From Pegea sp. RAD2-039 (taxonomy: Eukaryota; Chordata; Thaliacea; Salpida; Salpidae), in NCBI GenBank assembly GCA_034620365.1, contig JAQGEQ010000003.1, positions 310,001 through 374,000 on the forward strand: 64,000 nt of DNA, given 5' to 3'. The translations under genes were made by a program, and so were the position numbers. The notes beneath the pieces were generated by a model that worked only from the letters and a program-made list of their open reading frames with translations, had not been told where the DNA came from and made no database searches. Below are positions 1 through 64,000 of the stretch, piece by piece (the stretch's first letter is position 1; each line of letters begins with the position of its first letter).

Positions 1-3000
1 GTTGATTTTAAATAGCTCTAGAGTTCGATGCCATCTCTAGACACTGAGTTGCAGACCAGTAAGCAACAAATCTGGGGACCCATGTAGGAAATAGTTGATT
101 CCATGCTAGTTTAGTTACGATTTCTGCAAATGACTTTTTTTGAAAACTTTGACTCTCATAATACTTGATATCGATAATTTAACTGAAAATAAAATATTTT
201 AAATTTTATTATCTAGTATAAAATTCATTTAAAGAAAATTTTCAAGCTGCATAAAATTTCTAATTAGTGACAATTGTTTATTTTCAATCAAGTCCTTCAA
301 TTACGATCTTCCTTAAAAATCAAATTATTCTAAAGAGCATTTTTTCACAAATAATTTTTTACAAATTTTTTAAACAAAAATCACAAAAAATAAAAAATTT
401 GTTTCAACTATTTGTTTATTATCGAGTCTAACTACGCGTTGATTGCCATGACAACCAAAGCCAGTCACCTAGGTCAGGTGTAGCCCAAAGCTGAAAATTT
501 ATGTAGATTAGATTGGTTCGACATGTTGACCTTAATTGAGTTGATTTATTTAACACTGAAAAATTTTGTTGGCTAATATAAACAGGTTTTGATGTTTTGA
601 AAACTGTGTAAAATTGTCTATTTAAAAAATTGATTAGTGGTCCAGGGTTTGATGTATGTAGTAGCAGCCTAATTAAAAATGAAAATATGAATAAATTTAA
701 AAAAATATTATTTCATTAAATACTTTGAATTAATATTAAAAAAAATTTGAATAAATTTAGTGACTTTCAAATATTTCAAATTCCAATTTAATAAACGGCC
801 AATTTTGTTACATGACTATTAAAAATGGAAATTGTTTTGCAGCCAGGAGTAACTTTCAAAAAAAACGGAAATAATATAAAGCAATTATCACATCGAAACA
901 GGTGCTTCAAAAAAAACGTTTATATAAATGTGAATAATAAAAAAATCTAAATAAATAGTTCAAATAAAAAGCTTCAATTAACCTATTAATAAGATGAAAA
1001 CTATGGGAAAAATATTTCAAAGTATTTATTGATTGGTTTAAGTTAAAGTGATTTCAGAATTTTGTTTGTTTATAAGCTATTAAGAAATGTTGTTAAAGTT
1101 TCTGATAAACAAATTTGAATCCCTTAAAATGTATTATTTTTAAAATATCAAAACTTTCTTTCATATTAATTATAAATTTATGGTTAATTATTAAGTTGAT
1201 ATCATTTTTATAAAATTAATTACATCATGAAAGCTCAAATAATGACAAAGAATTTATTTTAAGTAAGCTAAGATTGACAGAATTTTAATTTTTTTGTATT
1301 TTTTCTCTACCAGCATTACATCATGAACATTTCCTTACTATCGTTTCAAATATTGAACCTAAGATATTAACACCTTTAGTATAATGAAAGCATTCAATAT
1401 TAAATGAATAAAATCTTCTTATTTAACTTTGATAATAAATCTCGAACTATTGTTCTAACTTCTTATATTTAATCTGAAATTTTTACTTGTAAAATACTTG
1501 ATGTTTAAGTTGAAATTATTTCTGATTAATATAATCCTTGGTATTTTTTTTTTCTAAATTGAACAAAGCTTTTATTGATTTATAAATTAAATTGACAGAT
1601 ATTAAATATCTAATTCGATGGTTTATTTGATGTTTAAAAGTTTTGATAAATTACAAAACTTGTTACAGCTTTTTCAGTAAATAAACCAGCTTAAAAATAT
1701 TGATTTATAATATTTAAATGTCTGTAAAATCCAATTAAACGAATAATTAAAGAACCAAATATCGTAAAGTTTATTACATCATTCTTTTTATAAACAAAGG
1801 AAGTATATTTAAAATGATTTCTTTTTTCAAATTAATAAAATACTGACAATGTGAGTTTATAAAACAAAAGTCCTTTTATTGTTTACTTTTTGATTAGAAG
1901 TCATAAATAAAAACACAATTTTGATGAACTGATGATAGTTGAAATTGTTATCTAATCAAGTTGGTGAGTATTTTTTACCACAAACATAGCTAAAAGTTAA
2001 TCAGAAGTTTTCTGTGAAAATTTGAAATTATATTTCATGATAAAGATGAATTTCTGTTTAATGATTTAGAAAAGGTTTTTTATCTCATCGAAAATTTCTT
2101 TTCAAAATTTCTTGATAAGTTTTTGACTTTGAAATTTTACAGAAAACTTTTTTGTGAATGAAAATTAATCACAATCTTTTTATTCAATTAATCTTTCATC
2201 CAAATACGATTTTATTTGTCGAGTTGTCGAGCGAACAAATTAATCTGTTTCTAGAATCAGTTTTTAAATATTTGCTGTTTAAAAAAACCCGATTTTTTAT
2301 TATAAATCTTGAAATACTAGATTTTATTAATTTCATTAATTTATTTTCAACAATTTCTCACAAACAAAATTCTAGCTTGAAAGAAATTCTAAAAGCTTTT
2401 TGTATAATAAGAATTTTGCATTTTATCAATTCTTACTTTGATCTTTTAATTAAAATAAACTCTTTAAAGAAAGATTACTTGTAAAAGAACAAGGATTTTG
2501 AAATGACAAAATAATCAGAGGACTTTGAATTTAATCATTTACAGTTACTTGAATAAAACTTTTATGTCCCCATTCATAAAAACTTTGTTACGCTTCACTG
2601 ATTTTCTTAAAAACAATTTTAAAACAACAAAAAATTACTGAAGCTAAAAACAGTTAGTTACAAATTCTTTAGAAATTCTTTGATCTGTTTGAAGGTCAAC
2701 AATTAGTTTTTCATCTACATTAGAAGAACAAAAGTAAATAATTTACAATAAAATTGTTTGATCTTAGAACAAGTACCGCTCTATGTTTAGTAAAAAGATG
2801 AAGTCTTTGCTCTGTGAGAGCTCTATTTTTAATCTCAGGGGACATTTAAACCTCAAATGGAGACTGCTTTGTAGTTTTTCTAAATTAGTGGTTGAAGGTG
2901 CTGAGGACTCGACCACTTTGATGGTCCAGAAAAGCCCTTTAAAAGCACTTGAAAAGGTGATAAGAAAATATCTCCGGTTTTTAGTATCAATTTCTTTTGA

Positions 3001-6000
3001 AGAGAAGATAAGAGTTTGAAATGAGTTTCTGGATCAAAAGATGTCTTATCTTCAAATGATATCTGAAAAGGAATTTTCAACCAAAAATTATTGGAAGGTT
3101 TTTAAAGCTGTGGTTAATTTGTTAACAGATTTAAACAAAAATTAATTATTTGAATATTTAACAAACAGATGAAAATCTTTGAACGGTGATCTTCAAAATA
3201 TAATCTTAAAAGATCCGGAAGTAATTAATTTTATCAAATTCCCAAAAAAGTTAATTCTTGTAGAACAGTTTGAAAAAGGATAAAACAAATAAAAACTTCT
3301 TGCTCAACAAACTCAAGAGATAAAATAAAAAAGGATTTCTGTTTATTGAGCTCATAATGTTTGCATTTTATGACAGTATTGCAAAAAATCCAATTGTCAT
3401 TGAGATCAAAAAGTTGTTATCTTGTCAGGATTGTCTTTAAATGTTTATTTAAATTAAATAGAGCTTTTTAAACTTACACAGAATTATTTAAATACAAACT
3501 AGAGTGTGATACAAATAATTTTATAAATTAATTGGTAATTTAATTCAATTGTTTTTGTTAAATTTAAAGAAAATTAGAATATGTTGAAAGTTGTGAAAAG
3601 CGAATACTGAATTCTGTTGTAAGTAAAACAAGTCAAGTCTTGCTTGGAAAAAAGCCTCTCTTGTTTAGTTAAACACAAGCATAGAAAACTAGATGATATT
3701 ATCGACGGTTTCTTATCAGATTTACTTATTCAAAATTTTGTAGTTGAGATTTGAGAAAGGTTTATTGAATTGAATATTAAAAAAATAAACAATTTAATGA
3801 AATGGAAAAGTTTGTAATCGATCAGTAATTTGAAGAGTTTTAAACTAATGAATTTTGTTGGTTTTAAAAATAGTTTTTTAAAAACAATAATTTTAATGTC
3901 ATTTAAGTGACAAATAAACCTTAGAATTTCTTCAGCTACAAGTAGGTTGCTAAAATAGACCACCCATCTAGTAAAGTGGCGCGAAAAAGTACAAATTAAT
4001 AAAAAAAAGGCTGAACTTGAAATGAAAATACCACCTACAGCCCAAATTAGTCACTTTCAAGAAAGGCTAAATTAGTCAGAGTGAAGATTATTCCTGTGGT
4101 GAAAATATAAATAAGTTTGATTTATTATCAAAAGTTTTCAAAAAACTCATTTTTAGGTTAGGAGAAAAGCACTTGAGAACAGAAGTTTTAACCAGGTGCT
4201 TGAATGAGACAATCAATTTGATTTATATCGCCTATGACGTCATTCTAACTTCGCGTTGTTTTGTAGACTAAACATTATGTCGTGTTCATGAAAATTGAAA
4301 TTATTCTTGGTGTTTATTGTAGTTATTTTTGAAATTGAGTTCTTTTTGTAGATTATTTAAAGATTTTGGAATTAAATTCTGTTGAAATATTCTCTCCGAA
4401 TTTTTTGATTAAAAATGTTTTTGGTGGTTTTTGTTTTGCTGAAATGGTTTGAAAGTTACCATTAAACTTTTGCAGGTGGTTGCTAAGCGATGTTTTGATG
4501 TGGTTGGTAACTAAATGGTTTTTGATGTGGTTTTAAAATAATTTTGGTTTCTTTCTTCAAAGAATTTACTTTAAAATATAAAACAAAAAAGAATTATAAA
4601 GAAAATTATAATTCTAAATATTTGAAAGAAAAAGTTTTAATATATAATATTTAAATAAATATTATTAATAAATATAAATCTTTGAAATTTTCTAAAGGCT
4701 TCTTTTTTTACTAGACACGTGATGAGTCTTCTTCGTTTAATTAATTTAATTCAATATTTACGTTTTTTCAATGAATTTATTTCATATCTTTATTTTAAAA
4801 TACTGAAATTAACCTTTAGAACAGAAAACTCTCACAAGAAATTACGATCGACTTATTATTACTTCAATTTCCACTTCCAACGACCTCCCAATTACATAAA
4901 TCACTAGACCTAATTAATTGAAACAAATTTTTTTGAGTAATTTGGTTTTGAAAAACGTTTTTACTCTGATTTTTAAAGTTTAATAAACTCTCTGATTGTA
5001 GTTTGTACTGACGTCAGCATTTATGACGTCATTTCAACGTCATCAAATAAACGATCTGATAGTTTTTAGAAGTACTATTTAAAAGATGTATTTTCAGTTT
5101 TGTTTTAGAATAATTTCTTTATATTTTTATGTTTATTTATTAACTTGAAAATTTTTTTATTTTAGTTGTGAGATTTTTTTAAAAGATTTTTTTAAAAGAT
5201 TTTTAACAAAAATTTAAGAAAAAAGGTTTTTAGATTAAAAAAATTGACTCATACTTAATTTAAAACTCAGATATATATCTCTAACATATCTATTATCTTA
5301 ATAGATAAAAACAATTTTGATATTTTGACGATTTTGACAAGCTTAAAATAAAAACTCTTCAAGCAATATTCAAATGCTACATCATTTAAGTCTGTTAAAG
5401 ACGCATTAGTGACGTCATAACAACGCGCTGAACGTGTTTTATACTTATAAAGTCTCAATTCGTATTCAATAGTTGTGATTGAAAAAGTAATTAAAAAAAT
5501 GTAGAAAAATAGATGATTAAATTTTCGCCGAATTTATTTTATGCATTTTGAGATGACGTCATAATTGGATTATGATAATCTTGTAAAATTTTTACGGATA
5601 TTTAAGACTTTTTTTTCAAAATTGTCTTTAGATATGTTTGCAAAAGTCATTTTTTATTATTTAAAGGTTTATTTTGAAGAAATTTAAGCAGAAACTTTAT
5701 AGGTTTGTTTGGAATTAAAATTAAATCTTCTGTTTATTTGTTTTAAGCTTTCTAGTTTGCTAGATTTGTCTGTAGGTCACGTGGTTTGAAAGTCGGTATG
5801 ATTGTTTGATGTTTTAAAAAGTTCAATTTATAAAATTGTTACATTTTTTTTTCGAACCATTTCAGTGAATTTTTGAGCAAAAAAATTCGTTTTAAAAAAA
5901 TTGAACATTTTATGAATTTTACTTAATATGTAGAAAATTAAATAGATACTTTTAGAAATTTATACTTATATAGAATTTAGGTATATATAACTTTTATAAA

Positions 6001-8129
6001 CAAACCTTATTATAGATTATATATAGAACCCGAAATTCATTATTCAATTTATCTTAAGTAGAAGTCTTCTTTAAGTTTTCAAAGTTTCATTTTTAAAAAC
6101 TTAAAAGTCATTTTGGTGATTTATTTATTAAAAGAACTAATAAGAAGTCAAAATCAACCGAGTGTAACGAGTTTAAATTTGAATCAGTTGCTACTAGTAA
6201 CGTATCAACAATTAGCTTTTGTGTTTTGATGTTGAAAAGCAGTTTTTTGACAGCAGCAAACGCAGTGGAGCGGAACGAAAATTTTTTGCTTCTTAAAAAA
6301 CTCTGCTGTAAATTACATGCATTTAACTTAAGGTTAATCTGAAATTAGACAAGTAAAAGCGTTTTTTAAATTAATTAAATAATATTAAAAGCTCTTATAC
6401 CAAGTAAGACATGAAAATATTAATTTCTTTTTTGATTTTAGCTGAAAAAGTCGTTTTTAAAAAAACAAGCTTTTAGTGAACATTTTTAAAAACAATCGAT
6501 TCTTCTGATCAGTTGAGAAAGTGCAGTGAAGCGGAACGCTTTTAAAAGAAGCAATTTTTTTTTGCAAAAAGTCTTTTTTACATCTATTTAATAGAAACTT
6601 CAAAAGCTTGACTGGCTGTTTGATTCTTTTCCAATTGTATTAGGCTTCTTGAAAATAAACTACGTGACGTCATAATAGCGTTTGAATCGCGTTACTTTGT
6701 TTTTTTTTTCAATTTCAAGGATAATTCTAAAGTTGTTTTATTTTGTAGATAATTTTTTTTATTGTTTTAATTGTTTATTGGATATCGGAAAGTTTAGAAT
6801 TTATTTGTACATTTAATAATACAAGATATGTTTATTTATGTTTAAAATTATTTGAGAAATTAGTTTTTAAAGAGTTTCAACTTTCTTGTGTTTGCAGAAT
6901 TTAATTTATTAAGTTGCTGCAATCAAACTAAATATTGAAATTACATATTTTATTTCTAAACGGTTTTTCAAAACTTTAAAAATATTTTCTAATAAAAAAA
7001 ATTCTATAAATATTAAGATAGAAATTATATTATCATAGTTAGAATAATTTTGGATAAAATTTAAACTTTCTATTTTATCTGAATTTGAAATATTTCTAAA
7101 ATTAAAGAAAAGTTATTGATTTGAAATTTAAATATGTTAAACATAAATTAAAATAGATTTTTGTTGAATATATACAATTTATACATTTTAAAAATAACTA
7201 ATTTATTTAATATTTATAAAATATCATAAATTTTTAATTAATGTATTTTTTAAAATAATTTTTTGTATAAATTAGCCTCTACGTGGTTTGATTCTACATC
7301 ATTTTATAAAATTAAGAAATAATGTTACCAATTAAGAAAATATAATTTCATGGTTGGAATTACAGATTAGGAAATCAATTTTTTAGCTAACTTGTTCTGG
7401 ATAACTTTTTTATCTTAAAATAAAATCCAGTTAAATTTTGAATCTAATAATAGAAGGTTGTCTTTGAAAAATGAAAGAATTATTTTTTAATTCTAAAAAA
7501 TTCAGGGTTTCCGTATAAATTTCTCGAAATTATGAATAAAAGTTTCTAGGAAAGTTAGATATGGAATTTATATAAAGAATCTATTGTAAAAATTATCAAA
7601 AAAATGACTAATTAGAAATTGAAAGCGAATTTGTTAAGAGAATTATTTCGATCAGTTAAATTTAAAATTACAAAAAGTCTCAAAGCTTTTTTTTTCGTCT
7701 CTCTCGCATCTTTAGAAGTAAGTGTAGGGTTACTTGAGCGCATAAGAAGAAGGCTTCATCTCAAATATAACTCCATGTCACAAGTTGAATAGTCTTAAAC
7801 AAAACATATGAAGACGGCTAACGTACAAATTTTTTGTATTAAAAAAAGAGTTTTTATTTTAAGGTTTTTTTATTTAGTAAATTTGAATATTTGAATATAG
7901 ATTGAATATTAAACGGATATTAAAAGCTTAGAGAGGTTTTCGATTTATTAGAAAAGTGTTTTATTGTGTTTAGTTAGCAAACGAGCTTAAGTGAAAATTA
8001 AATAAAAACTTTGAAACCAGCAAACTTAAGAGCTTATCTAAGTATTAGAAACGTTTTAATTCAATTTATTGTTTACAGAATAGGGATTTTACCCTAGAAT
8101 AAAACTATTTATTTTGAATTTCTTTAAAG
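1..8129. other. AT-rich intergenic region with no recognisable gene
   Basis: No conserved protein could be read on either strand. The longest open frame (2158-2484, 108 codons) is low-complexity, Phe/Ile/Asn/Leu-rich, as expected from AT-rich noncoding DNA. The region holds one partial copy of the dispersed 113-bp repeat near 2886-2915, six TGACGTCA palindromes between 4235 and 6672, and two AGCGGAACG motifs (6269, 6530). The last part is presumably the upstream region of the ADAMTS gene. Confidence 0.6.
4235..6672. promoter_or_regulatory. Cluster of six TGACGTCA (CRE/ATF-like) palindromes
   Basis: Exact TGACGTCA starts at 4235, 5009, 5024, 5410, 5554 and 6665. The octamer is the classic full CRE bound by CREB/ATF bZIP factors. 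Whether these copies are bound is unknown: the same octamer recurs through introns and exons of the window, so it may be a sequence-wide feature and not a local enhancer. Confidence 0.35.
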
Positions 8130-11100
8130 ATGTCATCATTAAAAAACTATCAATTTGCATACTTTCTACTTGTGTTTTTTTTCACCATCAATACATCTGC
8201 TTCAAGAAATATGAAGCAAAGCAGACAGGGTTAGTAACAAAAACTTTCTTATCTAACTGGCTACGTGATCAGAAAATAATTTTGAAATCTAATAAGTTTT
8301 AACTTCGGGGATTTCCAAAGCGATTTCAAAATACCTTTGACGACAACACTTTTTAATCAGCTGATTATCGATTGTCAGCATTTGTTCAAACAGCTTGTGT
8401 TCACTGAAGCGTGACGAGTTGAATATTGAGTTTTAAACGACGATTTTTTTTTTGCAGAACTTTTCACCAAAACTTTACACAGTCATATGAAGCATGGAAA
8501 TGAATTGGAACACGAAATCGCGAACCCGAGACGCGTTACTAGCGACGGTAAACATCTCGAATACGCGACACTGAATCCTTTATCAGAAATAAGATCTTCT
8601 GACGGACTTGTTCGAAGAAGACGTGAAATACCAACGCGAGAAGCAAATAGACATCTTCAAGCTCGTGAAACGCTTTCTGACGGTGGTCATCTGGTGTTTT
8701 ATGAGCTTGGTGTACGCGATAAGTCGTCTCATTTGCATAATTCGCAATTAAAATTGGAACGAAATTATAAATTAGTTTCTAAAAATTTTGTGGTTGAACA
8801 TCGGGGTAAAAATGGAAAGATTTTATCGCGTCATCAAAACGTCTCTGATTGTCATTATAAAGGAGTTATTCATAACCATTCTGGATTTTCAAAAGTTGCT
8901 ATTAGTCTTTGTAATGGCATGGTTAGTGTTTCAAAATACATTTTTGTAAATTAATTTATTATGTAATAAAATTATTTTTTTTTGTTAAAAGTGTTTCCAG
9001 GTATTTTTTTGGAAATTAAATTTGTATTTTTGCTTTTAAAAAACTTTGATTTTTAACAAATTTTTCTACAAAAAGTTTTTTTTATTTTTGAAACTTATTT
9101 AATATTTAATTGAAAGTCATACTAATGTTCTAAACATTTTTATAAACTCTGTTTTTATAAAAGATTTTTAATTTAGCATCAGTGTTTCCAAATATATTTT
9201 TAAAAATCATACAAAAACTATCAATGTTTAAAAAATTTTTAAATTTTTAAAAAATTAGTGTTTCCAATTGATTTTCAAAAAATTAATTTACAAGATTTTA
9301 CACTGTAAACACTTTTTTAGCAAGGGGTTATTCATAAGGACAATGAAACATATTTTATTGAACCTAAATGGAATGAATCAACAAAACTTTTGAAAAATGA
9401 AGAAAGTCATCAACATATAATCTCAAAAAGATCAATTACTCCTGATTACGAAGGATTAGGGAAAGATCAGGGAGATATGAAAGGATGTGGAATCAAAGGT
9501 TTGTGATCTTATGATAATTAGTTGCTGTGGAAACGGAAATATATTTTTTAAATTGTTAAATTGGTTGTTGTAAGGTTTGAAAAATCGAACTGGTAACACT
9601 CTTTTTTTGTAAATTTTGAAACACTTTTAAAATATAAAATTTATAAAGTTCTGAAAAATTTAAAAATGAAATTTCAAAAACTTTTATCTATTAACAAAGA
9701 TTTTATTCTCAGATGATATTGAGTCCCAAGGAAAGATCAAATCATCATCAAAACAAAGACCTTCTGATAAAGAAGAGAGAGCTTTATTTCGTAAAAGACG
9801 ATCTGTTAGTATCGAACGAAATGTAGAAACTTTAGTAGTTGCTGATAAAATGATGTTTAAATTTCATGGAAAAGTTGAACTTGAAAAATACCTTTTAACT
9901 ATTATGAATGTAGTAAGTTTAAAAATTAACTTTCTTGTTTCTTCATCAACTGATTATTTTGTTGATGTAGGTTAGTAGTTTATTCCATGATGCAACTTTA
10001 GGTAATGAAGTTAATATCATTGTTACAAGGATGATATTACTATCTGAAGATCAAGTGAGTCTTGTGTTGTTACTTGATGATTGTGTTGATGTCAATTTTA
10101 TCAGTGACAGTTCAGTTTTGAGGCTTTTAACCGCTAGATTTAAGTTTAGTGAAAACATTGGCGTGTAGTGATAAAAAATTCAAATTTTTTCTCAGTGTTT
10201 CCATCTGTTTTTTTTATAAATTAACATCAAAAATTGGTGCTACTAAATAGCTTTTTTAAACATTCTAACTTTTAAATTCTTAGATTTTTTTATATATTTA
10301 ATTTATATTTTTATTTTAAACATTTAAAATACATTTTAGTGATTTTCAAAATATTATAAAAAACCAAAAACAATCAAAATTTAGCTTTTTAAAAATAAAA
10401 TATTTTGATTCACAAAATTTAAATTCGAAAAAATCATTGAAACTTGTTTGCCAAAAAAAGTAACTTATAGTAAAAATAACCAATCTTTTTATAAACTTTT
10501 ACAAAAACTCAAATACTTTTTTCAATTACATCCGATTTCATCTCTCTTTTGATCTTCAGCCGGGACTTCTTCTGAATCATTACGCTGATCCGACATTGAC
10601 AAGCTTCTGTTCATGGCAATCGAATTTTATTGGTGATCAGGATACTTCTGATGTTAGCTTAGCTCGTCATGACAACGCTGTGCTTGTTACTGGGTAAGTT
10701 CATTTATTAAACCGTCTCCTAGCAACCAGATAAGAAGTTTGTGACTCAACTTGAATCGCAGAAGCTTAAAAAGTTTTCAATTTTACACCTTGACTCGTAA
10801 AAAATCTTCTGTTAACTTTTTATCTTCTTTCTGTTGAGTTTATTATTTATTACCTGTCACTAATCACCTAAGTTGGTGGTTGAAGGTGCTGAGGACTCAC
10901 TTGCTTCTAGCACCTTGACTTGTAAAGACTCATCGACCAACAACACCAAGTCAATAATAACTTGTCTTACAAACAAATCTTGTGTTTGGTGGTTGAAGGT
11001 GCTGAAGACTCACCTGCTTCTAGCACCTTGACTTGTAAAAACTCCTCGACCAACAACATCAAGTCAATAATAATTTGTCTTACAAACAAATCTTGTGTTT

Positions 11101-14100
11101 GGTGGTTGAAGGTGCTGAAGACTCACTTACTTCTAGCAACTTGACTTGTAAAAACTCCTCGACCAACAACATCAAGTCAATAATAACTTGTCTTACAAAC
11201 AAATCTTGTGTTTGGTGGTTGTAGATGCTGAAGACTCACTTGCTTCTAGCGCCTTGACTTGTAAAAACTCCTCGACCAACAACACCAAGTCAATAATAAC
11301 TTGTCTTACAAACAATTCTTGTGTTTGGTGGTTGAAGGTGCTGAAGACTCACTTGCTTGTAGCACCTTGACTTGTAAAAACTCCTCGACCAACAACATCA
11401 AGTCAATAATAACTTGTCTTACAAACAATTCTTGTGTTTGGTGGTTGAAGGTGCTGAAGACTCACTTGCTTGTAGCACCTTGACTTGTAAAAACTCCTCG
11501 ACCAACAACATCAAGTCAATAATAACTTGTCTTACAAACAAATCTTGTGTTTGGTGGTTGAAGGTGCTGAAGACTCACTTGCTTCTAGCACCTTGACTTG
11601 TAAAAACTCCTCGACCAACAACATCAAGTCAATAATAACTTGACTTACAAACAAATCTTGTGTTTGGTGGTTGAAGGTGCTGAAGACTCACTTGCTTCTA
11701 GCACCTTGACTTGTAAAAACTCCTCGACCAACAACACCAAGTCAATAATAACTTGACTTACAAACAAATCTTGTGTTTTGTGACTTAAGGTGCTGAAGAC
11801 TCACTCGCTTCTAGCACCTTGACTTGTAAAAACTCCTCGACCAACAACACCAAGTCAATAATAACTTGTCTTACAAACAAATCTTGTGTTTGGTGGTTGA
11901 AGGTGCTGAGGACTCACTTGCTTCTAGCACCTTGACTTGTAAAAACTCCTCGACCAACAACACCAAGTTAAAATAACTTGTCTTACAAACAAATTTTATG
12001 TTTGGTGGTTGAAGGTGCTGAAGACTCACTTGCTTCTAGCACCTTGACTTGTAAAAATTCCTCGACCAACAATACCAAGTGAATAATAACTTGTCTTACA
12101 AACAAATCTTGTGTTTGGTGGTTGAAGGTGCTGAGGACTCACTTGCTTCTAGCACTTTCTCTGACATTAATTGAAAATAAGAATAATCTAAACTATAAGA
12201 AGTATTTTTTGAAGAAATCTCTTAAAATTTTGCATTCTCTAATTTAGATTGGATATCTGCTCATCTGAAAACCACCCTTGTGGAACCCTAGGTAAGAAAA
12301 TATCTAATAATGAATAGCATTTGATGATTGAAGCAAATGCTGAAACTTAACATTTATATTATATTATTATCATTATTTTATTATAATTTATTTATTAGAT
12401 ACAATCTTTTTGTGAAATAAATTACGAATAATTTCATTTTTATCAACTTAAGCTAAAATTGTTTAATTTTTTAAAGGTGTTGCTAATATTGAAGGCATGT
12501 GTGACCCTAAACGTAGTTGTAGTTTAAATGAAGACACAGGAATAGCAACAGCCCATACTATTGCACATGAAATTGGCCATAAGTAAATTTAATGTCATCT
12601 ACAAGCTACAAGAGTTTAATTTTTTGGTTTTTTAGTTTTGGAATGCTTCATGATAGTGTGTTTAATAATTGTGGAAAGCCAAATGGAGAACCGGCTAAGA
12701 TTATGGCCCCGATAACAGCTATGGTTGATAACCCGTTTCAGTGGTCAACTTGTTCTCGAAGATATATCACCGATTTCTTAGAGTAAGTTTGTTTGCTGAC
12801 AAAGGTGACAAGCTGATAAAGTTTATGATACAAGCAACTCTGCTTGAACATTAAAAGTAAAAGTTTAATTAAAAGCTAGTAGCTTCAATTGTAAGATTTC
12901 TTCTGTAAGCAACATCAAGTCAATAGTCCTTCAAATAAATTGGTGGTTTAAGGTGTTGAGGACTTTTCTGGTATCAGCAGCAAATATTCCAATTATACAG
13001 CGATTGTGTAAAAAGAGCTTTTAGGAGAAAATTATAAGTTTGTGAGATGGACAAGTGGTTGGGACATTTAGTTGGGACATTTAGCTACTAATTGTGCTTC
13101 GCGTGCCTTCGAATCGTATCTGGTCATCGAAGATACGAATTGTTGATCTATATAACGCCCCCTAAATATCGTGGAAAGTTTGACTATTGGTTAGGACCAG
13201 GTGGTTAGGAAAAGCAAAGGTTATGGGAATAAGTTAGGACAGAAACCTGATAACCCTGATAACACTACCCAGGTCAATCAGCCGTGTAACTAAACCCTGG
13301 ATGTAGAGTTCAATAAAAACAGTTTTCGTTGCTTAAAAATATTGAAAAAAAAATTTTTGTAAATTGAATTATGAAAAAGTAAATCTCAAATAAAAATCAT
13401 ACTTTTAAAAAATTAGATAAAAATTCATATTTATAAATTCATATATCTATATTTCTAACTTAATTATTTGTGGGAATGTGTTAGCGAGAGGTGCTCTCTT
13501 CAGACACACTCTTTTGTATTTATTGAAATAAATAAATAAATTGTATCAAACAAAGTTATCTTTTTCAATTGCAGCAGAGGAACGGTAGATTGTTTGTTAG
13601 ATTCTCCTCCAGAAAGAGACTTTACGTTTTCTGATGAGTTACCTGGTCAAATATACGATGCTAGTGAACAATGTCGTTTTGAACATGGTCCTGGTTCTAG
13701 AGAATGTAATTTTGGTGTAAGTAGTTGATGACAGTTTGTTGGTAGATAAATATCTTGTTATGGATTTCACTTCCGGTGATAAACTGCTTTAAATTGTAAT
13801 TACTTCTTTGTTAATACCGAAACTTAAAAATTGATGTTAGAGATTAGCTTGTGTCAATCAATTTATAAAAATAAATCATTTTTTTGATGAAAATTTCTCT
13901 TTCTACTTTGGTGGTCTTTTTATATCTTTAAATCTGTCAATTAAGTCATTGAAAAAAGAGTTTTTAAAACTTTTTAAATATTCTTACAAAAACTGAAAAA
14001 GAATTTTAACTTGTTGTTACCTGATTTAAATAATCTCTTAATAACTTAATTTTTATCGATAGATTTTTAGTCTTTTTAAATTTATAATACAAATTGATAA

Positions 14101-17100
14101 ATTAATTTCTAATTAATCCTATTTAATTAGTTTTTATTTATCTGGATAATTATTTTTTATTAAAAATCCTAAAATTTTAACTTATTCAGAATCCACGAAA
14201 AAAAAATATAAAAATTAATTTAAAAAATCTCTAACTCGGGATTTCCCCTCAACAGAAAACATGTCGAATGCTTTGGTGTCTGAAAAACATCAGCGAAGCA
14301 GAAGTCAACGTCATCAGTGGTTGCGTCACAAACAACATCCCTGCCGCTGAGGGAACCAATTGTACCTCGGATGAAGTTAGCTCTGGATGGTGTAGTCGTG
14401 GTGAATGTGTTCAATTCGGTTACCGACCCGAGTCACGTGATGGGTCCTGGGGCAATTGGTCGAGTTGGTCCGAATGTTCGACTACTTGTGGAAATGGAGT
14501 GAGTCACGCGGTTAGAAGTTGTGATGACCCGCTACCTGCAAATGGCGGTCGCTATTGCATCGGGAACCGGAAGAGATATAAAGTTTGTAATATTGAGGTG
14601 AATATCAAATTTTAAAATTTGTGTGAATGACGAATTTTGAATTTAAAAAAAATTTCTGTGAATGACGAATTTTGAAATTTTGTAAAATTTCTGTGAATGA
14701 CGAATTTTGAATTTTGTAAAATTTTTGTGAATGACGAATTTTGAATTTTGTAAAATTTCTGTGAATGACGAATTTTGAAATTTTGTAAAATTTCTGTGAA
14801 TGACGAATTTTGAAATTTTGTAAAATTTCTGTGAATGACGAATTTTGAATTTTTTAAAGGATTGTCCCCCAAATTCTGAAGATTATCGGAGCTTGCAGTG
14901 TAAGAAGTTTAATACCGAAGAGTTCAGGAGAAGATATTACAAATGGTTGCCTTTTTATTTGAGTAGTAAGTTCAAATTAGATTTTCATTCATGAATTTCT
15001 GGATTATTTACTTTCTAAGTCTTTTAGTACAAGCAACCCTGGTTGAAATCCTAAAATAAAAAGGCCAGTTTGGTCAAGTACCTTAGTAAGGTTGCTAAAA
15101 AATAGCTTTGGTAACTGGGGTTTAGGGTTTCAAGTTATTTATTTGTAAATAAATTTGCAAGTTTAAAAATCTGTTATTTGCATAATAACTAATTTACATA
15201 AATCTATAATTTGCAAAAAATAAATTCTTGAAAAATTAAAACGGGAAGCTTGTGGTTTTTAAAGTAGCATTAATTAGTTAAAAACACTTTAATAAAAACT
15301 GCGTGAAAACCTATATTTTCTAAAATTATAAAAAGAAAACTTTATATTTTATTTGTATATCAAAGAACTAATAAATAAGTCTCAACTTACAGGAAGTATG
15401 GGTAATCCTTGTGCTTTGAACTGTATTGCTGATGGCCAAACATTCTATTCCTTAAAATCCAAAACTGTTGAAGATGGAACCACTTGCTTCCCCGATTCAT
15501 TGGATATTTGTATTGTCGGTGAATGTCATGTAAGAAATCATAAATTATTTGTAATTGTAAATTAATTAGTAAATTGAAATTGTAGCATGTTGGATGTGAT
15601 AATGTTCTTCATTCTGATGCTGTTGAGGATAAATGTAGAGTTTGTGGAGGTGATGGAGGTAGCTGTGTTACTTATGCTGGCGAGATAAGAAAAATTGTCC
15701 AGCCAAATAGTGAGTATTATCGACGGTTATCACTGAGAATCTCCTTATTATCAAGTTGTTTTGCGAAATTATGCAAATTAGTTATTTATTTGGTGGTTGA
15801 AGGTGCTGAGGCCTGCTAGTAGAAGTAATTGAAACATTGATTGATATTTAAAATTAGGAGTTTCTTTGAGTTTTGGGGATGAATAATAAGTTCTATAAGG
15901 TTTTAACCGATATAAACCAATCTATAATCAACATTAACACTTTCTTCAATTAGTTAAAATTGAAATTTTGGGTTTTAAGAAATAAAATAATTTTTGAATA
16001 TTGCAATTTAAATGCCCCAAAAAAAAAACATTTTTTAAAGTTACAACTAAACCTAAAAATAAGTTCATAAGAGCATCAATTGTTAAAATGTTTGAATCTG
16101 AACAGGAAGCTATAAGTGACTTTGTATTTAGATGTGGTTTACAGAATTTGAGGATTTTCAAAAGTTAATTGTTAACAGGAATCTATTGTCATTAACATTT
16201 CCGTTTTAGCTAGATAAAAGTAATCATAAGAAGTAGAAATAAAAAACTGCATTAAAATTTGCATCAGGCCTCAAACAATATAAGCTATTGTAGAACACAA
16301 TAGCTTACATTTGCTGCAAGCGTCTTCTATTTTCAAAAATTACGTCATGTTTAAAACTTAGTGGTTTTTATTGTTCATTTTTTTATTATACTTTTTCCTC
16401 TAACAAAGTAGATGCTTAAAACTTAGATTTTTTTTACAGAATATCATTTTATCGTTACAATCCCAAAAGGTTCTGTTAATATTTTTGTTGAAGAAGTTGT
16501 ACCAGCTGAGAAGAATTTTATTGGTGATTTATTTTGATTGAATTGAATAATAATTATTATTAGATCATCTATTAATCAATACTTAAACTATCTAGCAATT
16601 TAACTAGTGAAGAACCATTAACAACCATCTAGTAACTATTAAAAGCTAGCTAATAACCATCTCAATTATGTTGTTACAACCAACTTTACAAACTTTTTAT
16701 TTTATCTCAATTTGTTTATAGCTCTAAGAGGAGTTGATCAAACTGACTACATCAACGGCAAATGGTTGATAGAATGGCCTCAGAGTTTTGATATTGCTGG
16801 AACTACATTTTCTTATAAACGTTCAGCTGGTGAACTTGAATCTTTAAGTGCTAGAGGTCCAACTAATACTTCTATGAATATTTTGGTGAGATTACCAACA
16901 AAGTTATTTTCTGATAAAAAAAAATTGGTTAATTTGGAATTCCCAACTAAAAGGGTCCCTTCTAAGAGTCTATGAGATATCTCTATTGAGTCTCAGCTTT
17001 AAAGAGTTTCTATTTTGATCTGTGAAACTCCTCGCCTTAAAAACTTAGGTGGTAGAAGGTGCTGAGGCTTCTACAAGCATGACGTCACTAAAATTCTGCT

Positions 17101-19450
17101 TAAAACTCCTTAAAAAATTCATCATTTTTTGTTCAGCTTTTAGTAATTTGTAAAAATTTCTTTTTAGGCTTTAATGCAGGAAGTCAACATGGGAATTAAA
17201 TACGAGTTTAATGTTCCTGTTGATCGAGCAGATGGAAGTGGTGTAGTTCCTGAATCTGCTTTTCTTTGGGAGTTTGATCAATGGAGCCCTTGTAGCGCAT
17301 CATGTGCTGGAGGTAAACTCCCCAACAAAACTTCCCACAATGAAAATTCAATGAATTGATTTTTAGGTTTTCAAAACAAAGCAGTTTTATGTAAACGTTT
17401 AGATGATATGACTGTGGTTCAACATAAGTTTTGTGATGCAAGAACAAGACCCTTAGAAGCTAGACGAAGTTGTAATGATGAACCTTGCCCCCCTGTGTAA
17501 GTATAAGCCCCCAAAAGCGACAGAAATTACAAATATATTGTTTATATAAAATATATATAACATACAAAATATTTATAAATTATGAATAATATTTATCGAT
17601 AATAGTGATAAAAGTATATCTATTTATATATGATTAGTTGTAAATAATCAAAACTTATTTAATAGCTTTTATTTAACAAATATTAATTATAAATTGTGTT
17701 TCAAAATAAATATTTATTTTAAATTGTTGTTAAATAAAAATATGATAATATATTATGATTATTTAATAAGAATTATTACAAATAATAATTATACTATAAA
17801 AATTATATTATTATAAAATAGAAACTTTTTTTTAAATTATCAATCATCATAATAATATAAATATAAATAAATTAATATTATGTAAATGACTCGATGAAAA
17901 TATAAATAATATATTCAAAAGATAAACAATAATAATTTCAACTTAAACATAATTTTTTAATTTTTTAATCGTCATTCTTAAAATCTTCAAAAATATTCTT
18001 TTCAAAACAGCTGGTTTATTGGAAGATGGGAAGACTGTAGTGCTCCTTGCGGAGGAGGTCGCAGGACTCGTCTAGTGATGTGTATGAGGACAATATCGCG
18101 AACTGATGACGAAACAGTTCCAGACGACTATTGTGAAACTCAAAAACCTGTTTCTGATGAAGTATGTAACACTGAAGTCTGTCCGCCGGTCTGGGTCACT
18201 AGTAAATGGCAACGAGTAAGTTTTGAATGACGAATTTTGAATGGAGCTAATTGGTTGTTTAGTGTTCAGTTACTTGTGGTTCTGGGTGGAAAAAACGCGA
18301 TGTCTGGTGTATGTCTCCTGATCGCGATATTAGATATGTGACGTCACGTTGTGACGCGCGACAGAAGCCTGTGAATAGGTCACAATGTGATATGGACAGC
18401 TGTCCACCTTTAAAATGGAGAACTTATCCCTGGTCAACTGTAAGTTTTTAATTGATATTTGTTAAATATAACTTTAATTATTTATCTAGTTAATTTATTA
18501 TTTTATATTTATCATAAACTTACAATTTTTATATAAATATTATTTATATTATCTATTGTTCTATCTGTTTGTATAAATATATTAGATATTTATTATTAAA
18601 AATAGATTATTTATATTATTTATTATCATTTAAAGTATACTTTATTATCAAATTATTGTTTTATTTAACAAGTTGCTGCAGATAAAGTATTTTTATTCTA
18701 TTATTATTATCTGCTAATATTGTTTTGTGTTTTCTATAAAAGCTATAATTTGTCGTTTGTAGCAATAAATTGAATAAAATAAATAAATTATATCAGTATA
18801 TATTGCTAATGAAGCTTCAATTTGATTATTCTTAATTAAATGTTGATTAGTTATTAATGATAATTATAAACTATTTTTTAAATTTGTTTATTTAAGGTTA
18901 AGTAGACGTTAAGATTTTATTACAAAAAATGATTATAATTAAAATAAACTGCAAATATTTTAATAATAAATATTATCAGAAAACGTATAAACATTTTGTA
19001 TATTTATAATTGATTTATCGATAATACATATTTCAGAAATGTAAATAAAATAATTATTCCATATATTTCGAATAATATATATTATCGTTTTTCAAATATT
19101 TTTATTATAAATTATTTCAAATTTAATATAGAAACACGAATAATTATTTTTTTAATTTCTAGTGTTCAGCAACATGTGGTCACGGACAACGAAAACGTCG
19201 AGTTGTTTGTCGTCAAGGCAACCAACAAGTTCATCCCAGCAGATGTGTCAAGTTTCAAAGACCAAAAGCCATATCAACTTGCAGGTCACATGTCCAATGT
19301 AATGCCCAGGTGGTCCCCACTAGAGGTGGAACCTCAAAGTGTAATGATGATCCTAAAGTTGATTATTGCAACAAAGTGGTCAAATTTGGATTCTGCCCCA
19401 GAGTTTATTTCCAGAAAATGTGCTGCGCCTCATGTGCAGATAGACGTTGA
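8130..19450 (+). CDS. ADAMTS6/10-like: ADAMTS6/10-type secreted metalloprotease, complete, 21 exons
   Basis: Secreted zinc metalloprotease of the extracellular matrix (1166 aa). Exons: 8130-8229, 8458-8921, 9321-9498, 9713-9912, 9971-10054, 10560-10693, 12248-12291, 12477-12582, 12636-12782, 13575-13716, 14256-14597, 14860-14965, 15393-15529, 15586-15709, 16440-16523, 16722-16885, 17168-17312, 17367-17496, 18011-18215, 18263-18439, 19163-19450. All junctions are GT-AG and all phases agree. Order: hydrophobic signal peptide (residues 1-25), M12B propeptide, furin site RKRR (274-277), catalytic domain with HEIGHNFGMLHD (432-443) and Met-turn Met460, disintegrin-like domain, central TSP1 (from about 597), Cys-rich and spacer domains, four more TSP1 repeats, and a C-terminal PLAC domain with [13 protein letters not shown]. 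Central plus four TSP1 repeats and PLAC is the ADAMTS6/10 layout, and length fits. ATG 8130 was chosen because it supplies the signal peptide and joins exon 2 in phase. Introns 6 and 11 carry tandem repeats. Confidence 0.93.
10873..12156 (+). repeat. About 113-bp satellite, roughly 11 copies, in ADAMTS intron 6
   Basis: Head-to-tail units starting near TTGGTGGTTGAAGGTGCTGA recur about every 113 bp with few differences. Each unit contains an inverted repeat, AAGGTGCTGAAG and CTTCTAGCACCTT, around a 9-nt loop, giving a 12-bp stem with one bulged T. Short open frames of about 60 codons here are products of the repeat. Diverged single copies lie elsewhere in the window (2886, 12870, 15789, 17048, 26050, 53255, 55222, 57390), so this is a local expansion of an interspersed element. 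Confidence 0.93.
12870..12965 (+). repeat. Diverged single copy of the 113-bp repeat in ADAMTS intron 9
   Basis: Holds the same blocks in order: CAACATCAAGTCAATA, then TTGGTGGTTTAAGGTGTTGAGGAC-type sequence, with substitutions and small deletions. It lies in the intron between the exons ending at 12782 and starting at 13575. Confidence 0.6.
13470..13555 (+). mobile_element. 3' tail of a non-LTR retrotransposon in ADAMTS intron 9
   Basis: GTGTTAGCGAGAGGTGC followed by a C/T-rich stretch, TTTATTGAAATAAATAAATA and an AAAT-type tail. The same sequence ends the reverse-transcriptase fragment at 44190-44272, so this is a severely 5'-truncated copy of that LINE, or a SINE sharing its tail. Sequence at 13020-13320 just upstream is also less AT-rich than its surroundings and may belong to the same or another insertion. 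Confidence 0.7.
14620..14850 (+). repeat. About 35-bp tandem repeat filling ADAMTS intron 11
   Basis: Six to seven units of the type TGAATGACGAATTTTGAA followed by ATTTTGTAAAATTTCTG. They occupy almost the whole 262-bp intron between exons ending at 14597 and starting at 14860. One half-unit (TGAATGACGAATTTTGAAT) also stands alone in intron 19 of the same gene near 18222. Confidence 0.9.
15789..15830 (+). repeat. Partial 113-bp repeat copy in ADAMTS intron 14
   Basis: TTGGTGGTTGAAGGTGCTGA matches the 5' part of the satellite unit and then diverges. A similar fragment, GGTGGTAGAAGGTGCTGAGG, lies at 17050 in intron 16. Confidence 0.6.
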
Positions 19451-22400
19451 TAAAATGGTTTTTGGGTTTTGGTTTCGGGATTTTATTATATATATATTTA
19501 GATTTTGAACACTGTGAATTTATTTAACTGGAAAATTAAAGTTTTAGCTAACTAGTTACAAACAGAGTATTTATTTGGAAGCTTTTCTGTTTATTCCATT
19601 TTAATATCAGATTTTCGGTTTCGGGAAAAACCCTTTTTATGTTTATCTTTTTTTGCCACCAACTTTGTTTGTCTTTTTTCTCTATTTTTGCCTGCCATTT
19701 TAGTTATTTTTCAAAGAAAATATTTCTCTTTTTTGTTTCTTTGTTATTTATCGTCATTTAAAGGTTTTCTTCATCTAAATATTTTCTATTTTCATCTATA
19801 AACTTTGTTATGGTCGCAAATTATAGAAATTAGCTAAAACCTTTATATATTCTTTTTCGTTTTCTTTCACTGCTTCTATTTTTTGCGTCAACACAAAATA
19901 CATAAAACGCAAATGAAAAAGTATCTCATTACTTTTAAAAACCAAAAATTTAGAAGCAAGCAAGCTCTAAACACAAGATTTGTTTGGAAGATTATTTATT
20001 TTTGACTTACTATTGTTAGTCGAGGAACTTTTATAAGTGAAGGAGTTAAGTTAGGTCAATTATTGTACTTTATAAATTATTTAAACTTGATCGTTAATAT
20101 TTAAATCAATTTTTTATACTTCTACAATAACTAGTTTGTTTCTGTGGTACTTATTAGTTAGGTTTATAAGCTTAGCATTTTGTTTGATGTTGAATAAATG
20201 CTTTTATAGAATCTTTTTAAAGCCGTGATGATAGAAGTAAGATTTTTAAATAGATTTTATTGAAGGTTATTTCAATTGTGATTTATTTATCTGTAAATTT
20301 AAGTTTTAAACGTATTACATCAATATTTTGTGTTAAACTATTTTTATATAAACCCAATTTTGTTACATCTTAATTGTTATAATTGTCGTTTAAATAAAAA
20401 TTTGAGATGTAATAATCTGATTAAATTTCGCTTTTCATGTACTCGAAAAATATTTCTACAAAAATTGGAGTTGACGTAACTGCGGCGTAATCGCTGTTTT
20501 TTAATTTTGTATTGATATATTTGAAATTAAACAAATTCGATTTTTACATATTAATACAATATAAAAAAAGGTTTGGTAACCACTGTACTTGTAAAGTTTA
20601 TTATAGAACCGTTAATACTATTATCAGTAATGTAACTATTTCTTAATAGAATTAAATTTATGAAAAGGCCACTTTTAAACCTAATCTAAAAAAAATTCTT
20701 TTAAATTCTTATAAATAGAAAGTTACCAAATACTTTTATTATTTAATATAAATTAATTGTGTCATGGTATTTGAGATAATTTTTAAAAGGTTTTTAAGTC
20801 TAAAAATAATTTTAGATAACAATTTGTAAGTTTAAGTTTTCCAAAGTTTGTTTTTCTAAAAAAAAATTGACGTTTTATGTGACAAATAAACTTTTTGTTC
20901 AATTAGTTTTTTTTATCTTATTATGTGAAACTAAAAGCAGAAAATTTAACAAAACATTTCAACAAAAGAACTTTCTTTTCTAAATATTGTTGCAAAAAAC
21001 TTTTTACATTTTTTACTTTTAAAGCAGTTATGTTTTGCATCAATTCAGTTATTTACATATATATAAATTTATTTTAATGATGACAACACCTAGCCAAGAG
21101 CAAACTTCAAGAAAAAAACAACAATTTTGAAAAATTAAAGCAGCAAATGACTTTGATAGTTTAGGGGACTTTTGAAGTAAAATATTTTCAGGAATTTTGT
21201 TTTAATTACCCAAAAAATTTACAGATGTCTTTAAACCAAACATTTGACTTTTGTTTAAACTTTACAATTTGCTATTTCAATTTTGTATCATCTTCTGATT
21301 ATTATCAATTATAAATTTTAACAGTTTGTAAATTATTTAAAATGTTGTAAAATGTTAAAGTGATATAAACAAAACTATATAACACTGTTGCAAACTTTTA
21401 ACAAGTTTATTGTTTAATAAAATTTAATGCTTTTTTAAGTTGTTTTTATAAATTTTGTTAAAATTCTGTTTAGAAATTTTTTTAAATTCTAAATCTTATT
21501 ATGACAAAACAGTAAATAAAATATTCGTTAAATTTTGTTGAAAAAAATGAACTTAACAATTGAGTATTTCAATTTTAGAATAATAATTATAAGTAAACGA
21601 ATAATTTCATTTAATATAAAAAGTAATTTTTTTGTAACAGTTTTTTTTAAAGAAAATTTAAAAACTATTATTTTTGTCAAATGTTAAAAGCTTGAAAAGA
21701 GATTAAAGAATAAAAAAAATACTAAATTATCTGTTTGTTAACAGTTGATTTAATAACATAATCTTATTTCAATGAGTTACCATTGCTTAAAAACTAAAAT
21801 AAAGTTTAAAGAAATCAAAGGTTACTAAAAAAAATTATATCGAGAGGTAGATGTCAAAGTCAAATTTTCAGAATCTATTTTCAGTCATTTGCTTCTTAAA
21901 AAACGGATCTTAACATTTTACTAAACTAATTAAAAAGTTTTTCTTTTAATTTGCAAAGTTCAAAGACAAAATATAGAAAAAATTAAGTAATTTAAAGATA
22001 ACAACAAAATTTTGGTTTAAAAATATCTTTTTTTACAGATATTATAAATTATTTATTTATCTTTATTAATAATTTATTAATGATTTAATCTTAAAGTTTT
22101 TTTTTAAGTTTTTATTAGATTATATAAAGTGAATTTTAAGTTTAATCATTTTTAAATAAATTAATCACCTGTCAGTCAAATAATTAAAAACTTATTTCAT
22201 AGAATTAGATAAATTTTATCAAATTTATGATACAAAGTAAAAAAAAAAGCTTTAAGATGAGAAAAATTTGAATTTTTGACACTATTTAAAAAAAATTTAA
22301 TTATAAAAAACAAAATGCTTGAAAACAATATCACTAAAAACATGAAACAATGTTTAGATTATTTGAGGTTAAAGATTATTTTAAATTCTCAGATGACACC

Positions 22401-25400
22401 TTTTCATGTTAAATGTTAATTTGTAAACATTTTTAACACAAAGAAAAAGCAAAGATTATTTTTTTCTTCATATCATCAAGAATAAAGTTTATATTTTTTA
22501 AGTATAAAGCAACCAACTGTCTTTAGGCATTAAAAGATAAATATTTTAATTACTCTTTAAATGAAAACTGATTATTTTAAATCCAACAATAACATTGATA
22601 GAAAATGATCATATATTTATTAAATTATTTAAAATAGCTTAAATATTTACGTTTAGATTTATTTTATAGATTGAATAATATAAAAATGTAAATAAATGCT
22701 TAAAAAATTATTTTTTTATTCAATTTGTAATAGATATCTAATAGATGTTTTTATTAATTAAGTTTGTTTATATGTTTGTTTTAATGTTTAGTATTTTAAA
22801 TTAAAACTTTCATAATGTATTTGTATACATATAATTTTAAATTTCAATAAGACCACACACAAAGGCTTTGTGTTTTAGATGTTAATTTTTTTTTTAAACT
22901 TTTAAGAAAAAAATTGTAAAAAACTTAATCTAAAAAATTACAAATTAAAAAAAATAGTTTTTAAGGTAATTTAAGTCAAAATTATTATTACATTTTTATA
23001 TTACAACTAAATAATATAAAACGATTTAAAAAATTACATTCAGATGTTAATTTCTTTGTTATATATAAATTATTTACTTTCAAATTTTTTTAATTTCCAA
23101 ATTTAGTATTCAATTTCTTTTAAATTCTAAACATATATAGCAAAACAATTTCTGCTTTTATTAAAACTATCTTTGAAAATAAAACAAAAGAAGCTTTGTA
23201 AAGAGCTAACATTTTGTAATATCAACGAGACATTGACAGAAAATAAGTAAAACAGAATAATATAAAGCAGAAAACTTTAATTGCTGTTTATATAAAAACA
23301 TTTTTTTGCCATTCATTCTCTAAGCTTTTTCTGTTTCGTTGATAAGAAAGAAAATGCTGTTTTTAAAGATAAAACAGAATATTTTCTTTTAAATTTTGTC
23401 TTGATGATACCTTGAAGTTTTAGTAATAATACAACATATTTAATTTAGCGTTTAGTAACTGATATTATTGATTGAGATAGATTTTCAATTGTTTAATTTA
23501 AGATTTTTAAGAATTAAATAAAAGATAATGAATAAGAATTGAATATTGTAATTAAGATTAATAGATTTATTATGAACACAAAACATTTTTACTTTTAGAT
23601 AAAAAGATTATAATTTTCAGAAATAATTTTTTAATTTCGTTTTACAAGAAATATAATTTGTGTTTAATTATTTTTCATTAATAAAATTGATTTGATAACT
23701 TTTTTTAACGTTTGTTAATACAACAAATTTCTTTTTACTTTTTAGCAAATACAAACTTTATTTTAAGAAAACATTTTCCAAAAGAATTTGAAAATAATTA
23801 ATTTTTTTATTCCAGAATATAAAGTTTTTTGAAAAAATTTGTTCTTATTTCAAATATTTGTAAATTAATTAAAATTTATCGATTAAAGCCTAAAGATTAT
23901 ACCCTGAGTTCAAATTGGTTTTTATAATCTTTAAAATACTTTTAGAATGATTCAAAATTTCTTAAATGCACAAACTGTTTACAAAACTTTTGAAAAACGT
24001 TTTATTCTGTTTCATACAAACATTACAAAACTATTTACAGATGTAAATATTTTTATAGAAAAATATTAATTCTTTAAAAAAAATGTAAATTTTATATTTT
24101 CTTTGCTATTTAACTTTTATATTTTAAATATTTGAACTAGTAAAGGTTGTGTGACGTCATCAGAACAAAGTACTTAGTTTTGAATGACAGCTGTCTATAA
24201 TGGTGTTTTTTCTAACTGACCCGAGTTGACATAATATATTTAACATATTTTGGTTAAATTGTTTTATCTAAATTTTTATTAATAAATTTAATCAGATCCA
24301 AATAAGATTTGTAAACAATTTTATCGACTATTTTTAAAAATAATACTTTAATTGCAGACAAACTTATGAAGTTAATTTATAGGATTTATAATAATTATGG
24401 ATAGTTTTATGGATAGATAGAAATATTAAAAAAGTATATTTTATTAAAATTTTTAAAGATATTTTTCAAATTATGATGATTTAAGCAAACTTTTTTAACA
24501 GATAATAATGTTAACATTTGGTAAATAAGTTTTAAATTCCAAAATAAACAAGTAATCCGATTTTCAAAACTTATTACATAATGAAATAAAAGCTAGTAAA
24601 AAAAAGTTTAAATATTTTTAGTTTTTCATCATAACCAAAAGGAAATAAAACGATTAGAATATGTTTTAAAACTTAAATTTCATCTTTGTATAACTTTTTT
24701 ATTTTTTATGACTTTATTTTTAACAAAACTTTTACAGTTACATAAACTTTATTTATCATAATTAAATTTTCTAAATTATTTATTTTAATTTTTGAGTTAT
24801 CACTTTAAAATTACAAACATCTAAATTATATTTCTAACTTTTAAATTTCATCTAATCGAAAATTGTTATGAAAATCTAAATGTTTGTCTAAAATTTGATA
24901 TTAGTAACTAATAATTATGTTCTAATAAATTTTTGCTATATGTAATAATAATAAATATTATTTTTTTAATAAACTGTTTGACATAAAGCTAATAAAAAAG
25001 TTATTTGATAATTTTTAAACAATTTGTTGATTAAAAAAAACTAAGAATACAAAAGTTGAAATGAAAAAAGTAAATATTAAAAAGGTTAAGATGTTAAAAC
25101 ATTTGAATTATATTTTAAAATTACAATTTTCATTCAAACATAGAAAATGTTTACCAACAAAATTAACAGCATTTAAAGTAAAGGTCATTAATAACTTTTA
25201 TGTATCAAACTTTTGTAAAAAGCTCTAAATTTGGTTGACCTGTATTTTCTAGTTTGATTAATGATATTTTGAATAACTAAAAACTGGGAACAAAAAATTG
25301 TAACAATTAGTTTTTTTTCTAAAGAATTGTATTCTATTCAAACGATAAAAATAATTTAATAGCTTATAAAGTATTTGTTCATTCATATGATTGCTTAAAA

Positions 25401-28400
25401 TAAAGTTTAAACAGTTAATAAAAGATTTAAACTTTGTTTGTACATCAACTATTTTAACAAATATTATTTTATTAAAAAGTATAAGGTGTTTAATAGAATT
25501 TATGATAATTAGTAAAAGTTATTCAAACAGTTTTTTTAAATGTAAATACTTTAATTAATAGTTAAACATGTTTTAAAATTAAAACCAAAATTCCTTAATA
25601 TGTTTTTAATCAGTTTGTAATAAAAAAGAGTCAATTATGAAAAAGTTTTAAATACGAAATTACTAACAACAAAAGACTTAAATAAATTACGTTTTGTAAA
25701 ACTACAAAAAGTTTATTTATTCAAGAATTTTCAATATAATGAATTTACAAAAGCAATTTGTTTTTATAAGATATAAAACAAACTAACTTTACAAATTGTT
25801 ATTCATTTTCTACATTCTGCTACCTTCTAAAGAATTTTGAATGCAAAAAAGACTTTTTACTGTAAAGTTTAATATTTTTATAATCAAAATTAAGAGAAGC
25901 TAAATCTGAAAATCAAAACTTTATAAAATGATATTTTGTTTCTAATTCTATATAAATTTTTTCATATAAGTCAAAAAACAAGATGAAAAACGTTGATTCA
26001 AATCAAGTTATCTTCTCTTACAACTAACTTAATAATAACTCATAATAACAACAAACAACTCTTGTGTTTGGTGATTGAAGGTGCTGAAGACTCACTTGCT
26101 TCTATCACCTTGACTTGTAAAAACTTCTCGACTAACAAAACCAAGCAGACTTGTCTTGTAGTAGCATCTTGTGTTGGGTGGTTGAAGGTGGTTTGGAATT
26201 CTGATGCTATTTTGATGGTGTTCTGTATTTTAAAACAAATAAAATAAAAATTATCAGAAGCAATTTTTAGATTGAAGTAAAAATAATTAAAAGATTCAAG
26301 TTAAATTAATTAATTAACAAATTCAATAATGTAATCTTTAAAAGCTTTTATTTTTAAATCTGCAGAAATTTATAATTAAGATTAATTTTTAATCGTTTTG
26401 AATCCTAATGAAAACATTTTTTTTCTATTTATTAAAGAAATATTTGTAAATATTTGTTGAATGGTTTAGAATTCAATTTTATTTCTTAATTAGCGAGAAA
26501 ATTTCATACTTTAGATATTATAAATATTATATTGAAATTCTTTCAAAGTTTTTGAAGTTAAAGACATCTTATTAGAAGTAATTCTGAAAAACAATTAAAA
26601 TAAGAATTTTATTTTAAAAAATATTTTACAATTAAAAGTACTTATAATTTATTTCTTATTTAGCTATGTGATGACCAAAAAATTAATCTAAGTTTAGAAT
26701 TGTATAGAAATGCTTAAGTCTTAAAACTTTACTTAAAATTACACCAAAATATACAAAATTATCTGAAAAGATTTTTGTAACTTTCATTTTGTAAAATCAA
26801 ATTGTACTTTTATGCAAAGCGCAATAAATTTCTCAAAAAATTAATTTTAGTATTTAAATCATTAGTATTTGTTTTTGATAATAGCAAGTATTTTTTTCAG
26901 TTTGATGAATACTAGAAAATTTTGAAAGGATTTTGCTGGAATTAATTCGAAGAAAATAGAAAGATTTATTCTTAAAAGTGCAGATAAGTTTATTTATTAA
27001 CATTTCTTTTTTAGTTTTTAGTTTTTTTTTCTTATTTTTGAATAAATACTTTGCAAATATTTAGCAATTTCACTAATTTAAATACTTTATTTCTAATTTA
27101 CTTTAGATCTAATATTTTATTTTCCTTGAAGTTTAAATTATAATTAATGATAACTTAATAAACATAATAACAAATTTGTTTTCTTTGCTAAATTATTTAA
27201 ATAATTTCAATCTTCAAACTTTTGTTTGAATTTTATTTTATCGATTAAAAACTTCTAAAGAAAAATTTAGTTTTAATTTTAAATGCAACTTATTGATATT
27301 TTTCAAACTTTACTTTTTCAAATATATTGTCAATATTTTAAAAGCTTTAAAATCAGAAATTTATCAAAAATTGTCAAAATATTTTTTTGCTTGAAAGTTT
27401 TTTTCTTTATAAAATTGATTAAATCAATAATTGACCAAAAATTTTGAAATCTTTTATATCAGTTTGATATAAAAGGTTTTATTTTAAAGTTTGAATTTCA
27501 AAAGTTTTTCGTAACTTTACTGTGAGTTTTATTTTATTTAATTTTTAAAATAAACATTGAAAAAGTTTTATTGAATTAATATTAAGATTTTATTTTCAGA
27601 AATTAATTTTTACAAACAGTTTTTAACTTGTTTTCCAAAAATATTTTTCTAATACTTGAAAGTGAAAAATTTAAATGGGCTACTTAAATTTGACAAGTTG
27701 AGGTTTTCTTTTAAAAACTGTGAAAACTGAATATCAAAAACTTCTAACAAAAAATGCAATCATTCAAAGAACTTCAAAGAAATTTTCAGATTCTTATTTT
27801 GAAGTTTAAAAACTCAAATGCCCTGAATTTGTATTTAGAAAACAAATGTTTTTTTAAATATTGTAAAACTATTTCAAAAACTTTAACCTAGTATAAGATT
27901 AAAGTTTAGCTTAAAAATATATTTTTGACATTTTACTAGTTTATAATAAATATTAAAAGATGAATAAGTTTAAAAGCTTTTTATTTAATGGTCAGTTTTT
28001 ATGACTAATTTTATGTCACAAGTTTTAGTTTGATGAATTAAAAAAAAACAGAATCAATAACAGCTGTTTCAAAAATAACAAAATAAATTTTAATAACAAC
28101 AGCCAATCAATATCTTAATATTATTTTAAAAGCTTTGAGTATATACTTTGTTAATAAGTAATTAAGCTTCTGCAAATACGTAAAATTTAGTTAAAGAAAA
28201 AAATGAATATATTTATCATAAGCCTTTACATGAGTTTTTTATTCGACTTGTTTGTCTTTAATGTATCAAATAAACGTGATGTAAAACATAATAAACAAGG
28301 ATATTCCTCAAAAATATTGTCATCTGTTTTAGAAAATTCAATTGTTTTGTTTTCATACTAGACGTGATAAGAATATATTTCCGTTTATTGTGTTCTTATT

Positions 28401-30071
28401 TTTAAATTTTATAGAAATGTTTCATTTTTATATTTACATGTCTATTTTTCATCTAAGAAATATATTTTTTTGTAAATTTTATGTAGTTCTCATTTGAACT
28501 TATATCAAAAAAAAAAAGATATTTTAGGTCAATTTATTTGTGCAAAAAAACTGAAGTTTAAGTTCTAGTAGAGAGCGGTAGAGAACAAAGTTTGTTTAAA
28601 ACACCAGAATAAAATATTTTGAATAATCTTCAGAAGAAACATTATTTCATAGTACTCTAATACTTGTAAAGATGTATAGATGAGATATTCAAATATATAT
28701 ATTTGATATTAAAAGAAATTAAATAAATTTGATTTCAAAATAAGTTTAATAGATAGTCGTGCTTCTAGCAATTGTCTCTTTAAGACAAAACCTGTCTAGT
28801 TAAATGTTTAAAAATAGCCGAACAGTAAGTTTAATAAAGATTTGGATATAAAAAAGGTTTGGCTAAGTTAGTTATTAGATCTATAAAATGTAATATACGA
28901 AATTATTTGAATAAAGAAGCTTTTTGCGTCTATTTTGGCTTAGAATAATGTGATTTAATTTTATTCGATTGGTAACCATAGCGATTGAATTGCATAAGCA
29001 GCTTCTTGAGTCCATAAGACTGAAGATTCTGATGTAAATTGTTTATTTAACTTTATATTTGTTTATTTTTGACCAATTAAAATATTTATTGTTGTTATTT
29101 ATAGTTTTTAAAATCATATTTTGATTTATAGAATTATTTTTATGAGATTACAGGTAATAATAATTCTTTTCTTATATTTTTTTAAATATTTGTTTTCAAG
29201 GTGTATTCAAAATTTAAAGAAAGTAAATAAATGATTAAGTTTAATCATAAAATTTAATTAAATTGTGATTTTATAAGCATGAATCTTTTTAGATTTATTT
29301 TATGTTTTGCAAAATGTTTATTTAAAAACATTAAGCTTATTTTGTTTCAAATTATTTTTGTATTTTTTAAAAGAGAAATTATTTGAGTTTCTTTTGTTTA
29401 CATTTCATCTGGTATTTTACTATTTTGTTTATTTTTAATTTTATTATCTGCAAATATTGAAATTGTTGAAATATTTAAACAAATTTTTACAAATAAAGTC
29501 TTTAACTTCCTTGTTAATTTTTATTTTTATTATAATTTTATTGTTTTATAAAAAACTTTATATCTAAAGTTTAGATAGAAGAGAAAAAATATATTTTATG
29601 ATTAGGTAATTCTATTTTGTTGTTTTAATTTGATTAAAAAATAAAAATAAACCTTTTCCAAAATAGGTTCTTATAGAATTATATTTTTAAAATAGAATTA
29701 AGTTTGAAGGTTTGACATTTCACAAAATTTTAAATCAGATTAACTTTTTGAAAAAATATTTCATAATATTTTTAATATCAGTAAATTACAAACTTAATTT
29801 ATCTTACATAAGCTTAGATTTTTTAAAGAAATAGCTTTAAGAAAATATTTAGCCAAGTGTCTTCAAAAAACAGTAAACAAATTTTGTTTACTACTTGTAA
29901 ATAATTTACTTATATATTATTTATAAAGGTTAAAATAAATCTCCAATACCAAATTGTTCATTTGAAAATCCACAAGAAAGCAGATAAGTCTATTATGTCA
30001 ACAAAATATTTTTATATTTTAAAGTTTCCAAATTAAAATATAAAAATCTGCAGATAACTTTGAAACTCAGA
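19451..30071. other. 10.6-kb very AT-rich intergenic region
   Basis: Between the ADAMTS stop and the NCX start. No conserved coding segment was found on either strand. It has poly-A/T runs, one TGACGTCA at 24152, a minus-strand fragment of the 113-bp repeat near 20012, and a longer copy at about 26050-26190. The NCX 5' UTR or promoter should lie in the last part but cannot be delimited. Confidence 0.6.
26045..26195 (+). repeat. Dispersed copy of the 113-bp hairpin repeat
   Basis: TTGGTGATTGAAGGTGCTGAAGACTCACTTGCTTCT-type sequence is followed by ACCTTGACTTGTAAAAAC, TCTCGAC and a second GGTGGTTGAAGGTG. It is a little over one unit in an otherwise empty intergenic region. The 84-codon open frame across it is a by-product of the repeat. 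Confidence 0.8.
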
Positions 30072-33000
30072 ATGTCTTTAAATGCCACGAACTGCTTGGA
30101 TTTTAATAATTACTTTTGTGCTGATAAAGGAACTATCCTACCACTAGTCAATGAGTCTGATTGGAGCTTGACATTTAGAGCAATCTTATACTTAGTTGGG
30201 TTATTTTGGAGTTTTATGGCTGTAGCTTTAATTGCTGATATTTTCATGTGTGCAATTGAGGTTATTACGAGCAAAACAACTGAAGTAAGTCATAAATTCA
30301 TCTCATCAAATATTCAGTTGAATAATTTAAATCTTTTATTTCCTACATACAAAAATTTGATGATTTAAAGCTGCGTAGGTGATCACATTTCACTACAAAC
30401 ACTTTTTCTCAGGTAAAAATCGCTAAACCTGGAACAGAAGAGGGTTTTGAAATTGTACATGTCAGAGTTTGGAACGATACAGTTGCTAATTTGACACTTA
30501 TGGCGCTTGGTTCATCTACGCCAGAGATTTTGCTTTCTATTATTGAAGTTTTTACGAATAATTTTCGGGCGGGAGAATTGGGACCAGGTAATTAAATCTA
30601 GCTGTTATTAGAAGCTTTTTTACCCTCAACTAATAAACTCAAAATTTGTTTGTAAGATAAATTGTGTAGCTTTTTCAAGTTAAAATAGTGAGTCAACCCG
30701 ATTCATTTCTACTGGAGAGGCTTTTAAGAGTCTACATGCTTTTTAAAGTACTAAATAAGCGACCGATAATTATAACCAAACACAATATTGTCAAGTCCTC
30801 TTAATTTAGTTGAATAAAAATATAAACTTTTAACTTCTAATATCATTTTTTTATTCGCTGCCATTTTAATGATAGTAACAAGAGAATGATTAGTATCTTA
30901 AACCACAAACCAAAAAATATTTTTATGACTTTCTTGAGCGTAACTCAAGTAGTTCTCACTAACTAAAATCGACACAAATTTTGATGAAAAGTTTCTATCA
31001 GTTGCTAGACACAAATTTTAAACTTCTAATTCACTACAGGTACAATAGTAGGGTCAGCGGCCTTCAATCTTCTAGTCATCATTTCAGTGTGTGTTGTCGG
31101 GATTCCAGAAAATGAAATTAAAAAGATTAATAGGATGAAAGTCTTCTGTACAACAGCAATTTTCTCATTATTTGCTTATTTGTGGATTGTCATTGTGCTT
31201 GTTGCTTCGACACCCAATGAAGTAAGTTTTATCCAAACTCAAAAAGGTATTTTATAACTATATACCTACAACTAAATCGATTCATGCTCAACGCTTTTTA
31301 TATTATTGATTTTTAACTTGACGCATAAATTTTCAAATTTTGTTTTTATTCAGAATTTTTTTGATTTTAAATTTCGGAAAAGTTTTTTTTTTTTGTCGGA
31401 AATTTTAGTTGTAAACCTTTTTATTTTTGGAATGTAGTTTTGTTGTTGTAGTTCTCATTAATTTTTTGCTTCATTTATTTTTAAACTAATTTTAAACTTT
31501 TAACAAAAACTCTTTTACATATAGAGAAATTTTTTTGAATACCTGAAATAAAAACTTTCAAAATTTCGAAAAAAATTATTTCTCATTAGGCTTCCGAATT
31601 ATTTGTTAAAAAAAATTGTAAAAAATTACTTGGAAACACTAAATTTGAATAAATTAAGATACATTTGAAGCTTTTGATCTTCATTAAATTTAAGATAAAT
31701 AAATAAACTTACTGACTTCATATTTTCAGAAATTTCTTACCTCAGGGTAAAATAACTCTATTTTTTCGTAAACAAAAAACTTTTTGATTTATTTAAATTA
31801 TCATTTCAAAAGTAATTTTTTTTAGTTAATAAAAAAACGATTTTTTTAAACATTAGAAATTTCCAAAAAACGTTTGTTGGAATCTATTTAAACCCGGCAG
31901 ATAATCTTTCAATAATTCACAAATTACAATTCCTTAAAAGGAATCTTTTCAAATCTTTCCTTAGAGGCTTAAAACTGAAATCTCCAAATATAAATTTTTC
32001 AAAACTTTTCTAGCTAAAATCTTTTAACTAAATATTGGGTTTTTGAGGTGTTACCCTAAAACATTTCCATAAATACACTTCCAAGTCAGTTTTTAAAACA
32101 AAACTTCATATGCATTGATTTTTTTCAAACATTTTAAACAATACTTAAAACAAATACGAATCAAGTTATTTTATTCAAACTTTTTATGTAATTATTTACC
32201 TAAATCAAAATTTCGTTTTTAACACCTTCAAAATAATCAAAACCACCAAAACAAATAATTAAGAAATTTAGAGCGTTTGTTTTTTCACGATAAACTCACC
32301 CATTAAGCAAACTTTTAGCTTTTAAAATTAAAATTTTGTTACAAGACATGTAGTTCCAGTTGAATAGTTTGAGTAAATTTGATTTATTAACAGGTTGACT
32401 TATGGGAAGCAGTTCTGACCTTTCTTTTTCTCCCCTTACTCATTATCCTTGCTTTTATGGCCGATAAAAATTACTGTATGGGTCAACCAGTTAAAAATAA
32501 TCGAATGGAGATTGGTTGGTTTTTTTTTTCAACTTTTCGAGAAACTTTTTTTACGAATAATTTATCTAGAACTTGGAGGACCAAGTGAAAATTCAGCTCT
32601 AATGAAAATGTCTGATTGTGAAGATATTAGAATGGCTGAGGTTGTCACAAAATTTATGCAAGCTGTTGAAAGTCATGAAAGTATTGGTGAGGAAGAAGCA
32701 TCTGCTATTGCTGCTAGTAAATTAGAGGTTTGTGTTTGACATCAACTTTTCTCGTTGAAAAAAATCCCCTTTTTGAAACTTTCGCGAATTTTATTATAAT
32801 TTATAATTATCTATTTTAATAAATTATAATTTTACAAATAAAAATAGTAAATTATAAAGAATTTAAAACAGGGCTTTTCTCAAAAAGGACATTTTCTCTC
32901 CTTAAACTGATTTGTAAATATAATTTAAAGGAAATTCAAATATTTAAATAATATTTCTAAATATTTGTTCATCTACTAAATGAGTTCTTTTGATTTTCAT

Positions 33001-36000
33001 TCATAAAATTTTGTGTCTAGTCTAAGAAGACTCATAGTCGTGCGTGGTACCGTGTCCAGGCCTCTCGGTCACTTCTAGCTGGTCAACGAGTCGTCCCACA
33101 TCTAAACGAAGGTCTTAGAAAGGTGATTTTTCTTTTATAAGATTTTTGATACTTATTTTCTTATAATTGATGATATTTATGGTATAATGAGTTTGCTTTA
33201 TGATGAAAAATAATTTGAGGTTTTTAAGTCAATTCGCCCAAAATTGTAATTTTTATGAAAGTTTTGTTTTTAGTGAAAATTTTAGTTGAAAATTCTTTCT
33301 GATTTAAATTTTTAAATCATTTTGAATTCGAGAAATCTTTATCTAATCTCAACAAGCAAACCTTGTGTTTTTTTACATTTAAAAACTTTACATTTTTATC
33401 TTATTTTCTCTTAGTTTTGTGAAACTTTTAAGAAAAGTTTTTCTCTTTCCTGAAAGCTTTTCACTTTGAAAAAACCAAATTAATTTATCAACAAAAAAAT
33501 CAATTTTTAGCAACTTAAATAATTTGTTGTTTGTAAAACCCACATGAATTTGCAGTTAGTAAAAAAATAGTGTTGTGTTTAACGTCAATTTTGTAAAGTA
33601 TTTGTCTCAATTAATGAAATTAGGAATTCAAATTTGATGTTTTGATCGAATTTGTCATTCCAAAATTCTGAAGTTTAATTACAACTTCAAAACAAGATTC
33701 TTAAACCATAAATTTACGTCAAATTTTATCTGTTTCCTGTTCGAGATCAACTTTACCGTTTCATATTCATGTTGTAGTACTAAAGAGTAGTGAGTTTTTT
33801 GTCTTTACACACTCTTTAGATAGTAATGTTTGCAACCAATAAAAAAGTTTCAAAAAACAGCATTCTTAAACAACAAGTATTTGTACATAAATCAATCAAC
33901 TAAAAAATATTAAATTTTCACCAACTGGTTTTATTCCAAATGTTAAAAGGAAGAGTTTTTTATACTTTTAACTAGTTACATTTGCTTCTTATGTAGACTC
34001 TCCGTTCTTTGGATTCTAACCAGGTTAGATTTGTACCATGTCAATTTTTGTAACATTATAAAGCTTTGAACAAAATTCTTTTTTCAAATTAACTTTTTTT
34101 TTTTGGCTAAAGTTTGTTTTTTGCATGATTACATGTTTGCATGTGCTGAAAATATTTCAAAAAAACAACTTGGAAACCCGGAAACTCAATTCTTGTTAAA
34201 ACCATTTTTTTTTCTTTTAAACAATTTGAAAACTTACAAAAAAAATTTGAACTGATTTTTTTAAATAAATATTATTAATAATTAATCATTTTTTTTTTTA
34301 CAAACCTTTTTCATTTGAGTTAATCTGAAATTTTACAAATTTCTTCTTAAAAATTTCAACCATAAAAATCGTCTCGAAGGCGATTATGACGTCATCAACA
34401 TAATCGATTAAATAGTCGCAGATTCAACTATATTCCTTATTAACTCACATCAAACCAAAACCTTCCAGATTTAAACCTTCGCGAAGTTTCGATGACGTCA
34501 TCAACGTGACGAATTTGAAATTTGTTTATTGAAAAAATTCAAGAGATTTTTTTTGGAAACACTCAAACACGCAGCCGGCTTTTTTTGCATGATTCAGCAT
34601 GAGCTCATTTGCATATCGATTACTATGACAACAACGCGATGACGTCATCACTTGTACTTTTCAAGATACTCCATGCTTCGAGTTCGAAATCCGGTTTAAA
34701 AGAAGCTTTGAACGAAGTTGGGAAGTTAAAAACTGAAATTGAATTTGACGCGGTTTCATGTTCGGTGATGGAAAATTGTGGAAACGTCAAATTGAATGTA
34801 ATCAGGAGAGGCGATCTTCAACTTCCAGCTGCTGTCAGGTGATCACCCTGATTCTGATCTTCACCGGAAGTTGATTTTTACCGGAAGTTGATTTTTATCG
34901 GAAGTTAATTTTTACCGGAAGTTGATTTTTATCGGAAATTAATTTTTACCGGAAGTTGATTTCTACCGGAAGTTAATTTTTACCGGAAGTTGATTTCTAC
35001 CGGAAGTTAATTTTTACCGGAAGTTGATTTCTACCGGAAGTTAATATTTTTTTAGATACGAAACAATCGATGGAACCGCGAACGCGGGCGAGGATTACAC
35101 ATACGCGAAAGGAGTCCTTAATTTCGCCCCAAAGGTGCCCTAGAAACTTAAAAATCGAAAATCATTTTAAAAATTCGATTTTCAGGAATCGAAAAAAGCG
35201 ATCGTCATTGAGATTATTGATGATGATGTCTGGGAGCCGGATGAGACCTTTTTTGTCAAATTATCATCATCTGATGCAGATTTGGAAGAAGATTACGTAA
35301 AATTAGGAAAGAAAACGATTATGCAAATTACGATTATTAATGATGATGGTAAGTTTCCTGAAATATCAAAATTTGAAGCAAAAAAATTTTTTCAAATTAA
35401 CCAATCAGAAGACAGCAAGTCAAAAACTTCAATAAAATTTTCTTCAAATATTTATTCATGTGGAAACTATTTTGGCTTTTTCAGAACCTGGCACTATTGA
35501 GTTTACAAAACCAAGTTATTTGGTAAAAGAGAGCGTGGGTACCGCACTTTTACCACTTCATCGGTTTAGCGGAGCTGATGGAATAGTTGAGGTGGAATGG
35601 ATGTTAGTTTAATTTTCTTTTATTTTTGAAAATTGAGAAAATTAATTTCGAGTTTTTCTAAAAAATATAAAAACTAAAAAAAAGTTAAAAAAAAAATATT
35701 GAAAATATGAAATAGAATATCAATCACGTGACTAGCGATTAAATTATGCAAATTATCGTCAGAGCGAATGATTTAAGTGGTAAAGAAGGTGAACATTACA
35801 TTGGAAAAAGCGGCAAAGTTATTTTTGAACATGGAGAATGTGAAAAGAATATTGAAATTGAAATTGTAAATGATCATGCTACAATTAAAGAAGAAAACTT
35901 CCAGGTTTCTGATTGGTTGTTTCTGATTAGCTGTTTCTGATTGGTTGTTTCTGATTGGCTGTTTTTGATTGGTTATTTCTGATTGGTGGTTTCTGATTGG

Positions 36001-39000
36001 TAGTTTCTGATTGGCTGTTTCTGATTGGTTGTTTCTGATTGGTTGTTTCTGATTGGTTGTTTCTGATTGGTTGTTTCTGATTGGTTGTTTCTGATTGGCT
36101 GTTTCTGATTGGTTGTTTCTGATTGGTTGTTTCTGATTAGTTGTTTCTGATTGGTTGTTTCTGATTGGTTGTTTCTGATTGGTTGTTTCTGATTGGTTGT
36201 TTCTGATTGGTTGTTTCTGATTGTTTGTTTCTGATTGGCTGTTTCTGATTGGTTGTTTCTGATTGGTTGTTTCTGATTAGTTGTTTCTGATTGGTAGTTT
36301 CTGATTGGTGGTTTCTGATTGGCTGTTTCTGATTGGTTGTTTCTGATTGGTTGTTTCTGATTGGCTGTTTTTGATTGGTTATTTCTGATTGGTGGTTTCT
36401 GATTGGTAGTTTCTGATTGGCTGTTTCTGATTGGTTGTTTCTGATTGGTTGTTTCTGATTGGTTGTTTCTGATTGGTTGTTTCTGATTGGTTGTTTCTGA
36501 TTGGCTGTTTCTGATTGGTAGTTTCTGATTGGCTGTTTCTGATTGGTTGTTTCTGATTGGTTGTTTCTGATTGGTTGTTTCTGATTGGTTGTTTCTGATT
36601 GGTTGTTTCTGATTGGTTGTTTCTGATTGGTTGTTTCTGATTGGTTGTTTCTGATTGGTGGTTTCTGATTGGCTGTTTCTGATTGGTTATTTTTTGATTG
36701 GCTGTTTCTGATTGGCTGTTTCTGATTGGTGGTTTCTGATTGGCTGTTTCTGATTGGTTGTTTCTGATTGGTTGTTTCTGATTGGTTGTTTCTGATTGGT
36801 TGTTTCTGATTGGTTGTTTCTGATTAGTTGTTTCTGATTGGTTGTTTCTGATTGGTTGTTTCTGATTGGTTGTTTCTGATTAGTTGTTTCTGATTGGTGG
36901 TTTCTGATTGGTGGTTTCTGATTGGCTGTTTCTGATTAGTTGTTTCTGATTGGTAGTTTCTGATTGGTGGTTTCTGATTGGTTGTTTCTGATTGGTTGTT
37001 TCTGATTAGTTGTTTCTGATTGGTGGTTTCTGATTGGTGGTTTCTGATTGGTTGTTTCTGATTGGTTGTTTCTGATTGGTTGTTTCTGATTGGTTGTTTC
37101 TGATTGGCTGTTTCTGATTGGTTGTTTCTGAAATTTTTTTGAACTTTTTTATTTTCAGATTTCTTTACTAAAACTTAGTGAAGGAGCAAAATTCGGAAAG
37201 ACCCAAAAAACCATAGTAACAGTTGTCGGAGACGATGGTTAGTTTATTTATACAAATTTCTGACATGAGTTGTTACATCAAAAAAAGTTTTTAATCTCGT
37301 TAATAATTAATTAAATGTTGTTAACAAAAAAAATGATAAAATTCACCAAAAAAACTGATTTCACTTCAAAACTTTAACAAGATTTTCAAATTGATAAAAT
37401 TTCTACAGAATTTGATGGTCTTGTAAAACGAGTTATTGCAAAAACTCATTTAAAACTTCAAAAATTGAAGTTAGGAAGTCAAAGTTGGGCTGAACAGTTT
37501 AAATCTGCCATGGCAGTCAATGGTGGTGACGTAGAAAACGCGACAACGCTCGATTACGTCATGCACTTCTTCACTTTCGGCTTTAAGGTTTGTGATGTGG
37601 TTCTGTTTGTAATTTGATGATGATTTTTTGATGATTTTTAAGGTGATATTTGCAATTGTACCACCCCCTTCAATATGGGGCGGCTGGGCGTGCTTCTTTT
37701 GTGCTCTTGGATTTATTACCATCCTCACCGTTTTGATTAAAGACTTGGCAAGCATCTTCGGATGTTTAATTCATTTGAAAGTAATCTAAAAGTTTTTTGT
37801 GAAAGTTTTCATCAATTAATCTGATCTTCAAACTCTCTAACAACTTGATCTTCAAACTCTCTAACATCTTGATCTTCAAACTCTCTAACATCCTAATCTT
37901 CAAACTCTCTAACAACTTGATCTTCAAACTCTCTAACAACTTGATCTTCAAACTCTCTAACAACTTGATCTTCAAACTCTCTAACAACTTGATCTTCAAA
38001 CTCTCTAACAACTTGATCTTCAAACTCTCTAACATCTTGATCTTCAAACTCTCTAACATCTTGATCTTCAAACTCTTTAACAACTTGATCTTCAAACTCT
38101 CTAACAACTTGATCTTCAAACTCTCTAACATCCTGATCTTCAAACTCTTTAACATCTTGATCTTCAAACTCTTTAACATCTTGATCTTCAAGCTCTTTAA
38201 CAACTTGATCTTCAAACTCTCTAACAACTTGATCTTCAAACTCTCTAACATCTTGATCTTCAAACTCTCTAACATCTTGATCTTCAAACTCTCTAACAAC
38301 TTGATCTTCAAACTCTCTAACATCTTGATCTTCAAACTCTTTAACATCTTGATCTTCAAACTCTCTAACAACTTGATCTTCAAACTCTCTAACATCTTGA
38401 TCTTTAAACTCTCTAACATCTTGATCTTCAAACTCTAACAACATCTTGATCTTCAAACTCTCTAACATCTTGATCTTCAAACTCTCTAACATCTTGATCT
38501 TCAAACTCTCTAACAACCTGATCTTCAAACTCTCTAACATCTTGATCTTCAAACTCTCTAACATCTTGATCTTCAAACTCTCTAACATCTAGATCTTTAA
38601 ACTCTCTAACATCTTGATCTTCAAACTCTCTAACATCTTGATCTTCAAACTCTCTAACATCTTGATCTTCAAACTCTCTAACATCCTAATCTTCAAACTC
38701 TCTAACATCTTGATCTTCAAACTCTCTAACATCTTGATCTTCAAACTCTCTAACATCCTAATCTTCAAACTCTCTAACATCTTGATCTTCAAACTCTCTA
38801 ACATCTTGATCTTCAAACTCTCTAACATCCTAATCTTTAAACTCTCTAACATCTTGATCTTCAAACTCTCTAACATCTTGATCTTCAAACTCTCTAACAT
38901 CTTGATCTTCAAACTCTCTAACATCTTGATCTTCAAACTCTCTAACATCTTGATCTTCAAACTCTCTAACATCTTGATCTTCAAACTCTCTAACATCTTG

Positions 39001-39701
39001 ATCTTCAAACTCTCTAACATCTTGATCTTCAAACTCTCTAACATCCTAATCTTCAAACTCTCTAACATCTTGATCTTCAAACTCTCTAACATCTTGATCT
39101 TCAAACTCTCTAACATCTTGATCTTCAAACTCTCTAACATCCTGATCTTTAAACTCTCTAACATCTTGATCTTCAAACTCTCTAACAACATCTTGATCTT
39201 CAAAATATCTTTACAGTCGACAGTGAACGCGATAACTCTAGTTGCTCTAGGGACTTCACTCCCAGATCTGTTTGCCAGTAAAACTGCTGCCATTCAGGAA
39301 AGATACGCCGACAACTGCATTGGTAACGTTACTGGCAGCAATAGTGTCAACGTATTCCTAGGTTTAGGTCTTCCTTGGCTTATAGCTGCTATCTACTGGC
39401 AAATAAAAGACGTAAGTTTCTAAATTAATTTACAAATATCCTTCAAAGTTGATATTTACAGCAAAAGCCCTTCCATGTACCCGCAGATTCCTTGGGTTTC
39501 AGTGTAACTTTGTATTCAGTGTGTGCTATTTTGTGTTTAGCAACTTTAGTAGCTCGTAGACATCTAAGTTTTTTTGGTAAGACAGAACTGGGCGGTCCAA
39601 CTGTCCCCAAGTATCTGACCGCAGCTTTTTTTGTCACTTTATGGTTTATTTATATTATTGTATCTTCTTTACAAGCTTATGAAATTATTGAAGGTTTTTA
39701 A
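30072..39701 (+). CDS. SLC8A: Na+/Ca2+ exchanger (NCX/SLC8 family), complete, 16 exons
   Basis: Plasma-membrane antiporter exchanging Na+ for Ca2+ (818 aa). Exons: 30072-30284, 30413-30587, 31040-31221, 32394-32514, 32570-32727, 33021-33122, 34666-34838, 35056-35134, 35186-35348, 35485-35602, 35763-35904, 37159-37237, 37409-37587, 37643-37780, 39217-39411, 39462-39701. All phases join. Seen in order: N-terminal membrane segments; alpha-1 repeat with [11 protein letters not shown] (about 100-110) and [10 protein letters not shown]; a cytoplasmic loop with the YRVQASR segment; two Calx-beta Ca2+-binding domains (about 337-570) with acidic motifs such as DDDVWEPDE; and alpha-2 repeat with [15 protein letters not shown] (from about 682), then the last membrane segments. 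It is shorter than vertebrate NCX (about 920-970 aa) and shows no obvious cleavable signal peptide. ATG 30072 lies one base after a CAG acceptor-like site, so an upstream exon or a trans-spliced leader is likely. The start of exon 11 (weak pyrimidine tract) is the least certain junction. Confidence 0.92.
34855..35046 (+). repeat. 17-bp tandem repeat in NCX intron 7
   Basis: About eleven units of TTGATTTTTACCGGAAG and variants fill almost all of the intron between exons ending at 34838 and starting at 35056. The array reaches the short pyrimidine tract before the acceptor. Confidence 0.93.
35905..37131 (+). repeat. 14-bp minisatellite, about 85 units, in NCX intron 11
   Basis: The unit is GTTTCTGATTGGTT with single-base variants (GGTG, GGCT, TAGT). 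The array starts at the 5' splice site itself (CAG|GTTTCTGATTGG) and ends near 37131, shortly before the TTTATTTTCAG acceptor. It occupies about 98% of the intron. Confidence 0.97.
37805..39210 (+). repeat. 24-bp minisatellite, about 58 units, in NCX intron 14
   Basis: The unit is CATCTTGATCTTCAAACT plus CTCTAA, with ACAACTTGATC variants mainly in the first third of the array. The unit is a multiple of three and has few stops, so open frames of about 200-270 codons appear on both strands (for example 37766-38431 and 38614-39423). They encode only the 8-residue repeat and are not genes. The array runs to within about 10 bases of the exon 15 acceptor at 39216. Confidence 0.97.
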
Positions 39702-42700
39702 AGAACTTTAATTATGGTTTTAATTCCTTTTTTTTGTCAATCATTTTAATTCATTAAAATTAAAACCCATTTAATTCACCAAAATAATCCAACGTGGTAA
39801 AGCTGACTAATTTTGTATTTTTTTTTTTTCATCATGACTTTTTTAATTTGCTTTAACTAATTCCTTTTCTGGCTCATTTTTTTTTTGTAACTTTTTAAAA
39901 TCAAAAAATAAATAGAAACTTTTTCTTTCGGAAATAATAATAACTGAATTTTGTACTGATTTTTATTAACTTTAATTTAAAGCTAAATTATAATAAATTA
40001 AAATCAATAGAAGACAAGTTAACCCATAAATTTCTAATAAACTAATTTTTTTAAATTCGTTAAAAATTAAAAATTATTTAATCAAATTTAACTAAAAAGC
40101 AGAAGGTAGAAAAATTTAAAAATAATTTAACTAAGTTAATTTAAATTATGTAATGAAAATTCTTTAAACTAATTCTATTAAATTTTGAAACTTTAAAAAT
40201 CAAACTTTTGTTGAAATCTTTTAAAAAAATTTTAAAAATTAAAATTAAAGCAGAATTTCAGTAATTTGTTGAAATATTCCCAACTTTTCGTAAATTTTTT
40301 TAAAAATTGTCGAATTTACATGTTTTGAAATCTATTGCAAATAAATTATTTCTTAAATTTTGTCTTAGACTTATTTGCTTTCTTGGATTTGAATAAAAAT
40401 TTGTCATAACAAATAAATAATTTGTTTTTACAAAAATTGTTTTCAAAAAAATTCTAAACTTTTATAAATTTACTTTCCACATAAATATATTACTCTAAAT
40501 GTACAAAATTCAAATTGATAAAATTAAAAACAAACTTAATTTAAAGTTTTTCAACGAAATATCAAAAACATTTTAAAGATTTCAAAATGAAGAGTTTTTA
40601 AAATTTATCACAAAAAGTTTGTAGATAAAATTGAAATTTTTATTAAAAATCATCTTTTTAATTATTTATTCAAAAATTGAACTTTATTACTTAAACTAAT
40701 TTAAAATAAAGTTAAAAAATTAGGAAAATTATCTTTTAAGCCTAGAAACACAGAATAAAATTAATATTTATTGCTAACTTATAAATAAATGTTTGTTACA
40801 AAAAATCTTTTATTTAAATAATTAAATAAAACTTTAAAATTTAGTTTTAATTTAATTCAAAACTTAAAGCAAATAAGAAATTAAAAACTTTAGATAAGCA
40901 TTTTTGTTTAAAACTTTGATCTAAAAGATATTAAAAGTTTTGTAATTAAATTGTTGCATAAAATGTTGTTTGTAAAGAAAATTTAAAATTGAAGAAGTAG
41001 ATTATTTAGAGTTTATATTTTATACGAAACTAACTTTTTAAATTGTTTTATTTTTATACAATAATTTTTTACACTTTCAAAATACCAAGAACTTTAGAAA
41101 AATGAAAAAGAGGTTTTAAATAGAAAATTATTGATAAAGAAAAAGGTAAATGAAAATAAGCTAGGTGAATAAATCCCAAACTTTTGATAACAAACAATAA
41201 AATTATTAATAAGTATTTTATAATTTTGTAAAACAGGAAGTTACTTTTTTAAAGTTGTTTCTGTAAAGCTTTAGTAGCAATATTATTTTAGGAAATTGTT
41301 TGAATTTGTTGATTTTTTTAAGTGAAAAAATGAAAAACTATTTTTTAAACCCAATTTTGAAATTAGAATAATAAATAGAGTCAAAAGTTGTTATAAAAAA
41401 GAAAAAGTCTGAACAGTTAATATAAATAAAAAAAAATTAATTAATAATAAAACTTAATTATCGGATAATAGAAAGAAATTAGAATTTAAAATAAAAAATT
41501 GAATATATTAAATAGATCTAAATAATATGAAAATAAAAACTCAAGTATTTTGGAATTTTCCTTATTTTTATTTTCTTATTTTTTTTAGTGTTTTTAAATC
41601 ACTATTTACCGCCAAATTAAAAGTAAACATAAATAATGATAAAAGTTTTTTCATTCAAAACTGAACAAAGAACTTTATTTAAGATTCATATTTTCAGATT
41701 AAAATGTATCACTGATATTGTAACTAATTGTAGTTCTTTAAGAGATCTTTATTCAATTGTAAAAGACGAGGTAGCAATAAACGGTAAGAGCAAATCCACA
41801 GTCAGCTACAGAATGAAATAAGTATGCAAAGTATTAAGGAAAGACACATTTACGTATGCGGCAAAATATTCTAACGCTACATAATTCAACGATATCACAA
41901 TCTCCCCAACCAAATAATTGGGCTAAACAGTGAATACCCTACTGATCTTAATCACAGACTACTTCACCCGCCTTACTCAAGCTACTTCATCTACTTGATC
42001 ATCACCCTGTGCCTGATAAGATCATTCTTTCGTCTTCGAGGGATTTTTGAAACCTTTGTAACTCATCTAACGAGTCCTCATCCTCCAACAGAAACAAGTA
42101 ACTCATGAAGTTTGGCTGACACGAGGCGTCAACCACGCTAAACAACACAAGACAATGAGACGACCATGGCACTGGACATAAGGAAGTGGCCCATAATCAT
42201 GACTTTAATGGTTTGTGGAGAGTCAAATAGCAAGCTGGTACTGGAGTCGAAAACTCAACCTGATGCAGCGTATCAAAAGCCTACTAAAAGCGAGAGACAC
42301 TTATAATGTGATTGGAGACAAACAATCAGACTGAGCTTCAAGTTTTTAGAAGCTGGTTGTGATATTTGGGGAATATCTGCGAAGTAAATTGTTCAGTCGT
42401 CATGATTTTGCTTCTTTTAAATGTTTCAGGTTCAAAGACCTTTCAGTTGATATCACACAAGACATGACAAGATGATGATGAAGATGATGTAATATTGAAT
42501 AATAATGATATTAAAGATAAATATGAGTAAACTAAGTAAAGGTCCTTTTTGTATCCGATATGAACTTTATTAACGTTACGGAGACCCCAGAATCTTTGAC
42601 TAAAAATCTGCTTCTTAGCTGAAGAACTTTCTTTTAATTTTTACAGGATATTTTGATCACCAAAATAGTTGCTGGATTTACAACTGTAAAAAACACTTTT

Positions 42701-42954
42701 TAATATAAAACCTCTCAATCAACAATTCGATGGTTTTTATTGGAACTTCCAGGTTAATATATAATTAATCTTTTTTTGTTGACTTTGCAATTAAGATAAG
42801 CGCGTAGGTCGCTCTTAAAATTTTCAAAAACTGAATATTTTTTCAGAAATCACTTTATCATAAGTAACTTGTATGCAAATATGTTTAAGTCTACTTTTAG
42901 ATAAGTTACCGAAATGTAACAGCAAAGAGTTCCAGTCACCACTTTAATTGTATT

Positions 42955-43022
42955 TGCAAATTAATTTAATTACAATAGATGCAAAGGAAGGTGCCTGAAG
43001 AGAGCCTCTCGCTAACACACAT
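42955..43022 (-). mobile_element. LINE 3' tail, inverted copy
   Basis: On the minus strand this reads GTGTGTTAGCGAGAGGCTCTC, then a CACCTTCCTTTGCAT-type segment and an A/T-rich tail, matching the tail at 44190-44272. It lies head to head with the reverse-transcriptase fragment that follows. Confidence 0.7.
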
Positions 43023-43099
43023 TCTTTAATTTCTTTACAATCTCTAAATAATTTGACAAAAATCGGAAAGAAAATCTTGATTCAAAATTTGATAAAATT

Positions 43100-44275
43100 T
43101 TTCTACATCAAATCTACTTCTAGTCAAATCACCAGTGGTGTTCCTCAGGTTTTGTTCTGGGTCCCCTTCTCTTTTTAATTTTCATTGAAGTCCTCATCAG
43201 AAGATTAGTAGTAGCAGTAGATGATGTCAGAGTGTTTGTTTATGCAGACAAGCTATTATCTTGTAATCCTTCAAAACTTCAAACTGCACTGCACACTGTA
43301 GAAGACTGGTCTGCGAATTGGCAGCTCAGAATTCAGCCCACAAAGTCTGAACTTAAAACTTTTTCTCGTAAACCAGTTGCAAATTCCTTGAACCAATACT
43401 CCATCAATAGATTTATTATTCAACGAGTATCTTCGGTCCTAGACTTTGGCATTACTCTATCATCTCACTTTAAATGGCGCAATTATGTTTCCAAAATATT
43501 TGGAAAATCAATCAACCTTGTCTTTCTTATTATAAAGACCTTTAATTCTAAGGACCCATGCTTTTTTATCAATCTTTTCAAATTTTACCTACGTCCAATT
43601 CTTGAATACAATGTCAGTGCATGGATGCCATATCAAATTAGTGATATCAAGAAAATCAAATCTGTTCAGGCCACATTTACAAGATTAGTATGTAGGAAAC
43701 TTAATATTAAATATGATAGTTATCAACATCGTCTCAGTTTTTTCGATTTAAATACCTTGGAAATTCGACAGATTAAATACAACTTAATTCTTATTCTTAA
43801 AATTATCCACAATTTAATTGACATTCAGTTTGATGATTTCTTTTCTATTAGTCCTTCCTTCAAGTTATATCAGATCAGACGACACACATTACATCTTAAT
43901 AAGTCCATATCACCTAGTGTATTAATCAGATTGAATTTTTTCTCATACCGCACAATTAGTAAATGGAACCAGCTGCCATCAGACATTGTCATATCGAAGT
44001 CGCTCGCATTGTTCAAAAAGAAGTTGAACCGTTATAATATTGCCAACATTGCCATTTCTAAACTGTGATTTTTTCTCTTTCTTATATTATTAACATTCCA
44101 TGTAATTGTTCACTGTTATATGCTTTGAGTGCTATCGAAATACCATGTGTTACATCTTTTACTTTGTATATTTTTGGCTAAATAGATGTTATTTGTGAGA
44201 AAGTGTGTTAGCGAGAGGTGCGCTTTTCAAGTACCCTCCTTCGCATTTATTGAAATAAATAAATAAATGAATTTC
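43100..44275 (+). pseudogene. 5'-truncated, frameshifted non-LTR retrotransposon (CR1/Jockey-like RT C-terminus and 3' tail)
   Basis: An open frame (43232-44068, 278 aa) encodes the end of a non-LTR reverse transcriptase. It has the L-x-x-V-E-D-W thumb segment, FKFYLRPILEYNVSAWMPY, SVQATFTRLVCRK and a terminal SKWNQLPSDIV segment. Just upstream, SGVPQ and VLGPLLFLIFI are readable only by changing frame at about 43148. The catalytic YADD is read as YADK, so the copy is inactive. No endonuclease or ORF1 is present. It ends with the shared tail TTTATTGAAATAAATAAATA at about 44250. CR1/Jockey assignment rests on motifs only. Confidence 0.82.
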
Positions 44276-45658
44276 AAAAAATAATTTTTGTAGTTCACTT
44301 TGCTGTCAGTTTTTTATTTATTTAATAACGTGATTTAATAGTTCAGTAAAATTTCCAGAGTTTTGTTTAATATAGTAATTTGTAAATAAACAAATTTATT
44401 TTAGTTTTATAAAAAAGTAATTTTAAATTATTAAACTTTCTCTAATAATTTTGTTTAAACTTAAACTAAAAATTGAACTCCTTAAACTTAACTGTTTAAA
44501 ACTGTGCTTTTGTAAACACCAATTAATCTTTTATTAAATTGAATTGATCATCTAAAAATAACAATATGTTAAATTGACCAAATCAATATATTCTAAACAA
44601 ATTATTTCAGCAAAATAAAACATTATATACAGATTTTTTTACTTGATAATTTATCTCATGAAAATTATTCTATAGATATTTCTTAACTTTAGCAAACTTT
44701 TTTTAAACGTTGATGATTTAAACCAAATTCTAGCTTGTTCCAAACTTATTTAAATTTTAATAACCTATTATCTTATTAATTAACTTACAAGCCTATTTGA
44801 TTGCCTGATTAGTTTTGTAAAAAAATAGCAAGATAGAATATAAAATAATATACGATAATTTATAAAATAGCAGGAAACATATCTTCCCAAAATTGCTATA
44901 ATTAAGTAATTTGCAAAAAATTTTTTTAAAAGTCTTGTAAGACTAATTACACCCAATAAATACTTGAGCAAAATAACTGAAATAACTTTTAGCCCTAAAA
45001 AACTAGTTTTGAAAATCTAATTACTTTGTTTATTAAAAAATAGAAATATTAAGTTTGATGAATTTACATAAAATAATATTAGTAATAGAAAATTCAATTT
45101 ATAGTTTTGTATTTTTTGTATATTTTGAATAAAATTAAATTTTTTATTTGGAAGCTTCTTGATAATAATCATCGTCGTATTACAGGCCTGGATATATTAG
45201 CAAACTGTCATTGTTTAATTTTTATTATAAAATTAGTAGGTTGGAATCTTCTAGAGTTTTCCTAAAAGTTATCACAATTATATTTCTTTTAAAGTTTAAA
45301 CAGTTTTTTACTTTCTATTATAATATTTAAATTTAAAAAATACTTTTTTTACGTTGAAAAAATTAATTAAAATATTTAAGCTTAAGAAGAATAATATTAT
45401 TTAAATGAATAAATTTTATGTAAATTCGTATTTACTTCAAATAAATTTTAAAAAATTATTATAAAAGTAACAAATAAAAAATTATGAAGTTTGAAATATA
45501 AATTTTTAAACAAAGTATCAATTAAATTTTTTAAGTTAAATTCATTTAAAACCTAAATATTCAAATTAAGCAAATTTTAACTGCAATATTTGGAAACATC
45601 TAAAAATCAATTACTTGTTTTAGGTATTGAAAATTATATTTTATATAAATAGAAATTA

Positions 45659-48600
45659 ATGTCATCTAAATCGCCAAGCCCAAAAAGATTGAAAGGTCAT
45701 AGTGACCAAAGGTAAATAAAGTTTTAAGGAAGTTTTGTGCTAAAAAATCACTTATTTGTCATAAAGATGTTTTTATATTTTAAAGTTTATTATTTATTAC
45801 AATAAATGTGAAAGAGGGTGCCTAAAAACAACACCTTTCGCTAAAATTTTTATAGAAGATTAGTTCTGAAACTCATAAAACCCTTATTTTATATTTTATC
45901 ACTTTTCAAAATAAAATCATTATTTAAAAGATATTCGATTAATGTAAAAAACAGTTTTTTAATATTTCATATAAGCTTATAACCCAAAATAAAATCTTTT
46001 TTTCTAAAAATTCTATAATCTGAAAGATGCTTTTCTAGTGATGTTAAAAATTCTTTTGTACAAAAAATTTTTTAATTTCTTTTTGTAGAGATTTTTCGTT
46101 TTAAAGTTGTTCAATTTAAATTTTCTAAAAACTTTTAAAGTTAAAACTTTCATGAATTTAATTCATATATTTGTTTATTTTATGTTTCTGATTTTATAAT
46201 AATTATAAATGTCTAACAAATGCCTTTACGACACAATACAGCTCTTGTAGTAAAATACAATTCTTTTTTGAGTTTAATTTATGCATTTTGGTTTTCCAAT
46301 TATTAATTTTATTCCTTCAAAATCAGAATATCATTTCTAATAACTTAAAACAAACTGCTTCTAAATCAGTTTATCTAAAAATTAATTTTTATTTTTTTAG
46401 AAATTATCAAAAGTCTATAACTTTAAGTCCAATAAGAACTCAAAGTGGTGCCAACCTAAGGACCGCTAAATGGACCACAATGAATATAAATCGTGGACAA
46501 GGTCACTACAAGACCAACAAATGGAACCCAAGGGGCGGATATAATAACTATTATGCCAGAAATAGGTTCAAGTTCAAATATTTCATCACTTTTAATTGTT
46601 TACATCAAATTAAAAAAAAATAAATCTCTGATTTTGAAAGAAGACTTACTTCTTGAGCAAATTGATTTTAATTTCAGTTTTAATTATCAATTTTAGGCGT
46701 CACTTGGAAAATTGGGAATATAATGTTTGATTTTGATGGTTTAGATTTTGGAAAGATTTTCAAATTTATATTTATGCAAAAAAAAAAAACTTTGTTATGA
46801 AAAAAAAATCACTACAGCTTAAGATATAAGCAGGTATCGGTTTTGTTAATAGGGATTAAACATTTGAAATAAAAAAAAGGACTTTAGACAAAAACAAAAA
46901 GAGTCAAAAAAAAATTTCTGAAAATTGATGGAAAAAAAATCGAAAAAAAGAAGAAGAAAAAAATTTATATTTTTAAAAATCTAAGATATGTTTTTAGATG
47001 GCAAGGAAATTATAGAGGACGCGGCTACAACCGAGGTTATTATAACAATCGGGGTAGTGGCCATCGCTATCAACAGCGCTATCGACGTTCTAGAAGTCGA
47101 TCAAGGTTTATTATTCAAAAAAAAGTCCAATGATTTAATCTTTAAATGTTTAGATCAAGAAGCCGATCTTATTCAAGATCAAAATCTCGTGAAAGATCTT
47201 ATACAAGATCTAGATCTTTATCTTCATCGAGATCACCTGTATCTTCTACTTCTAAACCTATTAAATCAACTTCAGCTCTTCAAGCTTTATCTTATTTCAG
47301 GTTTGCGATAATTTGGCTTTTTATAAACTTGCCTTTTAAAGCATCTGCCCCATAATTATCATCTTTTAATCTTCTAATATTTTTATAATCTTCATCTTGT
47401 ATGATCAACTAATAATCTTAAAAGGATTTCATTTAGTTTCATTTTTACAAAATTTTGAAGCAAATAAGTTTTAAGATTCAAAATTATTAAAAATGAATTT
47501 GAAAAAAAAAATTTTATTCATTTTTTCAGAGGTGACTCATCAGCTAGTGATGTAGAACAAGAAAAGAAATCTTCTCAATCTGATCGTAGAAGAGATATCC
47601 CTGTAGTAAGTCCTCTGATATTCATCTTTGTTTGGCCATATTTTAATATAGTCTTTTACTCATCTTCTTTTGCTCATATACTGATCCTCATCATTTGATC
47701 TTTAGAGTCAAATGGAGGAATCAGCAGTTCAAAGAGTGGAACGCCATAAAAAGCATCTTTCAGAGATGATAAAGAAGTCCACAAAATATACAAATGAAGC
47801 AAGTGATGATGAAGATAAAGAAGAAGAAGACATAGAAGATTATGGGATGAAGATTCAACCGAAAAAGAAGAAGCAATCAATCAACTTTAAGAAGATAGAA
47901 AGGAAGATTTCAGCTTCTAGTATATCTTCAGGTCATTTAACTGAGTAAGTTTCAACAATATTTTCAAATAATTGAAGATTTAAAATTCGTTGTTCAAAGT
48001 GACGAAGTGGAAAATACAAAAAAAGCCAATATGGGTCTTCCAAAGACTAACAAAGATGTAGAAATGTAAGATATGATCATTTTTCACTTTTTTTTACTTT
48101 TATAATCTTCTTCTGATCTTTATTACATCTGAAGTTTCATTTTCTTATTCAAATATTTATGACAGAATGGATGGAAGCGGAAAGTTGGAAGGTTTCAAAG
48201 TGATTGGACCTGATGGTGAGCCTGTCAACTTAATAAGTGTCGATGTCCCTGGTGCTGATGGAAAAATGATGAAAGTCCTACAGATTCCAACCAGTAAGTC
48301 TTAAATCATCCTCATCAACTGGTTGTTTTCACCAACTGGTTGTTTTCACTATCAACTGGTTGTTTCCACCATCAACTGGTTGTTTTCACCATTAACTGGT
48401 TGTTTTCACCACCAACTGGTTGTTTCCACCATCAACTGGTTGTTTTCACCACCAACTGGTTGTTTCCACCATCAACTGGTTGTTTTTACCATCAACTGGT
48501 TGCTTCTACCATCGACTGGTTGTTTTCACCAACTGGTTGTTTTCACCATCAACTGGTTGCTTCCACCATCAACTGGTTGTTTTCACCATTAACTGGTTGT

Positions 48601-51600
48601 TTCCACCATCAACTGGTTGTTTCCACCATCAACTGGTTGTTTTTACCATCAACTGGTTGTTTCCACTATTAACTGGTTGTTTTCACTATCAACTGGTTGT
48701 TTCCACCATCAACTGGTTGTTTTCACCATTAACTGGTTGTTTCCACCATCAACTGGTTGTTTTTACCATCAACTGGCTGTTTCCACCATCAACTGGCTGT
48801 TTCCACCATCAACTGGCTGTTTCCACTATCAACTGGTTGTTTTTACCACCAACTGGTTGTTTCCACTATCAACTGGTTGTTTTCACCATCAACTGGTTGT
48901 TTCCACTATTAACTGGTTGTTTTCACTATCAACTGGTTGTTTTCACCATTAACTGGTTGTTTCCACCATCAACTGGTTGTTTCCACCATCAACTGGTTGT
49001 TTCCACCATCAACTGGCTGTTTCCACCATCAACTGGCTGTTTCCACCATCAACTGGTCGTTTTCACCATCAACTGGTTGTTTTCACCATCAACTGGTTGT
49101 TTTCACCATCAACTGGTTGCTTCCACCACCAACTGGTTGTTTTCACCATCAACTGGTTGCTTCCACCACCAACTGGTTGTTTCCACTATCAACTGGTTGT
49201 TTTCACCATCAACTGGTTGTTTCCACCATCAACTGGTTTTAGATGGTTGCTGATGACTTTTAAGATGGTTTTTTGTTTTAGATTCGAAAGGGGAAATGAA
49301 ATCTGACCCAGAACATTTGGTTAAAATAGGTTCGTTTCTTCATCTGATTATTTTGTTCTGAAAGCTTTTAAGTGAAAATTTATTCAATGAATATCTTGAA
49401 TTATTTTTACAGTTGAAAAGTTTGAAAAAACAGCAAACAAATTTTTTCACAAAAAAATTAACATTTAAAAAAACAAATTTGAAACAGCGAAAAATGATTT
49501 TCTAAAAATTGAATGCTGAAAAAATGGACTTTGATTTTTTTGCACCTAAATTTTTGTGGATTCATTTTATAAATGATTTGATTTTAAATATTTGGTGGTG
49601 ACAAATTTGATTTGAGTTTTACATCAACATCCCAAATAATATTTTAAGCAGTTTCTGGAGAAGCGGAAAATGCTGAGAGAAAAGAACTCACAAGTTTTAG
49701 CGGTGGCTTTGTAAAAGAGTGAGTCTTAAATAGAAAATAAGGAATTGAAATCGTGATAAAGTGACTTGCAGATAAATGTCTAAGATTCATCATCATGAAA
49801 AAATAAAACTGTTTTCTAAAAATATAATATTTTTAGAAAACTGACATTTATAATAATTATCGATTTATTATAATTATCGATTTATTATAATTATCGAATA
49901 ATATTTATCATTAAATTTTTTAATCAAATTTCTTGTAAGATAAAAAAACTTTTAATTTTTTGAAATATTTTTTTCGAATTTTAAAACGTTGTTTTTTTAA
50001 ACAGATTAAAAAGTGAATCTTCAGAATATGAGTCGTCTTCTAGTGACCCACAAAATTTCAACAAATCTAAAAAGTTTGAATCTCATATCTAAATAAACCT
50101 CAAAATTAAATTTATCGATCACTACAGACGAAAAGGGAAAAGCCTGATGACGTCAGCAGCTGATGAAGAGATCGATGATTCTGTTAAAGAAGAAAAACGA
50201 AAGAAAAAGAAAAAAAACAAAAAAAATAAACGAAGCTCTTCACAAGAAGGCGTTGTGCTCATGAAAGATAAGAAAAAGAAGAAGAAAAAGAAGGTAAAGT
50301 CCCTAGCAACCACCTTAGTTCCCTTAGCAACCACCTTAGTTCCCTTAGCAACCACATTAGTGTTCTTAGCAGCCATCTTAGTATCCCTAGAAACCACATT
50401 AGTGTCCCTAGCAACCACATTAGTGTCCCTAGCAATCACCTTAGTGTCCCTAGCAACCACATTAGTTCCCCCAGCAACCATCTTAGTGTCCCTAGAAACC
50501 ACATTAGTGTCCCTAGCAACCATCTTAGTGTCACTACCAATAACTAGGATATCCATAGAAACCATTATAACACCCTTAGCAACTATTCTAATATTTCCGA
50601 TCTTTTAACAATCGATTATTAAGGCGAAGAAGGCGCTCGATGATGACGTCGCTGATTACGAAGGATTTAAAAAGCAGAGAAAATCAGCGAAGCGGAACGA
50701 CGCCGACGGTTTGAATCGGTCAGTTGATAAGTTGGTTGCTAAGCACGTGACCTCATCATTGCTGTATGCAGCGGAATTCCCTCCTCGTTGACATTAAGTC
50801 ACGTTAGAGGTTTGGTTGCTAGGCGACGGGAAGAAGGCGAAAGTGCGTTGTTTAGTCACGTAAACTTCGAAAAAACGCAAACAAAGAAAGCTGAAAAAAG
50901 TGATGAGGATAAATTCGTGCTTTTGTTTACTGAAGATCATGATGAAGATCAGGAGAATGAAGATCAAGATGAAGATCACTTAGATGATCTTACTGATGAA
51001 AAATTATTGAAGAAGATCAAAGTGTCGTTGCCAGGTAACCACACAATCATCTGATGATCAAGTAGTGATCGTGACGTCATAACAGCTCCGCGAAAAGTTA
51101 ATCATCGAACGGAGATGACGATTTCAACGAGAATCAAAAATGTCCGTGAACATCAAACTGAGAAAGCTGTCATCGAACAAAAAGTCAGTTGATGACGTCA
51201 TAGCAAGCGTGTCGATGACGTCATGTTTCTAGGTTTCTGTGAATCTTTCAAATTTGTCGAAAGTGAAACGAAAGTTGCCGAAATTGAAAATAGAGAAATC
51301 TTCAATTGAAGAAGCTGTAGTTGAATCCGATGAAGTCGCTGAAGATGAGATGAAGATACAAGATCGTGAAAGAAGGTCAACATCCAGTGATGTTAGTGAA
51401 TCATCAAAGACTCGAAGAAGGTCACGATCTCTTCCAAGAGCTTATAAAGCTTATGATAGAAGAGATGGAAGGTCTTATAAGGTGGAAGATATATTATTGT
51501 TGAAGATCTCGTTGTAAAATGTCAGTTGGTTTTTCAGGATAGCAGCTCAACTGAACGAAGAGAGAATGAAAGCGGATATTTGAATAGGAGATCAAGATCT

Positions 51601-52963
51601 CGGTTAGATCCCAACATCTTCATCTTTATCTGATCTTATTTTTATTCAGATCAAATTCGAGAGAACAAAATCATTCAAATTATCGAAGTTATTATCAAAC
51701 GAAAAATTTTTACAATCAAAGATACCAGGGTAGGAACAGAGGTTATAATAATAGAGGTAAGTCTTCATCTGATTTTTATCCAACTTTGATATTTGTGTCT
51801 TGAGGAGGTTTTCGTGGAAGATTCAACAATTATAGAGGTGGAGGTAACTACTTTAACAACCGTGGTGGTGGCGGTGGTTACAACAATCGTGGTTACTACA
51901 ACAACAACAGAGGGGGTTATTATAATAATTATAATAATCGTAACCATAGTGATTGGAGAAGAGATAGAAGAGAAAGATCAGAATATGATCATCATCACAG
52001 GTTAGATCTTCTTCATCTTCTAATCTTCATCTTCTGATCTTCATCTTCTAATCTTCATCTTATAATCTTCATCTTCTAATCTTCATCTTCTAATCTTCAT
52101 CTTCTAATCTTCTAATCTTCATCTTCTAATCTTCATCTTCTAATCTTCATCTTCTAATCTTCATCTTCTAATCTTCATCTTCTAATCTTCATCTTCTAAT
52201 CTTCATCTTCTAATCTTCATCTTCTAATCTTCATCTTCTAATCTTCATCTTCTAATCTTCATCTTCTGATCTTCATCTTCTAATCTTCATCTTCTGATCT
52301 TCATCTTCTAATCTTCATCTTCTAATCTTCATCTTCTAATCTTCATCTTCTAATCCTCATCTTCTAATCTTCATCTTCTAATCTTCATCTTCTAATCTTC
52401 ATCTTCTAATCTTCATCTTCTAATCTTCATCTTCTGATCTTCATCTTCTGATCTTCATCTTCTAATCTTCCTCAGCAAAGATCGAAGTCGAAGTGTTTCG
52501 CGTGAAGTCAGCGTGAGTAGCGAAGAGCCGAAAGTTGAAAGACATCGAGAAGTCGAACAGCAGGTGACGTCATCAAAACGCTCGCGTCATCAGCAGCTAA
52601 ATTTCGATTTTAGATTTCAGAAAGAAATTCTTCGGAGCCTGAAGTTGCCGCTTCAAAAAGTAAAAAAGTTGAAAATAAGGAATTGAAATCGTGATAAAAT
52701 GACTTGCAGATAAATGTCTAAGATTCATCATCATGAAAAAATAAAACTGTTTTCTAAAAATCTAATATTTTTAGAAAACTGACATTTATAATAATTATCG
52801 ATTTATAATAATTATTGAATAATATTTATCATTAAACTTTTGAAAATAATTTCTTTTATTATGTTTTTTTGACATTTATAATCTTTTAGACGAACAGAAC
52901 AGCGAGAAACTGAAACGTCTCGACCAGCCATGGACCCATGATCTTTATGAAGAAAATGATTAG
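45659..52963 (+). CDS. RS- and RG-rich nuclear protein, probably THRAP3/BCLAF1-like, 22 exons
   Basis: Exons: 45659-45711, 46401-46565, 46998-47105, 47154-47300, 47530-47605, 47706-47944, 48000-48065, 48166-48293, 49282-49329, 49649-49718, 50005-50073, 50128-50293, 50624-50718, 50823-51034, 51086-51183, 51233-51481, 51538-51602, 51650-51756, 51805-52000, 52476-52563, 52614-52659, 52890-52963. All phases join, giving 854 aa. Seen: MSSKSPSPKR start; RG/Y/N-rich segment (RGRGYNRGYYNNRG); RS run (SRSRSRSRSRSYSRS); acidic and Lys-rich middle (KKKKKNKKNKR); a second Gly/Asn/Tyr/Arg-rich segment in exons 18-19; and terminal QPWTHDLYEEND. N-terminal RG plus RS, a later RG region and a terminal W-T/A-H-D motif match the THRAP3/BCLAF1 layout, a family in mRNA processing and nuclear bodies. 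Low complexity makes family assignment tentative. Exon 14 could instead start at 50772 (17 more residues). Confidence 0.8.
45790..45852 (-). mobile_element. LINE 3' tail copy in intron 1 of the RS/RG-rich gene
   Basis: On the minus strand it reads TTTAGCGAAAGGTGTTG, then CACCCTCTTTCACATTTATTG, matching the shared tail with substitutions. It is an old, severely truncated insertion. Confidence 0.6.
48310..49242 (+). repeat. 20-bp minisatellite, about 46 units, in intron 8 of the RS/RG-rich gene
   Basis: The unit is ACCATCAACTGGTTGTTTCC, alternating with TTTTC and TTCC variants. It fills nearly all of the intron between exons ending at 48293 and starting at 49282. The unit lacks stops in several frames, which creates overlapping open frames of up to 277 codons. 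These are not genes. Confidence 0.97.
49733..49917 (+). repeat. Intronic element copy A with a perfect 13-bp hairpin (intron 10)
   Basis: About 185 bp nearly identical to 52671-52837. It starts 14 bases after the exon 10 donor. It contains GTTTTCTAAAAAT, a 5-nt loop and ATTTTTAGAAAAC (49811-49841). This copy has an extra unit of the CGATTTATTATAATTAT-type repeat near its end. It could be a small non-autonomous transposon, a duplicated intron segment or an intron-encoded RNA. Confidence 0.85.
50300..50585 (+). repeat. 21-bp minisatellite in intron 12 of the RS/RG-rich gene
   Basis: About thirteen units of the type CCCTAGCAACCACCTTAGTG, moderately diverged, follow the donor at 50294. The core TAGCAACCA is shared with the coding minisatellite of RAD9. 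Confidence 0.9.
52007..52472 (+). repeat. 14-bp minisatellite, about 32 units, in intron 19 of the RS/RG-rich gene
   Basis: The unit is TCTTCATCTTCTAA. The array fills the intron from just after the donor (52001) to the acceptor CTTCCTCAG (52475), so the repeat itself serves as the polypyrimidine tract. Confidence 0.95.
52671..52837 (+). repeat. Intronic element copy B with the same hairpin (intron 21)
   Basis: Second copy of the element at 49733-49917, in the same orientation and 11 bases after the exon 21 donor. The 13-bp stem is unchanged (52749-52779) and the loop differs (CTAAT against ATAAT). Reading through the donor would give a short tail ending at a TGA within the element, a possible alternative C-terminus. 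Confidence 0.85.
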
Positions 52964-53044
52964 ATCACCAACTTATTAATTTGCTGATTGTAGAAAAAAA
53001 TTATCGTCTCGCTTTCGAATGTATTTGAAAATACTTTTGTTTAT

Positions 53045-53050
53045 AATAAA
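53045..53050 (+). terminator. Probable polyadenylation signal of the RS/RG-rich gene
   Basis: AATAAA about 80 bases after the stop codon at 52963. RAD9 converges from the other side; its own AATAAA is at 53456-53461 (minus strand). Confidence 0.55.
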
Positions 53051-53254
53051 TTGAAATCTGATAATAATTATTTTGTTTATATTATAAAGTATATTCAGAA
53101 ATTATAATTTCAGATCGCCGCCAATTTTGTAAAAGTGAAAAAATGTTGTTGAATTTTAGCAAAAATAAAAAAATTGAATTTATGTCGCGCGTTTCGATAT
53201 TTTAACATCTTTGTTAAAAAGTTGTCAGTATCTTCAATCAATTAGCACAAGATT

Positions 53255-53290
53255 AGCTGGTCGAGGAGTTTTTACAACTTAAGGTGCTAA
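53255..53290 (-). repeat. Fragment of the 113-bp repeat in the 53-kb intergenic gap
   Basis: GTCGAGGAGTTTTTACAACT followed by AAGGTGCTAA is the reverse complement of the AAAAACTCCTCGAC part of the satellite unit. A sister fragment (CGAGGAGTTTTTACAAATCA) lies in RAD9 intron 1 at 55222-55258. Confidence 0.65.
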
Positions 53291-53455
53291 TTTGAAGCAA
53301 CTAGTTTTAAAACTTTGAATCCTTCAAAATATTTTCTTTTTAATTTAAAAAAAAAAATTAAATTATCGAAACGATGAATTTATTTATAAAATTTTTAAAT
53401 TCGAAATATTCGAATTTCAATTAAAGAAATTTTCAAATGTTTATAAACTTCATTT

Positions 53456-53461
53456 TTTATT
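53456..53461 (-). terminator. Probable polyadenylation signal of RAD9
   Basis: AATAAA on the minus strand, about 80 bases after the RAD9 stop codon at 53543. Confidence 0.5.
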
Positions 53462-53542
53462 TCAAGTTCAAAAAAAAAAACAAAATAAAAAAAATGAGAC
53501 AGAAATTTGGCAAGTTGTAGCTGATAGAAAAATTAAACTTTT

Positions 53543-55601
53543 TCAAAAATCTTCATCTTCTGAAAGATCAGATGATTCTACAAAAACTTTAACTTGTGAA
53601 TTCGGTGGTTGGGTTGTGACGTCATAGAAAATATCTCGAAGCCGATGATACTTTTGTGAATTCCATAAAGAGATGTTTGCTTCGTCTTCATTCTTTGCAA
53701 CTGAATGATCTTCCGTAGCAACTACATGATCTTCCGTAGCAACCAAATGATCTTCCGTAGCAACCACACAATCTTCCGTAGCAACCAAATGATCTTCCGT
53801 AGCAACCAGATGATCTTCCGTAGCAACCAGATGATCTTCCATAGCAACCAAAGGATCTTCCGTAGCAACCAGATGATCTTCCGTAGCAACTACTTCTTCT
53901 AAATCTTTTTCCATAGCAACAATCTCTTCCTGATATTTAAGAGACTTCCTCATCTCTTCATGTAAAGACCTCCGGATTCCTTGATCTTCTAAAGACCTTC
54001 TTTTTTCTTGATCTTCTTCAGATCTCACTTTCTTTCTTTTAATTCTTTTCTCAATCGGACCAATCTTCGTTTTACAACTTTTTGTGGTCGAATCGTGGAC
54101 ATTGGGACAGTTGGTTGCTATGACAAAGTTGACCGTGAACAGCTGGTCCTGTTGGCAACTAGCTATTAGAGGTTTTCCGCCAGATTCAAAATGGAGATTT
54201 AAAGAGCAATCAGTAAATTCACAAAAAGATAAAATTGATTTAAATTCTTTCAAACAAAACATCATTTCAGTGTCGACACCGATCTGAAAACAAAAAATTC
54301 GAAAAAAACCCTTGAAATACTAAAAGTCTCGGAAAATTTGGTTACTATTTCGTAACTTGCACAGATTTTATAGCAATTTTTTTCAAGTTTTAAAATAAAA
54401 AGGTCTTAAGGGTTTCCTGATAAAAACTAGGAAAGATTTATATCAAAAGTTATTTGGAAATTCAACTTTTCTACAATTTGATGGAAAAAATCTAAACCCC
54501 AAATTAATTTAAACAACTTTTTATATCTTTATTTATGATTTAAAAGCTAGAATCTTTTTTAATTTGAATTTAAAATTAGAAATAATTTGAGTAAAATTTG
54601 AAAATTTCTATAAAAAAAATGTGAAACCTGGAAATTGAGGAATTCTTCAGGATCTAAAACTATTTGAGTTTTCATTGAATGGTTCAAATCATTAAAATTA
54701 TTTGATGAATTTTTGATGATTACTTGACAGGGTGAAACAGAGAGAAAAATCTCGTCTAAGGAGGACGTGAAGTTAGTTGTAACTGAAGACATAAACTTGT
54801 GTTCACATTCCATAGTGTTGGGACACAGATCTTTTGCAAACTTTGCCTAAAAAAGATTTGTTGAAAGACTTGTTCAATTCCTAAAAAATTTGAGAAGAAA
54901 AACTATAAATAAATTTATTAAATTGAGTAGAAAGGAAGTGACATATTCACTGTGTGTTGCTTATCAATTGTTTATTAAAAGCTTACTTCTAAGGTATCAC
55001 ACTCCATAAACTCTAAGCAATGTGTTTTTGTGATGCCATGCCTACATTTCAGTTCCAAAACAATCTGGTCTTTAAACTCATCATCTAATTTGATTGTGCA
55101 ATATTCTACAGACTTTTCGATTGTACTTAAAGATTTGAAAACTGAAATGTAAAGATTAGATGATGAAGATTAGAAAGATGAAATTTTTGTGAGATAAAAG
55201 TTAATATTGAGTTTGTGTTGTTTGCCGAGGAGTTTTTACAAATCAAGGTGCTAAACTTTGCCAAATCTAATACTGTTATCGAAGCAGGGTTTCATAAATT
55301 TGAATTTCGTTTTTTTGATAAACATCAAAAACCTCAAACCTTGCAATAGTTTCTTAACAGCAATTCTACAAATCAAATTTGTCTCATCTTCATCTGTTAG
55401 TTTATCAATTGAACAATCATAAAAAGAAAAATTTGATTTGAAAAACAAGAAACATAGATATGAAGATCTCGATGTGTTGACGGTTTTCAGCGCGATTCCG
55501 GCTTCTAGAACTTCGAGATAAACTTCAAAGCCAACTTTCGCGATGCAATGAACCGCTTTTGCAAAGTTTTTTAAATTAACTGAAGGTAAAACGCATCTCA
55601 T
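53543..55601 (-). CDS. RAD9A: RAD9, subunit of the 9-1-1 checkpoint clamp, complete, 4 exons
   Basis: RAD9 forms with HUS1 and RAD1 the PCNA-like 9-1-1 ring loaded at damaged DNA to activate ATR. Exons on the minus strand: 55601-55340, 55141-54987, 54846-54628, 54283-53543; phases agree, giving 458 aa. Recognisable segments are KAVHCIAKVGFEVYLE near the N-terminus, TVNTSRSSYLCFLF, LQVFKSLSTIEKSVEYC across the first junction, and MFCLKEFKSILSFCE in the second PCNA-like half. The C-terminal tail (after about residue 260) is Lys/Glu-rich. It contains about ten 7-residue repeats of the type VATEDHL (roughly residues 335-410), then ends in SSDLSEDEDF, an acidic Ser-containing end suited to kinase docking as in known RAD9 tails. 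The ATG lies 5 bases after a TTTCAG acceptor-like site and 97 bp after the LIN9 stop codon, consistent with a downstream operon gene. Confidence 0.93.
53700..53895 (-). repeat. Coding 21-bp minisatellite in the RAD9 tail
   Basis: About ten units, read on the plus strand as TGATCTTCCGTAGCAACCAA, encode VATEDHL and close variants (VAMED, DCV, DPL) on the minus strand. The frame is kept throughout. Confidence 0.93.
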
Positions 55602-55698
55602 ACTTTCTGAAATCCCGAAATGATGACGTCACAAAAAAAGCAAAAAACTTTAAACTACAATAAAACAAAGTCCAACTAATAAATAATATAAAAACACT
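55602..55698 (-). promoter_or_regulatory. 97-bp LIN9-RAD9 intercistronic region with candidate trans-splice acceptor
   Basis: On the minus strand, LIN9 stops and only 97 bases later RAD9 starts. The spacer has a T-rich stretch, a TGACGTCA (55624-55631), and CGGGATTTCAG directly before AAAGTATG. This is the pattern of a spliced-leader acceptor between operon genes. There is little room for a separate promoter and 3' UTR. Confidence 0.55.
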
Positions 55699-57225
55699 TT
55701 AAACGCTAGAAGACGATGACGTCATCGTGTTGAAGATTTTTTCTGTTTCCATTCCACTTTTGATGTGAGCTATATGGATTTCAACGTTTCTTTGAAATGA
55801 GACTTGATTTTTAGGATCTAATTTTTTCTTGATGTCTTTAAGTGTGTCTGTTAAAGATTTAAACTCTATAGAGGAGCTTTGATTGCTTTGAGATAAAGTT
55901 TTGACTTGAAACATCAACGAAGTTAAATTTGTAACTAAATTTGTGAGGTTGGGGTTGGAGATTGGGACCCTAGAAACTTCTGAATTTTTAGAAGTGATTA
56001 AACTTTTAGCCAGATTATCACATTGACGTCTTAGATGATTTGTTTCGTCAATTGGGAGAATCTGTTCTGGATATAACTCTAAACAAAACCTCTGAACCCC
56101 AACTAAAAGCTCATTTAAATCTTTATTCAATCTTTCTAAGTCAACGACAATTGTGGCGTATTTCCGCTGAAATTCGAGACTTAAATCCTCGCCAAATGAG
56201 TTTGCCTTTTCCGCTTCACAATTCATCGATGATAAACGATAAACTTTTTCGCGTTTCATCGTCAAAACGCGCGATAAACGAGCAACTTTCTTCAACAACT
56301 GAACAGGGAAACCCTGTAGGGTGCCACCTTGCTCATCACTTAATTGAAGTTTGTTTCGTAACGGGGAAAACCCCAAAACTGGGTCATGTTCAGGCTGGTT
56401 GTGTTCGTTCGGTACACAAACAGGAAATATAAACCTTTGAGGTACATGGGCAGCAAGGTTGGTTTGTTGATCGATCAAAGAAATTATGTTGATTGTGTCT
56501 TGGGGCTCAAAACTACAGACTTCAATATCTGGAACCATATGAGTTCCAAGGTTAGCACGGTCAAAGGTTACGCGGTAGGCTGAATTAGCCGCATCTATAG
56601 CGTCTATTTGACCCGTAAACAGACCATCGTTAGGTGTTCGTAACCAAGCAGTGACGTTGGTGCCTACCACTAAAGGTAAGGGGATTTCCCGAGGTAGAGA
56701 CCATGTATCTTGGTCTTCCTTCGGAATCTTATTTTTTTGAAGAAGACGAATTTTGTGTCTTTTATTGGCGAGTGCGAGACGTTCCTCGTTGAAAAAAGCT
56801 TCTGAGCATCTACGGGGCTTCCCCATAAGTCTTCTGATTTTTGCCCAGTGAGTTCGGGTTAGTTTGTAGGTCTTGAGTTCCGGAAAAGAGTCTTTGAGAC
56901 ACATACAAAAGTCATTATCAGAGTTAAACAGTGAGTTGTCAACGTTGGAGTAAAACCACTCATACACACACATCTTGTGAGCTTTTGGGAGCTTTAAAAG
57001 GTTCTTTAAACGTGATCCCACCTTCTTAGCGTTCTGTTTTTCAATGTTAGAGTTAGGTTGGACTTTCGTGGTAAAGTTGATATTTGAGGCGTCAATTTGA
57101 AGCTGTGGTTTTGATTTTATTTTCATTGTAATTTCATTTTCTGGTTTTAAACTTCGATTTCGTTTTCGTTTTGATGATGTTATCATTTCATTGTTAAATG
57201 TATCAATTGAGTTATGAATTGACAT
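55699..57225 (-). CDS. LIN9: LIN9 (DREAM/MuvB complex subunit), complete and intronless
   Basis: LIN9/Mip130 is a core MuvB subunit; in DREAM and with B-MYB it represses or activates cell-cycle genes in the nucleus. One uninterrupted frame of 508 aa covers the family from end to end (human LIN9 is about 540 aa). The DIRP domain (about residues 68-175) includes LRNLLKLPKAHK-type sequence (here LKNLLKLPKAHKMCVYEWF), the RTHWAKIRRLMGKPRRCS segment and EIPLPLVVGTNVTA. It is followed by the GLFTGQIDAIDAANSAYRVT Tudor-like part and a C-terminal helical region with SLEFQRKYATIVVDLERLNK and EIHIAHIKSGM. Other complete genes here have 3 to 21 introns; this one has none. ATG 57225 lies 17 bases after a TTTTCAG acceptor-like site. 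RAD9 follows 97 bp downstream on the same strand. Confidence 0.96.
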   Translation of the reverse strand: MSIHNSIDTFNNEMITSSKRKRNRSLKPENEITMKIKSKPQLQIDASNINFTTKVQPNSNIEKQNAKKVGSRLKNLLKLPKAHKMCVYEWFYSNVDNSLFNSDNDFCMCLKDSFPELKTYKLTRTHWAKIRRLMGKPRRCSEAFFNEERLALANKRHKIRLLQKNKIPKEDQDTWSLPREIPLPLVVGTNVTAWLRTPNDGLFTGQIDAIDAANSAYRVTFDRANLGTHMVPDIEVCSFEPQDTINIISLIDQQTNLAAHVPQRFIFPVCVPNEHNQPEHDPVLGFSPLRNKLQLSDEQGGTLQGFPVQLLKKVARLSRVLTMKREKVYRLSSMNCEAEKANSFGEDLSLEFQRKYATIVVDLERLNKDLNELLVGVQRFCLELYPEQILPIDETNHLRRQCDNLAKSLITSKNSEVSRVPISNPNLTNLVTNLTSLMFQVKTLSQSNQSSSIEFKSLTDTLKDIKKKLDPKNQVSFQRNVEIHIAHIKSGMETEKIFNTMTSSSSSV

Positions 57226-57389
57226 TTTTTCTTATTATAATCTGAAAATTACAAACATATAATAGTTTCTTATACTTCAAATAATAAAATTGTTTTAAAA
57301 AAATAAAACAAAAAATGCTTAGTGTTTAGAAGTAAAGAAAATATAAAATTAATGATTTTGATGGCAAGTTATTACTACAATATCCTTTG

Positions 57390-57455
57390 CACCTTTAACC
57401 ACTAAATTTTTATTGACTTAATGTTGTTATTTGAGGCGTTTTTATAAATAAAGCT
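57390..57455 (-). repeat. Internally deleted copy of the 113-bp repeat
   Basis: On the minus strand it carries TTTATAAAAACGCCTCAAAT, AACAACATTAAGTCAATAA and TAGTGGTTAAAGGTGC. These match, in order, the central and 3' parts of the satellite unit, with a deletion between them. Confidence 0.55.
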
Positions 57456-58599
57456 GTTAAACAGTAGACAAAATATAATTTAAAATATTTAAATAAATCA
57501 GATAATTAAAAATAATATAAGAAATTTGTTTTAGTAGTAAACATTTTATCTCATTTAAAAAATATGATAGCAATTATTAATTTTATTAATATAATTAATA
57601 AAAATATAACTTAAAACTAATGACAGAAAGAAACCATAAAAACACTAAGTTATAAAATATTTAAAATAAAAATTAATAAGTATAATTTTATAAAATAATA
57701 TAACAAAAATATAAAAATTATAAATTAATGATAATATATATTAGTTAACTATCTTATAAACATTTATATAGTTTATTTTATTTAATTAAATAATCAAAAC
57801 TTAGTAAAGTATATAATATATCAAACAAACATATCAAAAAAGGGCTGGAGAAAAAACTTTTTATTAATTAAAGAAGTTTTAAAATTAATAATTAATTTTA
57901 AAAGAAATTTAAAAAAGTTTTTTTATACTTTAAAAATTTTAGTAACTTTTACAAAAATTAAATTTTTGAAATTTCGTAAATTTGATTTTAAATTAAAAGA
58001 AAAATATTAAACTTGAAAATTTCAAAACAAAATAAATTCTAAAATTTTTTCAACTTATAATTTTAGAATAAAAGTATTATTATTATTATAAAATATTAAT
58101 AATAACAACTTTAGAAAGATTTTATTTTAATATAACCGAAATTTAGATTAATAATGATTAAAAAAAAAGTAAATAAGTTAGATAAAATATTTAGATAAAA
58201 AAATTATAAGATTAATTATAAGAACAGATTAGAAAATAGCTTTTAAAATCTTTTATTACAAAATAAAAAACAATATTGCAATTAACTAAAATAGTGAATT
58301 AAATAGTACACTTTTTTTAACATCTAAAAATAGAACCTACAAACATAAATTGAAACAAATCTAACTAAAATTGATAAAAACCTAATTTACATATCTGTAT
58401 TTGGAGAAAGCGCCTTAAGACGATACTTACCAGCCACTTGCGGCAGTAAAGCAAGAAGTAGGACAAAAGTAACTTTTTATGAAAATTAAAATATATTAAC
58501 CAATAATCTTGTATTCAATATTCAAATATTTGGTTTTTGCTGCTTGAGATTTTTTTGGTTGAAAAACTGCTAGAATAGAAATTAGATAGAAGCTATACA

Positions 58600-59180
58600 A
58601 TGAGTTTTGAAAAATATTCATGTGGTATATTCAAGCTGTATAACAGGGAACCGCATACCAAAAGGTACGAGTCATAGTTGCTCCATCGCAATATCGCTCA
58701 GTCGGTTCAATTATTCAAAGACTTCTTAGCAGGATGATAAGACTGATTTAAATTATGTCTATTAAGACCAACACTACCAAAAAGTATCTAAGAAGATACA
58801 AGAGTGTGTGGTACAATCACACATGCTTAAAGCTATGATCAGAAACTGAAAGGACATAGTCGTTGTGCTACGTTTCTATGAATGTCAAAAAGGCATTCGA
58901 TAGTATAAGACACCGCTCTCTACGGTCATCTTACCAAGATAACAACCTACAAAAGGGCCTAATAAAATTGCAATAGTATAAACGATATGTAAGACAGCAA
59001 AAATGTTAATCGCTACTCGTGGACCGCAAGGTCATAAGCAGTCTTAAAAGGAGAGATATTATCCCTGCTAGTATTAAACTTAATGGTGGATGATGTGATC
59101 AAACAATTTTGTGGGCCTACTTCGGCCGAAAACGGTCATGGTAGATAGAAGTTATGGAGATCTAGTTGTTACCTATGCAG
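58600..59180 (+). pseudogene. Decayed non-LTR reverse transcriptase (fingers/palm motifs)
   Basis: At 58866-58926 one frame reads CYVSMNVKKAFDSIRHRSL, the RT motif usually seen as D-x-K-K-A-F-D-S-x-x-H. At 59059-59100 another frame reads LSLLVLNLMVDDVI, matching the LSPLLFN motif that follows the RQGD segment. Stops and frame changes between them show a dead copy. The clade cannot be settled. Confidence 0.6.
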
Positions 59181-59344
59181 CAGGATTCCACTTTCCGCGT
59201 CAACACGGTTATGCAGCGGAACAGAAGGACTGATGCAACTGCGCCCGGCTAGTATCGCAGGAGCTACCAGAACAACACTGAGTACATTGACAAACTGCCT
59301 ATGAAGCTCCAACTTCCTTTTCCAAGCGTTTCCTAGAATTATTG

Positions 59345-59482
59345 TCATTAATCAGCCTCATAAGGCCCTTCTACCCGGGTTTTTATGAACTTTTCCTTGT
59401 CGCCTATATGTGTAGATCTGAGCTTAAACCCGGAACCTCCCTCTTGCTAGGCGGGTATGGTGACCGCTAAACCACACAGATG
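59345..59482 (-). mobile_element. tRNA-derived SINE
   Basis: On the minus strand it reads TGGTTTAGCGGTCACCATAC (A box, 59455-59474), an anticodon-arm-like CCCGC-CTAGCAA-GAGGG segment, and GAGGTTCCGGGTTTAAGCTC (B box region, about 59420-59439). The loop would carry AGC as anticodon. The T arm does not pair cleanly and non-tRNA sequence follows, so this looks like a SINE head and not a working tRNA gene. Confidence 0.65.
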
Positions 59483-60369
59483 GACAAAATCAAAAGATTA
59501 GGACATGATTATGTTGGTAACTTGAACAACGTGAAGGCTAAGTGTCTACTTTTTCCAATTGTTTGAGACGAAGAACTGCAAAAGGACATTTTCACAAAGC
59601 ACTTGGCCAGGTATGTCTTTGAAGAAAATGGCCAAAAACGTGCAGCAGTGTATGAAAGTACGGATAAGAAAAGAAAGAAATGGAACGTGGCAACAACGTA
59701 ACGGTACTAGTTAACTGCAAGTAAATACGGACGCTAAACATAAGTGAATATCTAAGCTTCTGTAAAAACGTTTATAGAGGCACATTGAGCACCGAAAAAA
59801 AAAAGAGAAATTAGGCCAAGTAACAACTAGTGTACTAAAACATTAGAATACTAAGATGTACTTATAGTGATTCCATAACTCTTATAATAACTAGACTAGC
59901 AATTCAGAATCGATAACCTATTAAACGACCAAATTGTGCAAGAAGTGTGGAAATGTGTCCATCTTCTACTGAAATGATTTGTACACCAAGATTACAATCG
60001 GAACGTTTTGAACAATTAAACAAGATATAAATAGAAGTTTCATACTTAAGAGTTTCAACTGAATATAGTTACTCAATTGCAAACAACTGAAAGTATTTAT
60101 CTATTCGTTTAACGCGTGGCTGCAAGTGATAAATTTAAAAGGTCTTATAGCGGACAAAATCAAAGATTATGAGCAAAAAGGTAATTGGAAGGTCTTAGGT
60201 ATCACAATTTAAGAATAATACAGAAAGAATAAAAACCTCGAATAAAAAATCTAATGTGGTAAAACAGACAAAGAAATTAAAAAAACTGGCAGTGTTACAT
60301 ATCACTTGATGAAGAAACTATTTAAATCTTATTTTTTTTAAGAAAATTTTAAAAGATGCGATAGATTTT

Positions 60370-60760
60370 AATTTATTTGAAAAGCTGTTACTCCTGTGGT
60401 TGTTATTAAAGTTGCTGAGCAGTTTACTTTTGGATGAAGATCCTCTGAGAACATGTGAAAGATTGCGATCTTTAAAGTATTCTATGAAGTTAAGATAGTA
60501 AACACCATCAATAATTGTAAATAGTGGTACAAGGTCAGAAAAAAGGCGTTGATATTGCCAGGATTTAATATTTAGTTTATAGAAACAGTCTTTGTATGAG
60601 AAAAAGGGTATGATCTTAGAAAAGCTTTCCTGGTGAATGATTCTGGGACGGATTCTAGCTTTTTATAAGGTGAGGACTTTATACGGAGGAGTCAAACACC
60701 AGTTTAGGACGGATGTATGGGGTGTAGAGTTTTAACAAGGTCCAGTTTTAGAAAATTTGA
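60370..60760 (-). pseudogene. Decayed CR1/Jockey-like reverse transcriptase C-terminus
   Basis: Minus-strand frames read YKKLESVPESFTRKAF (about 60670-60620), then after a frame change KLNIKSWQYQRLFSDLVPLF and IDGVYYLNFIEYFK. These match the conserved C-terminal segment of non-LTR RTs (LESVQ-x-x-FTRK, then Y-R-R-L-x-x-DLV). Stops and frameshifts make it nonfunctional. Confidence 0.7.
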
Positions 60761-63103
60761 GAGTTTGGTAAGAAGTTACTGATCCTCAGTTTTCAAAATA
60801 ACTTTACTGGAAGTTATTATTTCTACATGATGAAAAGAAAACGAAAAAGACCAGTCATAAGACTTTTTGAAGAAGCTTTAAGATATCAAAAGATCCAAAT
60901 CAAATAAATATCAAAGGATGTAACGCAAAGCCTTGTAAAAGCAGACATTGTGGCAACAAACCACAATCGACCCTGATGTTGCAGTAAATAGAAACATGAC
61001 AATGACGTGAAACTAATGAGGTGCCAAGTTGGATAAAAAAGTCAGGAAAAGTACAGACTGGAAGGATTTGGCCTAATTGTGGACTAAAAGGGTACCTGGG
61101 CAAAAACAGAGTTGAAAGAAACGGATCAGCTGAGTAGTAACTGCTACTTTGAAAGTCTTAGCTTCAAAGGCGTAATTTCGCCGCAATTAAACCTAAAGTG
61201 AACTCGAGGAAGACCAACCAGTGGTCAACATCGGGAAGGGAAAAGATCATGAGGTGATTAGTAGAGTAGTTATGAGAAAGCTCCACTTAAGACGCGCCTT
61301 CTTCTAACTACTGGGACAAAAAGTCGGGAAATAACTAAACTTACTTCTCGACGAATATAGGGACGCTGAGCTTACATGATGAAGATTACAAAGAAAATGA
61401 GTCCCCACATTCCTCATCATCTAATTAGTGACGCGCATAAATAACGAGATTCCCACTGTCTCTATCTACTATCTAGTAAGACCACAGCGAAGCGAACGGG
61501 CTTGGCAGAATTATCCGGGAATTAGTGGTCTTTAGGACCTCTATTCCTGACTTAAGACACTACTTTAGAAATCTCACGTGGCGCAAAAGCTCGATTTTGA
61601 TTTTCAGTACCAATACAGACCGTGAAAGCGTGGCTTATCGATCCTTTTGACCTTGAGGGTTTCAAGCAAGAGATGTCAGAAAAGTTACCACATGGATAAC
61701 TGGCTTGTGGCAGCCAAGCGTTCATACCGACGTTGCTTTTTGATTCATCGATGTCGGCTCTTCATATCGTTGTGAAACAGAATTCACTAAGTGTTGGATT
61801 GTTTACCCACTAATAAGGAACGTGAGTTGGGTGAGGCAGGTTAGTTTTACTCTACTAATTGAGGATTGTTGCGATAGTAACTCAACTTAAAAATCCGCAA
61901 ATTCTGATGTTTTGATTATAGCTTTCACAGATAGTTAATGGTCCGTGAGCTGGTGTACCATCCAAAGAATCATAACTGGTGGCTTGTAAGTCAGAATACT
62001 CTTAGAAAAAATGATAAATGTATCCCTTATTCCCGATGAAAACTTTTCAAAAAGCGTTTCAACGTCGAGCTAGGCAGCATAGGTCTCGTGTTATCCTCTA
62101 GTCAAAAGGCTGGGCGCTAAATCATTTGTAAACGACTTAGTTAAAGATCAGGGTGTTTTGATCAATAGAGCTACGATTTCTTGAGATTCATTCTTACATC
62201 TACGATCTATTCCTGATAAAAGATTTCGATTCGACTTAAAATCAGGTCTAAGTGACATTCACCTGATGATAGGTGTCGCTTTATTTTGCAAACAGATTTA
62301 AATTAGATCAGCTAAATTGTTGATGAAACTATTTATCGGTTACTCCAATAAGAGATGTACTTTCTAGAGGACAAGAGTTAAAGAGACTTGTTAAGTAAAT
62401 GTTGGATCGAAACATTCGATGAGTTCGTTCGCTCTATGGTCGATATTAGTCATCAAATCGGTACGATTTGTTCTTGGTCGTTGAAAATGTCCAAGATTTT
62501 CCCAATTTGGACCTGACGGTCTACTCAAAATATTTGATTAAATGACTGGTTGATAAAGATCTTAGACTTTATAAAACTTGTATTTGGTCTTTTTATTTTA
62601 TTTTTGGTTTTTTAATGGTTTGTAGTACAATTTTGCCTAATATTATTTTTAATATTATTTTTTTACCATTACCATATAGTTACGTTTGTTTAGCTTTCAT
62701 CAGCTGACTTCAGATGTTTACAAACCTCCTAATGTGATAGATCAACAATTTCTTTACTTAAAAGCTTTTATTGTTATGATTTTTATGTTATTTCACTAAT
62801 TTTTTTATCAGATTATTTCTCGAGTTTTTTAAAATATCCTTACAAAAGCATATAAGTAATTATTTTAATATAATATCTACTATCTAATTACCAACTTATA
62901 ATAACTTTTATTATCTTTTATTTCTTATAAATTTTTGGATTTTAATGAACTTTTATTTATTATATTTTATTACAAAGTTTTCATAAAATATTTCAATAAA
63001 ATCATAAAGATTTGATTATTTAAAAGTTATAAATAACTTTAGTAAAAAAATTTATAATCTTTTGAAGTTCATCAGCTACTTTTGACATTTTATAATTTGA
63101 ATA

Positions 63104-64000
63104 ATGTTTATTAAGAACCTTTATCGACCTCTTGCATATACTTTTATGCTTAGTATTTCAAAATTAGAAAAAGTTGTTGATGACTTTGAAAGTGATGATT
63201 TTCTGGTAAGTTTTTATCTTATTTATTAGTTTGTTAAATTTAGTCGCCATGCTTTTGTAAAAAGCTTAATCTAAATTCAATTTAAATTAAAAACTTTTTA
63301 TGACATGTCAAATGTCAGACTTTTTTAATCAATTTTCTGTATGTTGGATTAGTTTTGATTCAATTGAATATTAGTAAAATATAAATAATTACATTCTATC
63401 ATAATCATTATAAAAAACAAAATAAATAACTGTAGTTAAAGATTAAGTGAAAATCTTATTAATAAATGTAACTTATTTTACTTCTAAATTTATGCAATTT
63501 TATTTTATCTATTTATAAAATGTTTAATATTAACTATAATTAAGATATTATGGTTTTAGAATAAAAACAGACAAATTAAAATGTGCCAAAAGTTATGTGA
63601 AAACTTTATTAAAAAGCATAAAATACCTGGCATGTCAATTGCTGTAAGTAAAGATGGGGAAAGTATTTGGAAGGAAGGTAATTGTTCTTTTCTTTTTACT
63701 CAATGTTCTGTAATCTATTCCTACTAAATGAAACAACGATAATGGATTTCAAACACATTTAAGCTTTCCTTATAAACTAATATCTCTAGGGTTTGGTTTA
63801 AAAGATGTTGAAAACCAAGTTAAATGTAATGAAGAGAGTTCTATGTTGATATCTAGCATCAGTAAGCCTCTTGTTGCTTTAGTATTGATGCATCTTTGGC
63901 AATATAAGTTGGTTTACTTAGACGAAGATATCAGAAAGTATGTGCCAGAGTTTCCTATCAAAAAATTTGATGAAAAAAAGGTTATAAATTTTACATCAAC
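63104..64000 (+). CDS. LACTB: LACTB-like serine beta-lactamase-family protein, 5' part (runs off window)
   Basis: LACTB is a mitochondrial serine protease-like protein of the penicillin-binding/class C beta-lactamase family that forms filaments in the intermembrane space. Exons seen: 63104-63205, 63560-63677, 63790 to the window end; phases join, giving 143 residues so far. Characteristic sequence: IPGMSIAVSKDGESIWKEG, then GLKDVENQVKC, and SISKPLVALVLMHLW, where S96-I-S-K99 is the SxxK catalytic motif. YVPEFPIKKFDEKKV follows. The remaining motifs (YxN, HxG) lie beyond the window. The N-terminus (MFIKNLYRPLAYTFMLSISK) is basic and hydrophobic and could be a mitochondrial presequence. An extra upstream exon cannot be excluded. 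Confidence 0.88.

What the first reader, a model, noticed from the sequence alone, without database searches (positions are those of the whole stretch)
55602..55698. LIN9 and RAD9 look like a two-gene operon resolved by trans-splicing
Seen: both genes are on the minus strand, LIN9 stop to RAD9 start is 97 bp, and GGGATTTCAG sits 5 bases before the RAD9 ATG. Known: spacers of about 100 bp with an acceptor before the downstream ATG are typical of operons in animals with spliced-leader trans-splicing. Inferred: a cell-cycle regulator and a checkpoint clamp subunit are co-transcribed.
Basis: partly seen in the sequence, partly recalled or inferred. Interest (0 to 1): 0.72.

Follow-up and report, generated by a model that had tools for sequence, protein, structure and literature searches.

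The report
Likely LIN9–RAD9 two-gene animal operon
Two cell-cycle genes sit head to tail 97 bases apart with a splice acceptor just before the second, an arrangement that recurs elsewhere on the same contig and looks like an animal operon, but no leader RNA and no transcript data were found to prove it.

Summary
LIN9 (one exon, stop 55699-55701) and RAD9 (ATG 55599-55601, four exons) lie on the minus strand 97 bp apart; an acceptor, GGGATTTCAG, ends 5 nt before the RAD9 ATG. RAD9 Met1 aligns with human RAD9A Met1.

Alone the site is weak: 12% of control ATGs have as good an acceptor within 40 nt. But in 264 kb of the same contig TIMM29>VPS53 (93 bp), PFDN5>WDR70 (83 bp) and POLDIP2>FAAP24 (177 bp) share the layout; 4 of 4 downstream ATGs carry a median-or-better acceptor (p 3e-4). 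In my gene models 12 of 32 same-strand gaps are at most 181 bp against 0 of 18 opposite-strand gaps under 522 bp, though several of the 12 look like split models. The TIMM29>VPS53 acceptor has no usable donor in its spacer.

Verdict: operon organisation likely, trans-splicing inferred; partly supported.

In passing: a hyper-abundant palindrome TGACGTCA (27,792 copies against 969 for the reversed word) and unnamed small Sm-type RNA families.

The parts
55699..57225 (-). LIN9 coding sequence, one exon, 508 aa, stop included (upstream gene)
55602..55698 (-). 97-bp intercistronic spacer, GC 0.26
55607..55616 (-). Candidate 3' splice acceptor GGGATTTCAG; score 1.45 against a median of 1.36 for 305 predicted intron acceptors
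55624..55631 (.). TGACGTCA palindrome in the spacer; one of 27,792 in the genome, so not specific promoter evidence
53543..55601 (-). RAD9 coding sequence, predicted exons 55601-55340, 55141-54987, 54846-54724, 54283-53543, 426 aa (downstream gene)
57242..57250 (-). Candidate acceptor AATTTTCAG 16 nt before the LIN9 ATG (score 2.07): LIN9 may itself receive a leader or have a 5' UTR intron

Best explanation
LIN9 and RAD9 form a two-gene operon. One promoter upstream of LIN9 drives a primary transcript through both genes. LIN9 is cleaved and polyadenylated in the 97-bp spacer, and the free 5' side of RAD9 is capped by trans-splicing of a short leader RNA to the acceptor ending at 55607, 5 nt before the RAD9 ATG. 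Shown: gene order, strand, spacing, start codon, acceptor, and recurrence of the layout in three more gene pairs on the contig. Inferred: co-transcription, the leader RNA, the trans-splice itself.
For: Exact geometry and N-terminal homology of RAD9. Same layout at TIMM29>VPS53 (93 bp), PFDN5>WDR70 (83 bp), POLDIP2>FAAP24 (177 bp). Downstream ATGs with an acceptor at or above the intron median within 40 nt: 4 of 4, against 13.4% of 4277 controls, p 3e-4; the 16 starts I judged reliable: 9 of 16, p 6e-5; antisense control 1 of 16; shuffles mean 2.1, maximum 6. Same-strand gaps of at most 181 bp in 12 of 32 pairs against 0 of 18 opposite-strand pairs (Fisher p 0.0019). TIMM29>VPS53 spacer: the only GT before the acceptor is GTTTCA, scoring below practically all of 251 predicted donors. 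A gene finder with ordinary priors fused POLDIP2+FAAP24+TIMM29 and MBOAT+PFDN5+WDR70 into single genes. The spacing matches the 99-bp median that PMC7986045 gives for C. elegans (passages read).
Against: No spliced-leader RNA gene recognised: a recalled rotifer leader is absent, no Rfam leader family in the stretches scanned, two promoter-plus-Sm pattern scans not above control (8 against 14; 3 against 5). RAD9's acceptor alone is ordinary (0.12). Weak donors exist in the spacer (GTTGGA, 23rd percentile; GTAGTT, 22nd), leaving room for a tiny 5' UTR exon; PFDN5>WDR70 and POLDIP2>FAAP24 spacers have better ones (GTGAAT 39th, GTAAGC 72nd). Of the 12 short same-strand gaps only three join two genes supported by homology (93, 83, 97 bp); five under 60 bp and probably some of the other four (83, 106, 123, 181) are split models. 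Without the five: 7 of 27 against 0 of 18, p 0.02; with the three alone: 3 of 23 against 0 of 18, p 0.17. In the default gene-finder run LIN9 and RAD9 did not appear in the filtered list at all. Organism unknown; no RNA data.
Confidence: 0.6

Rival explanations
1. Two independent, tightly packed genes: RAD9 has its own promoter in the spacer or in the end of LIN9, for instance using the TGACGTCA element, and a genomic 5' UTR.
For: TGACGTCA (CRE-like; label recalled) 23-30 nt before the ATG and again in the LIN9 3' end. The acceptor alone is not significant.
Against: TGACGTCA is everywhere (27,792 copies; 34 of 74 local copies fall in predicted coding sequence), so it does not mark this promoter. 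Mere compactness should also bring opposite-strand genes close, which it does not (0 of 18 under 522 bp). Acceptors before downstream ATGs in 4 of 4 pairs need another reason.
Confidence: 0.18
2. Ordinary cis-splicing: RAD9 has a short 5' UTR intron whose donor lies in the spacer or in the end of LIN9, and the acceptor at 55607 closes it.
For: A quarter of the predicted introns are 52 nt or shorter (my model's minimum is 44), so a 22-nt exon and a 70-nt intron would fit; acceptors also precede other starts (5 of 12 non-pair starts), as 5' UTR introns would give.
Against: In-spacer donors score in the lowest quarter; the matching VPS53 acceptor has no usable donor in its spacer. It still needs a promoter within under 100 bp or inside LIN9.
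Confidence: 0.15
3. Dicistronic mRNA: both genes on one transcript, RAD9 translated by re-initiation, without trans-splicing.
For: Short spacer; no leader RNA found.
Against: The acceptors before downstream starts would be unexplained; such translation is rare in animals (general knowledge).
Confidence: 0.07

Closest known systems
Nematode (C. elegans) SL2-type operons
   Same: Same-strand genes about 100 bp apart with an acceptor just before the downstream ATG; C. elegans median intercistronic distance 99 bp (PMC7986045, passages read)
   Different: No SL1/SL2 RNA recognised in the stretches scanned with Rfam; human-like LIN9 and long conserved genes without introns argue against a nematode (my judgement)
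Tunicate operons (Ciona, Oikopleura)
   Same: Co-directional gene pairs resolved by a leader
   Different: Ciona spacers have a median of 1 bp and Oikopleura 31-57 bp depending on settings; here 83-177 bp
Chaetognath RPS14-PCNA operon
   Same: Two-gene operon outside nematodes and tunicates, its downstream gene another sliding clamp (PMC2481426, passages read)
   Different: Only 3 bp between poly(A) site and acceptor; proven by ESTs with leaders, which are lacking here
Glass sponge leader trans-splicing (Aphrocallistes vastus)
   Same: Small genome, short introns, an approximately 37-bp leader motif from long reads (PMC10282587, sections 5 and 19 and passages read)
   Different: 12,409 of 19,578 A. 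vastus genes are single-exon and Oopsacas minuta has 1.59 introns per gene (PMC10280926, passage), against 6 of 51 single-exon models and 4.9 introns per gene here. PMC7986045 says operons had not been reported for hexactinellids. That our organism is a glass sponge is a guess that these counts weaken

Membership tests
Animal operon with SL trans-splicing | Adjacent genes on one strand with a short spacer | tested here: met
   97 bp; recurs at 83, 93 and 177 bp
Animal operon with SL trans-splicing | 3' splice acceptor just upstream of the downstream start codon | tested here: met
   Acceptor ends 5 nt before ATG, score 1.45, about the median of predicted intron acceptors; 4 of 4 pairs
Animal operon with SL trans-splicing | Acceptor without a local donor (outron) | tested here: inconclusive
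   Met for TIMM29>VPS53; only weak donors in LIN9>RAD9; a fair one in PFDN5>WDR70 (GTGAAT, 39th percentile) and a good one in POLDIP2>FAAP24 (GTAAGC, 72nd percentile)
Animal operon with SL trans-splicing | Spliced-leader RNA genes in the genome | tested here: inconclusive
   Not found by a recalled rotifer leader, Rfam on fetched stretches, or two promoter-plus-Sm patterns; these could miss a leader RNA of another design
Animal operon with SL trans-splicing | Polycistronic pre-mRNA and leader-bearing downstream mRNA | not testable with these tools
   No RNA reads held
Animal operon with SL trans-splicing | Conserved gene adjacency in relatives | not testable with these tools
   The genome tool reports no relatives for G000; the other open collections are prokaryotic, viral or plasmid

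The most novel reading that the evidence does not exclude
This is a compact-genome animal from a lineage without described operons (perhaps a sponge), in which operons are a general mode of gene organisation, so that nematode-style operons with about 90-bp spacers exist outside the groups where they have been described.
Probability: 0.25. Interest if true: 0.7.

Novelty: new member of a known kind. Interest (0 to 1): 0.45.

Why it matters
If the organism is outside the known operon-bearing groups, a few long cDNA reads would show operons in a new animal lineage and bear directly on whether leader trans-splicing and operons arose once or many times. It would also warn annotators: an ordinary gene finder fuses such pairs into false hybrid genes. 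Pairing a DREAM-complex subunit with a checkpoint clamp subunit (functions from general knowledge) suggests co-regulation, but the other pairs, such as a mitochondrial import subunit with a vesicle tether, show no shared function, so no functional logic should be read into one pair.

Tried and rejected
Leader RNA through the 5S array: four 5S genes in tandem; I saw no convincing leader-donor-Sm layout in their spacer (by eye). Leader RNA through the snRNA promoter: U2 and U6 copies share the box ACAAACACTAARCTTT (one of four U6 copies lacks it); scanning for it (147 places against 80 for the reversed word; not all were listed) led to small Sm-type RNA families. I considered them as leader RNAs and rejected that: their variable 5' halves show no conserved leader-plus-GT. 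Two pattern scans for box plus Sm site gave no excess. The recalled bdelloid leader is absent.

Organism: no COX1, no canonical 18S start, the SSU family search did not complete, and only LSU fragments were found. LIN9 as one of two copies (retrogene) was rejected: a single match. TGACGTCA as a RAD9-specific promoter was rejected: genome-wide motif. The 113-nt repeat, with copies in RAD9 intron 1 and on both sides of the pair, was considered as a leader gene and rejected: a tandem and dispersed repeat. Published TGACGTCA abundance: the listing (8 of 44 papers shown) held nothing matching; not exhaustive. Print on sponge operons: searches; on lin-9/hpr-9 operons. VPS53 had no PDB match; its name rests on Pfam.

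Selection to tell: the 16 'reliable' starts were chosen by me, partly on names recalled from sequence, after I had seen scores for 40 starts (16 of those 40 reach the threshold, two of them a duplicated gene with the same upstream sequence, some possibly internal exons). Names later checked: WDR70, ribosomal L7/L30, isocitrate dehydrogenase, ribulose-phosphate epimerase, carnitine acyltransferase; the SDHA and PLK4 names stay recalled. The gene set and both splice matrices come from my own gene finder trained on this contig, not from transcripts, and the controls use the same models. The short-gap run used raised start and stop odds because the default run fused neighbours.

Full report
What is there. 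The finding's coordinates are exact. On the minus strand LIN9 is a single 508-codon exon ending in TAA at 55701-55699; the next 97 bases are AT-rich (GC 0.26); GGGATTTCAG ends at 55607; AAAGT follows; RAD9 begins with ATG at 55601-55599. LIN9 is certain (human LIN9 E 1.5e-146; DIRP and LIN9_C) and gave one match in the 105.7-Mb assembly. RAD9 is certain too: three Pfam pieces, and my four-exon model aligns to human RAD9A from Met1. The window is C15:310001-374000 of an unnamed 387-contig genome.

Is the single site more than chance? No. With an acceptor matrix learned from predicted introns on the contig, RAD9's acceptor scores 1.45, about the median of 305 predicted intron acceptors (1.36), but 12.3% of 4277 non-coding ATGs have one as good within 40 nt. 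LIN9's own ATG has a better one, AATTTTCAG, 16 nt upstream (control fraction 0.055).

Is the arrangement repeated? Yes. I rebuilt 264 kb of the contig and called genes with a hidden Markov gene finder. Three further same-strand pairs have the same layout, with both members supported by searches: TIMM29>VPS53, 93 bp, TTTTTTTCAG 23 nt before the ATG (TIMM29; VPS53 Pfam, no PDB match); PFDN5>WDR70, 83 bp, TTGTTTCAG 22 nt before the ATG (WDR70 E 4e-86, aligned from residue 7); POLDIP2>FAAP24, 177 bp, CATTATACAG 7 nt before the ATG (the name POLDIP2 is recalled from the YccV-like and ApaG domains found). With default priors the gene finder fused POLDIP2+FAAP24+TIMM29 and MBOAT+PFDN5+WDR70 into single genes, and LIN9 and RAD9 were absent from its filtered list; raised start and stop odds separated them.

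Statistics. Acceptor at or above the intron median within 40 nt of the start: 4 of 4 downstream genes (p 3e-4), 5 of 12 other starts (p 0.015), 9 of 16 together (p 6e-5); control 13.4%; antisense 1 of 16; shuffles mean 2.1, maximum 6. The 16 starts were my choice and not blind; the wider list gives 16 of 40. Among neighbours with model score 40 or more (51 models), 12 of 32 same-strand gaps are at most 181 bp, against 0 of 18 opposite-strand gaps below 522 bp (Fisher p 0.0019). Five of the 12, under 60 bp, look like split models (p 0.02 without them); only three of the 12 (83, 93 and 97 bp) join two genes supported by homology, and with these alone the contrast is not significant (3 of 23 against 0 of 18, p 0.17). 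So the packing looks head-to-tail, which bare compactness does not predict, but the sample is small.

Trans- or cis-splicing? In TIMM29>VPS53 the one GT before the acceptor, GTTTCA, lies below practically all 251 predicted donors, so that acceptor is an orphan unless its donor is inside TIMM29. LIN9>RAD9 has weak ones only (GTTGGA, GTAGTT, 23rd and 22nd percentile). PFDN5>WDR70 has a fair one (GTGAAT, 39th) and POLDIP2>FAAP24 a good one (GTAAGC, 72nd), so cis-splicing is open there. I looked for leader RNA genes and recognised none: a recalled rotifer leader, the 5S spacer by eye, Rfam on fetched stretches, and patterns built from the U2/U6 promoter box plus an Sm site. These negatives are weak, because a leader RNA with another promoter or Sm variant, or one missing from the assembly, would escape.

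Which animal? Unknown. Compact AT-rich genome, median predicted intron 66 nt, several long conserved genes without introns (LIN9, VPS53, an isocitrate dehydrogenase). I first guessed a glass sponge, because Aphrocallistes vastus has a small genome and an approximately 37-bp leader (PMC10282587, sections 5 and 19 and passages) and because PMC7986045 says operons had not been reported there (passages). Intron counts speak against it: 4.9 introns per model and 6 of 51 models single-exon, where A. vastus has 12,409 single-exon genes of 19,578 and Oopsacas minuta 1.59 introns per gene (PMC10280926, passage). COX1 and 18S could not be found.

How it most likely works. One promoter upstream of LIN9, a joint transcript, 3' processing of LIN9 in the spacer and leader addition at 55607. 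Shown: the layout and its recurrence. Inferred: everything at RNA level. I put 0.60 on this, 0.18 on separate promoters, 0.15 on a cis 5' UTR intron and 0.07 on a dicistronic mRNA.

Other things. TGACGTCA, which sits in the spacer, occurs 74 times in the 264 kb where 1.25 are expected, 34 of them in predicted coding sequence, and 27,792 times in the genome against 969 for the reversed palindrome; I know of no explanation. The U2/U6 promoter box also leads to clusters of RNAs of about 55-75 nt (lengths inferred from the U2 start distance) with a variable 5' part, an Sm-like site and a conserved 3' hairpin. Of 20 stretches scanned, four matched Rfam (three U6, one RNase MRP); the 20 fetched were not scanned. 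Not every copy is intact: L047, L062, L068, L078 and one copy in L039 lack the Sm-like site, and L055, L056 and L058 show no such gene. They recall nematode SmY RNAs (recalled), which are linked to trans-splicing, and deserve a look of their own.

Noticed in passing
whole genome G000; window e.g. 55624-55631, 55717-55724, 53617-53624: The palindrome TGACGTCA occurs 27,792 times in 105.7 Mb against 969 for the reversed palindrome ACTGCAGT; 74 in 264 kb where 1.25 are expected: 34 in predicted coding sequence, 21 in introns, 19 between genes. Unexplained.
   Followed up: partly
C188 (L047-L054, L059-L069), C102 (L045, L046, L071, L072), C72 (L057, L074-L077), C22 (L039, L040, L078): Clusters of putative small RNAs behind the U2/U6 promoter box: variable 5' part, Sm-like site (AATTTGG, AATTTTTGG, AATTTTTAG, AATTTTG) and conserved 3' hairpin; the copies scanned (up to L058) have no Rfam match at E 0.1; some copies lack the Sm-like site. 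Possibly SmY-like or unrecognised leader RNAs.
   Followed up: partly
window 10873-12155; lone copies 53262-53290, 55226-55254, 57432-57460, 26102-26130: A 113-nt tandem repeat (11.4 copies) has lone partial copies downstream of RAD9, in RAD9 intron 1 and upstream of LIN9.
   Followed up: partly
window 61506-62208; C1:1479755-1480432; C245:425803-425897: 3' LSU rRNA fragments without other rRNA genes in the window or in 10 kb around the C1 copy; the window copy is strongly decayed (73% identity to the C1 copy). The C245 match (95 bp) was not examined.
   Followed up: no
window 53697-53890: The RAD9 C-terminal tail is built of about nine 21-bp repeats encoding VATEDHL-like heptads, an acidic coding minisatellite in a checkpoint protein.
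   Followed up: no
window 35905-37131, 37822-39204, 48313-49238, 52010-52470: Long minisatellites with 14-, 24-, 20- and 14-bp units, some open in several frames.
   Followed up: no
C32:1261123-1282814; C39:922538-940379: U2 genes in clusters in both orientations, ten copies with the same score, with U6 genes near three of the five examined.
   Followed up: no
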